Source: Corallococcus macrosporus
GTDB taxonomy: Bacteria > Myxococcota > Myxococcia > Myxococcales > Myxococcaceae
DNA length: 64,000 bases
Assembly (NCBI RefSeq): GCF_017302985.1
Contig: NZ_JAFIMU010000002.1
Coordinates: 620,001 to 684,000 of the forward strand
Reading direction: 5' to 3'
Shown piece after piece: positions 1-64,000 of the stretch; position 1 is the stretch's first letter, and every line of letters starts with the position of its first letter. The translations under genes and the position numbers were made by a program. The notes below the pieces were generated by a model. The model was given only the letters and a program-made list of their open reading frames with translations, was not told where the DNA came from and searched no databases.

Positions 1-86
1 TCTTCTTCGCCTTCGACGCGTCGGTGGGCGAGGGCGATAAGATCGACCGGCTCCTGCGCGAGGTGCGCGGCAAGGAAGGCTGGTAG
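1..86 (+). CDS. rbfA: Ribosome-binding factor A, C-terminal end (partial)
   Basis: Only the last 27 residues are in the window, in the frame that starts at base 3. They read FFAFDASVGEGDKIDRLLRE followed by a short basic tail and TAG. RbfA proteins typically end with a phenylalanine-rich strand, then a D-x-S-x-x-x-G turn and a helix with the pattern I-x-x-L-L. RbfA is a KH-fold factor needed for late maturation of the 30S subunit. The position just before truB, rpsO and pnp matches the common bacterial order. The call rests on a short piece plus context. Confidence 0.7.
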   Translation, partial: FFAFDASVGEGDKIDRLLREVRGKEGW

Positions 87-96
87 GCCCCGCTTC

Positions 97-960
97 ATGG
101 ACGGCGTTCTCGTCATCGACAAGCCCCTGGGTCCCACGTCCTTCGACGTGGTCCGTCAGGTGCGCGGCCTGTTGAAGGTGAAGAAGGCGGGCCACACGGG
201 CACGCTGGACCCCATGGCCACCGGCGTGCTGCCGGTGTGCCTGGGTGAGGCCACCAAGGTGGCCGGCATCATCACGGAAGGCGACAAGGCCTACGACGCC
301 GTGGTGCGGCTCGGAATCGAGACGGACACCCAGGACGCCCAGGGCAAGCCCACGGCGGAGGCCCCGGTGCCCCCGCTGACGGCGCCGCTGCTGGAGGCCG
401 TGCTGTCCCGCTTCCGGGGCACGTTTGAACAGGTCCCGCCCATGTACTCGGCGGTGAAGGTCGCCGGGAAGCGGCTCTATGAACTGGCGCGCGCGGGCGA
501 GGAAGTGGAGCGGGCCAGCCGCACCGTCACCGTGCACGAGCTGGTGCTGCGCGACTTCTCCGCGGACCGGCTGACCCTGTCGGTGCGGTGCACGAAGGGC
601 TTCTACGTGCGCACGCTGGCGTACGACCTGGGCCGCGCGCTGGGCTGCGGGGCGCACCTGGAGGCGCTGCGGCGCACGATGAGCGGCCCCTTCACCCTGG
701 CGCGGGCGCTGCCCCTGGGGGACCTGGCGTCCCTTTCGCGCGAGGCCGTGGCCGGGCGGCTGGTGTCGCTGGCGGACTCGCTGACGGACCTGCCCGCCGT
801 CCGGGTGAACGCGGACGAGGCGCGGCGCGTGCTGCACGGCGTCCCCGTGGAGGTCGCCCCCGTGCCGGGCCGGGTGCGGGTGCTGGGCCCGGATGACGCG
901 CTGCTCGCCATGGCGGAAGTGGTGGGCGGGCGGCTGCGCTACCAGCGGGTGTTCAACTGA
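97..960 (+). CDS. truB: tRNA pseudouridine(55) synthase TruB
   Basis: This enzyme converts uridine 55 in the T loop of tRNA to pseudouridine. The 287-residue protein opens with the family pattern G-V-L-x-I-D-K-P-x-G-x-T-S. The catalytic motif [12 protein letters not shown] carries the nucleophile at Asp38. The later blocks [17 protein letters not shown] and [15 protein letters not shown] are also characteristic. Length is normal for the family. The ATG at 97 lies 10 bases after the rbfA stop, so the two are probably cotranscribed. Confidence 0.97.
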
Positions 961-961
961 A

Positions 962-1291
962 GTGGCCACCCGGACCCATGACATCTCCGTGAGCGTGGCC
1001 CCGGGCCTGCGCGGCGCCTTCGACGGGCGGCGCGAGCTGTCCCTGGGCGTCCCCGCGGCGGCGGGCATCGGCGACGTGGTGGAGGCGCTCCTGCGGCTGT
1101 ACCCGCGCACCCGGCAGTTCCTGGCGGGTGACGGCGGCGAGCCGGGGGGCCTGTACCTGCACGTGGCCATGAACGAGGCGACGGCCCGGGAGCTCTCCCC
1201 GGGAGGGGGCGGAATGCCGGGCGGCTGCCGGTTGTACGTCTTCGCACTGTCCCGACCCCCGAAGGGCGGACGGACGGGCGGCGAAGGTTGA
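962..1291 (+). CDS. Small protein, possible MoaD/ThiS-like beta-grasp fold
   Basis: This 109-residue frame starts at a GTG one base after the truB stop; no other good start lies upstream in frame. The order of segments (a strand [13 protein letters not shown], a second strand, a helix [17 protein letters not shown], then LYLHVAMN) resembles the beta-grasp layout of MoaD/ThiS sulfur carriers. There is no C-terminal Gly-Gly in the usual place: the end is basic and Gly-rich (GGRTGGEG). It sits tightly between truB and rpsO, and its stop codon overlaps the -35 box of the rpsO promoter. I infer the fold from pattern only. A role in RNA modification or ribosome assembly would be a guess from position. 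Confidence 0.55.
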
Positions 1292-1316
1292 CCCCCCAGG
1301 GGGTGAAGCTTATAAG
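1288..1316 (+). promoter_or_regulatory. Sigma-70-type promoter of rpsO
   Basis: TTGACC (1288-1293) and TATAAG (1311-1316) are separated by 17 bases. This is the best -35/-10 pair seen in the window. The start would be near 1323, leaving a leader of about 95 bases before the rpsO ATG at 1417. Confidence 0.7.
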
Positions 1317-1416
1317 CGGCCCGCTCGTTAGAAGGACCATGAGGCCGGGTCTGTACCCCTCCGCGGACCCAGGCGGCACGAGCGGTCACCCCGGAGCGGG
1401 ATTCAGGAAGAAGCCC

Positions 1417-1686
1417 ATGTCGTTGCATCAGGAACGCAAGAGCGAGCTGGTCACGAAGTTCCGCACCCACGAGTCCGACACCGGCTCGCCCGAGGTGCAG
1501 GTGGCGCTGCTGTCCGAGCGCATCAACATGCTCACCGAGCACTTCAAGACCCACAAGAAGGACCACCACTCCCGCCGCGGTCTGCTGAAGCTGGTCGGTC
1601 AGCGCCGCCGCATGCTGGACTACCTCAAGTCCAAGGACGTGGCCCGCTACAAGAAGCTCATCGAGGGCCTCGGCATCCGCAAGTAG
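1417..1686 (+). CDS. rpsO: 30S ribosomal protein S15
   Basis: S15 is an early 16S rRNA-binding protein of the 30S platform. The protein is 89 residues, exactly the usual length. It shows the conserved blocks [18 protein letters not shown], a central [16 protein letters not shown] segment and [13 protein letters not shown]. An open frame extends upstream to 1288, but the ATG at 1417 gives the normal N-terminus and has an AGGAAG ribosome-binding site at 1405-1410. It is followed by a hairpin and then pnp, the order seen in many bacteria. Confidence 0.98.
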
Positions 1687-1702
1687 TCCTCGAGCAGTGA
1701 CC

Positions 1703-1729
1703 GGGGCGCTGGCACACCACCAGCGCCCC
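1703..1729 (+). terminator. Hairpin after rpsO (terminator or attenuator)
   Basis: A perfect 10-bp stem (GGGGCGCTGG at 1703-1712 with its complement at 1720-1729) has a 7-base loop. Only a weak T-run follows. It lies 17 bases after the rpsO stop. It could stop part of the transcripts before pnp or stabilise the rpsO 3' end. Confidence 0.65.
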
Positions 1730-2089
1730 GCGCATTTGGGCAGCACGCAGCACGGTTTCAGAACAGAAGCGCGGACGTGGGAGAAGGAGTGGGCGAGGGA
1801 GTGGTGGAGGCGGGCTCTTTTGGTTTCCGTTCAGACCGGCCGACCTGAGGTCTTCGGGGTCGGCGGGTGTGATCAGGGATCAAGAGGTCTGGTCCATCCC
1901 TCCGGCGCTCCGCAACGGAGCCCGTTTCCGCAGTACAGGCAGCGTTCGTCTGGCATGTGCCTGCTTCAGGCCCTGGCGACCGCTCAATCCCAGAGGGCCC
2001 CTTTCCGGGCGGCTCCTGCCCCACGCACGTGGGCAGGCCGCGGCTGGCAAGGGCCTTCGCACGCGAAGCAGGCACAGAGGCCACACGAC
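1730..2089 (+). promoter_or_regulatory. Long structured 5' leader of pnp
   Basis: About 360 bases separate the rpsO hairpin from the pnp ATG. The frame of pnp stays open through it, but the codon pattern and predicted peptide look non-coding. Two hairpins are visible. GCCGACC (1839-1845) pairs with 1858-1864. CCTGCCC (2015-2021) pairs with 2031-2037 around an inner ACG/CGT. In E. coli the pnp leader is a target of RNase III and of PNPase autocontrol. A similar role here is inferred only from length and structure. Confidence 0.45.
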
Positions 2090-4246
2090 ATGTTGAAGAA
2101 GAGCGTCAAGATTGGTGAGAACGAGCTGAGCATCGAGACGGGCCGCCTGGCCAAGCAGGCCGACGGTTCCGTGGTGGTCCGCTACGGCGACACCATGCTG
2201 CTCGTCACCGCGGTGAGCGCGCGGGAGAAGAAGGACGTCGACTTCCTGCCCCTCACGGTGGAGTACCAGGAGAAGCTGTACTCGGCGGGCCGCATCCCGG
2301 GCAGCTACTTCAAGCGCGAGGGCCGCCTGACGGAGAAGGAGACGCTGGCCTCCCGTCTGGTGGACCGCTCCTGCCGTCCGCTGTTCCCGGAAGGCTACGC
2401 CTACGAGACGCAGGTCATCGCGTCCGTCATCTCCGCGGACCCGGAGAACGAGGGTGACATCCACGGCATCACCGGCGCCTCCGCGGCGCTGTGGGTGTCG
2501 GACATCCCGTTCAACGGCCCCATCGCGGGCATCCGCGTGGGCCGCGTGGGCGGCCAGTTCGTGGCCAACCCCACCGCGAAGCAGCGCGAGCAGAGCGACC
2601 TGGACCTCGTCATGGCGGTGAGCCGCGAGGCCATCGTGATGGTGGAGGGTGGCGCGGAGGAGGTCAGCGAGGCGGACATGGTGGCGGCCCTGGAGTTCGG
2701 CCGTCAGAACGCCCAGCCCGCGCTGGACCTGCAGGACCAGCTGCGCACGGAGCTGAAGAAGCAGGTCCGCTCCTACGAGAAGCCCGCCACCATCGACGAG
2801 GGCCTGCGCAACCAGGTCCGCGAGCTGGCGCTGGAGGGCGTGAAGGCCGGCTACGCCATCAAGGAGAAGGGCGCGCGCTACGAGGCGCTCTCCAAGGCGA
2901 AGAAGGCGGCGATCGCGGCGCTCAAGGAGAAGCTGGGCGCGGAGTTCACCCCGCAGGTGGAGAAGCACGCCAAGCAGGTCATCGAGGACCTGAAGTACGA
3001 CCACATGCGTGAGCTCACCGTGAACGGTGGCCGCATCGGTGACCGTCCGCACAACGTGGTGCGCTCCATCACCAACGAGGTCGGCGTGCTGCCCCGCACG
3101 CACGGCAGCGCGGTGTTCACCCGCGGCGAGACGCAGGCCCTGGTGGTCGTCACGCTGGGCACCAGCGAGGACGAGCAGCGGCTGGAGCTGCTCAGCGGCC
3201 AGGCCTTCAAGCGGTTCATGCTGCACTACAACTTCCCGCCGTTCAGCGTGAACGAGACCAAGCCCCTGCGCGGCCCCGGCCGTCGCGAGGTGGGTCACGG
3301 CGCCCTGGCGGAGCGCGCGCTGCGCAACATGATTCCGGCCAGCGACTCGTTCCCCTACACCGTGCGTCTGGTGTCGGAGATCCTCGAGTCCAACGGCTCG
3401 TCGTCCATGGCCTCCGTGTGCGGTGGCACGCTGGCGCTGATGGACGCGGGCGTACCCATCAAGGCGCCGGTCGCCGGCATCGCCATGGGCCTGGTGAAGG
3501 AGGGTGAGAAGATCGCCATCCTGTCCGACATCCTCGGTGACGAGGACCACCTGGGCGACATGGACTTCAAGGTCTGCGGCACGACCAAGGGCATCACGTC
3601 CATCCAGATGGACATCAAGATCACCGGCCTCACCACGGAGATCATGAGCCGCGCGCTGGAGCAGGCGCGTCAGGGCCGCGAGCACATCCTGGCGGAGATG
3701 GCGAAGACGCTGAGCGCTCCCCGCAAGGAGATCAGCCAGTTCGCGCCGCGCATCACGACCATCCAGATCCGTCCGGAGTTCATCAAGAACGTCATCGGGC
3801 CGGGCGGCAAGGTGATCAAGGACATCATCGCCCGCACGGGTGCCGCGATTAACATCGAGGACACCGGCCGCGTGGACATCGCCAGCGCGAACGGCGAGGC
3901 GGTGAAGGCCGCCATCGCGATGATCCAGGCGCTCACGCGCGAGGCGGAGATCGGGAAGATCTACACCGGCACCGTCCGGAAGATCGCCGAGTTCGGCGCC
4001 TTCGTGGAGCTGTTCCCGGGCACCGACGGCCTCATCCACATCTCCGAGCTGTCCGACAAGCGCGTGAAGAGCGTGTCGGACGTGCTGACCGAGGGCGACG
4101 AGGTGCTGGTGAAGGTCGTCAGCATCGACAAGACGGGCAAGATCCGCCTGTCGCGCAAGGAGGCCATGGCCGAGCGCGCCACCGCGCAGGGCACGCCCCC
4201 CGCGGCCGCCGCCCCGGCCGCCCCGGCGCCGGACGCGAAGGCCTGA
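2090..4246 (+). CDS. pnp: Polyribonucleotide nucleotidyltransferase (PNPase)
   Basis: PNPase is the 3'-to-5' phosphorolytic exoribonuclease of the RNA degradosome. The 718-residue protein has two RNase PH-like cores joined by a helical linker. A KH domain follows (about residues 560-605, with IGPGGK as the GxxG loop), then an S1 domain (about 621-690, starting [11 protein letters not shown]) and an Ala/Pro-rich tail. The phosphate-binding and catalytic region shows FNVNETK-like and [10 protein letters not shown] blocks. The frame is open upstream to 1697, but the ATG at 2090 ([18 protein letters not shown]) gives the standard N-terminus. Confidence 0.98.
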
Positions 4247-4261
4247 GTCCGGCCCCCGCGT

Positions 4262-4341
4262 AGCGGCCCTCCGTGAGGAAGGCCGCTGACCGGAAAACGC
4301 CCCGTCTCCTCCCGCCTCCGGGCGCGAAGGGGCGGGGCGTT
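4262..4341 (+). terminator. Tandem hairpins after pnp
   Basis: The first stem is AGCGGCC (4262-4268) with 4281-4287. The second and stronger one is AACGCCCCG (4296-4304) with its complement at 4333-4341, followed by a T-containing tail. They end the truB-rpsO-pnp transcription unit. Confidence 0.7.
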
Positions 4342-4400
4342 GTCGTTGGGGTTGAGAAGACGAGAACGGCCCTGGGCCCCCGTCGGCGGCGCGGCTCACG

Positions 4401-4425
4401 AACTGGTCCGACAGTCGGACCAGTT
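4401..4425. repeat. Perfect 11-bp dyad, possible operator
   Basis: The arm AACTGGTCCGA is followed by CAG and then by the exact complement of the arm. The rest of 4342-4548 shows no gene. The dyad lies about 124 bases upstream of the membrane protein start at 4549. It has no T-run, so it reads more like a binding site for a dimeric regulator than a terminator. Confidence 0.5.
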
Positions 4426-4548
4426 GGGCGGCTCCGGGCGGGCGGAGGCTTCGGGTGGAACACTCGGCGTTTTCGCCCTGGGGCCCTGGAGGCTTAAAAC
4501 CCCGGGAGGGCTTCCCGCGTTGATGGGGGACCGCCCCGGAGGCGCTCC

Positions 4549-5346
4549 ATGCCGGCCCACCCATCCAGCTCCTCGGAGCCCTCGAGCAGCTTCCTCACGG
4601 ACCTGTCCCGGTTCCTCGGGGCGTTCCGCTGGGCGTTCATGCCGCTGGGTCTGCTCGCGCTGGTGGCGGTGGGCGTGCACGCGGCGGCGGACACGCTGGA
4701 TGACCGGCTGCTCACGGCGGTGGACCGGTTGGACTCCGCGTTCGATGCATGGGTGGGCCAGTTCCCCGCGACCGCGTCGATGGTGGACTGGGTCTCCCTG
4801 GAGACGCGCACCCGGCTGGCTCGGGCCCTCGCCTTGGGTTGGGAACTGGCGGCGGACCTGCTCCTGGCGCTGCCGGCGCTCGGCTACCGGGAGGTGGAGG
4901 CGTCGCGGCCCGTGGAGCCCTGGCGTCCGGTGACGGCGTCCGCTTCGGAGGCATCCTCATGGAAGGCGCTGCTGCGGCGCTGTCTGCGGCGGCCCACTCC
5001 GATGCGGTGGGTGCGGCCGCTGGCCACGGCGGGCGTGGTGCTCGCGGGCGCGTGCACGGTGGCGCGGCTCGTCCAGGGCACGGTGTACCTGTCATGGCGG
5101 CCGCTGTTTGGCGACGTTGGCGCGGACTGGGCGGCCCGGGGGCTGGCGGTGGCGGCGCTGGTCGGCGTGAGCGTCTCGCTGGGCTGGCGCGCGGTGCTGC
5201 GCAACCTCCAGCACGCGGACGCGGCGTGTGAAGCGGCGGGCCCCCGGCGGGCATGGACTCGCGGGCTGGTGGGGTGCCTGCTGGTGGCCCCGCTGGGACT
5301 CGCGGCGGCGTGGGACGCGGCCCCGGTGCTGTCCTTCCTACGCTGA
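4549..5346 (+). CDS. Membrane protein of unknown function
   Basis: The 265-residue protein has a Ser-rich N-terminus and about four hydrophobic stretches: residues 28-48, near 158-180, near 192-212 and 238-258. A loop of over 100 residues between the first two carries the amphipathic segment ETRTRLARALALGWELAADLLL. No catalytic motif is recognised. The ATG has GGAGG nearby at 4540. The gene ends 11 bases before the M23 peptidase start, so the two are likely one unit acting in the cell envelope. Confidence 0.75.
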   Translation: MPAHPSSSSEPSSSFLTDLSRFLGAFRWAFMPLGLLALVAVGVHAAADTLDDRLLTAVDRLDSAFDAWVGQFPATASMVDWVSLETRTRLARALALGWELAADLLLALPALGYREVEASRPVEPWRPVTASASEASSWKALLRRCLRRPTPMRWVRPLATAGVVLAGACTVARLVQGTVYLSWRPLFGDVGADWAARGLAVAALVGVSVSLGWRAVLRNLQHADAACEAAGPRRAWTRGLVGCLLVAPLGLAAAWDAAPVLSFLR

Positions 5347-5357
5347 GGCCCTGACGC

Positions 5358-6368
5358 ATGTTCGCTCGACGCGCCCGGGGACTGCTGGACTTCACCTTCG
5401 CGCTGCTGTGCGTGTGGTGCGCGTACCACCACACGCCCGCGGGCGCGCTCCTGCGGCGCGCGGGGGCCTGGGCCTTCCATACGCGCACCACGGCCCGGCC
5501 GCTGCTCGCGTACTACGACGGCGTGAGCGGGACGGCGGTGCCCGTGCCGGCCGCGCTGCCCGCCGCGCTGCTCACGCGCGTGCCCACGAGCGCGGAGGCG
5601 CTGGCGTGGGGGACGCACTCGGCGCTGAAGGCCCTGGATGCGAAGGCCCGCGAGCCCGCGCTCGCGCTGGCCCGTGCGGAGGGCATCGACCCGGAGTCCC
5701 TGGTGGATCCGGTGCGCGGACCCGTGGCGACGCGGCGGCTGCTGGACGCGCTCGCCGGGGACTTCCCGTCGGAGGAGGCGCGGGTGACGGCGGTGTTCGC
5801 GGGGCGGGTGCCCGCGCGCTTCGCGCTGGAGCGGGTGGGCGCGGAGGGTGGGGCGCTGAGCCTGGAGCGCCTGGCGAAGCAGCTGCCCCCGGGCTTCGAG
5901 GGCTCCTCCGTGGGCGCGGCGCAGGCGCTGGCGCTGTCCACCGCGCTGATGCTCGGGTGGCCGGTGTCGGAGAGCGCTCCGGTGACGAGCCCCTTCGGCT
6001 ACCGCGTCCACCCCACGCTGCGCACGCGCCGGATGCACACGGGAGTGGACCTGGCGGTGCGGACGGGCACGACGGTGACGGCGGTGGCCGCGGGCGTGGT
6101 GCGCCGCTCGAGCGAGGATTCCGTCAACGGCCGCGTGCTGGTGCTGGACCACGGCCGGGGCGTGACGACGGCCTACTGCCACAACTCGGAGCTGCTGGTG
6201 AAGGCGGGCACTCGGGTGGAGAAGGGGCAGGCCATCGCGCTGTCGGGCAGCACCGGCCGGTCCACCGGGCCGCACCTGCACTACCAGCTGGAGCTGGCCG
6301 CCCGGCCCGTGGACCCGTTCGGGTTCCGCACCGCCCTGCGCACGGCGGACGGCGCGACCGAGCTGTGA
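5358..6368 (+). CDS. M23 (LytM-type) metallopeptidase, membrane-anchored
   Basis: The 336-residue protein has a hydrophobic N-terminus, a poorly conserved middle and a C-terminal M23 domain (about residues 205-325). Zinc and active-site residues are visible: H227 and D231 in HTGVD, and H306/H308 in HLHYQLE. The strand SPFGYRVHPTLRTRRMHTG is also typical. Such enzymes cut peptidoglycan cross-bridges in the periplasm or act as amidase regulators. All metal ligands are present, so an active enzyme is likely. It follows the membrane protein at 4549 by 11 bases. Confidence 0.9.
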   Translation: MFARRARGLLDFTFALLCVWCAYHHTPAGALLRRAGAWAFHTRTTARPLLAYYDGVSGTAVPVPAALPAALLTRVPTSAEALAWGTHSALKALDAKAREPALALARAEGIDPESLVDPVRGPVATRRLLDALAGDFPSEEARVTAVFAGRVPARFALERVGAEGGALSLERLAKQLPPGFEGSSVGAAQALALSTALMLGWPVSESAPVTSPFGYRVHPTLRTRRMHTGVDLAVRTGTTVTAVAAGVVRRSSEDSVNGRVLVLDHGRGVTTAYCHNSELLVKAGTRVEKGQAIALSGSTGRSTGPHLHYQLELAARPVDPFGFRTALRTADGATEL

Positions 6369-6443
6369 GGGCAGGGGGCATACGACCCGTGACGTCGGGG
6401 TCAGGAAATGGAGGGGGGGCGGGGTGCGTGTTACGGCGGGGGC

Positions 6444-6899
6444 ATGGACCCCTCGCTGACCGTCCCCGTGCGCCGGGTGCGCTCGCATCCGGACCCGCTG
6501 CCCCTGCCGCGCTATGAGACGGAGCTGGCCGCCGGGATGGACCTGCGGGCCGACATCGACGCGGAGTGGGTCCTCCAGCCCCTGGAGCGGATGGCGGTGC
6601 CCACCGGGCTGGCGTTCGCGCTCCCCCCGGGCTTCGAGGGGCAGGTGCGGCCCCGTTCCGGGCTGGCGCTGCGACATGGGGTGACGTGCCTCAACTCCCC
6701 CGGGACGGTGGACGCGGACTACCGGGGGGAGGTGCAGGTGCTGCTCGTGAACCTGTCCAACACCCCCTTCACCCTGCGTCGGGGGGACCGGGTGGCCCAG
6801 CTGGTGGTGGCCCCGGTGACGGCCACGGCCCTGCGCGAGGTGGACGTGCTGGAAGTGACTTCCCGGGGTGACGGCGGTTTCGGGTCCACGGGCCGCTAG
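6444..6899 (+). CDS. dut: Deoxyuridine 5'-triphosphate nucleotidohydrolase (dUTPase)
   Basis: dUTPase hydrolyses dUTP to dUMP, keeping uracil out of DNA and feeding dTMP synthesis. All five trimeric-dUTPase motifs are present in the 151-residue protein: [25 protein letters not shown] (catalytic Asp), RGDRVAQLV and the C-terminal arm [11 protein letters not shown]. An in-frame ATG at 6408 would add 12 Gly-rich residues. I prefer 6444, which is preceded by GGCGGGGG and matches the family N-terminus. Confidence 0.96.
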
Positions 6900-7013
6900 C
6901 GGCCCGGCGCGCAACGTCGTTCCTCAATGGCTCCGGAGCGGGCAGAATGGAGGCCCCCGGCCGTCCGCCGGGAAGGCCGCCCCCCCGCGGCCCCGTTCCG
7001 GAGTTTCACTGCT

Positions 7014-10007
7014 TTGCTCTGCTACCGCTGCGGCAGCCATGTCCCCGATACGAGTGAAACCTGTGCCACGTGTGGCCAGAAGTTCGACGCGGCCGCGCGC
7101 CAGGCGGCGGGGGCGGCGCGCCGGAGGGGAGCGGAGGGCGCGCCCTACAAGCCGGGCGACGTCGTCGCGGACCGCTACGCCATCCAGGAGGTCGTCGGGT
7201 CGGGGCCGCTGGGCTTCGTCTTCCGCGCGCAGGACCAGGCCATCGACGTGGAGGTGGCGCTGAAGGTCATCCAGCCTCGGCTGGTGCAGCAGCCGGAGGA
7301 GCGCACGCAGTTCGCGCTGTCCATGCGGGTGGGCAAGAAGCTCAACCACCCCAATCTGGTGCGCGTGTACGAGGAGGGCGTGGACGGGGACCGGCCCTTC
7401 TTCACGATGCAGCTCCTGGAAGGGCTCACGCTGCGCCGGATGATGGAGCAGCGCGCGGCGAAGGGGCAGCTGTTCTCGCTGAAGGAAGTGGAGCCGCTGC
7501 TGGCGCAGATGGCGGCGGCGCTGGACGGGGCGCACCGCTTCGGGCCGCACTCGGACGTGAAGCCGGAGAACGTCTTCGTGCTGCCGGACATGCTGAAGGT
7601 GTCGGACTACGGGCTGGGGCTCGCGGTGCCGCACCTGCCCTTCGTGCAGGCGCAGAAGGGGCACCGGGCGGCGGCGTACATCGCTCCCGAGTACGTGAAT
7701 GGCGCGGAGCTGGACACGCGCATGGACGTGTACTCGCTGGGCGTGTTGATGGGCGAGATGGTGACGGGGCTCTTGCCGGAGGACGGCGGGGTGCCCGAGG
7801 TGTCGGTGCGGCATCCGGACCTGCCGCCCGCGTTCGAGTCCCTCTACCGGCGCGCGCTCAACGTGAACCCGCTGGCCCGTCCGAAGTCGGCCGGTGAGCT
7901 GCACGCGGAGTTCGCGGCGCTGGTGCAGCGGCACCCGGCCGCGGCGTCGAGGCAGCGCGCGGTGCCGCCGACGGGGGCACTGCCCGCGGCCGCGGTGGCC
8001 GCGAGGGCGGCGAACAAGCCGCTGCCGCCGGTGCCCACGGGCATGTTGCCGGTGGCGATGGCGCCCACGCCCGCCGCGCCCATCCCCGCGCAGGACGATG
8101 CGCCTCCGCCGGATGCGACGCAGCCGCTGGACGCGGCGACGCTGGCGGCCATCCTGGGGTCGAACGCGCAGGCGCTGGACTACATCACGGGCCCCGAAGC
8201 GCGCTCCGTGTCCGACGCGGCGACGATGCAGGAGATGCGCGCGGTGGCGCCGCCGGGCCGCAAGGGCGCGGAGGCGGCGCAGGATCCGAGGCTGCTGGGA
8301 CAGGCGCCCGACGCGGCGACGCAGCAGGAGCCTCGGGCGTCGGCCAAGGCTGGCGAGCCGGTGATGCGCATCTTCGCCAAGGCGGAGGAACCGTCGTTCC
8401 CGGCGGATCCGCGTGGAGCCCGCTCCGCGGAGGGTGAGGGCCGCTCGGGTCGTGGCGGTGACGCCGCCGGCGACGGGCGTGCGGGGCGTGGCGAAGCGTC
8501 CGCCAGCGACGCGCGCTCCAATGGCCGTGGCGAAGCCGCTGTGGCTGACGGGCGCTCCGGTCGTGGTGAAGCGTCGAGCGAAGGCCGCTCCAACGGTCGC
8601 GGCGAAGCCGCGTTGAGCGAGGGCCGCTCGGGTCGTGGTGAGTCCTCATCCGCGGGTGCTCGCGGCGAGTCTTCATCGGGCGATGCACGCTCCAACGGTC
8701 GCGGTGAATCCGCGTCGAGCGACGGGCGCTCCGGGCGCGGTGAGTCCTCCTCTGGCGACCTTCGCTCCACCGGCCGTGGTGAAGCGGCCTCCAGTGACGG
8801 GCGCTCGGGGCGCGGCGACGCGTCCGGCGATGGGCGCTCCGGACGCGGCGCGGATGCATCCGAGGGCCGGTCCAGCAATCGCAACGCGGATGCATCCGCC
8901 ACGGAGTCACGGTCCGGCCGGGGCTCCGACGACGACGAACCTTCGGAGTCCCGCTCCACCAGCCGCGGCGGCCGCAACCCTCGGGCCTCGGGTGCGGTGT
9001 CCTCGGTGAACGGTCGCGGCTCGGAGCAGTCCTCTCCGCGTGCCCCTCGGGCCTCGGCGGCGCAGGGCGCGGTCCGTTCTTCCGGTGTCCAGGACACGAA
9101 CTCCACCGGCGGACGCTCGCGAAAGGGCGAGCCCCCTCCCGACGTGTCGGGTGTCCGCTCCTCCGCGCGCCGGTTGCCGCCGTCGGTGTCCGGACTGCAC
9201 ACGCTCCCCACGACGCGGGCCACGCAGGTGAAGCCTCCCCGCTCCGGCCCCAGCTCGATGATGTGGATGATCATCCTCGCGGTGGCGGGCGTCGTGCTGG
9301 GCGCGGGCGGTGGCTACCTCTACCTGCGCCTGCGTCAGGCCCAGGCCGCGAAGAACAGCCCCACGCCCGCCACGCCCGGCCCGGCCGCCGCGACGGGCGG
9401 CATCATGGCCGGAGGGGACCACTGTCCGGACGGCATGCGGCTGGTCAGCGGCGGCAGCTTCAAGAAGGGCGCGTCCCCGGAGGACCTGCAGGCGTCCGGC
9501 TCCACCGACGAGATGCGCATGGACAGCGTCATGGTGGACTCGTTCTGCGTCGACGAATTCGAGTTCCCCAACAAGTCCGGCCGCAAGCCCAGCGTCAACG
9601 TGACGTGGCTCGACGCGAAGTCCTCCTGCGAAAACCTCGGCAAGCGCCTGTGCTCCGAGGACGAGTGGGAGAAGTCCTGCAAGGGCCCCGGCAACGCGCG
9701 CTTCTCCTCCGGTGACGAGCAGGCGCAGGCAGCCTGCAACACCGGGACGACCGAAGGCCCCGCGAAAGCCCTGGCGGCCTCCGGAACGAACCCGGCCTGC
9801 CGCTCCGGCTACGGCGCGATGGACCTGTCCGGCAACGCCGCCGAGTGGACCGCCTCCAACTACCCGGACACCGAGGACCGGCTCATCAAGGGCGGTGCCT
9901 TCAGCACGCCCGGCGACACCGCCCGGTGCTCCGCGCGCCGGCGGGGCGCCGTGTCGCAGAAGGCCCCCGACGTGGGCTTCCGCTGCTGCCAGAACGTGCT
10001 GCGATGA
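7014..10007 (+). CDS. Zinc ribbon / Ser-Thr kinase-like / TM / FGE-sulfatase-like fusion
   Basis: The protein is about 997 residues. An N-terminal zinc ribbon (CYRCG...CATCG, residues 3-19) is followed by a kinase-like domain (about 48-305). That domain has GSGPLG, K84, HSDVKPEN (H179, D181), DYG (D198) instead of DFG, and IAPEY. Next come a low-complexity region (about 470-640) built from RSGRGE-type units, one transmembrane segment (749-772), and a C-terminal formylglycine-enzyme-like domain starting CPDGMRLVSGG and ending DVGFRCC. The kinase is probably cytoplasmic and the FGE-like part periplasmic. An ATG at 6927 is possible, but TTG at 7014 has GGAG 10 bases upstream and gives MLCYRCG. 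Its stop overlaps the next start (ATGA). Confidence 0.85.
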   Translation: MLCYRCGSHVPDTSETCATCGQKFDAAARQAAGAARRRGAEGAPYKPGDVVADRYAIQEVVGSGPLGFVFRAQDQAIDVEVALKVIQPRLVQQPEERTQFALSMRVGKKLNHPNLVRVYEEGVDGDRPFFTMQLLEGLTLRRMMEQRAAKGQLFSLKEVEPLLAQMAAALDGAHRFGPHSDVKPENVFVLPDMLKVSDYGLGLAVPHLPFVQAQKGHRAAAYIAPEYVNGAELDTRMDVYSLGVLMGEMVTGLLPEDGGVPEVSVRHPDLPPAFESLYRRALNVNPLARPKSAGELHAEFAALVQRHPAAASRQRAVPPTGALPAAAVAARAANKPLPPVPTGMLPVAMAPTPAAPIPAQDDAPPPDATQPLDAATLAAILGSNAQALDYITGPEARSVSDAATMQEMRAVAPPGRKGAEAAQDPRLLGQAPDAATQQEPRASAKAGEPVMRIFAKAEEPSFPADPRGARSAEGEGRSGRGGDAAGDGRAGRGEASASDARSNGRGEAAVADGRSGRGEASSEGRSNGRGEAALSEGRSGRGESSSAGARGESSSGDARSNGRGESASSDGRSGRGESSSGDLRSTGRGEAASSDGRSGRGDASGDGRSGRGADASEGRSSNRNADASATESRSGRGSDDDEPSESRSTSRGGRNPRASGAVSSVNGRGSEQSSPRAPRASAAQGAVRSSGVQDTNSTGGRSRKGEPPPDVSGVRSSARRLPPSVSGLHTLPTTRATQVKPPRSGPSSMMWMIILAVAGVVLGAGGGYLYLRLRQAQAAKNSPTPATPGPAAATGGIMAGGDHCPDGMRLVSGGSFKKGASPEDLQASGSTDEMRMDSVMVDSFCVDEFEFPNKSGRKPSVNVTWLDAKSSCENLGKRLCSEDEWEKSCKGPGNARFSSGDEQAQAACNTGTTEGPAKALAASGTNPACRSGYGAMDLSGNAAEWTASNYPDTEDRLIKGGAFSTPGDTARCSARRRGAVSQKAPDVGFRCCQNVLR
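8436..8930 (+). repeat. Degenerate Arg/Gly/Ser repeat region inside the kinase fusion
   Basis: About 15 imperfect units of roughly 30 bases encode variants of (D/E)GRSGRGE(A/S)S, alternating with RSNGRGE. The units differ by substitutions rather than being exact copies. The encoded stretch would be flexible, highly charged and cytoplasmic, between the kinase and the membrane segment. Confidence 0.8.
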
Positions 10008-10963
10008 CGACCCTCCGGAGGCTCGCGCTCCTCACGCTCCTCCTGCCCGCTGCCGTCCTCGCGCAGGCCTCGCCGCGAAGCGCCGCCAGGCCGCGCGTGG
10101 TGGCCGTGAAGTCCTCGAGCCTGGCGCCGTACGCCTCCTTCCTCGCCGGCTTCACCGCCGAGGCCCGCGCGGACGTCACCGAGCTGACCCTGGAGGAGAG
10201 CCCCACGGAGGCCGCGCGCGTCTTCAAGGCGCTGGCCGCGCAGAAGCCCGCGCTGGTGCTGGCCCTGGGGCCGCTGGCCGCCAACGCCGCGCGCCGCTCG
10301 CTGGGCGAGGACGTGCCCGTGCTCTTCGCCATGGTGCCGTACCACGAGAAGTACGGCCTGGAGGCGCCCAACGTCACCGGCATCGCGCTCACCAGCGACT
10401 TCGCCCCGGAGTTTGCCGCGCTCAAGGCCGTGGCCCCTTCCGCGAAGCGCGTGGGCATCCTGCATGACCCGCGCTCCTCGGCGGGCGCGGTGGCGCAGGC
10501 CCGCTCCGCTGGCGCGGCCCTGGGGCTCACCATCGTCCCGCTGGCCGTGGAGGCGCAGGAGCGGGTGGGCGAGGTGCTGGAGGGCGCGGCGGGGAAGGTG
10601 GACGGGCTCCTGATGGTTGCGGACAAGACCGTGGGCAACGCTTCCGTCGTCCAGGCGCTCATCGCCTTCAGTGCCTCCCGCAAGGTGCCGCTGGTGGCGC
10701 TCACGGCCAGCCAGGTGAAGGAGGGCGCGACGCTGGCCCTCGCGCCGGCCCCGCTGGCGCTCGGTCAGCAGGCGGGGAGGCTGGCCAGTCGAATCGTCCA
10801 CGAGAAGGTCGACCCCGGCGCGCTGGCGGTGGCGCGGCCCGAAGGCCTGGACCTCTCGTTCAACCTCACCGCCGCGAAGAAGTCAGGTCCGTCCTGTGAC
10901 GTCGCGCTGGAAGTGCTCCGGTTCGCGGCGCGCCGGGACTTTGCCGTGAAGGTCTACGAGTGA
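10004..10963 (+). CDS. ABC-type substrate-binding protein (TrpX-like family), orphan
   Basis: The 319-residue protein has a signal peptide (MTTLRRLALLTLLLPAAVLAQA). It follows the pattern of periplasmic binding proteins of the PF04392 type: VLALGPLAANAA, VPVLFAMV, NVTGIAL, KRVGILHDP, VDGLLMVADKTV, and VPLVALTASQVKEGATLAL near the C-terminus. No permease or ATPase gene lies near it. Its ATG overlaps the stop of the kinase fusion and its stop overlaps the purB GTG, so the three genes are translationally coupled. The ligand is unknown. Confidence 0.8.
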   Translation: MTTLRRLALLTLLLPAAVLAQASPRSAARPRVVAVKSSSLAPYASFLAGFTAEARADVTELTLEESPTEAARVFKALAAQKPALVLALGPLAANAARRSLGEDVPVLFAMVPYHEKYGLEAPNVTGIALTSDFAPEFAALKAVAPSAKRVGILHDPRSSAGAVAQARSAGAALGLTIVPLAVEAQERVGEVLEGAAGKVDGLLMVADKTVGNASVVQALIAFSASRKVPLVALTASQVKEGATLALAPAPLALGQQAGRLASRIVHEKVDPGALAVARPEGLDLSFNLTAAKKSGPSCDVALEVLRFAARRDFAVKVYE

Positions 10964-12273
10964 TTCCACGCTACAGCCGTCCCGAAATGGCCTCCCTCTG
11001 GTCCGACGTCGCCCGCTACCGCCGCTGGCGCGACGTGGAGCTCGCCGCGCTGGAGGGCATGGTCGCGCAAGGCCTCGCCCCCAAGGACGCGTTGGCGGAC
11101 TGCCTCGCCCGCGCCGGTGACTTCACCGAGGCGGACGCCGCGCGCATCGAGGAGATCGAGCGCACCACCAAGCACGACGTCATCGCCTTCCTCACCTTCG
11201 TGGAGGAGCGCGTGGGGCCCAGCGCCCGCTGGCTGCACCTGGGCATGACGTCCTCGGACGTGCTGGACACGTCGCTGGGGCTCACCCTGCGCGACAGCGT
11301 GGACCTGCTCTTGAAGGGCATGGACCGCGTGATGGCCGCGGTGGAGAAGCGCGCCTTCGAGCACAAGCACACGCTGCAGATGGGCCGCAGCCACGGCATC
11401 CACGCGGAGCCCATCACCTTCGGGCACAAGCTGGCCATCTGGTACGACGAGCTGCGCCGGGGCCGCACGCGCCTCTTGCACGCGCGCGACACCATCGCCG
11501 TGGGCAAGATTTCCGGCGCGGTGGGCACGTTCGCGCACCTGCCGCCGTCGGTGGAGGAGCACGTCTGCCAGAAGCTGGGCCTCAAGCCCGCGCCCGCCTC
11601 CAGCCAGGTGGTGCAGCGCGACCGGCACGCGGAGTTCTTCACCGCCATCGCGCTGGTCGGCGCGAGCCTGGAGAAGTTCGCCGTCGAAATCCGCCACCTC
11701 CAGCGCACGGAGGTGCGCGAGGCGGAGGAGCCCTTCACTCCGGGACAGAAGGGCTCCAGCGCCATGCCGCACAAGCGCAACCCCATCCTGTCGGAGAACC
11801 TCACGGGCCTCGCGCGCCTCTTGCGCGGCTACGCGGTGAGCGCCATGGAGGACGTGGCGCTGTGGCATGAGCGGGACATCTCGCACTCCTCCGTGGAGCG
11901 CGTGATTGGCCCGGACGCCACCGTGCTGCTGGACTTCATGCTCCACCGCTTCGCGGGCCTGGTGGAGAACATGCGCGTCTACCCGGAGCAGATGAAGAAG
12001 AACCTGGACCTGCTGGGCGGCGTGGTGAACTCGCAGCGCCTGCTGCTGGAGCTCGCGCGCAAGGGCATGGACCGGCAGGCGGCGTACGTCGTCGTCCAGC
12101 GCAACGCGATGAAGATGTTCGAGGAGGGCGTCGACTTCCGGCAGGCCCTGCTCAACGACGCGGACCTGGCCAAGATGATGACGCCCGAGGAGGTCTCCGA
12201 CTGCTTCTCCCCGGGCTACCACACGCGCCAGATGGACGCGGTGTTCCAGCGCGTCTTCGGCCGCGCCAGCTAG
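10960..12273 (+). CDS. purB: Adenylosuccinate lyase
   Basis: PurB catalyses two steps of purine synthesis: release of fumarate from SAICAR and from adenylosuccinate. The 437-residue protein starts MIPRYSRPEM, like the Bacillus-type enzyme. It has the fumarase/aspartase superfamily signature GSSAMPHKRNP (about residues 266-276), the TSSDVLDT block and GRSHGIHAEP. The start is GTG at 10960, overlapping the previous stop by GTGA. purC follows on the opposite strand. Confidence 0.97.
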   Translation: MIPRYSRPEMASLWSDVARYRRWRDVELAALEGMVAQGLAPKDALADCLARAGDFTEADAARIEEIERTTKHDVIAFLTFVEERVGPSARWLHLGMTSSDVLDTSLGLTLRDSVDLLLKGMDRVMAAVEKRAFEHKHTLQMGRSHGIHAEPITFGHKLAIWYDELRRGRTRLLHARDTIAVGKISGAVGTFAHLPPSVEEHVCQKLGLKPAPASSQVVQRDRHAEFFTAIALVGASLEKFAVEIRHLQRTEVREAEEPFTPGQKGSSAMPHKRNPILSENLTGLARLLRGYAVSAMEDVALWHERDISHSSVERVIGPDATVLLDFMLHRFAGLVENMRVYPEQMKKNLDLLGGVVNSQRLLLELARKGMDRQAAYVVVQRNAMKMFEEGVDFRQALLNDADLAKMMTPEEVSDCFSPGYHTRQMDAVFQRVFGRAS

Positions 12274-12301
12274 CAGCGCGCGGCCGTGACGGGCGAGGGG
12301 G

Positions 12302-13258
12302 CTAGAGGTAGCCCTTCGCCCGCAGGTTCCCCTCGATGCGCGAGTGCACGTCACCGGGCGTCAGCGAGAGCGACGTGCCGGTGATGCGCTCGTAGGCGGC
12401 CACGTACTTGGTGGCCAGGTCCACGCGCACGTCGTCGGGGATCGCGGGCAGCGCGCCGTGGCCGGAGAAGTTCCGCTCGCGGATGAGCCACTGGCGGATG
12501 TTCTCCTTGTCCAACATCTTCTGGTCCTCGCCCCTGGCGAAGCGCGCCTCGTACTCGTCCGCCACCCAGTAGCGGCTGGAGTCCGGGGTGTGCATCTCGT
12601 CGATGACGAAGAGCTCGTCGCCCACCTTCCCGAACTCGTACTTCGTATCCACCAGGATGAGGCCGCGCGTGCGCGCCCACTTCTGGCCCTCCAGGAACAG
12701 GCCCCGGGCGGCCTCCGTGATGCGGGCCCAGTCGCGCGGCGTGGCCAGCCCGCGGGAGAGGATTTCCGCCTCGGAGATGGGCTCGTCGTGCTTGCCGTAC
12801 TCGGCCTTGGTGGACGGCGTGAGGATGGGCGTTTCGAACGCGCTGTCCTTGCGCAGCCCTTCGGCGAAGGGGACGCCGTAGGCGGTGTGCGTGCCCTTCT
12901 CGTAGTCGCGCCACAGGCTGCCCGTGAGGTAGCCGCGCACCACCACCTCCACGGAGTAGGGCTGGCAGGCGCGCGCCACGGTGACGTTCGCGTCGGGCAC
13001 GTCCAGGACGTGGTTGGGGACGATGTGCTTCGTGCGGTCGAACCAGAAGGCCGCCAGACGGTTCAGCACCTCGCCCTTGAAGGGGATGGTGGTGAGCACG
13101 TGGTCGAACGCGGAGAGGCGGTCGCTCGTCACGAGGATGAGCGTGTCGCCCTTGCGGTACGTGTCGCGAACCTTGCCCTTGTAGGGCGTGCCGAGCGACG
13201 GCAGGTCCGTCTGGCGAAGCGTGTGGGTGAGTTGCGCGTGGAGGGCGGAGGTGTTCAC
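12302..13258 (-). CDS. purC: Phosphoribosylaminoimidazole-succinocarboxamide synthase (SAICAR synthase)
   Basis: PurC joins CAIR and aspartate with ATP to give SAICAR, the substrate of the convergent purB product. The 318-residue protein is of the longer, yeast-like type. Visible blocks are YKGKVRDTY, TSDRLSAFDHVL, VVRGYLTGSLWRDY, EYGKHDEPIS and LILVDTKYEFG. The start is GTG at 13258. It ends 28 bases from the end of purB, tail to tail. Confidence 0.97.
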   Translation of the reverse strand: MNTSALHAQLTHTLRQTDLPSLGTPYKGKVRDTYRKGDTLILVTSDRLSAFDHVLTTIPFKGEVLNRLAAFWFDRTKHIVPNHVLDVPDANVTVARACQPYSVEVVVRGYLTGSLWRDYEKGTHTAYGVPFAEGLRKDSAFETPILTPSTKAEYGKHDEPISEAEILSRGLATPRDWARITEAARGLFLEGQKWARTRGLILVDTKYEFGKVGDELFVIDEMHTPDSSRYWVADEYEARFARGEDQKMLDKENIRQWLIRERNFSGHGALPAIPDDVRVDLATKYVAAYERITGTSLSLTPGDVHSRIEGNLRAKGYL

Positions 13259-13309
13259 GTCGGAGGCGCCTCGAGGCCCCAGCGGGGCCAGCTCATGAGG
13301 CGCGCGACT

Positions 13310-13900
13310 CTACTGGAGGCCCGCCGCCATGGAAGCAGGACCGTAGGCGGATGCCAGATAGAGGAACGCCGGGTTGATCCGCAGGATGCCGTCCACGTAG
13401 GCGACCGCGTACGGCGCGCCCGCGGCACGGTCCACCTGCACCGCGCCCTCCGGCTGGATGTCCCAGAGCGCCAGGAGCGTGCGCGCCACCAGCTCCGCGG
13501 CCTCGCGCTCCGACAGGCCCTGCAGGCTCTCCCGCCGGTCCTCCGGCCAACGGTCACCCGTCCGCGCGTCGAAGACGAACTGGAGGCCGCTGCCCGCGTC
13601 CGGCGGCTGGAGCAGGTCCGCGCGGGACTCGAAGCCCGGCGCCGCGACGAACTCGTTGCCCTGGATGATGGGGAAGAGGGCCACGCCCTGCGCGGACTGC
13701 CCGGCTTCCTGCTCCGACTGGCGGGCAATCTCCCGGAAGAGCTCCAGGCGGACGGCCGGGGACTCGAACTCCACCACTTCCGGCGAGCTGCTCAGCGCCT
13801 GCCGCGCCGTGAGCGACGGACGCACGGGCGTGCCCGCGCCACCGCACGCGGTGGTGAGGAGCGACAGCGACAGAAGCAAGCCAGGGACCCAGCGACGCAT
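13310..13900 (-). CDS. Lipoprotein of unknown function
   Basis: From the ATG at 13900 the 196-residue protein starts MRRWVPGLLLSLSLLTTACGG, a signal peptide with lipobox LTTAC. The frame is open further upstream, but only this start gives a sensible signal. The mature part has no domain I recognise; it contains alternating strands such as GLQFVFDARTGDRWPED and AVAYVDGILRINPAFLYLAS. It lies 51 bases upstream of purC on the same strand and is divergent from the methyltransferase at 13952. Confidence 0.75.
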   Translation of the reverse strand: MRRWVPGLLLSLSLLTTACGGAGTPVRPSLTARQALSSSPEVVEFESPAVRLELFREIARQSEQEAGQSAQGVALFPIIQGNEFVAAPGFESRADLLQPPDAGSGLQFVFDARTGDRWPEDRRESLQGLSEREAAELVARTLLALWDIQPEGAVQVDRAAGAPYAVAYVDGILRINPAFLYLASAYGPASMAAGLQ

Positions 13901-13951
13901 CACCGGGAATATACCGATCACGCGGACGCACCACCAGCTAAACTCCGGGGC

Positions 13952-14692
13952 ATGCGTCCAGGTGCGGAGCTGACTGTCGTCCTTCATCAGACCCGTTCAC
14001 CCGACAACCTGGGTGCGGTCTGCCGGGTCATGGCGAACTTCGGTTTCGAACGTCTCATCCTCTCGGAACCCGTGGTCCAGGACTTCAGTCTGGCGGAGAG
14101 GATGGCCGTGAAGGGCGGCCACATCCTTTCGGGCATGCGCGTCGTCCCCACCCTGGCGGAGGCGCTGGAGGACTGCGTGTACGTGGTGGGCACCACCTCA
14201 CGCACCCAGGTGGAGAAGCGCGCCCCTCTGACGCCGGAGGACGCGGCGCGTCGGCTGGCGGAGGAGAGCACGCGGGGGCGGGTGGCGCTGCTGTTCGGCG
14301 GCGAGCAGCGGGGACTGTCCGACGAGGACCTCACCCACTGCCAGGACCTGCTCGTCATCCCCACGTCGGACGTGCAGCCGTCCATGAACCTGGCGCAGTC
14401 CTCCGCGGTGCTCCTGTACCTCTGTCACCGGCAGGGGCTGACGGATGCGCCCGCGCTGCCCCAGGAAGAGGAGGCCGGCGCGCGGCTGGGGACGCTCAAC
14501 GCGCTGAGCGGACGCATGCGCGCGGCGATGCTGGCGGCGGACTTCCTCAACCCGCAGGCGCCGGAGCACGTGCTGCATGAGCTGGAGCGGACGTTGATGC
14601 GTGCGCGGCTGACCCAGCGGGAGGCGGAGCTGTGGCTCAACGCCTTCAAGCATCTGGGCCGCGCCGTGGCGCCGGGCAACTCCCGCGGGTGA
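13952..14692 (+). CDS. TrmH/SpoU-family RNA 2'-O-methyltransferase (TrmJ-like)
   Basis: This SPOUT-fold enzyme is expected to methylate a ribose 2'-OH in tRNA or rRNA. The 246-residue protein has the three knot motifs: PDNLGAVCRVMANFG, LFGGEQRGLSDED and PSMNLAQSSAVLLY. A C-terminal extension of about 70 residues is rich in helix (LERTLMRARLTQREAELWLNAFKHLG). The length and C-terminal helix resemble TrmJ (Cm/Um32 in tRNA), but the target cannot be fixed from sequence. The ATG at 13952 follows CCGGGG; the 51 bases before it form a divergent control region with the lipoprotein gene. Confidence 0.88.
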   Translation: MRPGAELTVVLHQTRSPDNLGAVCRVMANFGFERLILSEPVVQDFSLAERMAVKGGHILSGMRVVPTLAEALEDCVYVVGTTSRTQVEKRAPLTPEDAARRLAEESTRGRVALLFGGEQRGLSDEDLTHCQDLLVIPTSDVQPSMNLAQSSAVLLYLCHRQGLTDAPALPQEEEAGARLGTLNALSGRMRAAMLAADFLNPQAPEHVLHELERTLMRARLTQREAELWLNAFKHLGRAVAPGNSRG

Positions 14693-14729
14693 GGCAGGGG
14701 GCCGGCGCCACGAGAACAGCCGGGGCGAC

Positions 14730-14999
14730 TCAGGCCGCCGCGTCCTTCTTGTAGGTCTCGGCGTAGTGCTTCTCGCACAGGCCGCCCTTCAGCACCTTGG
14801 TGCGGCACTCCGGCTTGGAGCACACGCGGTAGCGCGAGTGGGGCAGCTCGCCCTGGCGCCACTTCTTGAAGTGGAAGAAGCAATAGCTCTTCGCACGGTA
14901 GGGGCGCTTGCAGCCCTCCACGGTGCACGCCTTCTTGCCGCTGCCCTTGGCGGTGCGCGGCCAATGGGTGAGCTTCGTCGTCTGGGTGGCCTCGGCCAT
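14730..14999 (-). CDS. Small zinc-finger-like protein with paired CxxxxC...CxxH motifs
   Basis: From the ATG at 14999 the protein is 89 residues, basic and cysteine-rich. It carries two similar units, CTVEGCKRPYRAKSYCFFH and CSKPECRTKVLKGGLCEKHY, each with four likely zinc ligands. The rest is Lys/Arg-rich, so nucleic-acid binding is plausible. Upstream is AGGAGAGT. Small proteins of this type have been annotated as vegetative proteins in Myxococcus, from memory. Its exact role is unknown. Confidence 0.8.
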   Translation of the reverse strand: MAEATQTTKLTHWPRTAKGSGKKACTVEGCKRPYRAKSYCFFHFKKWRQGELPHSRYRVCSKPECRTKVLKGGLCEKHYAETYKKDAAA

Positions 15000-15150
15000 G
15001 GTACGGACTCTCCTGCGAATCGATGCTTGGAAGACCCGCGGCGCCACCTGTGGGTGGATCCGCCACGATGTGAAGGCGGACGGTGTATCGCCGGGTTTCG
15101 CGGAACGCAAGGAGCCTGGAGACCCGGCAGGGCCCCGGAGGCCTCATCCG

Positions 15151-16389
15151 TCAGGGAGCGGCCAGGCCTTCATCGGCCTTGGGAATGCCTCCTGAGCGGC
15201 CGGACTGGGTGCGGGGAACCGGGGAGAGCAGCTCCTCCAGGACGGAGCGGGCCCCGGCGGAGCGCTCGCCCGGCGCGCTGCCCGACGCCAGGGTGGCCGG
15301 AGGGGCTTCCACCAGGGGCAGGTCCTCCAGCTTCACCTTCACCGTCATGGGGCGGCCCAGCCGGCGCAGGTTGAGCCGGATGTGCTGACCCACGCCGCGG
15401 GCGGCCACCTGCCAGCGCAGGGTGTGCGCCCGCTCCACGGACAGCCGGTCCATGTTCAGGATGACGTCGCCCGTGCGCAGGCCGGCGCGGGCCGCGGGGC
15501 CGTCGTCCACCACGTCCGTCACCACCACGCCCCGGCCGCGCGGGTTCAGGTTGAACGCCTGCGCCACCTCCGGGGAGAAGTCCTGCACGCTGATGCCCAT
15601 CCACCCCCGGCGCATGCGGCCGTGCGTCTTGAGCTGCGGAATCACCGTCTTCGCGATGTCGATGGGGATGGCGAACCCGATGCCCTGGCCGGACACGTTG
15701 ACGGCGTTGGCCACCGCCACCACGTCGCCGTGCAGGTCCAGCACCGGCCCGCCGGAGTTGCCCGGGTTGATGGAAGCGTCGATTTGAACGTAGTCGAAGT
15801 CGCCGTCGCGGCCGTTGGGCGTCACGTCCGTGCGGCCCAGGTAGCTCACCACGCCCACCGTCACGGAGTGCGCCAGCCCGAACGGGTTGCCGATGACGAC
15901 CACCCAGTCCGCGATGCCCACGTGGGACGCGGACGCCAGCTTCAGCACCGGCAGCTTCCGGGGCGCGTCCACCTTGAGGAGCGCGCAGTCCGTGCGCTCG
16001 TCCTCGCCCACCACCGTGGCGGGGAACTCCTCCACGTAGCCGTTCGCGCTGCGGATGGAGATGGAGACTTCGGACGCCCCGTCCACCACGTGCGCGCTGG
16101 TGAGGATGTAGCCGTCCGGATGGATGATGAACCCGGAGCCGATGCCGCGCTGGGGCTCCTCGCCGGGGGCCACCTCCGCGCTGTCCTGGCGCGTGGTGAT
16201 GGACACCACGGCCGGCATGGCCTTCCGGGCCACGTCACTGATGTTCGAGTGCTGCCGGGACACCGCGCGGTTGCGCGACTCCAGCCACAACTTGCCACCG
16301 GGCGTCCGTGCCGCGGCGCTGCCTGCTGCTCCCAGCGCGCACGCCAGCACCGCCACCCTGATGACGCCCCCGACCTGCGTCCAACCCAT
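15151..16389 (-). CDS. HtrA/Deg-family periplasmic serine protease
   Basis: The 412-residue protein has a signal peptide (VAVLACALGAAGSAAA), a trypsin-like domain and one PDZ domain. The catalytic triad is intact: H100 in SAHVVDG, D134 in RTDCALL and S212 in GNSGGP. The PDZ domain covers about residues 275-355 and begins GWMGISVQDFSP. A Pro/Ser-rich tail follows. Such proteases degrade or refold damaged envelope proteins. A single PDZ domain groups it with DegS-like or short HtrA forms. The small membrane protein at 16495 lies directly upstream on the same strand. Confidence 0.93.
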   Translation of the reverse strand: MGWTQVGGVIRVAVLACALGAAGSAAARTPGGKLWLESRNRAVSRQHSNISDVARKAMPAVVSITTRQDSAEVAPGEEPQRGIGSGFIIHPDGYILTSAHVVDGASEVSISIRSANGYVEEFPATVVGEDERTDCALLKVDAPRKLPVLKLASASHVGIADWVVVIGNPFGLAHSVTVGVVSYLGRTDVTPNGRDGDFDYVQIDASINPGNSGGPVLDLHGDVVAVANAVNVSGQGIGFAIPIDIAKTVIPQLKTHGRMRRGWMGISVQDFSPEVAQAFNLNPRGRGVVVTDVVDDGPAARAGLRTGDVILNMDRLSVERAHTLRWQVAARGVGQHIRLNLRRLGRPMTVKVKLEDLPLVEAPPATLASGSAPGERSAGARSVLEELLSPVPRTQSGRSGGIPKADEGLAAP

Positions 16390-16494
16390 GGGCCCGCCTC
16401 TCCACCACCGTCCAACCCAACGCCCCGGCGCAACCTAGTCACGGGGTGGGGCGGGCGGAAGGGGGTGGAGCGCGATCAGCGCCTAACGCTTCGC

Positions 16495-16788
16495 CTAACG
16501 CTTCTTGGCGATGATGTCGTTGATGGCCGCCCGGTCCTCGGCGGTGATGCGCTCGCGCGGGCCCGGGCCCGAGGCGTTGGCGGACTTCTGGGACACGGCG
16601 CCCTTGGCGCTCTCCATCGCGTCCTCCACGCTGCCCTTCACCCTGTCCATCGTGGAAGGGTTCACCGAGCGCTTCCAGGTGCGCTCCATGTGCTCCAGCG
16701 GCGAGCGGCCGCCCACGTTGCCCCGCGCCAGGAAGACGCCCAGACCCACCGCGCAGGTCGTCCAGACCAGGAACTTCAACACGCCCAT
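16495..16788 (-). CDS. Small membrane-anchored protein of unknown function
   Basis: The 97-residue protein has one hydrophobic N-terminal segment (VLKFLVWTTCAVGLGVFLA). The soluble part is charged and helix-prone and ends in AINDIIAKKR. No known domain is recognised. GGAGGA lies a few bases before the ATG. It precedes htrA by about 105 bases on the same strand, so cotranscription is possible. Confidence 0.7.
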   Translation of the reverse strand: MGVLKFLVWTTCAVGLGVFLARGNVGGRSPLEHMERTWKRSVNPSTMDRVKGSVEDAMESAKGAVSQKSANASGPGPRERITAEDRAAINDIIAKKR

Positions 16789-16842
16789 GATTCACATCCT
16801 CCTACGTCGTCTTACATTGACCCCGGCCGCATGGCGAGTTTC

Positions 16843-16877
16843 CTGACAGGGGGCTCCGGAGTCGCTGACAGGGGGCC
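16843..16877. promoter_or_regulatory. Twin direct repeat CTGACAGGGGGC in a divergent promoter region
   Basis: CTGACAGGGGGC occurs at 16843-16854 and again at 16865-16876, exactly 22 bases apart (two helical turns). It sits in the 113-base gap between the divergent genes starting at 16788 and 16902. The arrangement suggests tandem binding of a regulator on one face of the DNA. The regulator is unknown. Confidence 0.5.
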
Positions 16878-16901
16878 TGGGGGCCCTTAAGGTCCACGGG
16901 C

Positions 16902-17966
16902 TTGCAGCCCGAAGAACTCATCAGGGCCGCCCAGACGCGGGCGGCGGGATTGGACGTGGGGCGGGGGGACGCGGCGCTGGAGCGCGTGCGGGCCCAGGCC
17001 TCGGCCTTGTTCGTGAAACTGCCGGAGCCCCCGGTGTACCGGCGGGCGGAGGACCCGTCGCGCAAGGCGGCCCAGGCCCTGCTGCCAGAGATGGAGCGGG
17101 TGCTGGCGGAGGCCTTCGCGGTGGCCCGGGAGCCGGCAGTGTCTCCGCTGGTGGACCGGCTGGTGGCGGCCCTGCGCGCGCACGCGGAGGCGCTGGTGCA
17201 CACCGCGGACGGCCGGCTGGAGGCGGCGGAGCTGGCGTGGCGCCGGGCCCAGGAGCTGGAGCGGGCCGCGCACCCCACCCGGCAGATGGTGGGGCAGCCG
17301 TCGCGGCCGCCGCCGGTGTTCGACAAGGAGAGCGGCCAGTCCCGCTACGACCCGCGCAACGCGCCCCAGGCGACGGTGAAGCTCATCTGCCCCAACACGG
17401 GCTGCAAGCGCCTGGGGGACTACGCCTTCGTCCCGACGCACGCCTACCACCGCTTCGTGTGCCCGGCGTGCCGGGTGCCCTTCCTGGCCTACTTCGGGGA
17501 GCTGAAGGCGCTGGAGGTGGAGCACCGGCGCAGCTCCAAGCGCTACCTCTTCACGGTGGACGAGGTGGGCAGCGCCGTCACCACGCGCATCGACTTCGAG
17601 GAGGCGTCCGGGCAGGACTTCCCCGCGGCGCGGCGCGACCTGCTGGCCTTCCTCTACACGGAGCAGCGCGAGCTGAAGGCCGTGGTGAACATCACCAATG
17701 GGAAGCTGATGTGGGTGAGCCCCGCGTCGTCGTGCTTCGTGGTGACGGCGGCCTTTGGCGAGGGCGCGCCGGAGCTGGTGGCCTTCCGGGCGTTCCGGGA
17801 CGACGTGCTCAGGAAGAGCCGGCTCGGCCAGGGGTTCATCGACGGGTACTATCATTTTGGCCCTCCGCTGGCGGCGTGGGTGGTGCGCCGGCCGCGGGTG
17901 AAGGCCGGGGTGCGCTGGGCCCTGACGCGGGTGCACGGCCGCCTGACACGGAGGGAGCGCGGATGA
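16902..17966 (+). CDS. Zinc-ribbon protein with C-terminal CFI-box-like domain
   Basis: The 354-residue protein begins at a TTG. An Ala-rich helical region (to about 150) precedes a zinc ribbon with CPNTGCKRLG and CPACRVPF (about 163-192). The C-terminus (about 270-350) has the layout of the CFI-box: SSCFVVTAAFGEG, then AFRAFRDDVLRKSRLGQ, FIDGYYHFGPP and a helix. CFIATAAYG-type tails are common in large secreted or regulatory myxobacterial proteins, but their function is unknown. Its stop overlaps the start of the TlpA-like gene. Confidence 0.7.
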   Translation: MQPEELIRAAQTRAAGLDVGRGDAALERVRAQASALFVKLPEPPVYRRAEDPSRKAAQALLPEMERVLAEAFAVAREPAVSPLVDRLVAALRAHAEALVHTADGRLEAAELAWRRAQELERAAHPTRQMVGQPSRPPPVFDKESGQSRYDPRNAPQATVKLICPNTGCKRLGDYAFVPTHAYHRFVCPACRVPFLAYFGELKALEVEHRRSSKRYLFTVDEVGSAVTTRIDFEEASGQDFPAARRDLLAFLYTEQRELKAVVNITNGKLMWVSPASSCFVVTAAFGEGAPELVAFRAFRDDVLRKSRLGQGFIDGYYHFGPPLAAWVVRRPRVKAGVRWALTRVHGRLTRRERG

Positions 17967-18541
17967 CACTGCAGGCTGGAACCGAGGGGACGAAGCCGCC
18001 GGGCGCGCGCGGGGACCGCGCGAAGACGGCGCTGTCCGTGGTGGCGGTGCTGGGGCTGGCCGCGCTGGCCTTCCTGGGCGTGCGCGAGGCGCAGCGGGCG
18101 CGGCTGGTGCCGGACGGGGCGTCGCCGCCGTCCTTCCAGATGACGAAGCACGCGGGCGGCTCGCTGGCGCTGTCGGACCTGAAGGGTCAGGTGGTGATGC
18201 TCGACTTCTGGGCCACCTGGTGTCCGCCGTGCCGCGAGGAGATGCCCTCCCTGGTGAAGCTGGCCAAGGAGTACGAGTCCCAGGGGCTCGTCTTCGTGGC
18301 GGCCAGCCGGGACGACGGCCCCACGGCGCCGCAGGAGGTGGACTACTTCCTCCAGCGGTTCCAGCCGGAGCTGCGGCCCTACGTCGTGTACGCGGACGAC
18401 GACGTGGCGCGGGCCTTCCAGGTGAACGCGCTGCCCACGCTCTACTTCCTGGACCGGGACGGCAAGGTGATGGACGCCCAGCGCGGCATGCTGTCCGAGG
18501 ACGGCCTCCGCCGCCGCATCGAGCGCGCCCTCAAGCGGTAG
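17963..18541 (+). CDS. TlpA/ResA-like thiol-disulfide oxidoreductase
   Basis: The 192-residue protein has an N-terminal membrane anchor (about residues 22-42) and a periplasmic thioredoxin fold. The redox motif is FWATWCPPCREEMP. The cis-proline block is NALPTLYFLDRDG. Such proteins reduce disulfides in envelope proteins, often in cytochrome c assembly. The ATG overlaps the upstream stop (ATGA), so translation is coupled. The next gene begins 10 bases after it. Confidence 0.92.
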   Translation: MTLQAGTEGTKPPGARGDRAKTALSVVAVLGLAALAFLGVREAQRARLVPDGASPPSFQMTKHAGGSLALSDLKGQVVMLDFWATWCPPCREEMPSLVKLAKEYESQGLVFVAASRDDGPTAPQEVDYFLQRFQPELRPYVVYADDDVARAFQVNALPTLYFLDRDGKVMDAQRGMLSEDGLRRRIERALKR

Positions 18542-18551
18542 AGTGGGGGGC

Positions 18552-20393
18552 ATGACCCTCTACGACGCGGCCACCGTCGACGCTTGCACCTGGCCGCAGA
18601 CGCCGGAAGCGCGGCTGGCGCGCGACTACTTCGTCCCGCTGATGAAGCGTGGCAGCACCACCTTCCTCAGCGACCGCACCACCCTGCAACTGGTGGCGAT
18701 GGACGACCTGCGCATCCCGCTGGCCATCAACGAGGCGGAGTACGGCAACTCGCCGCTGCACTCGACGTGGGTGCGCTACATCGGCCTGCCGGTGGCGGCG
18801 GTGACGGCGGAGACGTACGGCGCGGCGCGCGCGGTGGTGATGCGCGGGGCCATGCGCACGCTGGGCGCGATGCTGAAGGCGGCGCGCATCGACAAGTGCG
18901 TCTACGTGGACCACTGGGGGCTGCTGCGCAACCTCCACGCGCGGCTCGATGAGGCGCAGGTGGAGCGCCTCACCGCCTTCCTGGTGGAGCAGTTCCCGGG
19001 GCACGCCATCCTGTTCCCCGCCATCAACCCCGCGAGCGCGTCGCCCCTGCTCAACACGCTGGCCGCGAAGGACTACGGCTTCGTGTACGCGTCGCACACG
19101 CGCATGACGCTGCCCACGCAGGAGGTCAGCCGGCAGGTGCGGGAGAACCGGCGCCGCGATGGGCGGCTCCTGGAGGCCGCGGGCTATCGCATCGTGGACG
19201 GGCGGGAGATGCCCGACTGCGCGCCCCGGCTGCGGGAGCTGTACCGGTCGCTCAACGCGGACAAGTACCACTCCTCGCTGGACTACACGGAGGAGCTCTT
19301 CGCGTGGACGCTGCGCGAAGGCCTCTTCCAGTACCGGCTCGCGGTGAAGGACGGGCGCGTGGATGGCTTCTACGCCACGCACACCAGCCAGGACGTCGTC
19401 TGGTCCCCCATGTTCGGCTACGACCTGGCGCTGCCGCAGGAACTGGGCCTGTACCGGGGGCTCGTGCACCGGCTCATGCAGGACGCGCTGGAGGTGGGGC
19501 TCACCATCGAGCTGGGCCCGGGCGCGGATCCGTTCAAGAGCCTGCGCGGCTCCCAGCCGGTGCCCCGGTGGACGGCCTTCCACGTGAAGCACCTGTCGGG
19601 CTTCCGCCAGTACGCGTGGCGCACGCTGCAGCGCTACGTCAACGGCGGGGTGCGGCCGGCCGCGAACGCGATGCTGAAGAAGATCGACGGGGATGCCGCC
19701 GTCGGCTTCGGTCCCCTCACGCTGCCCTTCACGCCGCCCACGGGCCAGACGCCCATGGACTCGGCCCGGGCGCTGCGCGAGCAGGTGGACGCGCTGGAGG
19801 CGGCGCTGGAGTCCGCGGCGCGGCTGGAGGGCGAGGCCCGGCTGCGCGAGCTGTCGCCGCTGTCGCAGAAGCTGCACAACTGGGCGCAGCCCATGCCCCG
19901 CGTGGTGGCCCTGCGCGAGCGGCTGACGCGGCTGGAGCAGGAGGCGCGCCGCAAGCCCGCGCAGGCCGCGACCCCCGTGAGCGTGTCTCCCGCGGATCAG
20001 GCCCGCCAGCTGCTCCAGGACGCGACGCGCTGGGGTTACACGTCGCTCGTCGCCGCGCACCTGGGCGAGGTCCCGGCCCCGCACCTCAAGGCGCTGGTGG
20101 AGGCGCTGCGGCGCGACCTGGTGGGGATCGTGGGCGTGGTGCTCACCGCCACGCGCGGCGACAAGGTGGTGCTGGCGACGATCGCGAGCGACGCGCTTCG
20201 CAGCGTGGGCATGGACGCGGGCCAGCTCATGGCCCAGGCGGCGCCCTGCGTGGAGGGCAAGGGCGGCGGCTCGCCGGAGGTGGCCTGGGGCGGCGGCTCG
20301 CGCGCGGACGGCGTCGAAGCGGCGCTCAGCGCGACCCGGCACTTCGTCGAGTCGCGGCTGGCCACCTGGACACCGTCCGGCGGCGTCGGCTGA
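18552..20393 (+). CDS. GNAT/FemAB-like acyltransferase fused to an AlaRS-type DHHA1 domain
   Basis: The N-terminal part (about residues 1-375) looks like a GNAT or Fem-type acyltransferase. Its blocks include YGFVYASHTRMTLP, a basic RQVRENRRRDGRLLEAAGY segment and LGLYRGLVHRLMQDALEVGL. A coiled-coil-prone linker follows (about 405-475). The last 110 residues match the C-terminal domain of alanyl-tRNA synthetase: GVVLTATRGDKVVLATIAS, then MDAGQLMAQAAPCVEGKGGG and PEVAWGGGSRADGVEAAL. No synthetase catalytic or editing domain is present. GTG at 18543 is an alternative start; ATG at 18552 follows a G-rich SD-like run. It is the third gene after the CFI-box and TlpA-like genes and ends three bases from trxA. 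Confidence 0.75.
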   Translation: MTLYDAATVDACTWPQTPEARLARDYFVPLMKRGSTTFLSDRTTLQLVAMDDLRIPLAINEAEYGNSPLHSTWVRYIGLPVAAVTAETYGAARAVVMRGAMRTLGAMLKAARIDKCVYVDHWGLLRNLHARLDEAQVERLTAFLVEQFPGHAILFPAINPASASPLLNTLAAKDYGFVYASHTRMTLPTQEVSRQVRENRRRDGRLLEAAGYRIVDGREMPDCAPRLRELYRSLNADKYHSSLDYTEELFAWTLREGLFQYRLAVKDGRVDGFYATHTSQDVVWSPMFGYDLALPQELGLYRGLVHRLMQDALEVGLTIELGPGADPFKSLRGSQPVPRWTAFHVKHLSGFRQYAWRTLQRYVNGGVRPAANAMLKKIDGDAAVGFGPLTLPFTPPTGQTPMDSARALREQVDALEAALESAARLEGEARLRELSPLSQKLHNWAQPMPRVVALRERLTRLEQEARRKPAQAATPVSVSPADQARQLLQDATRWGYTSLVAAHLGEVPAPHLKALVEALRRDLVGIVGVVLTATRGDKVVLATIASDALRSVGMDAGQLMAQAAPCVEGKGGGSPEVAWGGGSRADGVEAALSATRHFVESRLATWTPSGGVG

Positions 20394-20396
20394 GCG

Positions 20397-20723
20397 TCAG
20401 AGGACCTGGCGCACGGCCTCCTCCAGCTTCGCCTTCGGCACGGCGCCCACGACCTGCTTCACCACCTTCCCGCCCTTGAAGAACAGCAGGGTGGGCATGG
20501 CCCGGATGCCGTACTGCTCGGGCGTCTTCGGGTGGTCGTCCACGTTGAGCTTCACCATCTTCATCCGGCCCTGGTACTCGGCGGCCAGCGAGTCGATGAC
20601 CGGCGCGATGACCCGGCACGGCGGGCACCAGGTGGCGGTGAAGTCCACCAGCACCGGCTCCTGTGACTCCAGCACCTCGCGTTGGAACTCCGCGTCGCCC
20701 AGCTCGATGACGTTGCCAGCCAT
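20397..20723 (-). CDS. trxA: Thioredoxin with a WCPPC active site
   Basis: The 108-residue protein has the full thioredoxin fold. It contains VLVDFTATWCPPCRVIAPV, the strand MVKLNVDDHPKTPEQYGI and the cis-Pro loop RAMPTLLFFKGGK. The redox motif is CPPC instead of the usual CGPC, which should shift the redox potential towards a more oxidising value. It has no signal peptide, so it is cytoplasmic. It is convergent with the acyltransferase-DHHA1 gene. Confidence 0.95.
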   Translation of the reverse strand: MAGNVIELGDAEFQREVLESQEPVLVDFTATWCPPCRVIAPVIDSLAAEYQGRMKMVKLNVDDHPKTPEQYGIRAMPTLLFFKGGKVVKQVVGAVPKAKLEEAVRQVL

Positions 20724-20819
20724 GTCCCATCCTCCCTGCGGTTCGTGTGCAGGGGATGTAACCGTGGGCGGCGACGGAGAGGAGCACCCCGCGCGGGACG
20801 CATTGTTCCGCCAGGAGCC

Positions 20820-21731
20820 CTATTCCTCCTCCCACGGGAGCGCGGCGCCGCGCGCGGACAAGAGCTTCAGGAAGGCGCGCACCTTGAGGGGCAGCTGCCG
20901 GCTGCTCGGGTAGACGGCGAAGATGGGCAGGCCCGGGGGCGTGTCCGCCGCGAGCACCGGGACGAGCAGCCCCGAGCGCACGTCGTCCGCCACGAGCGAT
21001 GCCGCCAGCCGCACGATGCCCAGCCCCGCGCGCGCCGCCGCCTGGCCCGCGCGCTCGCTCGGCACGCGCAGGCGGCCCGTCACCGGCACCGTGCGCGCGC
21101 TCCGGCCCTCGCCGAAGAACCACACCTCGTCGGTGCCGGACTCGGCCAGGAGGATGCACTCGTGGGCCGTCAGCGCTTCGGGTGTCCGGGGCGTGCCGTG
21201 GCGGCTCAGGTAGCTGGGGCTGGCGTAGTAGCCCGTGCGCACGCGTCCCAGCCTGCGCGCCATCAGCGACGAGTCCGCGAGCGGCCCGGTGCGCAGGGCC
21301 AGGTCGTACTCCTCCGCGATGAGGTCCACGTGCGTCTGCGCGAGCGACACCTCCACGCGCAGCCGGGGCTGGTGCAGGAGCAGCTCCGCGATGACGGGGG
21401 TGAGCAGTTCGCCCAGCAGGGACAGCGTGGCGATGCGCAGCGTCCCCTGGGGCGTGCCGCGCGACTCGCTGACGGCCGCGTTCACCTCGCGGGCTTCGGC
21501 GACCAGCCGTGCGCAGTGCGCGTGGTACTCGCGGCCTGCCTCGGTGAGGCGGAGCCTGCGCGTGTTGCGCTCGAGCAGCCGGATGCCCAGCCGCTCCTCC
21601 AGGGCCGCCAGCCGGCGGCTCACCGTGGACTTGCGCAGGCCCAGGCGCTCCGCCGCGGAGGTGATGCTGGCCGCCGCCACCACCTCCGCGAAGAGGAGCA
21701 TGTCATCCAGCAGGGGCGGGTTCGCGGCCAC
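20820..21731 (-). CDS. LysR-family transcriptional regulator
   Basis: The 303-residue protein has an N-terminal winged HTH (about residues 8-65: AASITSAAERLGLRKSTVSRRLAALE is its core) and a C-terminal LysR substrate domain (about 95-300). It groups with the proteobacterial AaeR/CrgA-like set by the pattern LLERNTRRLRLTEAGREYHAHC. It starts at GTG 21731; ATG 21701 is an alternative. No obvious target gene is divergent from it. Confidence 0.92.
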   Translation of the reverse strand: MAANPPLLDDMLLFAEVVAAASITSAAERLGLRKSTVSRRLAALEERLGIRLLERNTRRLRLTEAGREYHAHCARLVAEAREVNAAVSESRGTPQGTLRIATLSLLGELLTPVIAELLLHQPRLRVEVSLAQTHVDLIAEEYDLALRTGPLADSSLMARRLGRVRTGYYASPSYLSRHGTPRTPEALTAHECILLAESGTDEVWFFGEGRSARTVPVTGRLRVPSERAGQAAARAGLGIVRLAASLVADDVRSGLLVPVLAADTPPGLPIFAVYPSSRQLPLKVRAFLKLLSARGAALPWEEE

Positions 21732-21786
21732 GAGGGCGGAGCCTATGCCCCGGCTGGAGCGGGCGCGAGCCTCTCGCGCACGGCCG

Positions 21787-22476
21787 TCAGTCGTTGGCCG
21801 CGCCCGCGAGGATCCACGAGCGCACCAGGACGTTCAGGCCCGGGTGCTGATCAAAGTACTCCGGCTTGCCGGCGGGCATGCGGGCTCCGCACCCGGTGCC
21901 CTCCATCTTCCGCACGAGCGCCGAGTTGTCCGGGTCGCCGGGCACGACGCGCTGGAGCGTGCCGCAGGCCCTGGCGGTGACGTTGATCAGGCTGGCGTAA
22001 CTGCTCTCCGCCGCGAGGCTCAGGCTGCCGGCCTTGCCGTGGCACTTCGTGCACTCCACGGAGCCCCACAGGGCCTGGACGTCCGCGCCGTAGCGCGGCA
22101 CCGACACGGGCAGGGTGACGGTCCGCACCACCGGCGCGTTCACGCCATCCGAGACGCTCACGGAGAGGGTGAACGCGGTCTGCGCGGCCACGGCGGGCGA
22201 GTACCACTGCGCGCTCGGGCCGGTGCTGTCGCCCACCCAGGTGCCCGCGGTGCCCGGCTCGCCCTGCGTCCAGGTGTAGGTGAGTGGGTCGCCGTCCGGG
22301 TCGCTCGCGGTGACGGTGAAGGTGCCGGTCGCTCCGGCCACCAGCGACGCGGGCGCGGTGATGGCATCGCTCACGGTGGGCGGCGTGTTGGGGGTGGGCG
22401 AGGCGTCATCGCCACAGGCGAGGCCTCCCAGCCCGAGGACCAGCGCGGGCAGCAGGCGGCGTATGGGAAGGTGCAT
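21787..22476 (-). CDS. Lipoprotein with Ig-like domain and one CxxCH haem motif
   Basis: From the ATG at 22476 the 229-residue protein starts with a signal peptide and lipobox (LGLGGLACGD). A PKD/Ig-like domain (about residues 33-120) has the pattern SDPDGDPLTYTWTQG. It is followed by a cytochrome-c-like segment with ECTKCHGKAG, further cysteines and the late Met of RMPAGKPEYF. One covalent c-type haem is likely. This mix is common in delta-proteobacterial outer-surface lipoproteins. No partner is identified nearby. Confidence 0.75.
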   Translation of the reverse strand: MHLPIRRLLPALVLGLGGLACGDDASPTPNTPPTVSDAITAPASLVAGATGTFTVTASDPDGDPLTYTWTQGEPGTAGTWVGDSTGPSAQWYSPAVAAQTAFTLSVSVSDGVNAPVVRTVTLPVSVPRYGADVQALWGSVECTKCHGKAGSLSLAAESSYASLINVTARACGTLQRVVPGDPDNSALVRKMEGTGCGARMPAGKPEYFDQHPGLNVLVRSWILAGAAND

Positions 22477-22612
22477 GGGGGACCCTCTGAACACGAGTGC
22501 CCCCCAAACTGGCGTCCGATGGTGATTTCAACCCAGTGTCCGGAAGGGTTGGACAAAATCAGGCTGACGCACGTTCAGGATGTTCTTGAAGGCAGGCAGG
22601 GAAGCGAACGCC

Positions 22613-23083
22613 ATGTTCAGGATCGAGTCAGAGAAAGAGTTGCTGCGCGCATTCCGCTCCAGGGATCGCAAACACGTCGAGCTGCCCCACGGCACCCAGC
22701 TCCCGCTCTTCGTCCGGGACTACTTTGCGTGGGTGGATCCGTATGGGGTGCGGGTCTTCCTGGTGTTCGTCGCTCCCGGCGGCAAGCAGCCCACGGGCAT
22801 CGCCTTCCGGAGGGATCAGCAGGGGGACCCGGCCCTGGCGCCCAACATGTGTGATTGGTGCCGGACGTCCACGGACGCGGAGATTGGCCTGCTCACCACG
22901 GATGTGGACTCGAAGCGCCGGGTGGGCGTGAACCTCTGCCTGGATTTGCGCTGTGGTGAACGGCTGGAAGCCCAGGCGGACCGGTCCGGCCGCAGCGTCC
23001 AGGACGACATCGCGCAGCTGATTGAACGCATGGCGCGCTTCGCGACCGAGGCTCTGGGGTACGAGCCCGGGGCGGACGTGTGA
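22613..23083 (+). CDS. FBP-type treble-clef zinc-finger protein (EF-G-binding-like)
   Basis: The 156-residue protein starts at ATG 22613; the frame is open to 22580. The C-terminal half has two Cys pairs, MCDWCRT and NLCLDLRCGERL, with RRVGVNLC between. This matches the treble-clef C-terminal domain of the FusB/FBP group, proteins that bind EF-G. Full FusB proteins rescue EF-G from fusidic acid; single-domain relatives have unknown function. It is divergent from the haem lipoprotein gene and just downstream of the NRPS end, in opposite orientation. Confidence 0.75.
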   Translation: MFRIESEKELLRAFRSRDRKHVELPHGTQLPLFVRDYFAWVDPYGVRVFLVFVAPGGKQPTGIAFRRDQQGDPALAPNMCDWCRTSTDAEIGLLTTDVDSKRRVGVNLCLDLRCGERLEAQADRSGRSVQDDIAQLIERMARFATEALGYEPGADV

Positions 23084-23119
23084 GGCGCGGGCCCGCGTCC
23101 GGGCCCGCGCTCCTTCGCG

Positions 23120-26100
23120 CTACAGCGCCCGCAGGTGGTGGAGCAGTCGCTCCGCCACGGTGGAGGCGTTGGGGGCGCTCAGCATCGTGTAGTGGTCGCC
23201 CGGCACCTCGTACCGGGTGACGGGCCCCGTGAGCCACGTGCTCCAGTCCGGTTCCCCGGAAGCGGTTGGCGCCGTGGCGGCCCGGAAGAGCAGCGTGGGC
23301 CCCGAGTAGCCACCACCGGGCACGTAGCCGCGCTGCGCGTCGTAGAGCCTCGAGTGCAGGTCGAACAGGCGCGCCGCGCCGTCCAGGTCCAGGCCCAGGC
23401 CCAGGTCCTTCGCGGGCGAGCTCCGGAGCTGCTCCAGGACGTAGGCGAGTTGCCCGCGTCCTTCCAGGCGTCGCAGCCGGTCCAGGTCCAGGGACAGCTC
23501 CTGCCAGGGCAGCCCGAGCGTCCGGGCGAAGAGGGCCAGCATGCCGAGCGGGTCGGCCGCGGGACGGGGCTGGGGCGTGGGCACGGTGGAGTCCATCAGG
23601 GCCAGCAGCTCCACCTGTTCTCCGGTGTGCTGGAGCTGACGCGCCATCTCCAGGGCGACGAGCCCACCGAAGGACCAGCCTCCCAGCAGGTACGGCCCAT
23701 GTGGCTGCACGGCGCGGACCTGGGACAGGTAGTCGCGTGCCATCGCTTCGATGGAAGCGGGAGGCAGCGCGCCGCCGTCCAGCCCCGATGCGGACAGACC
23801 GTAGACGGGCCGGTCGTGACCGAGCTGTCGGATCAGCTCCGTGTAGCCGAGCACGCTGCCGCCACCGCCATGGACGAGGAAGAGGGGACGCGCGCTGGAG
23901 GTGCCCGCGTCCAATCGCACGAGGTTGGGGGGAAGCGCGGTGGCTTCCTGCCGCATCCGGTGCGCCAGCTGCTCCACGGTGGAGTGCTGGAAGAGGGCGG
24001 CCATGGGGAGCACCTGGCCCGTGTGTTCGCGGATGGCCGCGACGAGGCGCAGGGCGAGCAGTGAGTGGCCACCGAGGTCGAAGAAGCTGTCGGTGACGCT
24101 GACGCGAGGCACGCGCAGCACCTCCGCGAAGGACCGTGCCAGCTGTTCCTCCAGCGACGTGCGGGGCGCGACGTAGGCGCCGTCCGAGGCCGGGGAGTAG
24201 GGCGCGGGGAGGGCCTTGCGGTCGACCTTGCCGTTGGCCGTGAGGGGCAGGGCGTCCAGGCGGCTCACGGTGGAAGGCACCATGTAGTCGGGCAGCCGCT
24301 GCTTGAGGAATGCGCGCAGCTCGGCGACGTCGAGGGACGCGGGAGCGACGACGTAGGCGGTAAGTCGCTTGTCGCCGGGCACGTCCTCACGGGCCATGAC
24401 GATGGCCTCGCGCACGTCGGAGTGGGCCAGGAGCGCGGCTTCGATTTCAGCCAGCTCGATGCGGAAGCCCCGCACCTTCACCTGCGCATCCGCGCGGCCC
24501 AGGAACTCCAGCACGCCGTCCTCGCGCCAGCGGCCGAGGTCGCCAGTTCGATAAAGGCGGGCACCTGGAGTGGAAGAGAAGGGATGGGGGACGAAGCGCT
24601 CCGCGGTGAGTGAGGGCTGGCCCACGTAGCCGCGGGCAAGGCCCTCTCCGCCGACGTAGAGCTCGCCCTGCACGCCCGGAGGGACGGGCTGGCCGGAATC
24701 ATCGAGCACGTACACCTGCGTGTTGCCCAGGGGGCGGCCCAGCGGAACGGCAGTGCCCACCTGGGAGGCCTGAGTGAAGCGATGGCTGGTGGCGAAGACC
24801 GTGGTCTCCGTGGGGCCGTAGCCGCCGGTGACAGGGACGCCCAGTTGCTCCAGCACCTTGCGGACATGGGGAGCGGAGACGACGTCGCCACCGGTGAGCA
24901 CCTGGCGCAGCGAGCGAAGCGCGGGCAGGTGCGAGTCCACCACCTGGGTGAAGAGGCCGGAGGTGAGCCATAGCGTCGTCACACCATGGCGCACCAGCAC
25001 GCGCTCCAACTCATGCGGATCCGTCGGAGGGTGGGGAGGGAAGACGGCCAGCTTCGCGCCATGCAGCAGCGCGCCCCACACTTCGAGGGTGGAGGCGTCG
25101 AAGGCGAGAGGCGCCATGAGCAGCAGCGTCTCGTCAGGGCCGAAGCGGGCGTAGTCGACACCGAAGAGGGTACGGAGCACGGCCGCATGAGGCGTACCGA
25201 CACCCTTCGGCCTGCCGGTGGAGCCGGAGGTGAAGTCGATATACGCGAGGCTCAGGGGTTGAGCGCTGGAAGGAGGCGCATGCATGGGCATGGCACCCAG
25301 TGACACCTCCTCCAGCACCACAGGCAGCGCGCCCTCGTGAGGCAGCTTTGGCAGCAATGCGCGAGACGTGAGGAGGACGCGGGGACGGGTGACCTCCACC
25401 ATCGCGGTCAGCCGCTCATGCGGATACGCCGGGTCCAGGGGCACGTAGGCCGCACCGGCCTTGAGGATGGCGACGAGCGAGACGACCAGCTCCAGCGAGC
25501 GCTCCAGCGCCACCGCCACTCGCGAGTCCGTGCCCACTCCCAGCGAGCGCAGGTGCCACGCGAGCTGATTGGCGCGCTCCTCCAGTTGCCGGTACGTCAG
25601 CCGCGCATCACCGAATTCGACGGCGACCTTCTCAGGGAAGCGGGCCACCACGCGCGCGAAGACCTCTGGCAGCGTGGCGTCGCGCGGGAACTCGGAGGCG
25701 TTCGTGCTCCAGTCCACCAACACCTGCTGGCGCTCCGCTGACGTCAGCAGCGACACGGAATCCAGCGACGCCTCGGGCCGGGCAACGAGCCCTTCCGCCA
25801 ACATGCGGAAGTGCTCCGCCATCCTTGCCGCCGTGCGCGGCTCGAACAGCGCGGTGTTGTAGCCCAGGGTCCCCGTGAAGCCTTCCGGTGACTCCGCCAA
25901 ACTCAACTCCAGGTCGAACTTGGCGGTGGTGTCCTCCACGTCCAGCGGGTGCAGCTTCAGTTCATCCGTGCGCAGTGCGCGCGGGCTGTCGCTGTCCCGC
26001 AGGGTGAAGAGGACCTGGAACAAGGGACTGCGGCTCGAATCGCGAGCGGGCTTCAGCTCCTCCACCAGCCGCTCGAACGGCAGGTCCTGATGGGCATAGG

Positions 26101-29100
26101 CCCCCAGCGCCGTCTCCTTCACCCGGCGCAGCAACTGGCGGAACGAACCCCGCCGGTCCACCCGGGCGCGCAGCACCAGCGTGTTGACGAAGAAGCCGAC
26201 CAGCCCCTCCAGTTCGCCATGCTCACGGCCCGCGATGGGCGAGCCAACGGCGAAGTCCTCCTGGCCGGAGTAGCAGGACAGGAGCACCTGCCACAGGGCG
26301 AGCAGCGCCATGAACGGTGTGGCGGCCTCCTGCTGACAGAGGGCCTTGAGCCTCCGCGAGCTCTCCCCTGACAGGCGCACGGGCACCTGGGCACCCTGAT
26401 ACGTCTGCACGGAGGGACGCGGCTTGTCCGTGGGCAGCTCCAACGCCTGCGGAGCACCCGCGAGCTGCCGCTTCCACCACCCCACCTGCTGCTCCAGCAC
26501 CTCGCCCTTCAGCCAGTCCCGCTGCCACGCCGCGAAGTCCGCGTACTGGAGCGCCAGCGGCGGCAGGGACGACGGCTGTCCTCTCGAGAACGCCGCGTAG
26601 AGCGCTCCCAGTTCCTCGACGAGGACGCGGTTGGACCAGCCGTCCGAGACGATGTGATGCAGCGTGACGAGCAGCACGTGGCGCTGTTCGGACAGGCGCA
26701 GCAGCGAGGAGCGCATCAGGGGCGCACGCGTCAGGTCGAAGGGCCTCAGCGCCTCCTCCAGCGCGAGTCGCCGGACCTCCGCGTCCTGATCCGCAGCCGG
26801 CAGTGAACGCAGGTCCACCCGAGAGACGGTCAGCTCCGCCTGCGCATGCGGGTGCTGGACCGGCTCACCGTCCTCGCGAGCATGGAACGTGGTGCGCAGC
26901 GCTTCGTGACGGTGGACGAGCTCCCGCAGGCCACGAACCAGCGCCTCGGTGTCCAGAGGACCATCGAGCCGCAAGGCAGCAGGGATGTTGTAGTGGACGC
27001 TCCCCGGCTGGAGCCGGTCGAGGAACCACAAGCGCTGCTGCGCGAAGGACAGCGGCAGCGGCCCGGTGCGAGCCACCGCCACCAGCGGCGGACGCGGCAC
27101 CGCTTGCCGGTCAAGCAACGCGGCTTCGACCCGCGCGGCCAGCGACTCCACTGAAGGCGCCTCGAACAACGCGCGCAGCGGCAGCTCCGCGCCCGTCTCC
27201 GTGCGCACGCGCGACACCACCTGCGTCGCGAGCAGCGAGTGTCCACCCAGCGCGAAGAAGTCGTCCCTCACGCCCACCCGGGGCACTCGCAGCACCTGCG
27301 CCCAGATGGCCGCCAGCCTCGCTTCCGTCTCGGTCCTCGGGGCTTCGTACGTGCCGCCGGACGTGGGCGCCTCTGGTTCCGGCAGGGCCTTGCGGTCCAC
27401 CTTGCCGTTGGCGTTCAGCGGCAGCGCGTCGAGCACCACCACCGTCCCCGGCACCATGTACTCCGGCAACCGCTGGCGCAGGTCCGTCTTCAACGCCTTC
27501 GTCTCCACCGACGCGCCTGACTTCGGCGCCACGTACGCGACGAGCCGTCTCTCCTCGCCCTCTCCCTTCGCCACCACCACCGCGTCCTTCACCGCCGCAT
27601 GCTGGCGCAGCGCGGATTCGACTTCGCCCAGCTCGATGCGGAAGCCGCGCACCTTCACCTGGAAGTCCACGCGGCCCAGGTACTCCAGCACGCCGTCCGC
27701 GCGGTAACGGACCCGGTCCCCCGTGCGGTACATCCGGCTGCCCGAGGGTCCGTGCAGTTCCGGCACGAACCGCTCCGCCGTCAGCTCCGGCCTCGACAGG
27801 TAGCCGCGTGCCTGCCCTTCGCCCGCCAGATACAGCTCGCCCGCGACGCCGATGGGCACCGGTTGCAGGTTCGCGTCCAGGACGTACGCCCGCGTGTTCG
27901 TCAGCGGCCGGCCGATGTTCGGCACCTCGTCGCGTCCCACCCGCGAGGCCGTGGAGTACGTCGTGTCCTCCGACGGGCCGTACAGGTTGTACAGCTTGCG
28001 CACCGTGGGGATGGCGTACACCTCCTTCGCCAGCGTCTCCGGCAGGGCTTCGCCCGCCAGGTTCACCACGCGCACGGAGGGCGGCACCGCGCCCATCTTC
28101 ACCAGTTGCGCCATCGCCGACGGCACCGTGTTGATGAGCGTGACCTCCGCCTCCGGTTTCGCTTCGGCCAGGGACAGCGCGTCTCGCACCACCACCACGC
28201 TGCCGCCGCGGACCAGCGGCGCGAACAGCTCGAAGACCGACAGGTCGAAGTTGAGGCTCGTCGCCGCGAGCACCGCCTGCGTCTCCTCCTCCGTGAACGT
28301 CTCGGTGGCCCAGGCGAGGAACGCCACCGCGTTCCGGTGCGTCACCGACACGCCCTTGGGACGGCCCGTGCTCCCGGACGTGTAGATGAGATACGCCACG
28401 TTCTCCGGGTGCACTCGCGCCGGGGGCGCCGTCGCGGGCTCGTGCTCGAGGTCCGCGCCCCGGTCCAGGCACACCGCCTGTGCCGTGAAGGCGGGCAGGG
28501 ACACCAGCAGGTGCGAATGCGCCACCAGGGCCGGGCTGTTCGCGTCCTCCAGCAGCCAGCCCAGGCGATCCTTCGGGTAGCGCGAATCCAGCGGCACGTA
28601 CGCGCCGCCCGCCTTGAGGATGCCCAACGTGCCCACCACCACGTCCACCGTGCGCTCGACGCACAGGCCCACGCGGGACTCCGGTCCCACGCCCAGCTTG
28701 CGCAGCCGGTGGGCCAGTTGGTTCGCCCTCGCGTCCAGTTCCCGGTACGTCAGCCGCTGCGAGCCGCTCACGACCGCGACGGCGTCCGGCATGCGCCGGG
28801 CCTGGGCTTCGAAGAGGGACGGAATCGTCGCGTCGCGCGGGTACTCCGCCTGCGTCTGGTTCCACGTCACCAGCAGTTGGTGACGTTCGTCGGCCGTGAG
28901 CATGGGCAGCCGGCCCACGGCTTCGTCCGGCTTCGCCACCGCGGCCTCCAGCAGCGTGCGCAGGTGCTCCACCATCCGGGCGGCGGTGGAGGCTTCGAAC
29001 AGGTCCGTGCGGTAGCTCAGCGCGCCCTGCAGGCCCTGGGGCGTCCGAGCCAGGGAGAGGGTGAGGTCGAACTGCGTCGTCTGCTCGGCCTGCTCGAGAG

Positions 29101-32100
29101 GCAGCAGCCGCAGCGGCGCGGATCCGACGGACTGCGACAGCGCCGGAGCATTCTGGATCGCGAGCAGCACCTGGAACAGGGGCGAGTGGCTCAGGCTGCG
29201 TCGAGGTTGCAGCTCCTCCACCAGCTTCTCGAAGGGAGCCTCCTGGTGCTCATAGGCGGCGAGCGTGGTGGCGCGCACCTGGCCCAGCAGCGCGCGGAAG
29301 GAAGCCTTCGCATCGACGTGCGTGCGCAGGACCAGCGTGTTGACGAAGAAGCCGATGAGCCCCTCCGTGTCCTCGCGAGTGCGGCCCGCGATGGGCGAGC
29401 CCAGCGGGATGTCCTCCTGGCCGGAGTAGCGCGAGAGCAGCACCTGCCATGCCGACACCAGGCCCATGAAGAGCGTGGCGCCCTCGCGCTGGCATAGCGC
29501 CTGGAGGGCCTCCGTCAGCGCTCCCGACAGGTGCACGGGCACCTGCGCGCCACGCTGGGACTGGATGCGCGGGCGCGGCTTGTCGGTGGGAAGCTCCAGC
29601 AGCGGAGGCACACCGGCGAGCTGACGGCGCCAGTAGGCCAGGTGGTGCTCCAGCACCTCGTCCTTCAACCACGCGCGCTGCCACGCCGCGTAGTCGACGT
29701 ACTGGACGGGAAGGGGTGGCAGCGGCGACGGCTGGCCCGAGACATGGGCGCCGTAGAGCGCGGACAGCTCCCGCACGAGCACGCCCATGGACCAACCGTC
29801 GGAGACGATGTGGTGCATGTTCAGCCACAGCACGTGCGTCCGGGCGTCCAGGCGCAGCAGTGCCGCGCGCAGCAGGGGCCCGCGCTCCAGGTCGAACGGG
29901 CGCAGGGCTTCCTCTTGCAGCCGCTGCTTCACGACCTCGTCGGGGACCGCGCCCAGGTCCACCGTCTCCAGTGCGAAGGGCAGCGTGGGGAGGATGACCT
30001 GGACGGGCTCACCGTCCCGCGAGACGAAGACGGTGCGCAGGGATTCGTGGCGGGCGATGAGTGAGGCGAAGGACCGCTCCAGCGCGCCCACGTCCAGCGC
30101 GCCTTCCACGCGCAGGGCCAGGAAGAGGTTGTAGGCGGCGCTGCCCGGCTCCAGTTGATCCACGAGCCACAGCCGCTGCTGCGAGAAGGACAGGGGCAGC
30201 GGCCCCGTGCGAGCCACGGGGACAAGAGGCGGCGGGGGCGGCAGTGCCACCACGCCACGGCCGCGCAGCGCGCGGAGGACCTCGCGGGCCCGCCGGTGCG
30301 CCTCCGCCCAGGTGAGCCGGGTGCCCCCATGTCCGAAGGCAATCAGGTCCGGATGCAGCCGGGCCTGCGCCTCGATGAGCCCGTGCAGGGACGCGTCCTC
30401 CGCGGTCGTGGCGCCGGGCTCGCTCCAGGTGCGCGACAGCAGTTCGCGCTCCTCGAGCGTGAGCATGGGCAGCGCGGAGAGGCGGTGCTCCGGCGCGTGG
30501 ACCGCACTGGCCAGCAGCGTGCGCAGGTGGCTCACCATGCGGCTCGCGGTCGCCGGGTCGAAGAGGTCGGTGTTGTATTCGAGCAGGCCCTTCAATCCGG
30601 TGGCGGTGTCGTTGAGGGCCAGGGTGAGGTCGAACTTCGCCGTGCCGCCCCGGGGCTCCAGCGGGTGGAGGCGCAGGCCCGTGGTCAGCGTCTCCGGCAT
30701 GGGCGCGTTCTGGTACGCGAGCATCACCTGGAAGAGCGGCGTGCGGCCGGCGACGCGCTCCGGGCGCACGGCCTCCACCAGCTTCTCGAAGGGCACGTCC
30801 TGGTGCGCATACGCGCCCAGGGCCACGTCGCGCACGCGGGACAGCAGCTCCCGGAAGGTCGGGTCGCCGTCCAGCTTCGTGCGCAGCACCAGCGTGTTGA
30901 CGAAGAAGCCGATGAGCCCTTCGAGTTCCGCGTGGTGGCGCCCCGCGATGGGCGAGCCGACGGTGATGTCCTCCTGGCCGCTGTAGCGCGAGAGCAGCAC
31001 CTGGAACGTGGCCAGCACCACCATGGAGGGCGTGACGCCTTCGCTCCGGCAGAGCGCCTGCATCGCGTCCGACAGCTCGCGCGGGAACAGGAAGGGCACC
31101 ACCGCGCCCCGGAACGTCTGCACCGCGGGCCGAGGCCGATCCGTGGGCAGCTCCAGCGCCTTCGGTGCACCCTGGAGCTGCGCGCGCCACCAGCCGAGCT
31201 GGGCCTCCAGTGCCTCGTCGCGCAGCCAGCCTCGCTGCCAGACGGAGAAGTCCGCGTACTGCACGGGCAGCGGCTTCAGTTGCGCGGTCCGGCCCTCGAC
31301 GTGCGCGGCATACAGCGTGGTCAGCTCCTGGAGGAGCACGCCCATGGACCAGGCGTCGGAGATGACGTGGTGCATGGTCAGCAGCAGCAGGTGGTGACGC
31401 GCGCTCATGCGCACCAGGAGGACGCGCCAGAGTGGGCCGGCTTCCAGGTCGAAGACCTGACGGGCCTCGTCATCAAGCACGGAGCCGAGGACGTGCTCGG
31501 CATCGGGTAGGGCGCTCAGGTCCATCCAGCTCGCGGGCAGCGAGGCGGCCGGGGCGATGACCTGCACGGCGCCGGACGCGTGCTCACGGAAGGTGGTGCG
31601 CAGGGACTCATGCCGCTGGAGCAGGTCCCGCAGTGCGCGTGCGAGCGCGGGAACGTCGAGGGCTCCTTCGAGCCGCATGACGAACGGCAGGTTGTACGCG
31701 GTGCTCTCCGGCTCCAGCTTGGAGAAGAACCACAGCCGCTGCTGGGCGAAGGACAGGGGCAGGTCGCCGTCGCGAGGCACCGGCTTGAGCGCGGGCACGG
31801 ACAGGGCAGGGCGCACCGGGCCCTGGGACTCCAGGCGGCGCGCGATGGCTTCCACGGTGGGAGCCGCGAAGAAGTCCGCGATGGACAGCTCCGCCTGGAA
31901 CGTGCGCCGGATGCGCGAGAGAACCTGCGTGGCGCTCAGGGAGCTGCCGCCCAGCTCGAAGAAATGATCCTCGGCGCCGACGGTGCCGGACTGGAGGACC
32001 TCTTCCCAGAGCGTGGCGATCCGCTTCTCCGTGTCCGTGCGAGGCGGGCGCGTCCGGGCACGGGTCTGGAACGTGGAGGGATGGGGCAGGGCCTTGCGGT

Positions 32101-35100
32101 CGACCTTTCCGTTGGACGTGAGGGGCAGGGCGTCCAGGCGTCCCAGGACGGAAGGCACCATGTAGTCAGGCAGCCGCTGCTTGAGGAACGCGCGCAGTTC
32201 GGCGACGTCGAGGGACGCGGGAGCGACGACGTAGGCGACGAGGCGCTTGTCGCCGGGCACGTCCTCACGGGCCACGACGACGGCTTCACGCACGTCGGAG
32301 TGGGCCAGGAGCGCGGCTTCGATTTCAGCCAGCTCGATGCGGAAGCCCCGCACCTTCACCTGCGCATCCGCGCGGCCCAGGAACTCCAGCACGCCGTCAT
32401 CCCGCCAGCGGCCCAGGTCGCCGGTGCGGTAGAGGCGAGCGCCTGGAGTGGAAGAGAAGGGGTTGGGGACGAAGCGCTCCGCGGTGAGTGAGGGCTGGCC
32501 CACGTAACCGCGAGCAAGGCCCTCTCCGCCGACGTAGAGCTCGCCCTGCACGCCCGGAGGGACGGGCTGGCCGGAATCATCGAGCACGTACACCTGCGTA
32601 TTGCCCAGGGGGCGGCCCAGCGGAACGGCAGTGCCCACCTGGGAGGCCTGAGTGAAGCGGTGGCTGGTAGCGAAGACAGTGGTCTCCGTCGGTCCATAGC
32701 CGCCAGTGACAGGGACGCCCAACTGGTCCAGCACCTTGCGGACATGAGGCGCGGAGACGACGTCACCACCGGTGAGCACCTGGCGCAGCGAGCGAAGCGC
32801 GAGCAGGTGTGAGTCCACCACCTGGGTGAAGAGGCCGGAGGTGAGCCACAGCGTCGTCACACCATGGCGCACCAGCACGCGCTCCAACTCGTGCGGATCC
32901 GTCGGAGGGTGGGGAGGGAAGACGGCCAGCTTCGCGCCATGCAGCAGCGCGCCCCACACTTCGAGGGTGGAGGCGTCGAAGGCGAGAGGCGCCATGAGCA
33001 GCAGCGTCTCGTCAGGGCCAAAGCGGGCGTAGTCGACACCGAAGAGGGTACGGAGCACGGCCCTGTGAGGCGTCCCAACACCCTTGGGCCTGCCAGTGGA
33101 GCCGGAGGTGAAGTCGATATACGCAAGGCTCAGGGGTAGAGCGCTGGAAGGAGGCGCATGCACAGGCAGCGCATCGAGCGCCACCTCCTCCAGCACCACG
33201 GGCAGCATTCCCTCATCCAGGACGCGGCTTTTTTCCGTAGGCGCCAGCGCCGCCACGGTCAGCGTCTTCTCATCCGGGACACGGTCGTGAGCTGTGGACC
33301 CCAATACCACCGGCTGCATCCCGTCACGTGGGGCACGGTCCTGAGCCGTGGTCACCAGCGCCATGGGTAGCGTCTTCTCACCGGCGACGTGGGCTTGAGC
33401 TGCGGCTGTGCGCGGAAGCGCGGATTCAAGCCCGTGAGGCAGCTTCGGCAAGAGCGCACGTGAGGTGAGGAGGACGTGGGGACGAGCGTCCTCCACCATC
33501 GCCGTCAGACGCGCCTGCGGATACGCCGGATCCAGCGGCACATAGGCCGCACCGGCCTTGAGGATGGCGACGAGCGAGACGACCAGCTCCAGGGAGCGCT
33601 CCAGTGCCACCGCTACCCGCGAGTCCGTGTCCACGCCCAGCGAGCGCAGGTGCCACGCGAGCTGATTGGCTCGCTCCTCCAACTGCCGGTACGTGAGCCG
33701 CGCATCCCCGAACTCGACGGCGACCTTCTCCGGGAAGCGCGCCACCACGCGCGCGAAGACCTCTGGCAGCGTGGCGCCGCGCGGGTACTCAGACTCCGTC
33801 GCATTCCATTCCACCAGCACCCGCTGGCGCAGCTCGGCCGTGAAGGGCGCCACAGGGTCCCGTGGCTGCTCCTTCCACTCACGCGCGACGTCCTCCAGCG
33901 GAACCGTGGGCACGGCCCGCGTGCGGGACTCCTGCGACTTGCGCGGCGCCGGGACCGGTTGCCCCTTTCCCGCGAGTGCCTCGTCAATCAGGCGGGCCAC
34001 CGCCTCCAGCGAGGGAGACTCGAACAGGCGCCGGAGCGGCAGCTCCACCGAGAAGGTCTGGCGAATCCGGCTGAGCGCCTGCGTGGCCAGCAGCGAATGG
34101 CCGCCCAGGTCGAAGAAGTGATCGTTCGCCCCGACGCGCGTGACGCCGAGCAGCTCCTGCCACAACCCCGCCAGACGCTGCTCGGTGGGCGTGCGTGGCG
34201 CGACGTACTCCCGAGGATCACTCCCCGCCAGGTCCGGAGCGGGCAATGCCTTGCGGTCCACCTTGCCATTCGTCGTGAGCGGAAGCGCGGGCAGCACCAC
34301 CACGGCCGAAGGCACCATGTACTCAGGCAGCGCGTCCTTGAGCGCCGCCCTCAGCTCGGAACCCTGAGCGGTGACACCGTCGCGGAGCACGACGTAGCCC
34401 ACCAGCCGCTTGCCAGCGGGCCCGTCCTCGCGCGCCAGCACCACCGCGTCCCGCACGGGAGACAGCTTCGCCAGCGCGGCCTCCACCTCGCCCAGTTCGA
34501 TGCGGAAGCCACGCACCTTCACCTGCGCGTCCGCGCGGCCCACGAACTCCAGCGTGCCGTCCTCGCGCCAGCGCACCACGTCGCCCGTGCGGTACAGCCG
34601 TGCACCTGCTTCGCCAGAGAACGCATCCGGCACGAAGCGCTCGGCCGTCAGCGCGGGCCTGCCCGCGTAGCCGCGAGCCACGCCCACGCCGCCCAGGTGC
34701 AGCTCGCCCTTCACGCCCACGGGCACGAGCCCGCCCCGGGCATCCAGCACATACACACGCACGTTGGCCAGCGGCCGGCCGATGGAGGGCACGCGTCCGT
34801 CCGCCGTGCACTCGGTGAGCGTGGCCATGACCGTCGCTTCCGTGGGGCCGTACGTGTTCACGAACGTGCGGCCCGGAGCCCAGCGCGCCACCACCTCCGG
34901 GGGCAGCGCTTCACCTCCCGAGATGACGGTGCGCAGCGCGGGCAGTCCTTCCGGCGCCGTGGCCGCGAGCGTCGCGGGCGTGAGGCTGATGACGGTGAGG
35001 GCCTCATCGCGCAGCAGCTTGCGCAGCGGCTCGCCGGGCATCAGGTCTTCCAGCGGTGCCAGCACCAGCGTCGCGCCGCTGCACAGCGTGGTGAAGATCT

Positions 35101-37183
35101 CCTCCACCGACAGGTCGAACGACAGGCTGGCGAACTGGAGGACGCGGCTGCCCGGCCCGATGCCATACGCAGTGGCTTCATGTGCAACCAGGTTGCACAC
35201 GCCACGGTGTTCGATGGCGGTCCCCTTCGGAGTACCCGTGCTGCCCGACGTATAGAGCACGTACGCCAGATTCCGGGGCCCCACGCCGGAGGCCGGAGCC
35301 AGGACGCTCTCCCCCGCGAGCCCGTCCCGCTCCGCATCCAGACACAGCGCCCGCGAGCGCATCCCTTCCGGAAAGCGCTCCAGCAGCGGAGCCTGCGTCA
35401 CCAGTACACCCGCGCCGCTGTCCTCCAGCATGAAGGCCAGTCGCTCACGCGGCAGCAGCGGATCCACCGGCACCCAGGCGCCGCCCGCCTTGAGGATGCC
35501 CAGCAGCCCCACGGCGACGTCCAGCGAGCGCTCCACGCTCAAGGCCACCCGGGCCTCCGGTCCCACGCCCCGGCGCCGCAGCGCATGAGCGAGCTGGTTG
35601 GCCCGTGCATCCAGTTGCGCGTACGTGAGTGACCTTCCCTGGAACTGGACCGCCACGGCATCCGGCGTCCGCTGCACCTGCGCTTCGAAGAGCGAGTGCA
35701 GACACCGGTCCTCCGGGAAGGGCGCGGCGTTCCCGGCCCACTCGCGCTGGACCCGCATTGCCTCGGCGGCGTCCATCAGCGGCAGCTCGGACACGCGCAG
35801 GCCCGGATCCGCGACCACGCCCTCCAGCAGCGTGCGCAGGTGCGCGAGCAGCCGCTCGATGGAGCCGGGGTCGAAGAGGTCCGTGTTGTACTCCGCCGTG
35901 AGGCGCATGCCCTGCTGGGGCAGCTCCATGGCGATGAGCGACAGGTCCGTCTTGCTGGTGCGGCTGTCCACCGGCTGCGCGTCCAGCACGAGCCCCGGCA
36001 GTTGCAGCGGCGGCAGGGGCGCGTTCTGCAGCGTCAGCGCGACCTGGAAGAGCGGATTGACGCTCAGCTGGCGCTCCGGCTTCAGCGCGTCCACCAGCTT
36101 CTCGAAGGGCACGTCCTGGTGCGCGTAGGCCTCCAGCGTCGTCTCCTTCACGCGGGCGAGCAGCCCCCGGAACGACGGCTGCCCGGACAGGTCCGAGCGG
36201 AAGGCGAGGTAGTTCGTGAACAGGCCGATGAGCCCTTCCAGCTCCACGCGGCCACGGCCCGCCACGGAGGTGCCCACCACCACGTCCTGCTGGCCGCTGT
36301 AGCGCGACAGCAGCACCTGGAAGCCCGCCAGCAGCACGCCGAAGAGCGTGTTCCCCTCCGCGAGCGCCAGCGCCTTGAGGGACTCCACGAGCGGTACGGG
36401 CAGCATCGCGTTGATGCGCGCACCGCGTCCGGAGGGGACCGCGGGCCGGGGCCGGTCCGTGGGCAGCTCCAGCACCGCGTCCGGATCCAACCGCTCGCGC
36501 CACCAGCCCAGGTGCGACTCCAGCACCTCACCGCGCAGGGACTCCCGCTGCCAGGCGGCATAGTCGCCGTACTGCATGGGCAGCGGCGGCAGCGGTGAGG
36601 GCTTCCCTTCCGCGAGCGCCGGATACAGCGCGCTCAGCTCGCGCACCAGCACGCCCATGGACCAGCCGTCGGTGATGATGTGGTGCAGCTTGAGCAGCAG
36701 CACGTGCTCCAGCGCATCCAGCCGGTACAGCACGGTGACCAGCAGCGGTCCCTTCTCCAGGTCGAACGGCTGGCGCGCCTCGTCCGTGAGCAGGCGCTGC
36801 AACTCGGCCTCCCGCGCGGAGGCGGGCAGCGACTGGAGGTCCACCACGGGCAGCGCCAGGTCCAGCGTCGGCGCGATGTGCTGCAGGGGCCGTCCGTCCT
36901 GCTCGATGAAGGTGGTGCGCAGCGGCGCGTGACGCTTCACCAGCGCCTGGAGGCTGGCGCGCAGCACGGCCACGTCGAGCACGCCGGAGAACCGCACGCG
37001 GACCGGGATGTTGAAGGCCGCGCTGCCCGGGCTCAGCCGGTCCTGGAACCACATGCGTTCCTGGCTGAAGGACACCGGCGCATGCGTGGGCCGGACTTTG
37101 GTGCGCAGCAGCTCCGCCAGACGCGCGCGCTTCTGCTCCGGCGTCAACCCCGCGCCGTTACCTTCCGTCTCAAATGTCCCCAT
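23120..37183 (-). CDS. Four-adenylation-domain nonribosomal peptide synthetase with terminal thioesterase
   Basis: This 4687-residue enzyme reads C1-A1-PCP1-A2-PCP2-C3-(A stub)-C4-A4-PCP4-C5-A5-PCP5-TE. C motifs are H167HIITDG, H1938HVISDA (G to A), H2457HIVSDG and H3509HIVSDG. PCP serines are S1030, S1748, S3316 and S4374. The TE has S4504 in GWSFGG and H4664. By alignment to GrsA the ten-residue codes are: A1 DLESIGTVMK (unclear, some likeness to Lys codes), A2 and A5 DALWLGGVFK (Val-like), A4 DLFNNALTYK (Ala). An N-terminal C domain suggests acylation or input from a partner. No epimerisation or methylation domain is seen. The start is ATG 37183 with no clear SD. No MbtH, PPTase or exporter lies near it. 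Confidence 0.95.
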   Translation of the reverse strand: MGTFETEGNGAGLTPEQKRARLAELLRTKVRPTHAPVSFSQERMWFQDRLSPGSAAFNIPVRVRFSGVLDVAVLRASLQALVKRHAPLRTTFIEQDGRPLQHIAPTLDLALPVVDLQSLPASAREAELQRLLTDEARQPFDLEKGPLLVTVLYRLDALEHVLLLKLHHIITDGWSMGVLVRELSALYPALAEGKPSPLPPLPMQYGDYAAWQRESLRGEVLESHLGWWRERLDPDAVLELPTDRPRPAVPSGRGARINAMLPVPLVESLKALALAEGNTLFGVLLAGFQVLLSRYSGQQDVVVGTSVAGRGRVELEGLIGLFTNYLAFRSDLSGQPSFRGLLARVKETTLEAYAHQDVPFEKLVDALKPERQLSVNPLFQVALTLQNAPLPPLQLPGLVLDAQPVDSRTSKTDLSLIAMELPQQGMRLTAEYNTDLFDPGSIERLLAHLRTLLEGVVADPGLRVSELPLMDAAEAMRVQREWAGNAAPFPEDRCLHSLFEAQVQRTPDAVAVQFQGRSLTYAQLDARANQLAHALRRRGVGPEARVALSVERSLDVAVGLLGILKAGGAWVPVDPLLPRERLAFMLEDSGAGVLVTQAPLLERFPEGMRSRALCLDAERDGLAGESVLAPASGVGPRNLAYVLYTSGSTGTPKGTAIEHRGVCNLVAHEATAYGIGPGSRVLQFASLSFDLSVEEIFTTLCSGATLVLAPLEDLMPGEPLRKLLRDEALTVISLTPATLAATAPEGLPALRTVISGGEALPPEVVARWAPGRTFVNTYGPTEATVMATLTECTADGRVPSIGRPLANVRVYVLDARGGLVPVGVKGELHLGGVGVARGYAGRPALTAERFVPDAFSGEAGARLYRTGDVVRWREDGTLEFVGRADAQVKVRGFRIELGEVEAALAKLSPVRDAVVLAREDGPAGKRLVGYVVLRDGVTAQGSELRAALKDALPEYMVPSAVVVLPALPLTTNGKVDRKALPAPDLAGSDPREYVAPRTPTEQRLAGLWQELLGVTRVGANDHFFDLGGHSLLATQALSRIRQTFSVELPLRRLFESPSLEAVARLIDEALAGKGQPVPAPRKSQESRTRAVPTVPLEDVAREWKEQPRDPVAPFTAELRQRVLVEWNATESEYPRGATLPEVFARVVARFPEKVAVEFGDARLTYRQLEERANQLAWHLRSLGVDTDSRVAVALERSLELVVSLVAILKAGAAYVPLDPAYPQARLTAMVEDARPHVLLTSRALLPKLPHGLESALPRTAAAQAHVAGEKTLPMALVTTAQDRAPRDGMQPVVLGSTAHDRVPDEKTLTVAALAPTEKSRVLDEGMLPVVLEEVALDALPVHAPPSSALPLSLAYIDFTSGSTGRPKGVGTPHRAVLRTLFGVDYARFGPDETLLLMAPLAFDASTLEVWGALLHGAKLAVFPPHPPTDPHELERVLVRHGVTTLWLTSGLFTQVVDSHLLALRSLRQVLTGGDVVSAPHVRKVLDQLGVPVTGGYGPTETTVFATSHRFTQASQVGTAVPLGRPLGNTQVYVLDDSGQPVPPGVQGELYVGGEGLARGYVGQPSLTAERFVPNPFSSTPGARLYRTGDLGRWRDDGVLEFLGRADAQVKVRGFRIELAEIEAALLAHSDVREAVVVAREDVPGDKRLVAYVVAPASLDVAELRAFLKQRLPDYMVPSVLGRLDALPLTSNGKVDRKALPHPSTFQTRARTRPPRTDTEKRIATLWEEVLQSGTVGAEDHFFELGGSSLSATQVLSRIRRTFQAELSIADFFAAPTVEAIARRLESQGPVRPALSVPALKPVPRDGDLPLSFAQQRLWFFSKLEPESTAYNLPFVMRLEGALDVPALARALRDLLQRHESLRTTFREHASGAVQVIAPAASLPASWMDLSALPDAEHVLGSVLDDEARQVFDLEAGPLWRVLLVRMSARHHLLLLTMHHVISDAWSMGVLLQELTTLYAAHVEGRTAQLKPLPVQYADFSVWQRGWLRDEALEAQLGWWRAQLQGAPKALELPTDRPRPAVQTFRGAVVPFLFPRELSDAMQALCRSEGVTPSMVVLATFQVLLSRYSGQEDITVGSPIAGRHHAELEGLIGFFVNTLVLRTKLDGDPTFRELLSRVRDVALGAYAHQDVPFEKLVEAVRPERVAGRTPLFQVMLAYQNAPMPETLTTGLRLHPLEPRGGTAKFDLTLALNDTATGLKGLLEYNTDLFDPATASRMVSHLRTLLASAVHAPEHRLSALPMLTLEERELLSRTWSEPGATTAEDASLHGLIEAQARLHPDLIAFGHGGTRLTWAEAHRRAREVLRALRGRGVVALPPPPPLVPVARTGPLPLSFSQQRLWLVDQLEPGSAAYNLFLALRVEGALDVGALERSFASLIARHESLRTVFVSRDGEPVQVILPTLPFALETVDLGAVPDEVVKQRLQEEALRPFDLERGPLLRAALLRLDARTHVLWLNMHHIVSDGWSMGVLVRELSALYGAHVSGQPSPLPPLPVQYVDYAAWQRAWLKDEVLEHHLAYWRRQLAGVPPLLELPTDKPRPRIQSQRGAQVPVHLSGALTEALQALCQREGATLFMGLVSAWQVLLSRYSGQEDIPLGSPIAGRTREDTEGLIGFFVNTLVLRTHVDAKASFRALLGQVRATTLAAYEHQEAPFEKLVEELQPRRSLSHSPLFQVLLAIQNAPALSQSVGSAPLRLLPLEQAEQTTQFDLTLSLARTPQGLQGALSYRTDLFEASTAARMVEHLRTLLEAAVAKPDEAVGRLPMLTADERHQLLVTWNQTQAEYPRDATIPSLFEAQARRMPDAVAVVSGSQRLTYRELDARANQLAHRLRKLGVGPESRVGLCVERTVDVVVGTLGILKAGGAYVPLDSRYPKDRLGWLLEDANSPALVAHSHLLVSLPAFTAQAVCLDRGADLEHEPATAPPARVHPENVAYLIYTSGSTGRPKGVSVTHRNAVAFLAWATETFTEEETQAVLAATSLNFDLSVFELFAPLVRGGSVVVVRDALSLAEAKPEAEVTLINTVPSAMAQLVKMGAVPPSVRVVNLAGEALPETLAKEVYAIPTVRKLYNLYGPSEDTTYSTASRVGRDEVPNIGRPLTNTRAYVLDANLQPVPIGVAGELYLAGEGQARGYLSRPELTAERFVPELHGPSGSRMYRTGDRVRYRADGVLEYLGRVDFQVKVRGFRIELGEVESALRQHAAVKDAVVVAKGEGEERRLVAYVAPKSGASVETKALKTDLRQRLPEYMVPGTVVVLDALPLNANGKVDRKALPEPEAPTSGGTYEAPRTETEARLAAIWAQVLRVPRVGVRDDFFALGGHSLLATQVVSRVRTETGAELPLRALFEAPSVESLAARVEAALLDRQAVPRPPLVAVARTGPLPLSFAQQRLWFLDRLQPGSVHYNIPAALRLDGPLDTEALVRGLRELVHRHEALRTTFHAREDGEPVQHPHAQAELTVSRVDLRSLPAADQDAEVRRLALEEALRPFDLTRAPLMRSSLLRLSEQRHVLLVTLHHIVSDGWSNRVLVEELGALYAAFSRGQPSSLPPLALQYADFAAWQRDWLKGEVLEQQVGWWKRQLAGAPQALELPTDKPRPSVQTYQGAQVPVRLSGESSRRLKALCQQEAATPFMALLALWQVLLSCYSGQEDFAVGSPIAGREHGELEGLVGFFVNTLVLRARVDRRGSFRQLLRRVKETALGAYAHQDLPFERLVEELKPARDSSRSPLFQVLFTLRDSDSPRALRTDELKLHPLDVEDTTAKFDLELSLAESPEGFTGTLGYNTALFEPRTAARMAEHFRMLAEGLVARPEASLDSVSLLTSAERQQVLVDWSTNASEFPRDATLPEVFARVVARFPEKVAVEFGDARLTYRQLEERANQLAWHLRSLGVGTDSRVAVALERSLELVVSLVAILKAGAAYVPLDPAYPHERLTAMVEVTRPRVLLTSRALLPKLPHEGALPVVLEEVSLGAMPMHAPPSSAQPLSLAYIDFTSGSTGRPKGVGTPHAAVLRTLFGVDYARFGPDETLLLMAPLAFDASTLEVWGALLHGAKLAVFPPHPPTDPHELERVLVRHGVTTLWLTSGLFTQVVDSHLPALRSLRQVLTGGDVVSAPHVRKVLEQLGVPVTGGYGPTETTVFATSHRFTQASQVGTAVPLGRPLGNTQVYVLDDSGQPVPPGVQGELYVGGEGLARGYVGQPSLTAERFVPHPFSSTPGARLYRTGDLGRWREDGVLEFLGRADAQVKVRGFRIELAEIEAALLAHSDVREAIVMAREDVPGDKRLTAYVVAPASLDVAELRAFLKQRLPDYMVPSTVSRLDALPLTANGKVDRKALPAPYSPASDGAYVAPRTSLEEQLARSFAEVLRVPRVSVTDSFFDLGGHSLLALRLVAAIREHTGQVLPMAALFQHSTVEQLAHRMRQEATALPPNLVRLDAGTSSARPLFLVHGGGGSVLGYTELIRQLGHDRPVYGLSASGLDGGALPPASIEAMARDYLSQVRAVQPHGPYLLGGWSFGGLVALEMARQLQHTGEQVELLALMDSTVPTPQPRPAADPLGMLALFARTLGLPWQELSLDLDRLRRLEGRGQLAYVLEQLRSSPAKDLGLGLDLDGAARLFDLHSRLYDAQRGYVPGGGYSGPTLLFRAATAPTASGEPDWSTWLTGPVTRYEVPGDHYTMLSAPNASTVAERLLHHLRAL
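24207..25679 (-). repeat. Near-identical A-domain copy (A5) within the NRPS
   Basis: This stretch coding most of A5 matches 32085-33776 (A2) almost base for base, with only scattered differences. The offset is 7878 at the 3' side and 8097 at the 5' side because A2 carries an extra 219 bases. Recent duplication or gene conversion is the simplest reading. Confidence 0.85.
30240..30390 (-). other. Remnant of an A domain between tandem C domains
   Basis: About 50 residues (roughly 2264-2313) read as the first part of an A domain: SLHGLIEAQARLHPDLIAFG, then TRLTWAEAHRRAREVLRALR. They break off into a Pro run and join the start of C4 (TGPLPLSFSQQRLW). The rest of the A domain and its PCP are missing, leaving C3 without an acceptor module. 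Confidence 0.8.
32085..33776 (-). repeat. Near-identical A-domain copy (A2) within the NRPS
   Basis: This is the partner of 24207-25679. The match begins abruptly at the ATLPEVFARVV segment just after the place where a C domain should end, and runs to the end of the A domain. It includes the substrate-pocket residues, so both domains should load the same amino acid. Confidence 0.85.
33215..33433 (-). repeat. 73-residue insertion with internal repeats in A2
   Basis: Relative to A5, A2 has 219 extra bases before the TSGSTG motif. The extra peptide contains two related units (EKTLPMALVTTAQDRAP and DEKTLTVAALAP), and GMQPVVL and GMLPVVLEE echo the native ALPVVLEEV. It keeps the frame and lies in a surface loop by position. 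Confidence 0.75.
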
Positions 37184-37365
37184 GTTTTTGAGAATAACCC
37201 GTCAGCAACGGGGGCTGGGTGAAACCCGGCCTCGGCGTTATTCCCGGTTATTTCGACGCGGCGCACCCGGCAGGATGCGCCATGAAACAAGGTGACGAGG
37301 TCTCGAAACGGGGCATTTTGCCCCGGCCCTCCAGCCACCCTGCACAAAAACAAAGGCAGTGATTT
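37184..37365 (-). promoter_or_regulatory. Upstream region of the NRPS gene with repeated GTTATT boxes
   Basis: Between the ompA-type gene and the NRPS start lie two direct GTTATT boxes 10 bases apart (37237-37242 and 37247-37252) and one inverted copy at 37193-37198. An inverted repeat CGGGGC/GCCCCG (37309-37325) is also present. These could bind a regulator, but I cannot name a promoter with confidence. Confidence 0.35.
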
Positions 37366-37392
37366 GGGACGGCCCGTGCACCGGGCCGTCCC
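37366..37392 (-). terminator. Terminator of the OmpA/TSP3 gene
   Basis: A perfect 11-bp stem (GGGACGGCCCG at 37366-37376 with 37382-37392) has a 5-base loop. It lies just after the stop at 37404 on the minus strand. It is followed, in that direction, by AAATC and then a T-rich tract. It separates ompA transcription from the NRPS. Confidence 0.8.
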
Positions 37393-37403
37393 AACGGACC
37401 GCG

Positions 37404-39275
37404 TTACTTCTTGCCGGCCGGCTTGCCCGTGTCCGGCGGCGGCGCACCCGGTCCGGGCACGGGCTCGGTGCCGGGCGGCGGCGGCTGGCCATTGGGCACG
37501 ATGGTCTCCTTCGGGCCGGTTTCGATCTCCGACTTCACCAGCTTGAAGTCCACGCGCCGGTTCTTCGCGCGGCCCAGGGCCGTGTCGTTGGTGGCGATGG
37601 GCCGGTCGAAGCCGAAGCCCTGCGACGTGAGGCGCTTGCGGTCGATGCCCTTCTTCACCAGGTAGTCGAGCACCGACTTCGCGCGGCGGTTGGACAGGTC
37701 CACGTTGAGCTGGCGCGAGCCCTTGTTGTCCGTGTGCCCTTCAATCTGCACCGGCCCCAGCGTGGGGTTCTTCGCCAGCACCGTCGCCACCTCGTCCAGC
37801 AGCGGGTACGACTGCTTCTGGATGACCGCGGATCCGGTCTCGAACAGGATGTTGCCCTTGATGCGGATGCGGTCCGACTCCACGACCACGTAGGGCGGAG
37901 CGTCGTACGGGCAGCCGTTGTTCTCCGGCGGGCCGGCCACGTCGGGGCAGTCGTCCTCGCCGTCGGGAATCTCGTCGAAGTCCGTGTCCGGGCAGCCGTC
38001 GAAGTCCTTCGGGCCGGGCACCGTGGGGCACTTGTCCAGCCGGTCGACGATGCCGTCGCCGTCGGTGTCCTTGTCCGGCTCCGGCGGGCAGCCCTTGGTC
38101 TCCTGCGGGCCGGCCTTGCTGGGGCACGCGTCGTCGCCGTCGGCGATGCCGTCGCCGTCGTTGTCCGGATCCGGGCAGCCGTCCTCGTCGCCGAAGTCGT
38201 CCTTGTCCTCGGGCTGCGTCGGGCAGCGGTCGCGCACGTCGGGCACGCCGTCGCCGTCCGAGTCCGGGCCCTCGTCCTTGAAGGTCTTGTCGTAGCGCAC
38301 GGCGAGCATGACCCGCAGGGCCTCGCGGCCGTAGCCGGTGGTGGCGTTGAGGCCGCGGCCCACGTCCAGCTCCACGCCCCAGTCGCCCCACACCTTCGCG
38401 CGAGCGCCCACCAGCAGCTCCCACGGCGTCTTGAGCGAGGCCGCCTGGTCGAAGTTGAAGGGGCGTGCCAGCGGCGTGCGCAGGTGCATTTCCGCGGTGG
38501 CCTTCACCTCGCGCAGCCGGCTGATGTCCGGCAGGTCCACGATGCCGCCCGCGCCCAGCGTCAGTTCGTCGTCCACGCGCAGGTTGAGGTACTGCGCCGC
38601 GGGGCGCAGCAGCACGCCCGCGTTGCCCAGCACGCGCACGGGCCCCAGCTTCTTCTCGATGGCCAGACGCGGGGCGAACACCACGCCGCGCTCACCCGTG
38701 AAGCTCTGCGCGCTGCCGGTGGGCAGCCGCACCTCCGTCACCACCGCGAGCCCCAGCGGGAAGCGGTCCGGGTTCAGCAGGCTCACGCGCGGCAGCAGGC
38801 GGATGTCGCCCATCGTGGTGCCGCTTACGCCCGCGGCGCCGGGGAAGTCCGGCGAGTTCAGCGCCTCGCCCAGCAGCGAGAAGTTGTCGCCCTGGATGAG
38901 GGTGACGGGCAGGTCCACGCCCAGCTCCAACCGCTCCAGCAACTGGTAGGAGAACAGCAGGTGCGCGTCCAGCCGGTAGGGAATCAGGTCCCCCAGCTTC
39001 TCGTCGCCCAGCTTCAGGGCGAGGATGCGCCAGTTGAAGTCCAGCAGCAGCGCGCCCCGGTAGCTGCCCACCGGTTCCACGGTGGCGCCTTCCAATCCGA
39101 TGCCGCTGGACTGCGCGGCCGTCGGTTTCACCGGGACGGCGTCGAAGCCTCGGGAGAAGGGGTCGGGCTGAGCGTGGGCCGCTGCCGTGGTGAGCAGCAG
39201 GCCCAGGACCGCGAGTCGCAGGGCCGCGCTGCACGCGGACCGGCTCCACGAAGGTACGGAGTCGGGGCATTGCAT
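37404..39275 (-). CDS. OmpA-family outer-membrane protein with thrombospondin type-3 repeats
   Basis: From the ATG at 39275 the protein is 623 residues. A signal peptide (LAVLGLLLTTAAAHAQ) is followed by a beta-rich N-terminal half of about 300 residues, probably a barrel. Then come about five calcium-binding TSP3 repeats of the type DSDGDGVPDVRDRCP, and an OmpA peptidoglycan-binding domain. The last has ILFETGSAVI, IEGHTDNKGS and LSNRRAKSVLDYL. A Pro/Gly-rich tail ends the protein. It should tether the outer membrane to peptidoglycan. A GTG at 39296 is a less likely start. Confidence 0.93.
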   Translation of the reverse strand: MQCPDSVPSWSRSACSAALRLAVLGLLLTTAAAHAQPDPFSRGFDAVPVKPTAAQSSGIGLEGATVEPVGSYRGALLLDFNWRILALKLGDEKLGDLIPYRLDAHLLFSYQLLERLELGVDLPVTLIQGDNFSLLGEALNSPDFPGAAGVSGTTMGDIRLLPRVSLLNPDRFPLGLAVVTEVRLPTGSAQSFTGERGVVFAPRLAIEKKLGPVRVLGNAGVLLRPAAQYLNLRVDDELTLGAGGIVDLPDISRLREVKATAEMHLRTPLARPFNFDQAASLKTPWELLVGARAKVWGDWGVELDVGRGLNATTGYGREALRVMLAVRYDKTFKDEGPDSDGDGVPDVRDRCPTQPEDKDDFGDEDGCPDPDNDGDGIADGDDACPSKAGPQETKGCPPEPDKDTDGDGIVDRLDKCPTVPGPKDFDGCPDTDFDEIPDGEDDCPDVAGPPENNGCPYDAPPYVVVESDRIRIKGNILFETGSAVIQKQSYPLLDEVATVLAKNPTLGPVQIEGHTDNKGSRQLNVDLSNRRAKSVLDYLVKKGIDRKRLTSQGFGFDRPIATNDTALGRAKNRRVDFKLVKSEIETGPKETIVPNGQPPPPGTEPVPGPGAPPPDTGKPAGKK

Positions 39276-39473
39276 ACCGAGGCTCTTACCACCCACCCAC
39301 TCTCGCCGGAAGAAAACCCACCCCCCGGCGTGCGAGCTACAGCCTCATGCCATTTCTACAAATCCCGGGCGTGAGCGGATCCGCGCCACACCCTGTCGGT
39401 TGGGACACACTTCCTGGAGGACCACCGGTTTCCGAGCGCGCGTGACGCCGCACGAGCAGCGAGAAGAAGGGCC

Positions 39474-40496
39474 ATGAACCGGTGGCTCCTGTGGGGTTGT
39501 GTCCTGGTGGCGGGCTGCGGCGCGCGCGAGGCGAACGTGCGGCGCGAAGCCCCGCCCGCGGTGGTGGGCGTGCCCGCCAACACGGTCGTCTTCGAGGGAA
39601 GCTGTGACGCGTCCGGCGCGGTGGAGCTGGGCCACGGCCTGTTCGTCGTGGCGGACGACGAGGACAACATCCTGCGCGTCTACGATGCGAGGAAGGGCGG
39701 ACGTCCGCTGCGCACGGTGGACCTGACGCCGTCGCTGGAGCTGCCGGTGAAGAAGAAGCCACCGGAGACGGACATCGAGGCGGGCTCGCGGCTGGGCAAC
39801 CTGGCCTTCTGGCTCACGTCGCACGGCCGCAACAGCTCCGGCAAGAAGCAGCCCGCGCGCCTGCGCTTCTTCGCCACGGGCGTGGAGGATCCGGAGCACG
39901 TCCAGCTCGTGGGCCAGCCGTACACGCAGCTGCTGGAGGACCTGCTCGCCGACCCGAGGCTCGCGCCGTATGGGCTCGCGAAGGCGGAGCCGCTGCCGCC
40001 CAAGGAGCCCGGCGGGCTCAACATCGAAGGCATGACGGCGATGCTCGACGCGCCCGGGATGCTGATTGGCTTTCGCAGCCCGCTGACGGAGGGCAAGGCG
40101 CTGGTGGTGCCGCTGCTGAACCCGGAGGCGGTGGTGCGTGACGGAGCCTCCGCGCGCTTCGGACCGCCCCGGCTGCTGGACCTGGGCGGGTTGGGCATCC
40201 GCTCGCTGTCGTCGTGGCGGGGGCGCTACCTCATCATCGCGGGGGCCACGTCCTCCGAGGCGAAGTCGCGGCTCTTCACCTGGAAGGGCGGAGACGACGC
40301 GCCGGCGGAGGTGACGGCGGTGGACCTGTCGGGCGTGAACCCGGAGGCGTTCTTCACGCCGGACACGTCCGGCGACATCCTGCTGCTCAGCGACGACGGC
40401 ACCGTGCAGGTGGAGGGCGTGGAGTGCAAGCGCCAGAAGGATCCGGCGCTCAAGCGCTTCCGCGGCGTGTGGACGGCGTTGCCGGAAAGCCCCTGA
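39474..40496 (+). CDS. DUF3616-type lipoprotein
   Basis: The 340-residue protein has a lipoprotein signal (MNRWLLWGCVLVAGCG). The mature part opens with CDASGAVELGHGLFVVADDEDNILRVYD-like sequence, the typical first blade of DUF3616 beta-propeller proteins. Later repeats include GGLNIEGMTAM and LLLSDDGTVQVEG. Function is unknown; the fold resembles phytase-like or esterase-like propellers. GAAGAAGG lies just before the ATG. It is divergent from the OmpA/TSP3 gene. Confidence 0.8.
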   Translation: MNRWLLWGCVLVAGCGAREANVRREAPPAVVGVPANTVVFEGSCDASGAVELGHGLFVVADDEDNILRVYDARKGGRPLRTVDLTPSLELPVKKKPPETDIEAGSRLGNLAFWLTSHGRNSSGKKQPARLRFFATGVEDPEHVQLVGQPYTQLLEDLLADPRLAPYGLAKAEPLPPKEPGGLNIEGMTAMLDAPGMLIGFRSPLTEGKALVVPLLNPEAVVRDGASARFGPPRLLDLGGLGIRSLSSWRGRYLIIAGATSSEAKSRLFTWKGGDDAPAEVTAVDLSGVNPEAFFTPDTSGDILLLSDDGTVQVEGVECKRQKDPALKRFRGVWTALPESP

Positions 40497-40517
40497 GCGC
40501 CGGAAGGAGCGCGGACC

Positions 40518-42116
40518 TCAGCGCTCCATGAACTCCGCGGCCGGGAGGATCTGGACGGCGTCCGGACGCACCGGGAGCTTCTGCTGGAGGATGATCTCAT
40601 CCAGCTTGAGCAGCTCCGGCGGCTTGGGGGACGCGTAGGTGATGGGCGACGGCGCGCCGGACTTCAGCTTCTGCGCCAGTCCCTGCGCGTCCTCCGTGAC
40701 GAACACCAACGCCAGCTTCTCTGGCTGAAGCTGCCGTTTCACGGCGGCCTGCACGGACTGCGGCGTCATCGTCGTCAGCGCGGAGCGGTAGGCGTCCAGG
40801 AAGTTCGGCGTGCCGTAGTAGAGCGAGTCGATGGCGTAGCCCAGCCGGCGCTGGTCGGTCTGCTCCCACAGGCGCGTGTAGCCCTGGAGGAAGCCGCGCA
40901 CCAGGTCGAAGCGCTCCTGCGTGAGCGGCTCCTTCGACATGCGCTCCAGGAAGTACACCGCGCCGCGCGTGGCGAACACGCCGTTGGCGGGCACCACGGG
41001 GCGCAGCCAGATGGACACGTCCTGCTGGGTGCGCACCAGGTTGGTGCGGTTGAACGTGCCGTTGCCCCGGTCCTCGATGAAGTGCTCGGCGTAGGCGTAG
41101 TCGCCGTAGTTGAGGCCGCGCTGCTCACGCAGCTCGTTGAAGAGCACGCCGATGAACTGGCGGTGCTCGCCCAGGTTCGACAGCGCGAACGCCACCGGGA
41201 AGAAGTCCGGGTCGCCCCGGCGCATGGGCGTGACGAAGCCCATGCTCACGGCGGTGGAGAGCGTGGGCTTCTGGAGGATGAGCGTGCGCCCGGCCGACGA
41301 CTTCACGGTGGGCAGCTCTACCCGGGGCGCGCCCTTGGCGGGCAGCGCGGAGAGGCGCGAGGTAATGGTCTGCTGGAGGTTCGCGTCCACCGGGCCCGCG
41401 AGCCCGATGACCAGCCGGTCCTGCGTGAAGACGCGGCGCGCGTGCGCCTTCACGTCCTCCAGCGTGAGGGACTGGAGCCCCTGCACGGTGCCGCCGGTGA
41501 AGTGGGCGTACGGGTGCCCCGCGTAGAGCAGCGCGTCCAGGCCCACCTTGCCCAGCGTCTCGTCGTCCTCGCTGCGCAGGCCGTTGCGCACGGCATTGAG
41601 CGCGTTGGCGCGCAGGCGCTCGAACTCCGCGGGGTCGAAGCGCGGCTGGAGCAGCGTGTCCGTGAAGAGCAGCAGGAACGCGGGCAGGAAGTCCTGGTGG
41701 ACGCGGCCGGAGAGGGTGGTCATCTCCTTGTCGGTGAAGACCTTGAGCTCCGCCGCCATGGGGTAGAGCGCTTCCAAAAGCTGCGCGGCGGTGAGCTGCT
41801 GCGTGCCGCCCTCCGCCATCAGCTTCGCGGTGAGGGCGGTGAGGCCCTCCTTGCCCTTCGGGTCGTCGATGGAGCCCGTGTGGAAGACGAGCCGCAGGCT
41901 GACGAGCGGCGTGTCCCCCCGGGCCTGCACGACGAGGTGCATCGGCGGCGGCTGCTTCAGGGGCACCGCGGGCACGTCGCCCGGCTCGGGCTGCGGCGGC
42001 GTGGGTTCCCCGGGCGGGTTGTCCGGCGGGTTCTCGGGAGAGGGCTTGTGGTGGGCGCAGGCGGCAAGGGACAGCGCGGCGGCCAGGACGAGCGACACGG
42101 TAGCGCGGGTCTTCAT
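40518..42116 (-). CDS. M16-family peptidase-like lipoprotein, non-catalytic partner
   Basis: The 532-residue protein has a lipoprotein signal (VLAAALSLAACAH) and a Pro-rich spacer, then two M16-type domains. The HxxEH zinc motif expected after HTGSIDDP is replaced by GLTAL, so it is not a protease by itself. The second domain retains the R/Y block LREQRGLNYGDYAYAE used in substrate binding. Its ATG overlaps the stop of the catalytic partner by one base (TGATG), as expected for a heterodimer. Confidence 0.9.
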   Translation of the reverse strand: MKTRATVSLVLAAALSLAACAHHKPSPENPPDNPPGEPTPPQPEPGDVPAVPLKQPPPMHLVVQARGDTPLVSLRLVFHTGSIDDPKGKEGLTALTAKLMAEGGTQQLTAAQLLEALYPMAAELKVFTDKEMTTLSGRVHQDFLPAFLLLFTDTLLQPRFDPAEFERLRANALNAVRNGLRSEDDETLGKVGLDALLYAGHPYAHFTGGTVQGLQSLTLEDVKAHARRVFTQDRLVIGLAGPVDANLQQTITSRLSALPAKGAPRVELPTVKSSAGRTLILQKPTLSTAVSMGFVTPMRRGDPDFFPVAFALSNLGEHRQFIGVLFNELREQRGLNYGDYAYAEHFIEDRGNGTFNRTNLVRTQQDVSIWLRPVVPANGVFATRGAVYFLERMSKEPLTQERFDLVRGFLQGYTRLWEQTDQRRLGYAIDSLYYGTPNFLDAYRSALTTMTPQSVQAAVKRQLQPEKLALVFVTEDAQGLAQKLKSGAPSPITYASPKPPELLKLDEIILQQKLPVRPDAVQILPAAEFMER

Positions 42117-43480
42117 CACGGCGTCCCTCCGGCAGCGACGGCCTTGGGGGTGAGGGTGAGGACGGTGAGGTTGGCGTCCTTGAGGTACTTCCTCGCGAAC
42201 AGGGTGATCTGCTGGGGCGTCACGCTGCCCAGCTGCTTCAGGTAGCTGGCGAGCGCGTCGGGGCGGCCCATCACGCCCGCGTAGAGCGCCAGGTCGATGG
42301 CCACGTCGCGCGGCGTCTCCAGGTCCATCAGGAGGCCGTAGCGCAGGTGGTCCTGGATGGCCTTCAGGCGCGCGGCGTCCACGGGGGCACCCGTCACGGC
42401 CGTCACCTCGCGGCGCAGCACGGCGTCCACGGCGGCGCGGTGCTTCTCGTCCTGGAGGGTGGCGTCGATGGGGAAGAGGTACGGGTCGCGGTGGGGCGTG
42501 GTCCAGACGTTGATGGACTCCACGTACTGCTTCTCCAGCACCAGTTCCTTGTACGCGGGGCTGGTGTCGCCCACGAGGTACTCGGCGAGGATGGCCTGGA
42601 TGGCGGCGTCGGCCGTGTCCGCGCGGGCGGCGGGCGTGTGCCACGCGAGCACGTGGCGCGGCTGGGTGGGCTGCGGCCAGTCCACGTGGACGGAGCGGCC
42701 CCGCGTCTGCTCGGGCTCGACGGGGATGGTGACGTTGGTGGGCTGGCGCTGCCACCCGCCGTAGGCCTTCGTCACCAGGGAGACCACCTGCGCGTCGTTG
42801 AAGTCACCGACGATGAAGAGGGTGGTGTTGGCGGGCGTGTACCAGCGCTCGAAGAACGAGCGGCTGTACTCATACGCCTTGGGCATCGCCTGGATGTCTT
42901 CATAGAAGCCGAGCGTGGTGTGCTGGTACGTGTGGCGCGTGAAGGCCGTCTTCGCCAGCGCCTCCTCCAGCTTGAGGTCCGGGCCCGCGGCGTTCTTGTG
43001 GTACTCGCCCAGGACGGCGAGCGCCTCCGTCTGGAAGGACGGCTCGGAGTACTCCAGGTTCTGGAAGCGGTCCGCCTCCAGCGCGATGAGCTTCTCCAGG
43101 CCAGCGGTGGGGCCGTACACCTGGTACACGGTGATGTCGTCGGTCGTGAACGCGTTGTCGTCGAAGCCGTAGCCGCCGAGGATGTGCTCGCGCTGGCCCT
43201 CCGGGTTCGCCTTCGTCCCCTTGAACATCATGTGTTCGAAGAAGTGGGCGAAGCCGGTGCGGCCGGGCTCCACCTCGTTGCGGGACCCCACGCGCACGGC
43301 CGTCACATACGCCACGATGCCGGGCGAGTTGAACGGCACGCGCACCACGGTGAGCCCGTTGGGCAGGCGCGTGGTGTTCAACGTGTAGGGGAAGAAGCGG
43401 GAGGCGTCTGGAGGCGGCTCGGCGGATGCCGGGAGCACCGGCATCAGGAGCAGCAGCAGGAGGGGCAACAGGCGGCGCAT
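42116..43480 (-). CDS. M16-family zinc metallopeptidase, catalytic subunit
   Basis: The 454-residue protein has a Leu-rich signal peptide (LLPLLLLLLMPVLPASA) and an intact inverted zinc motif in FAHFFEHMMFKGT. The downstream Glu ligand lies in the EADRFQNLEYSE region. Two M16 domains can be traced. M16B pairs like this act in the periplasm on peptides or small proteins. It is coupled to the non-catalytic partner downstream. Confidence 0.93.
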   Translation of the reverse strand: MRRLLPLLLLLLMPVLPASAEPPPDASRFFPYTLNTTRLPNGLTVVRVPFNSPGIVAYVTAVRVGSRNEVEPGRTGFAHFFEHMMFKGTKANPEGQREHILGGYGFDDNAFTTDDITVYQVYGPTAGLEKLIALEADRFQNLEYSEPSFQTEALAVLGEYHKNAAGPDLKLEEALAKTAFTRHTYQHTTLGFYEDIQAMPKAYEYSRSFFERWYTPANTTLFIVGDFNDAQVVSLVTKAYGGWQRQPTNVTIPVEPEQTRGRSVHVDWPQPTQPRHVLAWHTPAARADTADAAIQAILAEYLVGDTSPAYKELVLEKQYVESINVWTTPHRDPYLFPIDATLQDEKHRAAVDAVLRREVTAVTGAPVDAARLKAIQDHLRYGLLMDLETPRDVAIDLALYAGVMGRPDALASYLKQLGSVTPQQITLFARKYLKDANLTVLTLTPKAVAAGGTP

Positions 43481-43568
43481 GCGCGGACCCTTTCAGTGCT
43501 GGGAAAGGGCGGGACGTTACGCCGGAGGTAGGGCGGCAGGTGTGGCTTTTCCGCGCGCGTGTCAGGCC

Positions 43569-44576
43569 TCACACGGTGATGACGATCTTCCCGAAGTGGC
43601 CGCCGGACTCCATGTACTGGAGGGACTCGCGGGCCTGGGCGAAGGGGAAGACGCGGTCGATGACGGGCCGGGTCTTCTCCCGGGACATGGCCTTGAGCAT
43701 GTCCTCGAACATCTCGCGGCTGCCCACGTAGGTGCTGACGACGCGCAGGTGCTTGCTGCCGGTGGCGGAGGTGTCCGGCTTGCCGGGGGCACCCGTGAGC
43801 AGTCCGATGAGCGCGATGTGTCCGCCCGCCTTGGTGGCCGCGACGGAGCGGGGCAGCGTGCCCGCGCCGCCCACCTCCAGCACGTGGTCCACGCCCTGGC
43901 CGCCGGTGAGCGTGAGGACCGCCTGCTCCCAGTCCTGCGTCTGGCGGTAGTTGATGAGCCCCTCCGCGCCCAGCGCCTTCGCGCGCTGGAGCTTGTCGTC
44001 CTGGCTGGAGGTGATGATGACGCGGGCGCCAAGGAGGCGCGCGAACTGGAGCGCGAAGATGGACACGCCGCCAGTGCCCTGCGCGAGCACGGTCTGCCCG
44101 GCCTTGAGGCCGCCCTGGGGGACGAGCGCGTTCCAGGCGGTGACGGCGGCGCAGGGCAGGGTGGCGCCCTCCTCGTAGGAGAGCCAGTCCGGGAGGAGGG
44201 CGAGCCCTTCCGCGTCCAGGCAGACGTACTCGGAGAGGACGCCGGGGACGCTGCCGCCGAGCGCATGGGCGACCCGCTCCGGGGTGCGCTCGCCGTCGGT
44301 CCAGGTCTGGAAGAAGGTGGGGGCGACGCGGTCCCCGGGCTTCACGCGGGTGACGCCGTGGCCCACGGCGACGACCTGGCCGGCGCCGTCCGAGCAGGGG
44401 ATGAGGGGGAGCTTGAGGCCGGGGTAGGTGCCGCGGGTGATGATGAGGTCGCGGTAGTTGAGGGAGACGGCGTGGATGCGGACGAGCGCCTGGCCGGGAC
44501 CCGGTTGGGGCTGGGGCTTCTCCACGAGGGTCCAACTGGAGGAACCGGTGGTGTGCTGGAGCTCGTACGCCTGCAT
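43569..44576 (-). CDS. Zinc-independent MDR-family NAD(P)-dependent oxidoreductase
   Basis: The 335-residue protein is a medium-chain dehydrogenase/reductase of the quinone-reductase-like type. It has an N-terminal GroES-like fold (SLNYRDLIITRGTYPG, IPCSDGAGQVVAVG) and a Rossmann domain with AQGTGGVSIFALQFARLLG. The structural-zinc cysteine cluster is absent. The substrate is unknown. A GGAGG site lies before the ATG. It is divergent from ssrA. Confidence 0.9.
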   Translation of the reverse strand: MQAYELQHTTGSSSWTLVEKPQPQPGPGQALVRIHAVSLNYRDLIITRGTYPGLKLPLIPCSDGAGQVVAVGHGVTRVKPGDRVAPTFFQTWTDGERTPERVAHALGGSVPGVLSEYVCLDAEGLALLPDWLSYEEGATLPCAAVTAWNALVPQGGLKAGQTVLAQGTGGVSIFALQFARLLGARVIITSSQDDKLQRAKALGAEGLINYRQTQDWEQAVLTLTGGQGVDHVLEVGGAGTLPRSVAATKAGGHIALIGLLTGAPGKPDTSATGSKHLRVVSTYVGSREMFEDMLKAMSREKTRPVIDRVFPFAQARESLQYMESGGHFGKIVITV

Positions 44577-44658
44577 GGGGGAGTGCCTCCGGGGGCTTGC
44601 CCGGGGGGCAAGCAGGGAAGGGGATGTTGCCGGAGCGACCCGCGAGCAATCAGGAGGA

Positions 44659-44686
44659 TTGACGGAGGGCGTTCAGCGGTTAATGT
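44659..44686 (+). promoter_or_regulatory. Probable ssrA promoter
   Basis: TTGACG (44659-44664) and TAATGT (44681-44686) are 16 bases apart. A start near 44693 would give a 5' leader of about 40 bases, removed by RNase P as usual for tmRNA. Confidence 0.5.
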
Positions 44687-44731
44687 AGGTCGAGTGCGGA
44701 GCAGTGGTGGCCGCATGACGTACATCGAACC

Positions 44732-45092
44732 GGGGGCGACCTGGCTTCGACGGGGGCAATGACGTTCGAGACGCGTGCCGAGCTTGTTGGGTGCTCGTAA
44801 AACTTCCGACAACAACACAAAAGCCAACGACAACGTTGAGCTCGCGCTGGCTGCCTAACTAGCAGTCTCTAGTGCGCGGTCCCCCTGCTCTCGGTCCGTG
44901 GGGTGGGGATGGGCCGTCATAATGCGGACTGGCTGCCAAGGGTGCCTGGGCCCGAGGTGACGAGATCTTTCCAGGACCGGCATCCGGTATCCCGTCCGTG
45001 GGAGCCCGGGTGACGTAGCAAATCGCGGACTACGCACGTAGGGTCGAAGAGCCGACGGCTTTCGGACGAGGGTTCGATTCCCTCCGCCTCCA
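44732..45092 (+). ncRNA. ssrA: Transfer-messenger RNA (tmRNA)
   Basis: The 5' end GGGGGCGACCTGGCTTCGAC and the 3' end (T-arm GGTTCGATTCCCTCC, then CGCCTCC) form the tRNA-like half. The 7-bp acceptor is GGGGGCG with CGCCTCC (one G-U). The tag frame 44823-44855 reads ANDNVELALAA and stops at TAA 44856. This rescues stalled ribosomes and marks the product for ClpXP. The terminal CCA is not encoded: the genome has A-CAG after the acceptor, so it must be added. The first tag residue is inferred from other tmRNAs. Confidence 0.95.
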
Positions 45093-45098
45093 CAGTGA

Positions 45099-45143
45099 AA
45101 GAGCCTGGCAATCCAGTACGGGTTGCCAGGCTCTTCCTTTTCC
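45099..45143 (+). terminator. Intrinsic terminator of ssrA
   Basis: A perfect 13-bp stem (AAGAGCCTGGCAA at 45099-45111 with 45123-45135) is followed by CCTTTT. It also faces the end of the minus-strand gene at 45147 and may serve both directions. Confidence 0.9.
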
Positions 45144-45146
45144 GGG

Positions 45147-46637
45147 CTACTTCTTCACTTCGCGGCCCACGGTGATGGCGAAGCCCACACCGCCCTGCTC
45201 GCCGACCTCGTCACCGGTGGCTTCGGACTCCGAGTGCTGGACGACCTGCATCTCGAAGGTCTCCGTCTTGTCGCCTACGTCGGCCTCGAAGGTGACGGTG
45301 GCGTGCGCCTCCGCTCCCGGCTCCAGTTCCATGTCCATGAGCCGCGCGCCCTCCACGTGGGTGATGCGCACCAGCCCCTCTCCCGCGATCTCGAAGCCCG
45401 TGCCGCGGCGGCTCCACTTCGCCCACAGCGCGTCGTCCAGCTTGAGCAGCACCTTGCCGCGCTCGAGGAAGGAGGCTTGGCCGGGCGCCGGACGGACCTC
45501 CAACTCCAGACGCGACGGGCGCTGCGCCAGCACGTTGAGGACGCGGAAGTCGAACGACGCGGCCGGCCGCAGCGGCGACAGGTTCACGACGTTCACGTTG
45601 CGCCACGCCAGGTTGTTGTTCTGGGCGGTGGACACGAGCGTGTTGGAGCCGGTGACCAGCGGGAACGTGATGGGATCATTGGGCCCCACCCAGACCGCCA
45701 GCAGGCAGTAGTGGCCCGGGGCGGGGACGGAGGTCCACGGCACCTGCACCTCGGTGACTCCCACGGGGATGCTGACCGGGACGGTGTTGATGAGGGTCCA
45801 GCTGGTGGGCCAGACGGCCGCGCCTCCGGAGGCCGTGTAGTAGACCCGCAGGGTGCCGGACGTGGGAGTCGGCGTGGGGGCGGGCGGGGTGCCCACGTTG
45901 TTGAGGCTCACGTAGACGAAGTTCGTCTGGCCGAACTCCGGGTTCTCGTTGCCCACGCAACCGGCGTTCTGGCAGACGCGGATGTCCGGGCTCATCCAGA
46001 TGGGAGTGGACCCGTAGGAGCCCGGTTCCACGCCCACGTCGCCCGGGATGTCGCGGATGAAGACGTCCTGGCGGCAGCGGGTGATGACGAGCGTGGCGGA
46101 ATCCACCGCGCTGTCATCCTGGACGATGACGTCCAGGTAGCCCTGCGCGTTGAGCGTGGGCAGCAGGTTGGTGCCGGTGCCCGGCAGCGAGGCCAGGTTG
46201 AGCGCCACGACGCCGGTGCTCAGCCAGGGGATCCCCAGGTTGGCGAGCGACTCCCCCCAGCCCGGAGCGGCGAAGGTGCCGGAGGGGTTCACGAACCACA
46301 ACCCCATGCTGTCGTTGCTGCCACCGTTGCGCACCGTCATGCGCAGCGTGGCCCCGCAGATACGGCCGCCGGTGGCGTTGAGGTTGGAGAAGGTGGTGGC
46401 GAAGTAGCGGTCCGCGCCCTGATCATCAAACGGGCGGATGCCAGGGATGGAGTAGTTGGCGGCGACCCAGGTCTGCAAGCCCGGGCTGGGCGACACGGGC
46501 TCCGTGGGCAGGGTGAAGTTGTCCGCGATGCCCTGCGTGTACGTCTGCGCGCCAGCCGCGCCGCTCCAGGCGAGCGCGAGCACCGTGGACAGCTTCAGGA
46601 CGGACCCCAGGAGGGACCGGTGACGGGGGTGGTTCAT
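45147..46637 (-). CDS. Large secreted protein with Ig-like repeats, function unknown
   Basis: From the ATG at 46637 (AGAGGA just upstream) the protein is 496 residues. A signal peptide (LSTVLALAWSGAAGAQ) is followed by three beta-rich parts. These include RICGATLRMTVRN, a middle part with cysteines (ICGA, RCRQ, VCQNAGCVG), and a CARDB-like stretch VPWTSVPAPGHYCLLAVWVG. The C-terminal 120 residues have the pattern of an Ig-like adhesion module. No enzyme motif is recognised. Its tail meets the ssrA terminator. Confidence 0.8.
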   Translation of the reverse strand: MNHPRHRSLLGSVLKLSTVLALAWSGAAGAQTYTQGIADNFTLPTEPVSPSPGLQTWVAANYSIPGIRPFDDQGADRYFATTFSNLNATGGRICGATLRMTVRNGGSNDSMGLWFVNPSGTFAAPGWGESLANLGIPWLSTGVVALNLASLPGTGTNLLPTLNAQGYLDVIVQDDSAVDSATLVITRCRQDVFIRDIPGDVGVEPGSYGSTPIWMSPDIRVCQNAGCVGNENPEFGQTNFVYVSLNNVGTPPAPTPTPTSGTLRVYYTASGGAAVWPTSWTLINTVPVSIPVGVTEVQVPWTSVPAPGHYCLLAVWVGPNDPITFPLVTGSNTLVSTAQNNNLAWRNVNVVNLSPLRPAASFDFRVLNVLAQRPSRLELEVRPAPGQASFLERGKVLLKLDDALWAKWSRRGTGFEIAGEGLVRITHVEGARLMDMELEPGAEAHATVTFEADVGDKTETFEMQVVQHSESEATGDEVGEQGGVGFAITVGREVKK

Positions 46638-46980
46638 GCGTTCCTCTGTCTTTGAAGGGATGCAGTGGACGCGGCCTGAACGGTAGGACTGGGAAATAAC
46701 AGGCCCGGAAGAACGCCATCGGGAAGAGAACCGCGCGGACAAAGGTAGAGCAAGATTGGTGCCCGTGATTGTTCAGATTGAGGCGTGCGCCTGGGAATGG
46801 CTTGGATTGAGACCCATTCGGCTACACTTGGTGCATAGATGTGGCGCGGAGGGTTACGGGCGGAGGGGAATGGCGTGCCTATACCGGGCACCGTTCTGCA
46901 TGTCCTGCCGCTGAGGAGATGCTTATTGATGCATCACTAACGCTGTTGGCCATTGATGCGCGACGCCGATGCGAAGTCCG
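46638..46980. other. Gene-poor stretch at the start of the accessory region
   Basis: This holds the upstream region of the 45147 gene on its left side. I see no convincing gene to its right. A short plus-strand frame from 46841 has poor codon pattern and no homology that I recognise. Confidence 0.4.
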
Positions 46981-47403
46981 CTACGTCGCGCCTGCGGACT
47001 TGCTGGCCAATGCGGTGGATGAGCCGCGGGCCGATATCGACTCCTTGAGGCTGAACCTGCTGTAGTTCGCCACGAGTCGGCACTTCTGCGACCCGGGCCA
47101 CCTCCCGTGGAAAGGAAGGTTCCGGTTTGTGTCGTCCATGAACTTTGCGGACAGCTCCTGCTCCTCGGCGCCGGCCTGGCCCATGACGAAGGCCTTGAAG
47201 CGTCCGCCGCCGTTCTTCTTCGCGTCGGAGAGGTTCCCCACGTAGGAGGCCACCGTGCCAATGCGGCTGGGCTCGCTGGCGGGCTGCGTCCGCTCGGCGG
47301 ACACCACCTTCAGCTCAGCGATCGCGGACAGGCCCTTGAATCCGTCCTTGGTGCGGATGGACTGCACCTCCAGGCGGTAGTGCCGGCCGACCGTGAACAC
47401 CAA
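46981..47403 (-). pseudogene. Remnant resembling a phage ssDNA-binding-type protein
   Basis: The 140-residue frame lacks a good start: the first codon is TTG and similarity-like sequence runs to the very edge. The first 95 residues (HYRLEVQSIRTKDGFKGLSAIAEL-like, then SYVGNLSDAKKNGGGRFKAFV) resemble small phage proteins of the DUF669/SSB-like kind as I remember them. The remaining tail looks like out-of-frame sequence. It is probably truncated at both ends. Homology is not certain. Confidence 0.35.
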
Positions 47404-47412
47404 CTGCGAGTT

Positions 47413-47598
47413 ATGAGCACCATGCCCGAAGCATTCAGTTACAACGAGTGGCGAGAATTGGCAGGCTTCGAGCCGGATTCAAACCGGCCGGGCTATCCTC
47501 AACCGCTCCCCGGACAAACTCATAACGGGGCTGCCGCATTTCGGCACGAAGTCGAAAAGGTAGTGGCAAACTATCGTTTTCTCGAGCGGCGCTGGTGA
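47413..47598 (+). CDS. Short hypothetical protein
   Basis: A 61-residue frame starting MSTMPEAFSYNEWRELAGFE and ending NYRFLERRW. Composition is protein-like, with a helix EVEKVVANYRFLERRW, but no family is recognised. Its end overlaps the DUF4365 gene end by 28 bases, tail to tail. It may be a relic of the mobile region rather than a working gene. Confidence 0.35.
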   Translation: MSTMPEAFSYNEWRELAGFEPDSNRPGYPQPLPGQTHNGAAAFRHEVEKVVANYRFLERRW

Positions 47599-48467
47599 GT
47601 TTTCAAGGTCGGCTCCAGCATCCCCTTTTGAATAAACTCTCGGATGGCCTCTTTGTTGAGAATTATATAATCAAAAGCATCGGTCATGCATATGAGGACA
47701 GGGGACGAGAGAGGGCCCATAGCTTTCTCGGAGGCCCAGTATAGCAGCGAGAGAATCACTGCGCCGAGGCGTGCTCCCTCTTCGTCCTCGTCCTTCTTTA
47801 TTATTTCTGAGTCCTTGGCGTTTTGGTACAACTCATAGAGCTTCGGATTGATGTAGAGATCAGGTGGGTTCGCTATTGCAGCTCCCAGAAGCAGTAGCAT
47901 TTCCACGCCTAGAATGAGTCGGTCGTGTTCTGCTTGATTTTTGCGCTCCGAGCTGGCGGCATCGTCGTTGATGATGTCGTTTTTCACGACGATTAATCTC
48001 TCGAAGTGTCTCCCCCAAGCCGTCCAGATGATACTGCGACCACTTTCTTCGTTAAGGAGTTTGGTTGCGCTGAATTCTAGTTTTATGGTTTCTTTGTCGT
48101 AGTCGGTGTTGAAGGGCGTTGCTTTGGGGGGGCTTGGGTATGTGTAGTATCCAATGTTGCTCTTGAGATCCCAAAGTGCGATGATCACCAAGTCGGATGA
48201 GCGAGACCATTTAAGCATATGGTCGTAGCTGACTTTCCATTCGAGATTCCCGTTTTTGTTCTTGAGCCTCTCTGGGTTCTTGGTGCCCTTGACTTGGGCC
48301 AGTATGCGAAAATGTTGAACCTCGTCTTCAAATACGGGTTGGATTAGAAGGTCTTCGCCATAGTCTTGCTTTATTTGTTCGCATGCGCACCCAAGCGCTG
48401 TGAATAGGCTGATCACGCGATTCTGGGCCTCGTCGGCGGTTCGATGTGCTTCTGTGCGTTTAGGCAT
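47571..48467 (-). CDS. DUF4365-domain protein, PD-(D/E)xK nuclease-like, acquired
   Basis: From the ATG at 48467 the 298-residue protein begins MPKRTEAHRTADEAQNRV. The DUF4365 core shows DYGEDLLIQP (D39) and RILAQVKGT (Q58-x-K60), which matches the D...QxK pattern of PD-(D/E)xK nucleases. The C-terminal 150 residues are helical and unassigned. Base composition is clearly more A/T-rich than the chromosome, with codons such as ATA and TTA. DUF4365 genes are often near mobile elements and some have been linked with phage defence. A role here is only inferred. Confidence 0.75.
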   Translation of the reverse strand: MPKRTEAHRTADEAQNRVISLFTALGCACEQIKQDYGEDLLIQPVFEDEVQHFRILAQVKGTKNPERLKNKNGNLEWKVSYDHMLKWSRSSDLVIIALWDLKSNIGYYTYPSPPKATPFNTDYDKETIKLEFSATKLLNEESGRSIIWTAWGRHFERLIVVKNDIINDDAASSERKNQAEHDRLILGVEMLLLLGAAIANPPDLYINPKLYELYQNAKDSEIIKKDEDEEGARLGAVILSLLYWASEKAMGPLSSPVLICMTDAFDYIILNKEAIREFIQKGMLEPTLKTHQRRSRKR

Positions 48468-48665
48468 AGGCTGGGTGGCGTTGGTACGTATGGTGTGAGA
48501 GTGGTTTCTGCTGACACTTGCCGATTTACGATAGCTAAGGGGCGCCACAGCTGAAAGTTCCCCCCATTTGACAGGTGTGCACAAACCGATTCAGAAAGTC
48601 GCCGACTCGTCGCTCAGAAGGGCTTGCTCCCGGAGGGCGGTGAAGGACCGAAGGTTTACACATTC

Positions 48666-49765
48666 CGAGCGACAACGGTGATCGCGGCGGTTGAGGTGGG
48701 TAGCCGCAGTATGAGAACCAAGCGGCTGGGGCCTGCGGTAGCACGGTCGAGATTGCCTCGCGCATGGCCTGGATGAGAGCGGCATGGGTTCGCGCGCCGA
48801 TGGCCCGCAGGCGCGTCTTCACCTTCAGCCAGCAGGACTTGATGGGATTGAGGTCGGGGCTGTAGGGCGGCAGGAAGAGGAGATGAGCCTCGCGACTGCG
48901 GATGAGCGCCTCGACAGCGGGTCGGTGATGAACACTGAGGTTGTCCATGACAACCACGTCGTCGGGCTTGAGAATGGGTAACAGCCCCTCTCGTACATAG
49001 GTCTCAATGCGTTCACCATTGGTGACGCCCTCGAAGGTCAGCACGGGCCCCACTCCTTGCAGCGTGAGGTCCCCAATAATCGTGAGCACCTGCCAACGAC
49101 CCAGAGGGACATAACCGCGTGCGCGCGCCCCTCGCCGAGCACGACCGTATCGGCACATCATGCTGAGGGTGGCCGCGGTTTCATCAATGAAATGGAGGCG
49201 CGACGGCTTCAGTTCAGCGGCCTTACCCAAGTACCGCCTTCGCGCGTGGCGATTCTTCGCCAGGCGCCGCTCGGAGGCGAGGAGCGACTTTTATTATGCG
49301 TCTAGCCGATTCGGCGGAATGCACGTCCCATGGTGAAGCGGCTCACCCGTACTCCGGTCGCCTCGGCGTAGGCATCCGCAATCTCCTGGGTCGTGCTGTC
49401 GGGCTGGGCATCCAGCAGTCGCTTCACCTTGGCCAAATCGCCATCCGGTATTCGGTAGTGAGGCCGGGGTCCGGTACGCGTTGGCGCGATGGAGTGGGTG
49501 CGCTTCCAGCGGCCGATGAGCCGATCCACTGTCGCGACCCCTACTTGAAACCGACAGGCAATCTCTTCCCACGTTCCCTCGTGCGCCAGGTACGCCTCAA
49601 GAATGCGTTGCCTCAAGTCCATCGAGAGTGGTGCGCCCATGGCCTCAATTTATGGGCTCCAGCGCAGACCTTCTTGCTTCGATGCCCTGGGGCGGACCAC
49701 TCCAGGGCTACGCTTCTTGCTTCGCTCGATCAGCCTCTCTGAGCACCGTTGTAGGCTCGCAGCAT
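48666..49765 (-). mobile_element. IS630-family insertion sequence, decayed
   Basis: The transposase frames are flanked by imperfect inverted ends. GAGCGACAACGGTG at about 48668 faces the complement of CACCGTTGTAGGCTC at about 49751; ACAACGGTG is identical in both. The span of about 1.1 kb is normal for IS630. Exact ends and the TA target duplication are not resolved. Confidence 0.65.
48690..49640 (-). pseudogene. IS630-family transposase, broken by a stop and a frameshift
   Basis: The N-terminal HTH part (49640 down to 49302, MGAPLSMDLRQRILEAYLAH) ends at RRIG-stop. The DDE part resumes in another frame from about 49287 with KSLLASERRLAKNR and continues through FIDETA, VVMDNLSVHH and PYSPDLNPIKSCW. 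In intact relatives the junction reads RR-(L/I)-G-(Y/W)-T-x-x-K-K-S-L. Here a TAG replaces the aromatic codon, and one A is missing from the A-run a few bases later. Two lesions argue for an inactive copy rather than programmed frameshifting. The conserved end is near WFSYCGY; sequence beyond it is read-through. Confidence 0.8.
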
Positions 49766-49847
49766 TGAGCTGCTCGTGCGGAGGCCCTACCTATCCTGCG
49801 ATAGGTAGGGCCTATATCAACCGGTCAAAAACCTCTGTTCCGGTATG

Positions 49848-51089
49848 TTACTGCGGCGCACATGGGAATTTTGTCACCTTCAGTTCAGAACGTCCAATGG
49901 CTACCCCATTGGCATATATGTATACGATATATGCAAGTTCAGGTGACCCGCTATCCTCTCTGCTAAACATCTCACTTGGCTGTGCGTAATCACCCAGGGA
50001 TTCGCAGGAGATTTTTTGTGCAAAGCGTTTTGATCCTGAATTGGTGATAATGCTGCTCCACAATTCACGATGAAGTGGTAACAGTTCGCCTTTTTTCATT
50101 AGATCGTTCAAAAAGAAGAAAGCCTCAAAGTCGACGGACTTGTTGATGAGTGAGGCCGGGAACTTGGCGTTGATGCTAGCAACTAAAGATTCGCTGTCAT
50201 CCAAGTTCACGTACTCAAGGCGCAGGTCAGAAACCGTTGCATCAGTGAGCGAACCGCCCAGAATGGCGGATTGTGATCCTGAAACAGGGGTGAGTGCTAC
50301 GCTTTTGGGAGTGTTTTCTCTCTTGATTGTGAAAATATAGGCTTCGCGAGCAGTGCCTTCAAATAGTTCGTAGGATATCCATCCGAACCCTCCAATTCCC
50401 CACCCAGCGCCTTGAGAGTTGAATATTTTGTATGCCTTGAGGTCGTCGTCATAGCCAACTATTAACACGGCATGGCCGTCCGTGCGCTCTGCCGTGGTCA
50501 GGGGTGTAATGCCTTTGTGTGCATAGAATGAAGGTCCGACATCAAGGCCAACAACTATCGGAAGACCATCTTTCAGGAAAGCTTTGACGTCAGAGCGGCT
50601 CCGTGGCTCAATTCTTCGCTTGGGATAAACTCTGTTTCTTGTTGCCTCGACATGAGTTGCTGCGTCGGGTTTGGTGCATGAGAGGGGATCGTACGGGAAT
50701 CTTGATATGGATACGCTTCCTTTCCCCGAAAGTATATTTACCCCATCCAATAGACGGCTGCCGCCATTGCATCCTGGGCCTTGTTTTATATTGTTGTAAA
50801 TAAACGACGGGCTCATTGGTGTGCTGCCGTCAAATCGATAATAAGACGCCATCCCATAGCCTACGGCCCAACCCACGCAAGACGGCTGGTCGCCTTGATC
50901 GCCAGGCGGAGGTAGCTTGGCTGAAAGATCGACCTTTCGAGGTAGCTCGACCGAAGCGCCTCCAATGGGGGCGTATGTCAGTGGTACAGCCTTATAATCC
51001 TTTTCGTCAGCGGCAATGAATCCACTGCCGAGGGCTGCAGTTCCAGCTATGGTGAGGATTGCAAATGCTATCCGCTGTGTGTTTTTCAT
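49848..51089 (-). CDS. Secreted papain-family (C1) cysteine protease, acquired
   Basis: The 413-residue protein has a signal peptide (IAFAILTIAGTAALGSG). Its peptidase domain has all C1 residues: Q65 in GDQGDQ, C71 in PSCVGWAVGYG, H206 in TDGHAVLIVGYDDD and N224 in FNSQGAGWG. There is no long propeptide. About 170 C-terminal residues form an unassigned, beta-rich domain. Codon use is A/T-richer than the core genome. Its ATG overlaps the stop of the upstream envelope-protein gene (ATGA), preceded by AGGAAG, so the two are cotranslated. A role in predation or prey killing is speculative. Confidence 0.85.
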   Translation of the reverse strand: MKNTQRIAFAILTIAGTAALGSGFIAADEKDYKAVPLTYAPIGGASVELPRKVDLSAKLPPPGDQGDQPSCVGWAVGYGMASYYRFDGSTPMSPSFIYNNIKQGPGCNGGSRLLDGVNILSGKGSVSISRFPYDPLSCTKPDAATHVEATRNRVYPKRRIEPRSRSDVKAFLKDGLPIVVGLDVGPSFYAHKGITPLTTAERTDGHAVLIVGYDDDLKAYKIFNSQGAGWGIGGFGWISYELFEGTAREAYIFTIKRENTPKSVALTPVSGSQSAILGGSLTDATVSDLRLEYVNLDDSESLVASINAKFPASLINKSVDFEAFFFLNDLMKKGELLPLHRELWSSIITNSGSKRFAQKISCESLGDYAQPSEMFSREDSGSPELAYIVYIYANGVAIGRSELKVTKFPCAPQ

Positions 51090-51556
51090 ATTGACTTCCT
51101 CAGGCCAAAGGTGAAGACAGCACTGCTCTTGTCGGGAATGTCAGTGGAAAGGGAAATACTCCCGCGCCAACCCAGTCCTATTCCGACCCAATCCATCACC
51201 GTTACAACGGGCAGTACGTCGATAGCGAAGTATTCAGGGCCTGCGCGGTTCGAATCGGCGTCAGTAAGCAGTCCTTGCAGGTAAAGGTCCAAAGAGAGAA
51301 ACGACTGCGTTGCTGTCCAAAACGCAGGCTTCCATCGAACCCCGTAACCAACGCCCGGTGCGACTCCAATGCGGTATGACCGGTTGGAAAGGTCAATCGA
51401 AAATACGTCAACTCCGACACTAGGGCTAAGCGTGAGCCAGTCGCCCAACTTGCGATCAGTTGTTCCTCCAAGCGGCCGCTCAAGATGGAAAACCAATGGT
51501 TGCGCTACCGACGCACTGCTGAGAGTTACGAGCAACACGAATACGTAACGACTCAT
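51086..51556 (-). CDS. Small secreted, barrel-like envelope protein coupled to the C1 protease
   Basis: The 156-residue protein has a signal peptide (YVFVLLVTLSSASVAQ). The mature part is made of alternating strands (LTLSPSVGVDVFSIDL, YRIGVAPGVGYGVRW, WVGIGLGWRGSISLS) and ends FGLRKSI, like small outer-membrane barrels. No named family. A perfect TTGACA lies upstream (51616-51611 on the minus strand), but I see no good -10 partner. It is the first gene of a two-gene unit with the protease. Confidence 0.7.
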   Translation of the reverse strand: MSRYVFVLLVTLSSASVAQPLVFHLERPLGGTTDRKLGDWLTLSPSVGVDVFSIDLSNRSYRIGVAPGVGYGVRWKPAFWTATQSFLSLDLYLQGLLTDADSNRAGPEYFAIDVLPVVTVMDWVGIGLGWRGSISLSTDIPDKSSAVFTFGLRKSI

Positions 51557-51648
51557 CTATCCCCCCTGCGAGATGGGTTTACTGGGAGCAAAGAACATGC
51601 AAGTGCTCAATGTCAAGTGCCTAACAGCCCCTTGGCAGTGTAGGCAAA

Positions 51649-52470
51649 TCAAAGCCACAGGCGCGTCGCAGTCAGCAGGACGAAGGTGAGAAATTTGACT
51701 GTGCGCTTGTCGTGGCGCATCGCCTCTCGCTGAGAGCGCTTGTCTTTCCAATGAGGCACTTGACGAGGTTGCGCTGGCTGTTGGTCTTGCGGTCGAAGTG
51801 GGCCAGCTGCCGCTGGTCGCGACGAGTGGTAATGACGGGGCGGATGCGGTGCGCATGGTTCCCGCGATGCACGCGCCGATGGTTGTAGCCCTTGTCGCCG
51901 ACGATGGCTGCGGGGCACAGCTGCGGACGCCTTGGCCCGACGATTCGAGGCACGATGCTTCGATTCATGACGTGCTCGAAGGCGAGCGACTCATCCCGCT
52001 CGCCTGGCATCAGGGCGAAGGCGATGGGCCGCCCATGTCCTTCCGCCCGGACAATGAACTTGGTGGAGGACCCACCCTGACTGCGGACTAACGCTTCGTC
52101 GGCCCCCCTTTTTTGAGGCTGCCCGCGAGCACCCGCCGCGTGCGGATGCGCCCGGATGACAGTGCCGTCCACGTGATGCAGGGCCCAATCGAATTCGCCG
52201 TCTTGCTGCGCTTCGGCCTGCAGTTGCTGCAGGACGTGCTCCCAGCCGCCGGCACGTGTCCAGCGCTTGAAGCGGCTGTATACCGTCGTCTATCGCCTAT
52301 AGCGCTTGGGCATGTCGCGCCAGGGGCTGCCCGTGCACAGCACCCAGCAGATGCCGCCCAAGACGCGCCGGTGGCTCTGTGCGGGTCGTCCGACCCACGG
52401 CTTTTCTGGAGGTAGCAGAGGACTCATCCGCTTCCACTGCACCTCCGTCAGGTCTCCTCGATGGGGTGCA
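51649..52470 (-). pseudogene. IS5-family transposase, inactivated
   Basis: The N-terminal part (DLTEVQWKRMSPLLPPEKPW, then GSPWRDMPKRYRR) hits an in-frame TAG at 52290, where relatives have the Trp of PW-x-T-V-Y. The same frame continues with TTVYSRFKRWTRAGGWE, HVDGTVIRAHPHAAGARG and VGDKGYNHRR. Near the end another shift is needed to reach REAMRHDKRTVKFLTFVLL, the normal C-terminus. At least two lesions are present. Terminal repeats were not found. Confidence 0.75.
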
Positions 52471-52570
52471 ATACATCGGTAACTGGCAGCCCCTCGATGT
52501 CTGTGCCTGCACGATCTAGGCGAAGAATACAGGCGCCACCAGCCTTGCTGGGAGCCATAGCTCGGAGTCG

Positions 52571-53470
52571 CTAGTAGGAGCCCCAGCGAGAAGGGAGGGG
52601 ACCACTCCACTGCGTTTGGGTTCCTGGGGTCGTCAGCGGTGTATTGCCATTGATGCGCATGATGCTGGAGTTCGCAGTGAGGTCGGACCAGTTCACGGCG
52701 ATGTTGCGGCAGAATCGGTCGCGCGCGAGCCCTGTGCTGGGGTCGTGCACGCATGGGGTGGCATCCCAGACGCGGTCTGATTGCAGGCGCTGGACGGCGG
52801 CGACGATGTTGGAGGGCATCTCCCCGGACTCTCGGACGAAGGGGACGCCGTCGACCGGCGCGCCCTTTGACGACAGCAGTTCGAACACCTTGCCGGAGTA
52901 GCTCAGCGAGCCTTGCATGCTGAAGTCCCAGGCACTGGCGCTGAAGGGCTGGGTCTGTCCACAGGAGGCCGGGTTGCCGGGCGCGTCGGTGCAGGAACCT
53001 CCGAGGTGGAGCACCAGCACGGCGCCTGTCTCCACCGTGTAGCCCTGGGGGAAGGTGAAGGCGAAATCGGAGTTGGTGAGTTCCTGGAGGGAGATACCGG
53101 TCAGTGTCCCGCCGCTGACGGCCACCAGTTCGATGAGATCTTGCGGGACGTCGGGATTGATCTCGGTGATGCGGAGTGAGGCTTCCGGCGGAGGCCCACC
53201 GCCATCAGGGATGCCTGCATCCGAGGCTCCGGCATCCGGGATGCCCGCGTCATTGGATCCCGCGTCGGAAGTGCCGGCGTCCACGCCCGAGTCCTCCGGG
53301 CCTGCGTCCCGTGTCCCCGCGTCTGGCGAAGCGGCCTGAACGCAGCGTTCCTCCATGCAGACGATGTCGGGGCCCCGGGATGCACAGTCACTGGTGTCCG
53401 TGCACTCAGGGGAGGAACAGGCGGAGACGAGCGGGAGCAGGGCAAGGGCTGCGAGTCGCGGGCGAAGCAT
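52571..53470 (-). CDS. Lipoprotein with Asp/Ala/Gly stalk and lamin-tail-like domain
   Basis: The 299-residue protein has a lipobox (LLPLVSACSS) and a Cys-rich segment (CTDTSDCASRGPDIVCMEERC). A stalk of about 45 residues is built from (D/N)AG(I/T)xD units. The C-terminal domain starts SLRITEINPDVPQDLIELVA, the common opening of lamin-tail domains, with a later CTDAPGNPASC loop. It is likely surface-exposed. Function is unknown. Confidence 0.78.
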   Translation of the reverse strand: MLRPRLAALALLPLVSACSSPECTDTSDCASRGPDIVCMEERCVQAASPDAGTRDAGPEDSGVDAGTSDAGSNDAGIPDAGASDAGIPDGGGPPPEASLRITEINPDVPQDLIELVAVSGGTLTGISLQELTNSDFAFTFPQGYTVETGAVLVLHLGGSCTDAPGNPASCGQTQPFSASAWDFSMQGSLSYSGKVFELLSSKGAPVDGVPFVRESGEMPSNIVAAVQRLQSDRVWDATPCVHDPSTGLARDRFCRNIAVNWSDLTANSSIMRINGNTPLTTPGTQTQWSGPLPSRWGSY

Positions 53471-53581
53471 GGAGAGGAACCTGGATGAGTTGTTGGAACT
53501 GGGGCAGGAGCCGCGGGCGGACCATAAGCGAAATGGAGATGAGCCTCGCTGCCCGTGATGCGCAAGAAGGCCCGCCGTGCT

Positions 53582-54613
53582 TCAGGCGGAGCGCCGCTCT
53601 CCCGTAGCTGCCTCTCCCACCTTGAGGTGCGTTCGCAACCAGCTTGCCAGCGCCTCCGCCTCCTCCTGGCTGCTGAAGCTGGCGATGTCTTCCTGGCGCT
53701 CCCCTCCGTCGGCGGTGGAGAGCTCGAGCGTGGGCTGGTAGCTGGTCACCGGTCGCCCCTTGTGCTGGCGCACCTTTGTTTCAACCTGGAGCGACCGCAC
53801 GTCGCGCCACTGGATGTCGAGCCGTTGCTTCCGCTGGGAGAAGGGTGGCAGGGACAGGCTTCGTGCCTGGGTGTGGAGGCGCAGGTCGTAGTGCCCGGAC
53901 TTCAGCCGTACTTGCGTCCACCGCCCGGCGAACACACCGCAGGCGATGATGACGCCCCAGGCGGCGACGCCCACGGGCAGTGGTGCGGTGAGCGCCCCGG
54001 TGGCGGATCCGAGCACGAAGCACCCCAGGGCGGCGCAGCCCAAGGCCACGAACACCCGGTTGATCGGCCAGGGCCCATTGAGCGTCACGCACTCGCTGCC
54101 GTCCTCCCGGAAGAAGGTGGACAGGAGCGGCGGCTGCGGCTTCCAGCCCCGCACCACCATGGTGCCCAGCCAGAACGCCACCAGGTTGAAGGGCATCAGC
54201 ATCATGAGCAGGAACAGCTCCAGGCTCCCCAGCCCCGGCTGCAACAGCGCCTCCAAGGGCTGACCGGGCCGGTAATACACGGGGACGCTCGCTCCAAGCG
54301 GGGCTCGCGCCACCACGTCGTCCGCGTACCCGGAATCACTCGAACGGAACGTGGCGAAGCGGTACTTGCTGCCCTCGTAGGACTGCCCGTCGACGGAGTA
54401 GGTGTAGGCCAGCTTCGGCTCGTACTTGATGCCCTTCGAGCGCACCGTCTCCACCTCGCTCCGGGTGATGGTGCCCTGCACGGTGGGCCAGCTCGACGCC
54501 TTCACCTGACGGACCATGTCGGCGCAGGCCAGGACGTCAATGGCCCCCGTCATGGCCGCCCACGGGAGGAGGAACAGGAGCAAACCGAGGGACCCGACCG
54601 CACGAGAAGACAT
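53582..54613 (-). CDS. DUF3592 membrane protein
   Basis: The 343-residue protein has an N-terminal membrane segment (GLLLFLLPWAAMTGA). A DUF3592 domain follows (about residues 38-130: WPTVQGTITRSEVE, YTYSVDGQSYEG, VPVYYRPGQP). Two further membrane segments lie near 130-155 and 195-230, then a soluble C-terminal domain. Function is unknown; such proteins are common in Myxococcales. It is divergent from the pseudouridine-synthase-like gene at 54734. Confidence 0.85.
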   Translation of the reverse strand: MSSRAVGSLGLLLFLLPWAAMTGAIDVLACADMVRQVKASSWPTVQGTITRSEVETVRSKGIKYEPKLAYTYSVDGQSYEGSKYRFATFRSSDSGYADDVVARAPLGASVPVYYRPGQPLEALLQPGLGSLELFLLMMLMPFNLVAFWLGTMVVRGWKPQPPLLSTFFREDGSECVTLNGPWPINRVFVALGCAALGCFVLGSATGALTAPLPVGVAAWGVIIACGVFAGRWTQVRLKSGHYDLRLHTQARSLSLPPFSQRKQRLDIQWRDVRSLQVETKVRQHKGRPVTSYQPTLELSTADGGERQEDIASFSSQEEAEALASWLRTHLKVGEAATGERRSA

Positions 54614-54733
54614 GCCCCCAGTCTACAGGGACGCCCCGGAACGAACGAAGCAGGCCCCCGACCGCGTGACGGTGCCCACCCAGACTGCGACCCCGGGGCT
54701 GTCACTTCCTCCTGGGGCTCGTAGAGTGCTCGG

Positions 54734-55663
54734 GTGACGTCCCCACCTGATGACTCCGGCCGCCTGAATGACGGCTACGTCTACCGCGAGCGGATTGGCT
54801 CCGCCTCCGTGGGGCGCACCGCGCTTGCCCACCTGACGGACGCGTACCGGCACTCCACCGAGGAGGAGTGGCGTGCTCGCTTCGCTCGCGGCGAGGTGCG
54901 GCTGGAGGGCTCCATCGCGACCGGCGACGAGGTGCTGCGGGTCCACCAGGAGCTGTGCTGGCACCGGCCGCCCTGGCGGGAGGGGGAGACGCCAGACGGC
55001 TTCGAGCTGGTGTACGAGGACGCTTCGCTGCTCGCGGTCATCAAGCCGAGCGGGCTGCCGACGATTCCCTCCGGCGGCTTCCTCAAGAACACGCTGCTCT
55101 CGTTCGTGCGGTTGCGCTGGCCGGAGGCCTCCGCACTTCACCGGCTGGGGCGGGCGACCTCTGGGTTGGTGCTCTTCTCCCGCACGCATGATGCCGCCGC
55201 GAAGCTCTCCCGCAACTGGCGCGAGGGCGACGTGGAGAAGCGCTACCGGGCGCTCTCGGATGGGGTCGCGGCGCAGGCGTCCTATGACATCCACACGCCC
55301 ATCGGGCTGGTGCCGCACCCATTGCTGGGGTCGGTGCACGGGGCGACCGAGAAGGGCAAACCTTCACACAGCCACGCGGAGGTCCTGGAGCGGCGTGACG
55401 GTCAGACCCTGTTCGCGGTGCGCATCCACACGGGCCGCCCCGAGCAGATCCGCATCCACCTGGCGTCCATCGGCCATCCGCTCACGGGGGAGCCGCTGTT
55501 CGCCTCGGGAGGTCTGCCTCGTGAGCGCGAGCCGGGCCTGCCCGGAGAGGGAGGCTACCTGCTCCACGCGGAGACGCTCGCGTTCACGCACCCGCTCACG
55601 TCGGAGCGACTGCGGCTGCACGCGCCACCTCCGGCCGCCTTGCGAATGGCGACGGAGACCTGA
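54734..55663 (+). CDS. RluA-family pseudouridine synthase-like protein lacking the usual catalytic Asp
   Basis: The 309-residue protein begins at GTG. A short S4-like region is followed by the RluA catalytic fold: [39 protein letters not shown], and [25 protein letters not shown]. In typical family members the motif is HRLDR-x-TSG and its Asp is the nucleophile. Here it is Gly139, although the surrounding residues are kept. A subgroup with HRLGR is known to me from plant homologues, so the change may be ancestral. Whether the enzyme is active is unclear. Confidence 0.85.
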
Positions 55664-55763
55664 GCACCGGGCCTTCAACGTCAGACATGGCTGTTCCCGG
55701 AATCTGCTTGCGTTCGGGATGGGCCAAGGCGCAACGTGAATGCCTCACCTGATGGGAGGGCTC

Positions 55764-56075
55764 ATGAGCCAGCTTTTGAAGTGCCTGCTGGCTGCCTCCG
55801 CTGTCTTCACCTTCGCACCGGTTACTTCTGCCTCCGCGCAGTCGTGTGAGACCGCCTGTACCTGCGCGACTCCCTGCAACTTCACCTGTCAGCACGACCA
55901 GGGTGGGGTGATCACGTGTGGAAGGTATGGAGCAGATTGCATCGGCAACTGCTTCAGCCCTGAACCCTCGGAGTCGGTGGCCACCCGGGATGAGGCTGCG
56001 CGGGAAGATACGTCCGCGCAGGTCTGCAGCGAGGAACCCCCGGAGTCGGAAGCTTCCGCCTCCGTCGAAAGCTGA
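55764..56075 (+). CDS. Small secreted Cys-rich protein
   Basis: The ATG at 55764 follows GGGAGG and gives a signal peptide (LLKCLLAASAVFTFAPVTSASAQ); an upstream ATG at 55740 adds eight residues. The mature protein of about 78 residues contains seven cysteines within 40 residues (CETACTCATPCNFTC then C...C...C), followed by an acidic Ser/Glu tail. No family is recognised. It may be disulfide-bonded or metal-binding. Confidence 0.65.
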   Translation: MSQLLKCLLAASAVFTFAPVTSASAQSCETACTCATPCNFTCQHDQGGVITCGRYGADCIGNCFSPEPSESVATRDEAAREDTSAQVCSEEPPESEASASVES

Positions 56076-56250
56076 GCTGACCGGAGCGGGAGCCCACCGT
56101 GCAGCGCGATGCACAGGTGGGCCGCCCCTTGCACATCCTGGACGACCGTCCTTCTCATGCCGCATGGCGGCATGCAATGGCACATGGGTTGCTGTCTGCC
56201 CATGGTATCGAGGTGGTTCGAAAGGGGTGTGCAAGGTGGAGCTCGTCGTA

Positions 56251-57264
56251 ATGATTGGGTTGATCATCCTCATCATGGGGCCCGTGTTCTTCGTGATGGG
56301 GATCGTCTACTTGAGCAGGGGCGACAAGGTCGCAGGGAGCATCATGTCCGTCGTGGGCGCCACGACGATGGGGCTCTTGTTCTGGGCCTATAACGTGATC
56401 AGCCACACGAACTTCTCGAAGGGGCGCGTGCTGCGTCTCAAGGGGCGCGCTCGCGTGGCCCGTCGAACCCTCGGAGAGGGCTGGGCGGACGAGGCCTCTC
56501 CTCAGCTGGAAGGGCTCACGCCGTATCAGCGGACCGTGCTGGGGGAGGCCTGGATGTACTCCGCGGGCATGGAGCACGCGTCCATCCCTGCCTTCGCGAA
56601 GCTGTCGCTCAAGCTCTCCGCCCTGGGCGCGCCCTCGGAGCTGCTGGAGGCGTGTCACCTGGCGGCCCTGGACGAGGTCCGCCATGCCCGGCGGTGCTTC
56701 GCGCTCGCTCGGGCCTACTCGGGGCTGCCGTGGAGCGCGGGCGCGATTCCGGAGCTGGGCCAGGAACGTCCGCAGCGTCCCATCTCGGATGACAGCGACG
56801 AGTGGTCCCGGCTGGTGCGCGGGTCGCTGCTGGATGGATGTCTGGGGGAAGGGCTGGCCGCCAGCGTCGCCGCGGAAGCGTCACGGCGGGCCTGCGACCC
56901 CGTCGTGCGGGAGACCCTGGCGGTCATCGCCGAGGATGAGGAGCGGCACGCGGAGCTGGGCTGGGACGTGCTGGCCTTCGCGCTGGAGCGGGGCGGCGGC
57001 AAAGCCAGACAGGCGCTGCATCAGGCCCTGGACGCGCTGGACGAGCAGCGGACGCCCGCGCTCCCCCGCATCCCGGGCGTCGACGAGGACTTCCTCTCGC
57101 GCAATGGCCTGCTGCCCCAGGCGGAGCTGGGACGGCTGATGGAAGAGTGCCTCCAGCGGACGCGGGCTCGGGCCGAGGAGTGGACTCAGCGCCCGCGCGT
57201 CATGATGCCGCCCTGCTCCAGCAGCCCGAACAGCTCCAGCAGCGCGTCCACGGGGATGACGTAG
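56251..57264 (+). CDS. Membrane-anchored ferritin-like di-iron protein
   Basis: Two membrane segments (about residues 1-21 and 31-53) precede a ferritin-like four-helix domain. The metal ligands fit a di-iron site: E in GMEHASIPAF, ExxH in DEVRHARR, E in SVAAEAS, and ExxH in DEERHAEL. GGAG nine bases before ATG 56251 supports that start; GTG 56227 or 56236 are alternatives. The last 25 residues (Ser/Pro/Met-rich) lie antisense over the end of the M28 gene and look non-native. Function may be oxidative or iron handling. Confidence 0.72.
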   Translation: MIGLIILIMGPVFFVMGIVYLSRGDKVAGSIMSVVGATTMGLLFWAYNVISHTNFSKGRVLRLKGRARVARRTLGEGWADEASPQLEGLTPYQRTVLGEAWMYSAGMEHASIPAFAKLSLKLSALGAPSELLEACHLAALDEVRHARRCFALARAYSGLPWSAGAIPELGQERPQRPISDDSDEWSRLVRGSLLDGCLGEGLAASVAAEASRRACDPVVRETLAVIAEDEERHAELGWDVLAFALERGGGKARQALHQALDALDEQRTPALPRIPGVDEDFLSRNGLLPQAELGRLMEECLQRTRARAEEWTQRPRVMMPPCSSSPNSSSSASTGMT

Positions 57265-59327
57265 CCGTACTCGGCGTAGGCCGCGTCGCGGATGCCCGCC
57301 ACGGAGCGCTGGCCGTCGGCGTAGCTCGCGACCGCGTCCGCCAGTTGGTAGAAGCGCAGCTCGCTCTCTCCCTGCTCCCGCAGGGCCGCGGCCGCGGCGG
57401 TCATGGCGGCCTTCACCGTGTCCATCCGGGCCTGCGACCCGGGGACCGCGGGGAGCTGCAGCTCGTCGAATGAGGCGAGCTCCTGGCCCTTCACGCGACG
57501 CGGAACGAAGGCCCGCGCCCGGCGCTCGGCTTCGCTGGGGGCGGGCTCCTTCAGGGACACGCCGCGCGTCTTGGCGTCCGCTTCCAGGCGCTTCAAGGCC
57601 TGGGACTCGGCGTTCTCCAGGGTCTTGATCATCGCCTTCACCGGCTCGGCGGGCGCGCCCAGGGCCTGGCAGGAGCGCAGGGCGTCTCGTTCACGCTGGT
57701 AGCCGGTGCGCACCGCGGCTCGGGCCAGACGGACGAGGCCGGGCAGCTGCGCGGCGGGCGTCCCGGCCAGGTCTCGTCGGGCCCGGAACTCGTCCTCCGC
57801 CGTGCGCTTCACTCCGTGCACCGCCACCAGACGCGCGAGCTCCAGGGCGCCCGTGCCCTCGGCCCACGCGGCGACGGTGATGGAGGCCAGGCCCGCGAAG
57901 GCGGTGCGGTGCAGCTGGGTGGGGTCCACGTTCTCCGGCCGGTCTCCGCTGGTGTGGTAGCCGTCATCGGGCCACGTGGAGAAGGCGACGCCGGGGATGC
58001 CGTGGTCGTTGAAGAGCTGGTGATCCGAGCCCCGGCTGTAGCGCTCCATGTGGGCATCCAGCGGATCCTGTGAGCCCGTCACGGATCCGATGCGGAAGTC
58101 CTTCCTCGGCGGATAGGCCACGCCGTTGAAGCGGTTCATGAAGGCCACCGTGGACTCGGAGACGGCGTTCACGAAGCTGCCGTTCCAGTCCGGGGTGTAG
58201 GAGATGAAGAAGCGTGAGTGTGAGCGCGTCAGGCTGGCGCCGAGCATGTCGAAGTTGAAGTGCGCCACCCGCCGCACCGGATCCGCGCCGTGATGGGCGA
58301 ACCACTCGCGGGTTCCCTCGAACTCCGGCAGCCACAGCACGCGCAGGGCGCGCACCGGCGGTGGCAGCACGCCCCGGCGGATGAGCGTGGTGTATGTGCG
58401 CACCAGCTCCAGCAGTGTGGCGGAGCCCGAGGCGTTGTCGTTGGCTCCGGGCTTGTAGTGGTCCAGGTGGCCCGTGAGGACGATCTCCTCCCCTGCGAGC
58501 GTCCCGGGGATGACGCCACTGACGATGCTGAGATGTCCCGTGGGCTCCTGGGTGGCGACGCTGACGTCCACCTTCACCGGGCCCTCGCGCAGCTGGGCGC
58601 GCAGCTCGCGGCCCTGCCGGTCCGACACCATGAACAGGAAGGGCGTGCGCATCCCCTGCGGAATGAGACGCCGGGGGACGGCGGCCCAGCCCACCTGATC
58701 CGGGAAGTCGCCGTCCATGCGGTGGGCTTCGTTCCAGGGCGGCGTCGAGTAGGACGACACCACGCCCACGGCGCCGAACTTCACCACGGCATTGCGCAGC
58801 GTGGCCGCGAGGTGGCCCCGGCTGAGCACCACCTTGCCCTTCACGTCCTTGCCCGCGTAGTCGGCGTCCTGGGTGCCCAGCCCCACGTCGACCAGCTCCA
58901 GGTCCTTGCCCTCGAAGCTGCCACTGCCGGACGCCAGGGCCATGGGTTGGTCGGCGTAGGACGTCACCCGGTAGCGGTGGGGGCCGGCCACCCACAGCTC
59001 GCCGTGCGTGGCCCGCCACTGGGGGCCCTCCTTCATCGCCTCCAGGCGGACGTCCTGGAGGCCCGCGGCCTCGGCGGCGGCCTTCGTCCAGGCGGCGGCC
59101 TCCGTGTAGCCCTCCAGGCTGTCCCGGGCGATGAGCGACAGCCGCTGGACACTGTCATGGATGCGGTCGCCCGAGCTCTCCTGGATGAGGGCTCGCACCA
59201 CATCGTCCCGGAGTACCAGTCCGGTGGTGGGCGAGATGGGCCCCAGCGGGGACGTGGGCGCCTGGGCGGAGGCGCTGAGCGCGGCGAGCACCGCGAGGAG
59301 GGCGACGGGCAACGGGCGGAGGAGCAT
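57186..59327 (-). CDS. M28-family zinc aminopeptidase with PA domain
   Basis: From the ATG at 59327 the protein is 713 residues, with a signal peptide (LPVALLAVLAALSASAQA). A PA-type domain (about 130-260, VKGKVVLSRGHLAATLRNAV) is followed by the M28 domain. Zinc ligands are visible in TGHLDHYKPGANDNASG, in WLPEFEGTREW and in YSRGSDHQLF. A helical C-terminal region of about 230 residues ends ELFGLLEQGGIMTRGR. It is probably periplasmic or secreted and releases N-terminal amino acids. Its 3' end overlaps the ferritin-like frame by 79 bases. Confidence 0.9.
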   Translation of the reverse strand: MLLRPLPVALLAVLAALSASAQAPTSPLGPISPTTGLVLRDDVVRALIQESSGDRIHDSVQRLSLIARDSLEGYTEAAAWTKAAAEAAGLQDVRLEAMKEGPQWRATHGELWVAGPHRYRVTSYADQPMALASGSGSFEGKDLELVDVGLGTQDADYAGKDVKGKVVLSRGHLAATLRNAVVKFGAVGVVSSYSTPPWNEAHRMDGDFPDQVGWAAVPRRLIPQGMRTPFLFMVSDRQGRELRAQLREGPVKVDVSVATQEPTGHLSIVSGVIPGTLAGEEIVLTGHLDHYKPGANDNASGSATLLELVRTYTTLIRRGVLPPPVRALRVLWLPEFEGTREWFAHHGADPVRRVAHFNFDMLGASLTRSHSRFFISYTPDWNGSFVNAVSESTVAFMNRFNGVAYPPRKDFRIGSVTGSQDPLDAHMERYSRGSDHQLFNDHGIPGVAFSTWPDDGYHTSGDRPENVDPTQLHRTAFAGLASITVAAWAEGTGALELARLVAVHGVKRTAEDEFRARRDLAGTPAAQLPGLVRLARAAVRTGYQRERDALRSCQALGAPAEPVKAMIKTLENAESQALKRLEADAKTRGVSLKEPAPSEAERRARAFVPRRVKGQELASFDELQLPAVPGSQARMDTVKAAMTAAAAALREQGESELRFYQLADAVASYADGQRSVAGIRDAAYAEYGYVIPVDALLELFGLLEQGGIMTRGR

Positions 59328-59413
59328 GGATGGCTTGGGACCATATCCCCCGCGGCTCCCATGGGCGCTGGGAACGCCGTGCCGATTCACACGGCGATGA
59401 CTAGGTTGCCGCC

Positions 59414-59515
59414 ATGCCTGTCATCTTCTTCTCCAACAAGCTGGGCTGCGCGGGCAGCATCCTTGCCTCCGTGGCGCTGAGCGCGCTGCTCTACTTCCTG
59501 TTCATGCGGGGCTGA
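59414..59515 (+). CDS. 33-residue single-pass membrane peptide
   Basis: The frame reads MPVIFFSNKLGCAGSILASV, then a short hydrophobic run and MRG-stop. The pattern of a short N-terminus, K-L-G-C-x-G-S and about 17 hydrophobic residues recurs in small proteins of other bacteria as I remember them. The stop TGA (59513-59515) directly abuts the stop of the convergent AraC gene (59516). No clear SD; GGTTGCCGCC precedes the ATG. Function is unknown. Confidence 0.6.
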   Translation: MPVIFFSNKLGCAGSILASVALSALLYFLFMRG

Positions 59516-60298
59516 TCAACACCTCGCGCCCCGGCCTGGCTCCGGCGGTGCCACCGGACGCTTCAGGAAGGCCCCCGGCGTGAGCCCGACGAGCTCCCGG
59601 AAGTCGGCGATGAGGTGCGCCTGGTCGTAATAGCCCGCGTCCACGGCGATGCGTCCCCAGTCCCTGGAGGTCGCCGTCATCTTCACGGCGCGTTGCAGGC
59701 GAACGGTCCTCGCGAAGTCCTTGGGCCCGATGCCGACGTTCTCCGTGAAGGCTCGGCGAAGGTGCCGCGCCGTGACGCCCAGCTGCTCCGCCACGGTCTC
59801 CACCCGGACCGCGTCTCCTTCCAGCAAGCGGATCGCGCGGCGGGCGAGCCGGGCCGAGGCCGGCTCGAAGGTCTGGTGGGTCCGCAGGGCAATCCCACGG
59901 GAGAGCCGGTCCAGCACCTCCGGCAGGCTCCGCGCCGACAGGAGGTCGAAGCAGAGGTCGCTGCCCGGACGGCCCCAGAGGTCTTCCAGCGGGACGATGC
60001 GGTCCGTCAGCGCGTTCGCTGCCACGCCCAGGAGCGGCACCGCCCAGCCGGGCTTGAACTGGAGGATGAGCGCGCGCACGACTTCAGGGGCGTTCTTGAA
60101 CAGCGCCTGGGTGCGCGGGCCCACGACGCAGAGGTCCCCTCTCCGGCCCTCTTCGAGCACTCGAAAGACAAGCGTCGTTCTCCCGTCGGGCAACCGTTCG
60201 TGCCGTGCGTTTCCCTCGACGGGCACGAGCGTGTGAACGTCCTCGACGAAGCGGGAGAGCGAGAACGTCGGGGCGGCGGACTCCAGCGTGCGCGGCAT
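59516..60298 (-). CDS. AraC-family transcriptional regulator
   Basis: The 260-residue protein has an N-terminal sensing domain with no named ligand and a C-terminal double HTH (about residues 155-250). The HTH region shows VETVAEQLGVTARHLRRAF and IAVDAGYYDQAHLIADFREL, followed by the GLTPGAF end. It is divergent from the hydrolase at 60408 across 109 bases, so it likely controls that gene. Confidence 0.92.
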   Translation of the reverse strand: MPRTLESAAPTFSLSRFVEDVHTLVPVEGNARHERLPDGRTTLVFRVLEEGRRGDLCVVGPRTQALFKNAPEVVRALILQFKPGWAVPLLGVAANALTDRIVPLEDLWGRPGSDLCFDLLSARSLPEVLDRLSRGIALRTHQTFEPASARLARRAIRLLEGDAVRVETVAEQLGVTARHLRRAFTENVGIGPKDFARTVRLQRAVKMTATSRDWGRIAVDAGYYDQAHLIADFRELVGLTPGAFLKRPVAPPEPGRGARC

Positions 60299-60407
60299 CC
60301 TCGTACTCTGGCGCGTTCATGGCGGTCGTTCAATCCGGCGTTGAAGGCGCGCGGAAATGTCCGGTCCTTCCAATCGCAGAAAAGGGGCGGGCGGTACGAA
60401 GACAATC

Positions 60408-61343
60408 ATGAACCAGCCCACTCCGACGCCCGTCCTCTCCCTCAGCCCCATCGTCCTGCCAGCCCCCGGCCGCGCCGTCGAGCTCCAGCTGCGCGTCTCC
60501 GCGCCCGTGACCGGAAGCAACCTGCCCATCCTCCTGCTGTCCCACGGCCACGGTCGCTCCAACCATCTCTCGTCACTCAACGGCTACGCTCCGCTCGCGC
60601 ACTACTTCGCGGCACATGGCTTCGTCGTCATCCAGCCCACGCACCTCGACTCGAAGACGCTCTCGCTCGGCCCGGATGCTCCGGATGCGCCCCTGTTCTC
60701 GAAGTCTCGAGCCGAGGACATGACGCGCATCCTCGACCAGTTGGATGTGATTGAGCGTGCCTTCGTCGGGCTCGCAGGACGCATGGACCGGAGCAGGGTG
60801 GCCGTCATCGGTCACTCCATGGGTGGGCACACCGCGAGCCTGCTGCTTGGCGCGCGGTACAAGGACGCTCACGACGGAACGGAGGTGAACCGCTACGAGC
60901 CGCGGATCAAGGCTGGCGTGCTGCTCGCCGCGCCCGGCAGGGGAGGGGATGCCCTGAGCAGGTTCGCGGCCGAGAACTACCCCTTCTTCTCGACCACCGA
61001 CTTCTCCACGATGACGACGCCCGCGCTCGTGGTCGTCGGCGACAAGGATGCCTCGGCCCACCTGACCGTCGCGGGCCCCGCCTGGCACGCGGATCCCTAC
61101 TTCCTGTCCCCTGGCCCCAAGTCGCTGCTCACCCTGTTCGGCGCGGAGCACGGGCTGGGCGGAGTCTCCGGGTATGACGTCGCCGAGACCACGGATGAGA
61201 GCCCCGAGCGGGTGGCCGCCGTCCAACGCCTCACCTGGGCCTACCTCCGCACCGCGCTCCATCCCGGAGACTCCGCCTGGCAGGAGGCCCAGGACGCACT
61301 GAAGGGCACGGCTTCACCGCTCGGTCGGATTGAAGCCAAATGA
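60408..61343 (+). CDS. Alpha/beta hydrolase (chlorophyllase/PAF-acetylhydrolase-like)
   Basis: The 311-residue protein starts at ATG 60408. It has LPILLLSHGHG (oxyanion region), the nucleophile elbow IGHSMGGHTA, VVVGDKDASAH (acid) and GAEHGLGG (His). No signal peptide is seen. The substrate is unknown; small esters are likely. It is divergent from the AraC gene. Confidence 0.88.
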   Translation: MNQPTPTPVLSLSPIVLPAPGRAVELQLRVSAPVTGSNLPILLLSHGHGRSNHLSSLNGYAPLAHYFAAHGFVVIQPTHLDSKTLSLGPDAPDAPLFSKSRAEDMTRILDQLDVIERAFVGLAGRMDRSRVAVIGHSMGGHTASLLLGARYKDAHDGTEVNRYEPRIKAGVLLAAPGRGGDALSRFAAENYPFFSTTDFSTMTTPALVVVGDKDASAHLTVAGPAWHADPYFLSPGPKSLLTLFGAEHGLGGVSGYDVAETTDESPERVAAVQRLTWAYLRTALHPGDSAWQEAQDALKGTASPLGRIEAK

Positions 61344-61402
61344 CAGTCGTCCTTGAGCGTCATGCGGTTTTCCCGTAGTCTGCCTTCAGCCCGGCCCTGG
61401 GT

Positions 61403-61453
61403 TGTGGCGCGAACCGCCACACTTTGGCCGAACTTGTGGCGGAATCCGTCACG
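61403..61453. promoter_or_regulatory. Two related palindromes upstream of the secreted-protein gene
   Basis: TGTGGCG...CGCCACA (61403-61421, 5-base spacer) is a perfect dyad. GTGGCGG...CCGTCAC (61436-61453) is an imperfect copy. Centres are about 32 bases apart, close to three helical turns. They lie 150-200 bases before the ATG at 61598. The rest of the 254-base gap shows no gene. Confidence 0.45.
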
Positions 61454-61597
61454 GATAGGGTTATCCTGGAATCCTGCTCATTCTGGGAAGTGTCTGGGAA
61501 TACAATGGCATGCGCCGTGAAGGCTGTTCTTTCGCTCCCCTGAAGGGGGCCGGGCCCCGATCCCCCAACCTCGGGCCCGCTGAAAGGAACAGCAGAC

Positions 61598-62002
61598 ATG
61601 AGCCTCAACGCACTCCGTAAGCCCTTGGCCACCCTCGGTGTGATGTTCGGTCTCCTCCTCTCGACCCAGGCCCAGGCGGTCATCATCATCCGGGGTCGCG
61701 ATGGCGGCTGTCGGCTCTGCATCGGCAGCTGGCACACCTGCGAGGCGCTCTGTGGCGCCAAGGCCACGCAGCTCAGCGGCTACAGCCAGCACATGGCGCT
61801 GGAGCTCTCCGACGGCAAGGTGGTCGAGGGCGACTCCCTCTCCATCTCCGACGTTGACGGTGGCACGGCCGTCGTGGAGATGCTGTCGGGCGACCAGCCG
61901 GTGTTCAAGGAGCGCGTGGACCTGGAGAAGACCGCGCTGCGCGACCTGGAGAACGGCCAGATCAACACCCTGGACAAGCTGGTCGGCCTGACCTGCCAGT
62001 AG
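61598..62002 (+). CDS. Small secreted protein of unknown function
   Basis: The 134-residue protein has a signal peptide (LATLGVMFGLLLSTQAQA) and AAGGAA just upstream of the ATG. Four cysteines cluster near the mature N-terminus (GGCRLCIGSWHTCEALCG). The rest is acidic with strands and a helix, ending C-Q. No family is recognised. A strong hairpin follows the stop. Confidence 0.7.
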   Translation: MSLNALRKPLATLGVMFGLLLSTQAQAVIIIRGRDGGCRLCIGSWHTCEALCGAKATQLSGYSQHMALELSDGKVVEGDSLSISDVDGGTAVVEMLSGDQPVFKERVDLEKTALRDLENGQINTLDKLVGLTCQ

Positions 62003-62018
62003 GCCCCGGCCCTCTGTG

Positions 62019-62045
62019 CCGTGACGGGTTCCCGGCCCGTCACGG
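62019..62045. terminator. Bidirectional hairpin between convergent genes
   Basis: CCGTGACGGG (62019-62028) pairs perfectly with 62036-62045 around a 7-base loop. It overlaps the stop codon of the minus-strand gene (62040) and follows the plus-strand stop by 17 bases. There is no T-run. Confidence 0.6.
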
Positions 62046-63605
62046 TGCTGGGATGGAGAAGGCGCGCAGCTGTCCCGAATAGGGATGCACCAGGATGAGC
62101 CCGCGCCCCACCGTGGGCGCGGCATACGTGGGTCCTGTGATGTCGAAGCGCTGGACCACGGCTCCGGTCCGGGCATTCAGCAGCTCCAGCCAGCTCTTGC
62201 TGCCATCGCCCGCGTTGGACACCACCACCAGCACCTCGCCCAGGGCAGGCATGCCCGCGAAGACATATCCCGGCGTGATGTGCTTCCAATGCGCCGCGCC
62301 TGTTCCCGGCTCCAGCGCGACGACCGAGCCCGGCTCCCCGTCCGGGGTGGTGCCTCCGGCAGCGTAAAGCCAGCCATGCGCGAACGTGGGCGCCACCAGG
62401 CTGCCCTGGCCCTGGAGGGGATCCGGTCCTCCGGCGGCAAGCTGATGGGTCCACACAGGGCCCGCGGAGATGGCACCCCGCCGGAACACATACAGCTTCC
62501 CATCCTTGTTCGCGGCGCCCACCAGGCGCGTACCGTCAGCGGCGGTGAAGAGGGTAGGGGAGGCGCCAAAGTCACTGTTGGCCTCTGGGCCCGGCCCCGG
62601 GTTCTGCCAGTGCCCGAGCACCGCCAGCGTGTCCGCGTCCAATTCCAGCAGGGACTGGGCGTTGGGGACCTCGGACAGGGGCTGTCCCACGGGGTCTCCC
62701 GTCGTGACGTAGAGCCTCCTCGCCGCGGCATCCACGGCAATGCTGCTCCACACCGCGGCCCCTGGCCGGTCCGCCTCGGTGAGTGTGAGCGAGCGCGTGG
62801 CCCCCGTGGCCAGCTCCACGGAGATCACCCTGCCGGGGATGTGATGGCAGGTGAAGATCGCCGCGACGCCCACGTACAGCCGGCCCAACTGCGGGGACGC
62901 CGCGGGAGAGGACTGGATGAACTCGGGAGGATCCTGGGTCGTGGCCACGGGCCAGGCCTGCACCGGGTTGCCAGTCGACGGATCGAGCGCGTGCACCTTT
63001 CCATCCGGTGACGCCGCGTAGAGCAGGCCGTCCACCCAGGCTGGCGCGGCCCAGAATCCCGGCCGGAGCGGATGGTCCTCGCACGGGTCCGTGAAGGCGT
63101 AATCCAGATTGCGTTCCCAGCGCCGTGCGCCCGTGCGCGCATCGAAGGCGAGCACCTTCGCCTCCAGGCCCGTGGTGACGTAGACCGTGTCGCCCACGAT
63201 GAGCGGCTGGGTATAGCCCTCGGGGCCCGCGTCGGCGGTCCACAGAGGTGTCACGGCCGCGGCCTGGGCCAGCGTGAAGGTGCCCTCGTTGATCCACGTG
63301 CCTTCGGGGCCGGAGCGGTATTGCGTCCAGTCCCCGCCGCCTGCCGGCCCGAACGTCCCCGCGTCCATGCCGCTGTCCGGTGTGCCCGCGTCGGTGCCGC
63401 TGTCTGGCACTCCTGCGTCGGTACTGCTGTCAGGCACCCCTGAATCCGTGCCGCTGTCCGGCGCACCCGCGTCCGTGCCGCTATCTGGAATGCCCGCGTC
63501 GGTGCCACTGTCCGGTGTTGGAAGGGTGGGCGAGTTCGGCTTGGAATCCGAGCAAGCCGACAACAAGAGAAGCCCCACCAGCAGACCGCCGAATCGCCGA
63601 TTCAT
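62040..63605 (-). CDS. Lipoprotein with PQQ-type beta-propeller
   Basis: From the ATG at 63605 the 521-residue protein has a lipobox (LLVGLLLLSACSD). A stalk of PDSGTDAG-type repeats (about residues 25-85) is followed by a propeller of PQQ/BamB-like repeats. Typical blades are VYVTTGLEAKVLAFDARTGA, LYAASPDGKVHALDPSTGN and VVALEPGTGAAHWKH. No enzyme residues for a PQQ dehydrogenase are seen, so a binding or scaffold role is likelier. A CHHIPG site near residue 240 is not a haem motif. Confidence 0.82.
   Translation of the reverse strand: MNRRFGGLLVGLLLLSACSDSKPNSPTLPTPDSGTDAGIPDSGTDAGAPDSGTDSGVPDSSTDAGVPDSGTDAGTPDSGMDAGTFGPAGGGDWTQYRSGPEGTWINEGTFTLAQAAAVTPLWTADAGPEGYTQPLIVGDTVYVTTGLEAKVLAFDARTGARRWERNLDYAFTDPCEDHPLRPGFWAAPAWVDGLLYAASPDGKVHALDPSTGNPVQAWPVATTQDPPEFIQSSPAASPQLGRLYVGVAAIFTCHHIPGRVISVELATGATRSLTLTEADRPGAAVWSSIAVDAAARRLYVTTGDPVGQPLSEVPNAQSLLELDADTLAVLGHWQNPGPGPEANSDFGASPTLFTAADGTRLVGAANKDGKLYVFRRGAISAGPVWTHQLAAGGPDPLQGQGSLVAPTFAHGWLYAAGGTTPDGEPGSVVALEPGTGAAHWKHITPGYVFAGMPALGEVLVVVSNAGDGSKSWLELLNARTGAVVQRFDITGPTYAAPTVGRGLILVHPYSGQLRAFSIPAP
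63360..63525 (-). repeat. Tandem repeat encoding the PDSGTDAG stalk
   Basis: About seven imperfect 24-base units encode PDSGTDAG or close variants (PDSSTDAG, PDSGMDAG). A similar but unrelated Asp/Ala/Gly stalk is encoded at 53190-53330. These are spacers, not a CRISPR array. Confidence 0.8.
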
Positions 63606-63696
63606 GAACGCCACCCTCCGGTGCCGTCACCTTCGCGACCGGAACTCCAGCTGTCCTGGGATGTCGGTTCGTGCCGTCAGGAACCCAACGGAGCGC

Positions 63697-64000
63697 TCAA
63701 GCCAGGCGACGACACTGCTCGCGCATCCGGACGAGCGCGACAACGAGCAGTGAAGCGATCAGCAGGCCGGCGAGGATGGGCCACGCCGCGGGCTGCATCT
63801 TCCCTGACGCATCGAACATCTCTCCGCCGAGGTAGCTGACGAACAGGAGGGGCGGGACGTAGCCCAGGAGCGAACCCCAGAAGTGGGTCCAGAACCCTAC
63901 CTTCGACACTCCGAGGAAGGAGTGCAGCACCTGCGGCATCCAGAGCAGCAGGCGCAGCAGGAAGACGGTCTGGAAGGCGTTCCGCTCGAGCGCTTCGTCG
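63697..64000 (-). CDS. VTT (DedA/TMEM64-like) membrane protein, C-terminal part
   Basis: The start lies beyond the window. The visible C-terminal 100 residues read NAFQTVFLLRLLLWMPQVLH, then GFWTHFWGSLLGYVPPLLFV, and a last membrane helix. The pattern R-L, a turn, then F-W-x-x-x-x-G-x-x-x-G-x-x-P is typical of the VTT/TVP38 family of lipid-scrambling or transport proteins. Motif matches are partial, so the family call is moderate. Confidence 0.65.
   Translation of the reverse strand, partial: DEALERNAFQTVFLLRLLLWMPQVLHSFLGVSKVGFWTHFWGSLLGYVPPLLFVSYLGGEMFDASGKMQPAAWPILAGLLIASLLVVALVRMREQCRRLA

Follow-up and report, generated by a model that had tools for sequence, protein, structure and literature searches.

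A double-GNAT acyltransferase joined to the C-Ala domain of alanyl-tRNA synthetase in Corallococcus, and its association with nonribosomal peptide synthetases lacking a condensation domain

A gene of Corallococcus macrosporus appears to join an acyltransferase to the C-terminal domain (C-Ala) of alanyl-tRNA synthetase (AlaRS), and the question is which reaction such a protein would carry out and for which pathway. The gene lies at 18552–20393 (+) of the 64,000-nucleotide stretch analysed here (contig NZ_JAFIMU010000002.1, positions 620,001 to 684,000; hereafter the window), where its frame is uninterrupted over 613 codons and encodes a single protein of 613 aa. An assembly artefact or chance was rejected, as full-length matches were present in 17 of 195 Myxococcota genomes, in four genera of one family and with no internal stop, and as a profile of the C half matches AlaRS C-Ala. 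An antisense ORF at 18531–20342 was taken as a high-GC shadow.

Pfam analysis of the window protein identified Acetyltransf_6 (PF13480) at residues 195–330, with a score of 29.8 bits (cut-off 22), and DHHA1 (PF02272) at residues 516–600, with a score of 23.6 bits, slightly below the cut-off of 25.9. The NCBIfam model alaS matched residues 430–582 (E 1.2e-6) with 27 bits, far below its whole-protein cut-off. When two copies from another genus were scanned, one of each of the types A and B defined below, the A copy gave DHHA1 at 44.1 bits, the B copy gave neither DHHA1 nor Acetyltransf_6 by Pfam, and Acetyltransf_6 was absent from both at E up to 0.001. The DHHA1 assignment is independent of the sub-cut-off scores; it rests on sequence similarity, namely the 44.1-bit copy and the C-half profile.

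That profile, built from 14 C-halves, matched the human AlaRS C-Ala (5t5s, E 7.7e-10) over profile positions 5–203 of 206, covering the helices and the globule, and the Aquifex AlaRS C-Ala (3g98, E 9.4e-10). The whole-protein AlphaFold model had a mean pLDDT of 67 and a pTM of 0.50. Comparison of the C part of the model with C-Ala entries gave Z scores of 12.6–15.8, with some longer entries at an rmsd of 7–10; against 3g98, Z was 13.7, with an rmsd of 2.2 over 111 residues. By sequence profile and modelled fold, the C half is an AlaRS C-Ala. It comprises the helices of the helical subdomain (19752–19949 (+), residues 401–466; model, fold comparison and C-half profile) and the globular DHHA1 subdomain (19983–20363 (+), residues 478–604; Pfam, fold comparison and C-half profile). 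Because the helices preceding the globule also belong to C-Ala, the AlaRS-like part covers ~200 residues and starts near residue 401, not ~500. The family proposed in the original prediction thus stands on the two profile matches, and the extent of 110 residues given there does not.

The N-terminal half (18552–19679 (+), residues 1–376) was delimited by the PF13480 match, AF2 models and fold comparison. Modelled alone, it reached a pLDDT of 71.7 and a pTM of 0.72, and 17 of its 20 best solved entries were MprF, FemX or Sba18/Sbb17, these being several entries each of few proteins. The remaining three were VipF (Z 14.4, rmsd 9.4; and Z 13.5) and MAB_4324 (Z 13.6). The half alone gave Z 14.9 against 7duw (rmsd 4.1 over 257), Z 14.5 against 4ii9 (rmsd 6.1 over 282) and Z 14.2–14.6 against Sba18/Sbb17. 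Within the whole-protein model, the N part gave Z 14.9 against FemX (4ii9; 273 aligned, rmsd 5.3) and Z 14.7–14.8 against the aminoacyl-tRNA-dependent peptide synthases Sbb17/Sba18 (rmsd 3.9–4.0). The model therefore has a double-GNAT fold in the FemX/MprF arrangement, with CoA-using double GNATs tying within 1 Z, and the GNAT/Fem-type assignment of this half was borne out. As Z differences under 1 are ties, a tRNA-dependent enzyme is favoured by these comparisons but not decided by them. In profile–profile comparison, the N half matched PF13480 proteins (an alignment of 12 loci) with a probability of 95% (E 2.2e-8), and the C-terminal domain of myxobacterial MprF (an alignment of 13 of 15 fetched loci) with a probability of 1.3%. 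No credible PDB sequence match was found for the N half, and FemAB (PF02388) gave no match at E up to 1e-5 among 20 relatives.

The survey of 195 genomes scored no more than six candidates per genome, so that distant or stand-alone relatives may escape it; its other listed matches covered the C-Ala region, as in AlaRS, or were a GNAT-only paralogue. Within Corallococcus, 11 of 16 genomes carried the full-length fusion (these 16 being among 39 surveyed), and a scan of genome contigs with close-relative patterns gave seven Corallococcus loci. The copies were of three types, A, B and a window type. A and B were both present in 13 genomes, in one of them (G002) on two contigs, and one B copy (G004; L025:7848-9287) ended after the coil and before C-Ala. 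In the trees, the B copies formed one group, and the window-type copies formed one group within A, a topology that fits a single fusion, followed by duplication into A and B and, in Corallococcus, by the later gain of another copy. No match to the fusion was found in phages or in viral contigs; 14 plasmid records matched, none covering 80% of the query, and the five listed ones matched the N half only.

Stand-alone relatives of the N half were also noted. A paralogue without C-Ala (L032:7665-8795) lies close to DUF3419 and Asp/Arg-hydroxylase genes. A relative on a Paenibacillus plasmid (L154:9989-11143, 32%) shares its gene row with an annotated ATP-grasp gene, and another is on a Deinococcus plasmid (L155:7986-9104, 27%), where the preceding gene has chance-level Pfam matches only, one of them ATP-grasp.

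Motifs, charge, constraint and trees were compared in 23 fusion rows, a selection without same-genome duplicates, the A copy L064 and several B copies (L025, which is without C-Ala, L026, L029, L030, L031 and L062). The pyrophosphate loop of GNAT proteins has the pattern Q/RxxGxG/A; here this place reads QELGLY, the final position being the invariant Tyr301. FK329 was conserved in 23 of 23 rows and also in the stand-alone paralogue. Lys329 (codon 19536–19538 (+), in FK329SLRG) is a candidate counterpart of Lys305 of FemXWv and Lys329 of DhpH-C, a kind of lysine described as catalytic in both enzymes (PMC12945691).

In AlaRS, C-Ala binds the elbow of the tRNA and is not known to read the alanine identity pair, so that alanine is no more than a candidate for the donated amino acid. 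All 16 window-type and A rows retained the GKGGG loop of the fused domain (20256–20270 (+), residues 569–573, including Lys570), and none of the seven B rows did; among the copies left out, the A copy L064 keeps the loop, and the B copy L026 is without it. The organism's own AlaRS reads GGKGGGK here, and the second lysine, following GKGGG, is missing in the fusion, where AQAGG of the same AlaRS reads AWGGG. In Caenorhabditis elegans C-Ala, the lysine K934 lies within GGKGGGK; a docking model places it in contact with G18 of the D-loop, and its change to alanine weakened binding 11-fold (PMC10485164). C-Ala is the main tRNA-binding module in Escherichia coli, and its helices dimerise prokaryotic AlaRS (PMC10036535). 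Since B keeps C-Ala without the loop, the domain also does something besides tRNA binding, perhaps pairing.

The fused C-Ala carried 10–16 lysines and arginines, with a net charge of −3 to +1 (16 window-type and A rows), against 16–21 and a net charge of +1 to +3 in 17 of 18 AlaRSs over roughly the same stretch. Binding of tRNA by the fused domain is putative, and the lowered basic charge is a reason for caution. Simple pairwise counts of dN/dS were made for four of the five A copies of the genus in the row set and all four from other genera. The values for C-Ala and the enzyme half were 0.27–0.47 and 0.31–0.52 in the genus, and 0.21–0.39 and 0.33–0.47 in the other genera. In the window-type copies (n = 7), constraint was weaker on C-Ala than on the enzyme half (mean dN 0.070 vs. 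0.042; dS 0.160 vs. 0.149). The C-Ala of the compared A copies is therefore at least as constrained as the enzyme half, and the reverse holds in the window-type copies.

The tandem A and B genes stand ahead of a nonribosomal peptide synthetase (NRPS). The gap between A and B was −4 to 75 bases in 12 loci, and a long ORF directly followed B in 13 of 13 loci with B; the start motif of this ORF was found in 12 of these 13, with candidate starts −59 to 134 bases from the B stop. All five complete cassette NRPSs examined had the order C-A-T-A-T-C-TE, with no condensation domain in module 2, and this order fits the Pfam matches on pieces of two copies. Among the matches listed, a query spanning the cassette T-A junction matched end-to-end in exactly the 13 genomes with A and B, out of 96 family genomes. 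Each end-to-end match lay inside the cassette, and the other listed matches started at the A domain. From its code positions, the first A domain looks to us to be of the serine type, and we take the code of the second to be alanine-like. The latter code was not found in print, and no specificity is therefore claimed for the second A domain. Two known synthetases were set aside as the cassette NRPS, namely that of corallorazine (Crz1, C1-A1-T1-C2-A2-nMT; PMC11342130) and that of coralinone (CorA, A-T-C-A-T-KS-AT-ACP-TE; PMC10979478). A 450-aa gene was observed near nine of the 12 tandem loci examined (L066:4686-6041, L063:4882-6231, L065, L024-L028 and L030). Its product bears a weak resemblance to circularly permuted ATP-grasp type 2 (22.4 bits vs. 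a cut-off of 32) and may be a further ligase of the pathway.

The window itself holds an NRPS of 4687 aa (23120–37183 (−)), with the order C-A-T-A-T-C-C-A-T-C-A-T-TE, which is 2.7 kb from the window fusion, on the opposite strand and with other genes between. Its domains number four C, four A, four T and one TE; our home-made domain models gave one extra A match at the tandem C-C site. Module 2 is without a C domain (A2-T2, 31826–33745 (−), NRPS residues 1147–1786), and an apparent insertion of ~80 residues interrupts the second A domain. In ten other NRPS regions of the genome (17–20 kb each), the home-made models, which missed a few T domains, gave 48 T→C junctions and one T→A junction. The single T→A case is the NRPS whose thioesterase ranks next in similarity to the window NRPS thioesterase within this genome. 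A second NRPS of the same genome (L144, G000:C4:1042000-1061999) was seen to have one C-less A-T module followed by C-C. Beside the window NRPS, a 671-aa ORF (37359–39374 (+)) had no Pfam match up to E 10.

Domain models and co-occurrence make this NRPS the proposed partner of the window copy. Within the genus, orthologues of the window NRPS were present in 11 of 11 fusion-bearing and none of five fusion-free genomes, with thioesterases 71–100% identical; in the five, the near-whole-query thioesterase matches were at most 45% identical among those listed, with shorter pieces up to 54%. A query across the T-A junction of the window NRPS likewise gave matches (E up to 1e-60) in 11 of 11 against none of five. 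The first 250 residues of this query matched end-to-end in eight genomes and as two separate pieces in G010; in G004 and G007, the match covered the A part only. The co-occurrence is claimed within the genus only, since fusion-free genomes elsewhere match the thioesterase query up to 67% over its whole length, and no p-value is given, as the genomes are related. Two genomes (G005 and G009) keep the LysR, thioredoxin and FBP genes and are missing the fusion and the NRPS that flank these genes on opposite sides; exchange of the entire block in one event could account for this pattern.

The closest neighbours of the fusion were also considered. The CFI-box and TlpA-like genes (16902–18541 (+)) precede it, with the TlpA stop 10 bases upstream, and a thioredoxin gene (20397–20723 (−)) is convergent with it and forms the other edge of the empty site. 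The CFI-box and TlpA genes stood side by side in all nine genus genomes examined that are without the fusion at this site. In G005 and G009, TlpA is directly followed by thioredoxin, and the other seven have a different gene after TlpA. The two upstream genes are pre-existing neighbours and no specific partners, and the fusion is a guest between TlpA and thioredoxin, so that these neighbours are uninformative on its function. The link to the envelope that had been drawn from CFI-box and TlpA is not supported, as both persist in the nine genomes; the small-molecule target, named as an alternative, gains support from the NRPS linkage.

As its relatives travel with NRPSs missing one condensation domain, the fusion likely supplies the missing bond. 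With a confidence only a little better than even, we read the protein as an aminoacyl-tRNA-dependent aminoacyltransferase of the Fem/MprF/PacB type, which has its own AlaRS-derived grip on the tRNA elbow and serves C-less NRPS modules. In this mechanism, the GKGGG loop would anchor the outer corner of the charged tRNA to the C-Ala globule, adding tRNA affinity. From the 3' end of this tRNA, the double-GNAT half would transfer the amino acid to an amino group, with Lys329 near the reaction. The acceptor would most likely be the aminoacyl group on the carrier protein of a C-less NRPS module. Within the tandem cassette, tRNA binding would fall to A, and B, having lost the loop, would act either as its partner subunit or as another transferase; for the window copy, the 4687-aa NRPS close by would be the synthetase served. 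The domain make-up, the modelled folds, the conserved motifs, the order of the genes with the C-less NRPS and the co-occurrence are what the analysis shows; the donor tRNA, the acceptor, the amino acid and the pairing of A with B are the parts of this reading that we infer, and the aminoacyl-tRNA donor of the original prediction was judged plausible. A more specific form is possible but doubtful. Here the absent internal C domain would be replaced in trans by a two-part transferase, in which A grips the elbow of the charged tRNA and B, without the grip, completes the enzyme or docks it on the NRPS, so that the ribosomal amino-acid supply would feed the middle of an assembly line.

This reading has precedents. 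PacB adds alanine to an NRPS-made chain, and DhpH and Orf11 are further precedents (PMC12945691). PacB, DhpH-C, VlmA, Orf11 and Sba18-Sbb17 are GNAT-fold, aminoacyl-tRNA-dependent enzymes of natural-product biosynthesis, which have the double-GNAT fold in common with the modelled N half and act in antibiotic pathways, PacB with an NRPS; the F-K pair of DhpH-C with its conserved lysine (Phe328-Lys329) is the candidate counterpart of FK329 (PMC12945691). The parts of that source drawn on here mention no AlaRS C-Ala on these enzymes, whereas the fusion has one, with a putative role in tRNA use. In livipeptin biosynthesis, a tRNA-using transferase replaces the missing condensation domain beside a C-less NRPS, as proposed here, but that transferase is of the L/F-transferase family and the NRPS is a single module, A-PCP-R (PMC10548850). 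By analogy with PacB and livipeptin, bond supply from charged tRNA would be the simplest reading.

Against this reading stand the near-equal scores of CoA-using double GNATs, the failure of the MprF profile, the absence of a credible PDB sequence match for the N half, the low charge and lost second lysine of the fused C-Ala, its laxer constraint in window-type copies, its retention without the loop in B and the non-adjacency of the window copy and its NRPS. Several of these points would suit an ordinary acyl-CoA-dependent N-acyltransferase of the NRPS pathway, in which C-Ala is merely a dimerisation or scaffold piece pairing A with B. Such an enzyme would explain why B retains the domain though GKGGG is lost; CoA-using double GNATs within 1 Z of the best match, the low positive charge and the weaker constraint on the window-type domain are in its favour, and dimerisation of prokaryotic AlaRS through the C-Ala helices gives it a model (PMC10036535). 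We nevertheless consider it unlikely, as GKGGG is present in every A row compared and the A-type C-Ala is constrained, as QELGLY with the invariant Tyr301 departs from the pyrophosphate-loop pattern, and as a C-less module requires a peptide bond, which CoA acylation would not provide.

Two further readings are improbable. An envelope enzyme that works with CFI-box and TlpA to aminoacylate a lipid or a peptidoglycan precursor would suit the Fem and MprF folds among the closest models and the TlpA stop only 10 bases away; the persistence of CFI-box and TlpA in the nine genomes without the fusion at this site, and the position of the A and B copies elsewhere, ahead of an NRPS, speak against it. 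Self-protection or tailoring, in which an amino acid is added to the finished NRPS product, or charged tRNA is sensed, with no chain building, has a similarly small probability. It shares the same NRPS linkage, and co-occurrence cannot separate chain building from tailoring, but the C-less module common to both proposed partner NRPSs is better explained by a bond made in trans.

The fused C-Ala resembles that of AlaRS in its helical and globular subdomains and its GKGGG loop, and differs in sitting on an acyltransferase, in being less basic, in the loss of the second loop lysine and in the change from AQAGG to AWGGG. The MprF–LysRS fusions are of the LysX-like type. In these and in the fungal AspRS–MprF, a GNAT-fold tRNA-dependent transferase is likewise joined to synthetase material (PMC2922099), but the fused part there is a tRNA-charging synthetase, whereas the window fusion has the elbow-binding tail only. 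No description of an acyltransferase with a C-Ala was found in the result listings of open-literature searches, where the one paper returned by one search names DHHA1 in a reference only; each half and each principle is already known, and it is their combination that those searches did not return.

If the proposed reading is correct, the fusion would represent a new use, as far as the searches reach, of the elbow-binding tail of AlaRS, outside a synthetase and feeding a transferase. Genome searches for assembly lines in which condensation domains are missing would also gain a marker. As one residue of the product would come from tRNA, prediction from adenylation domains only would misread such NRPSs. 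Which amino acid enters, and where, would be directly testable in this culturable soil genus.
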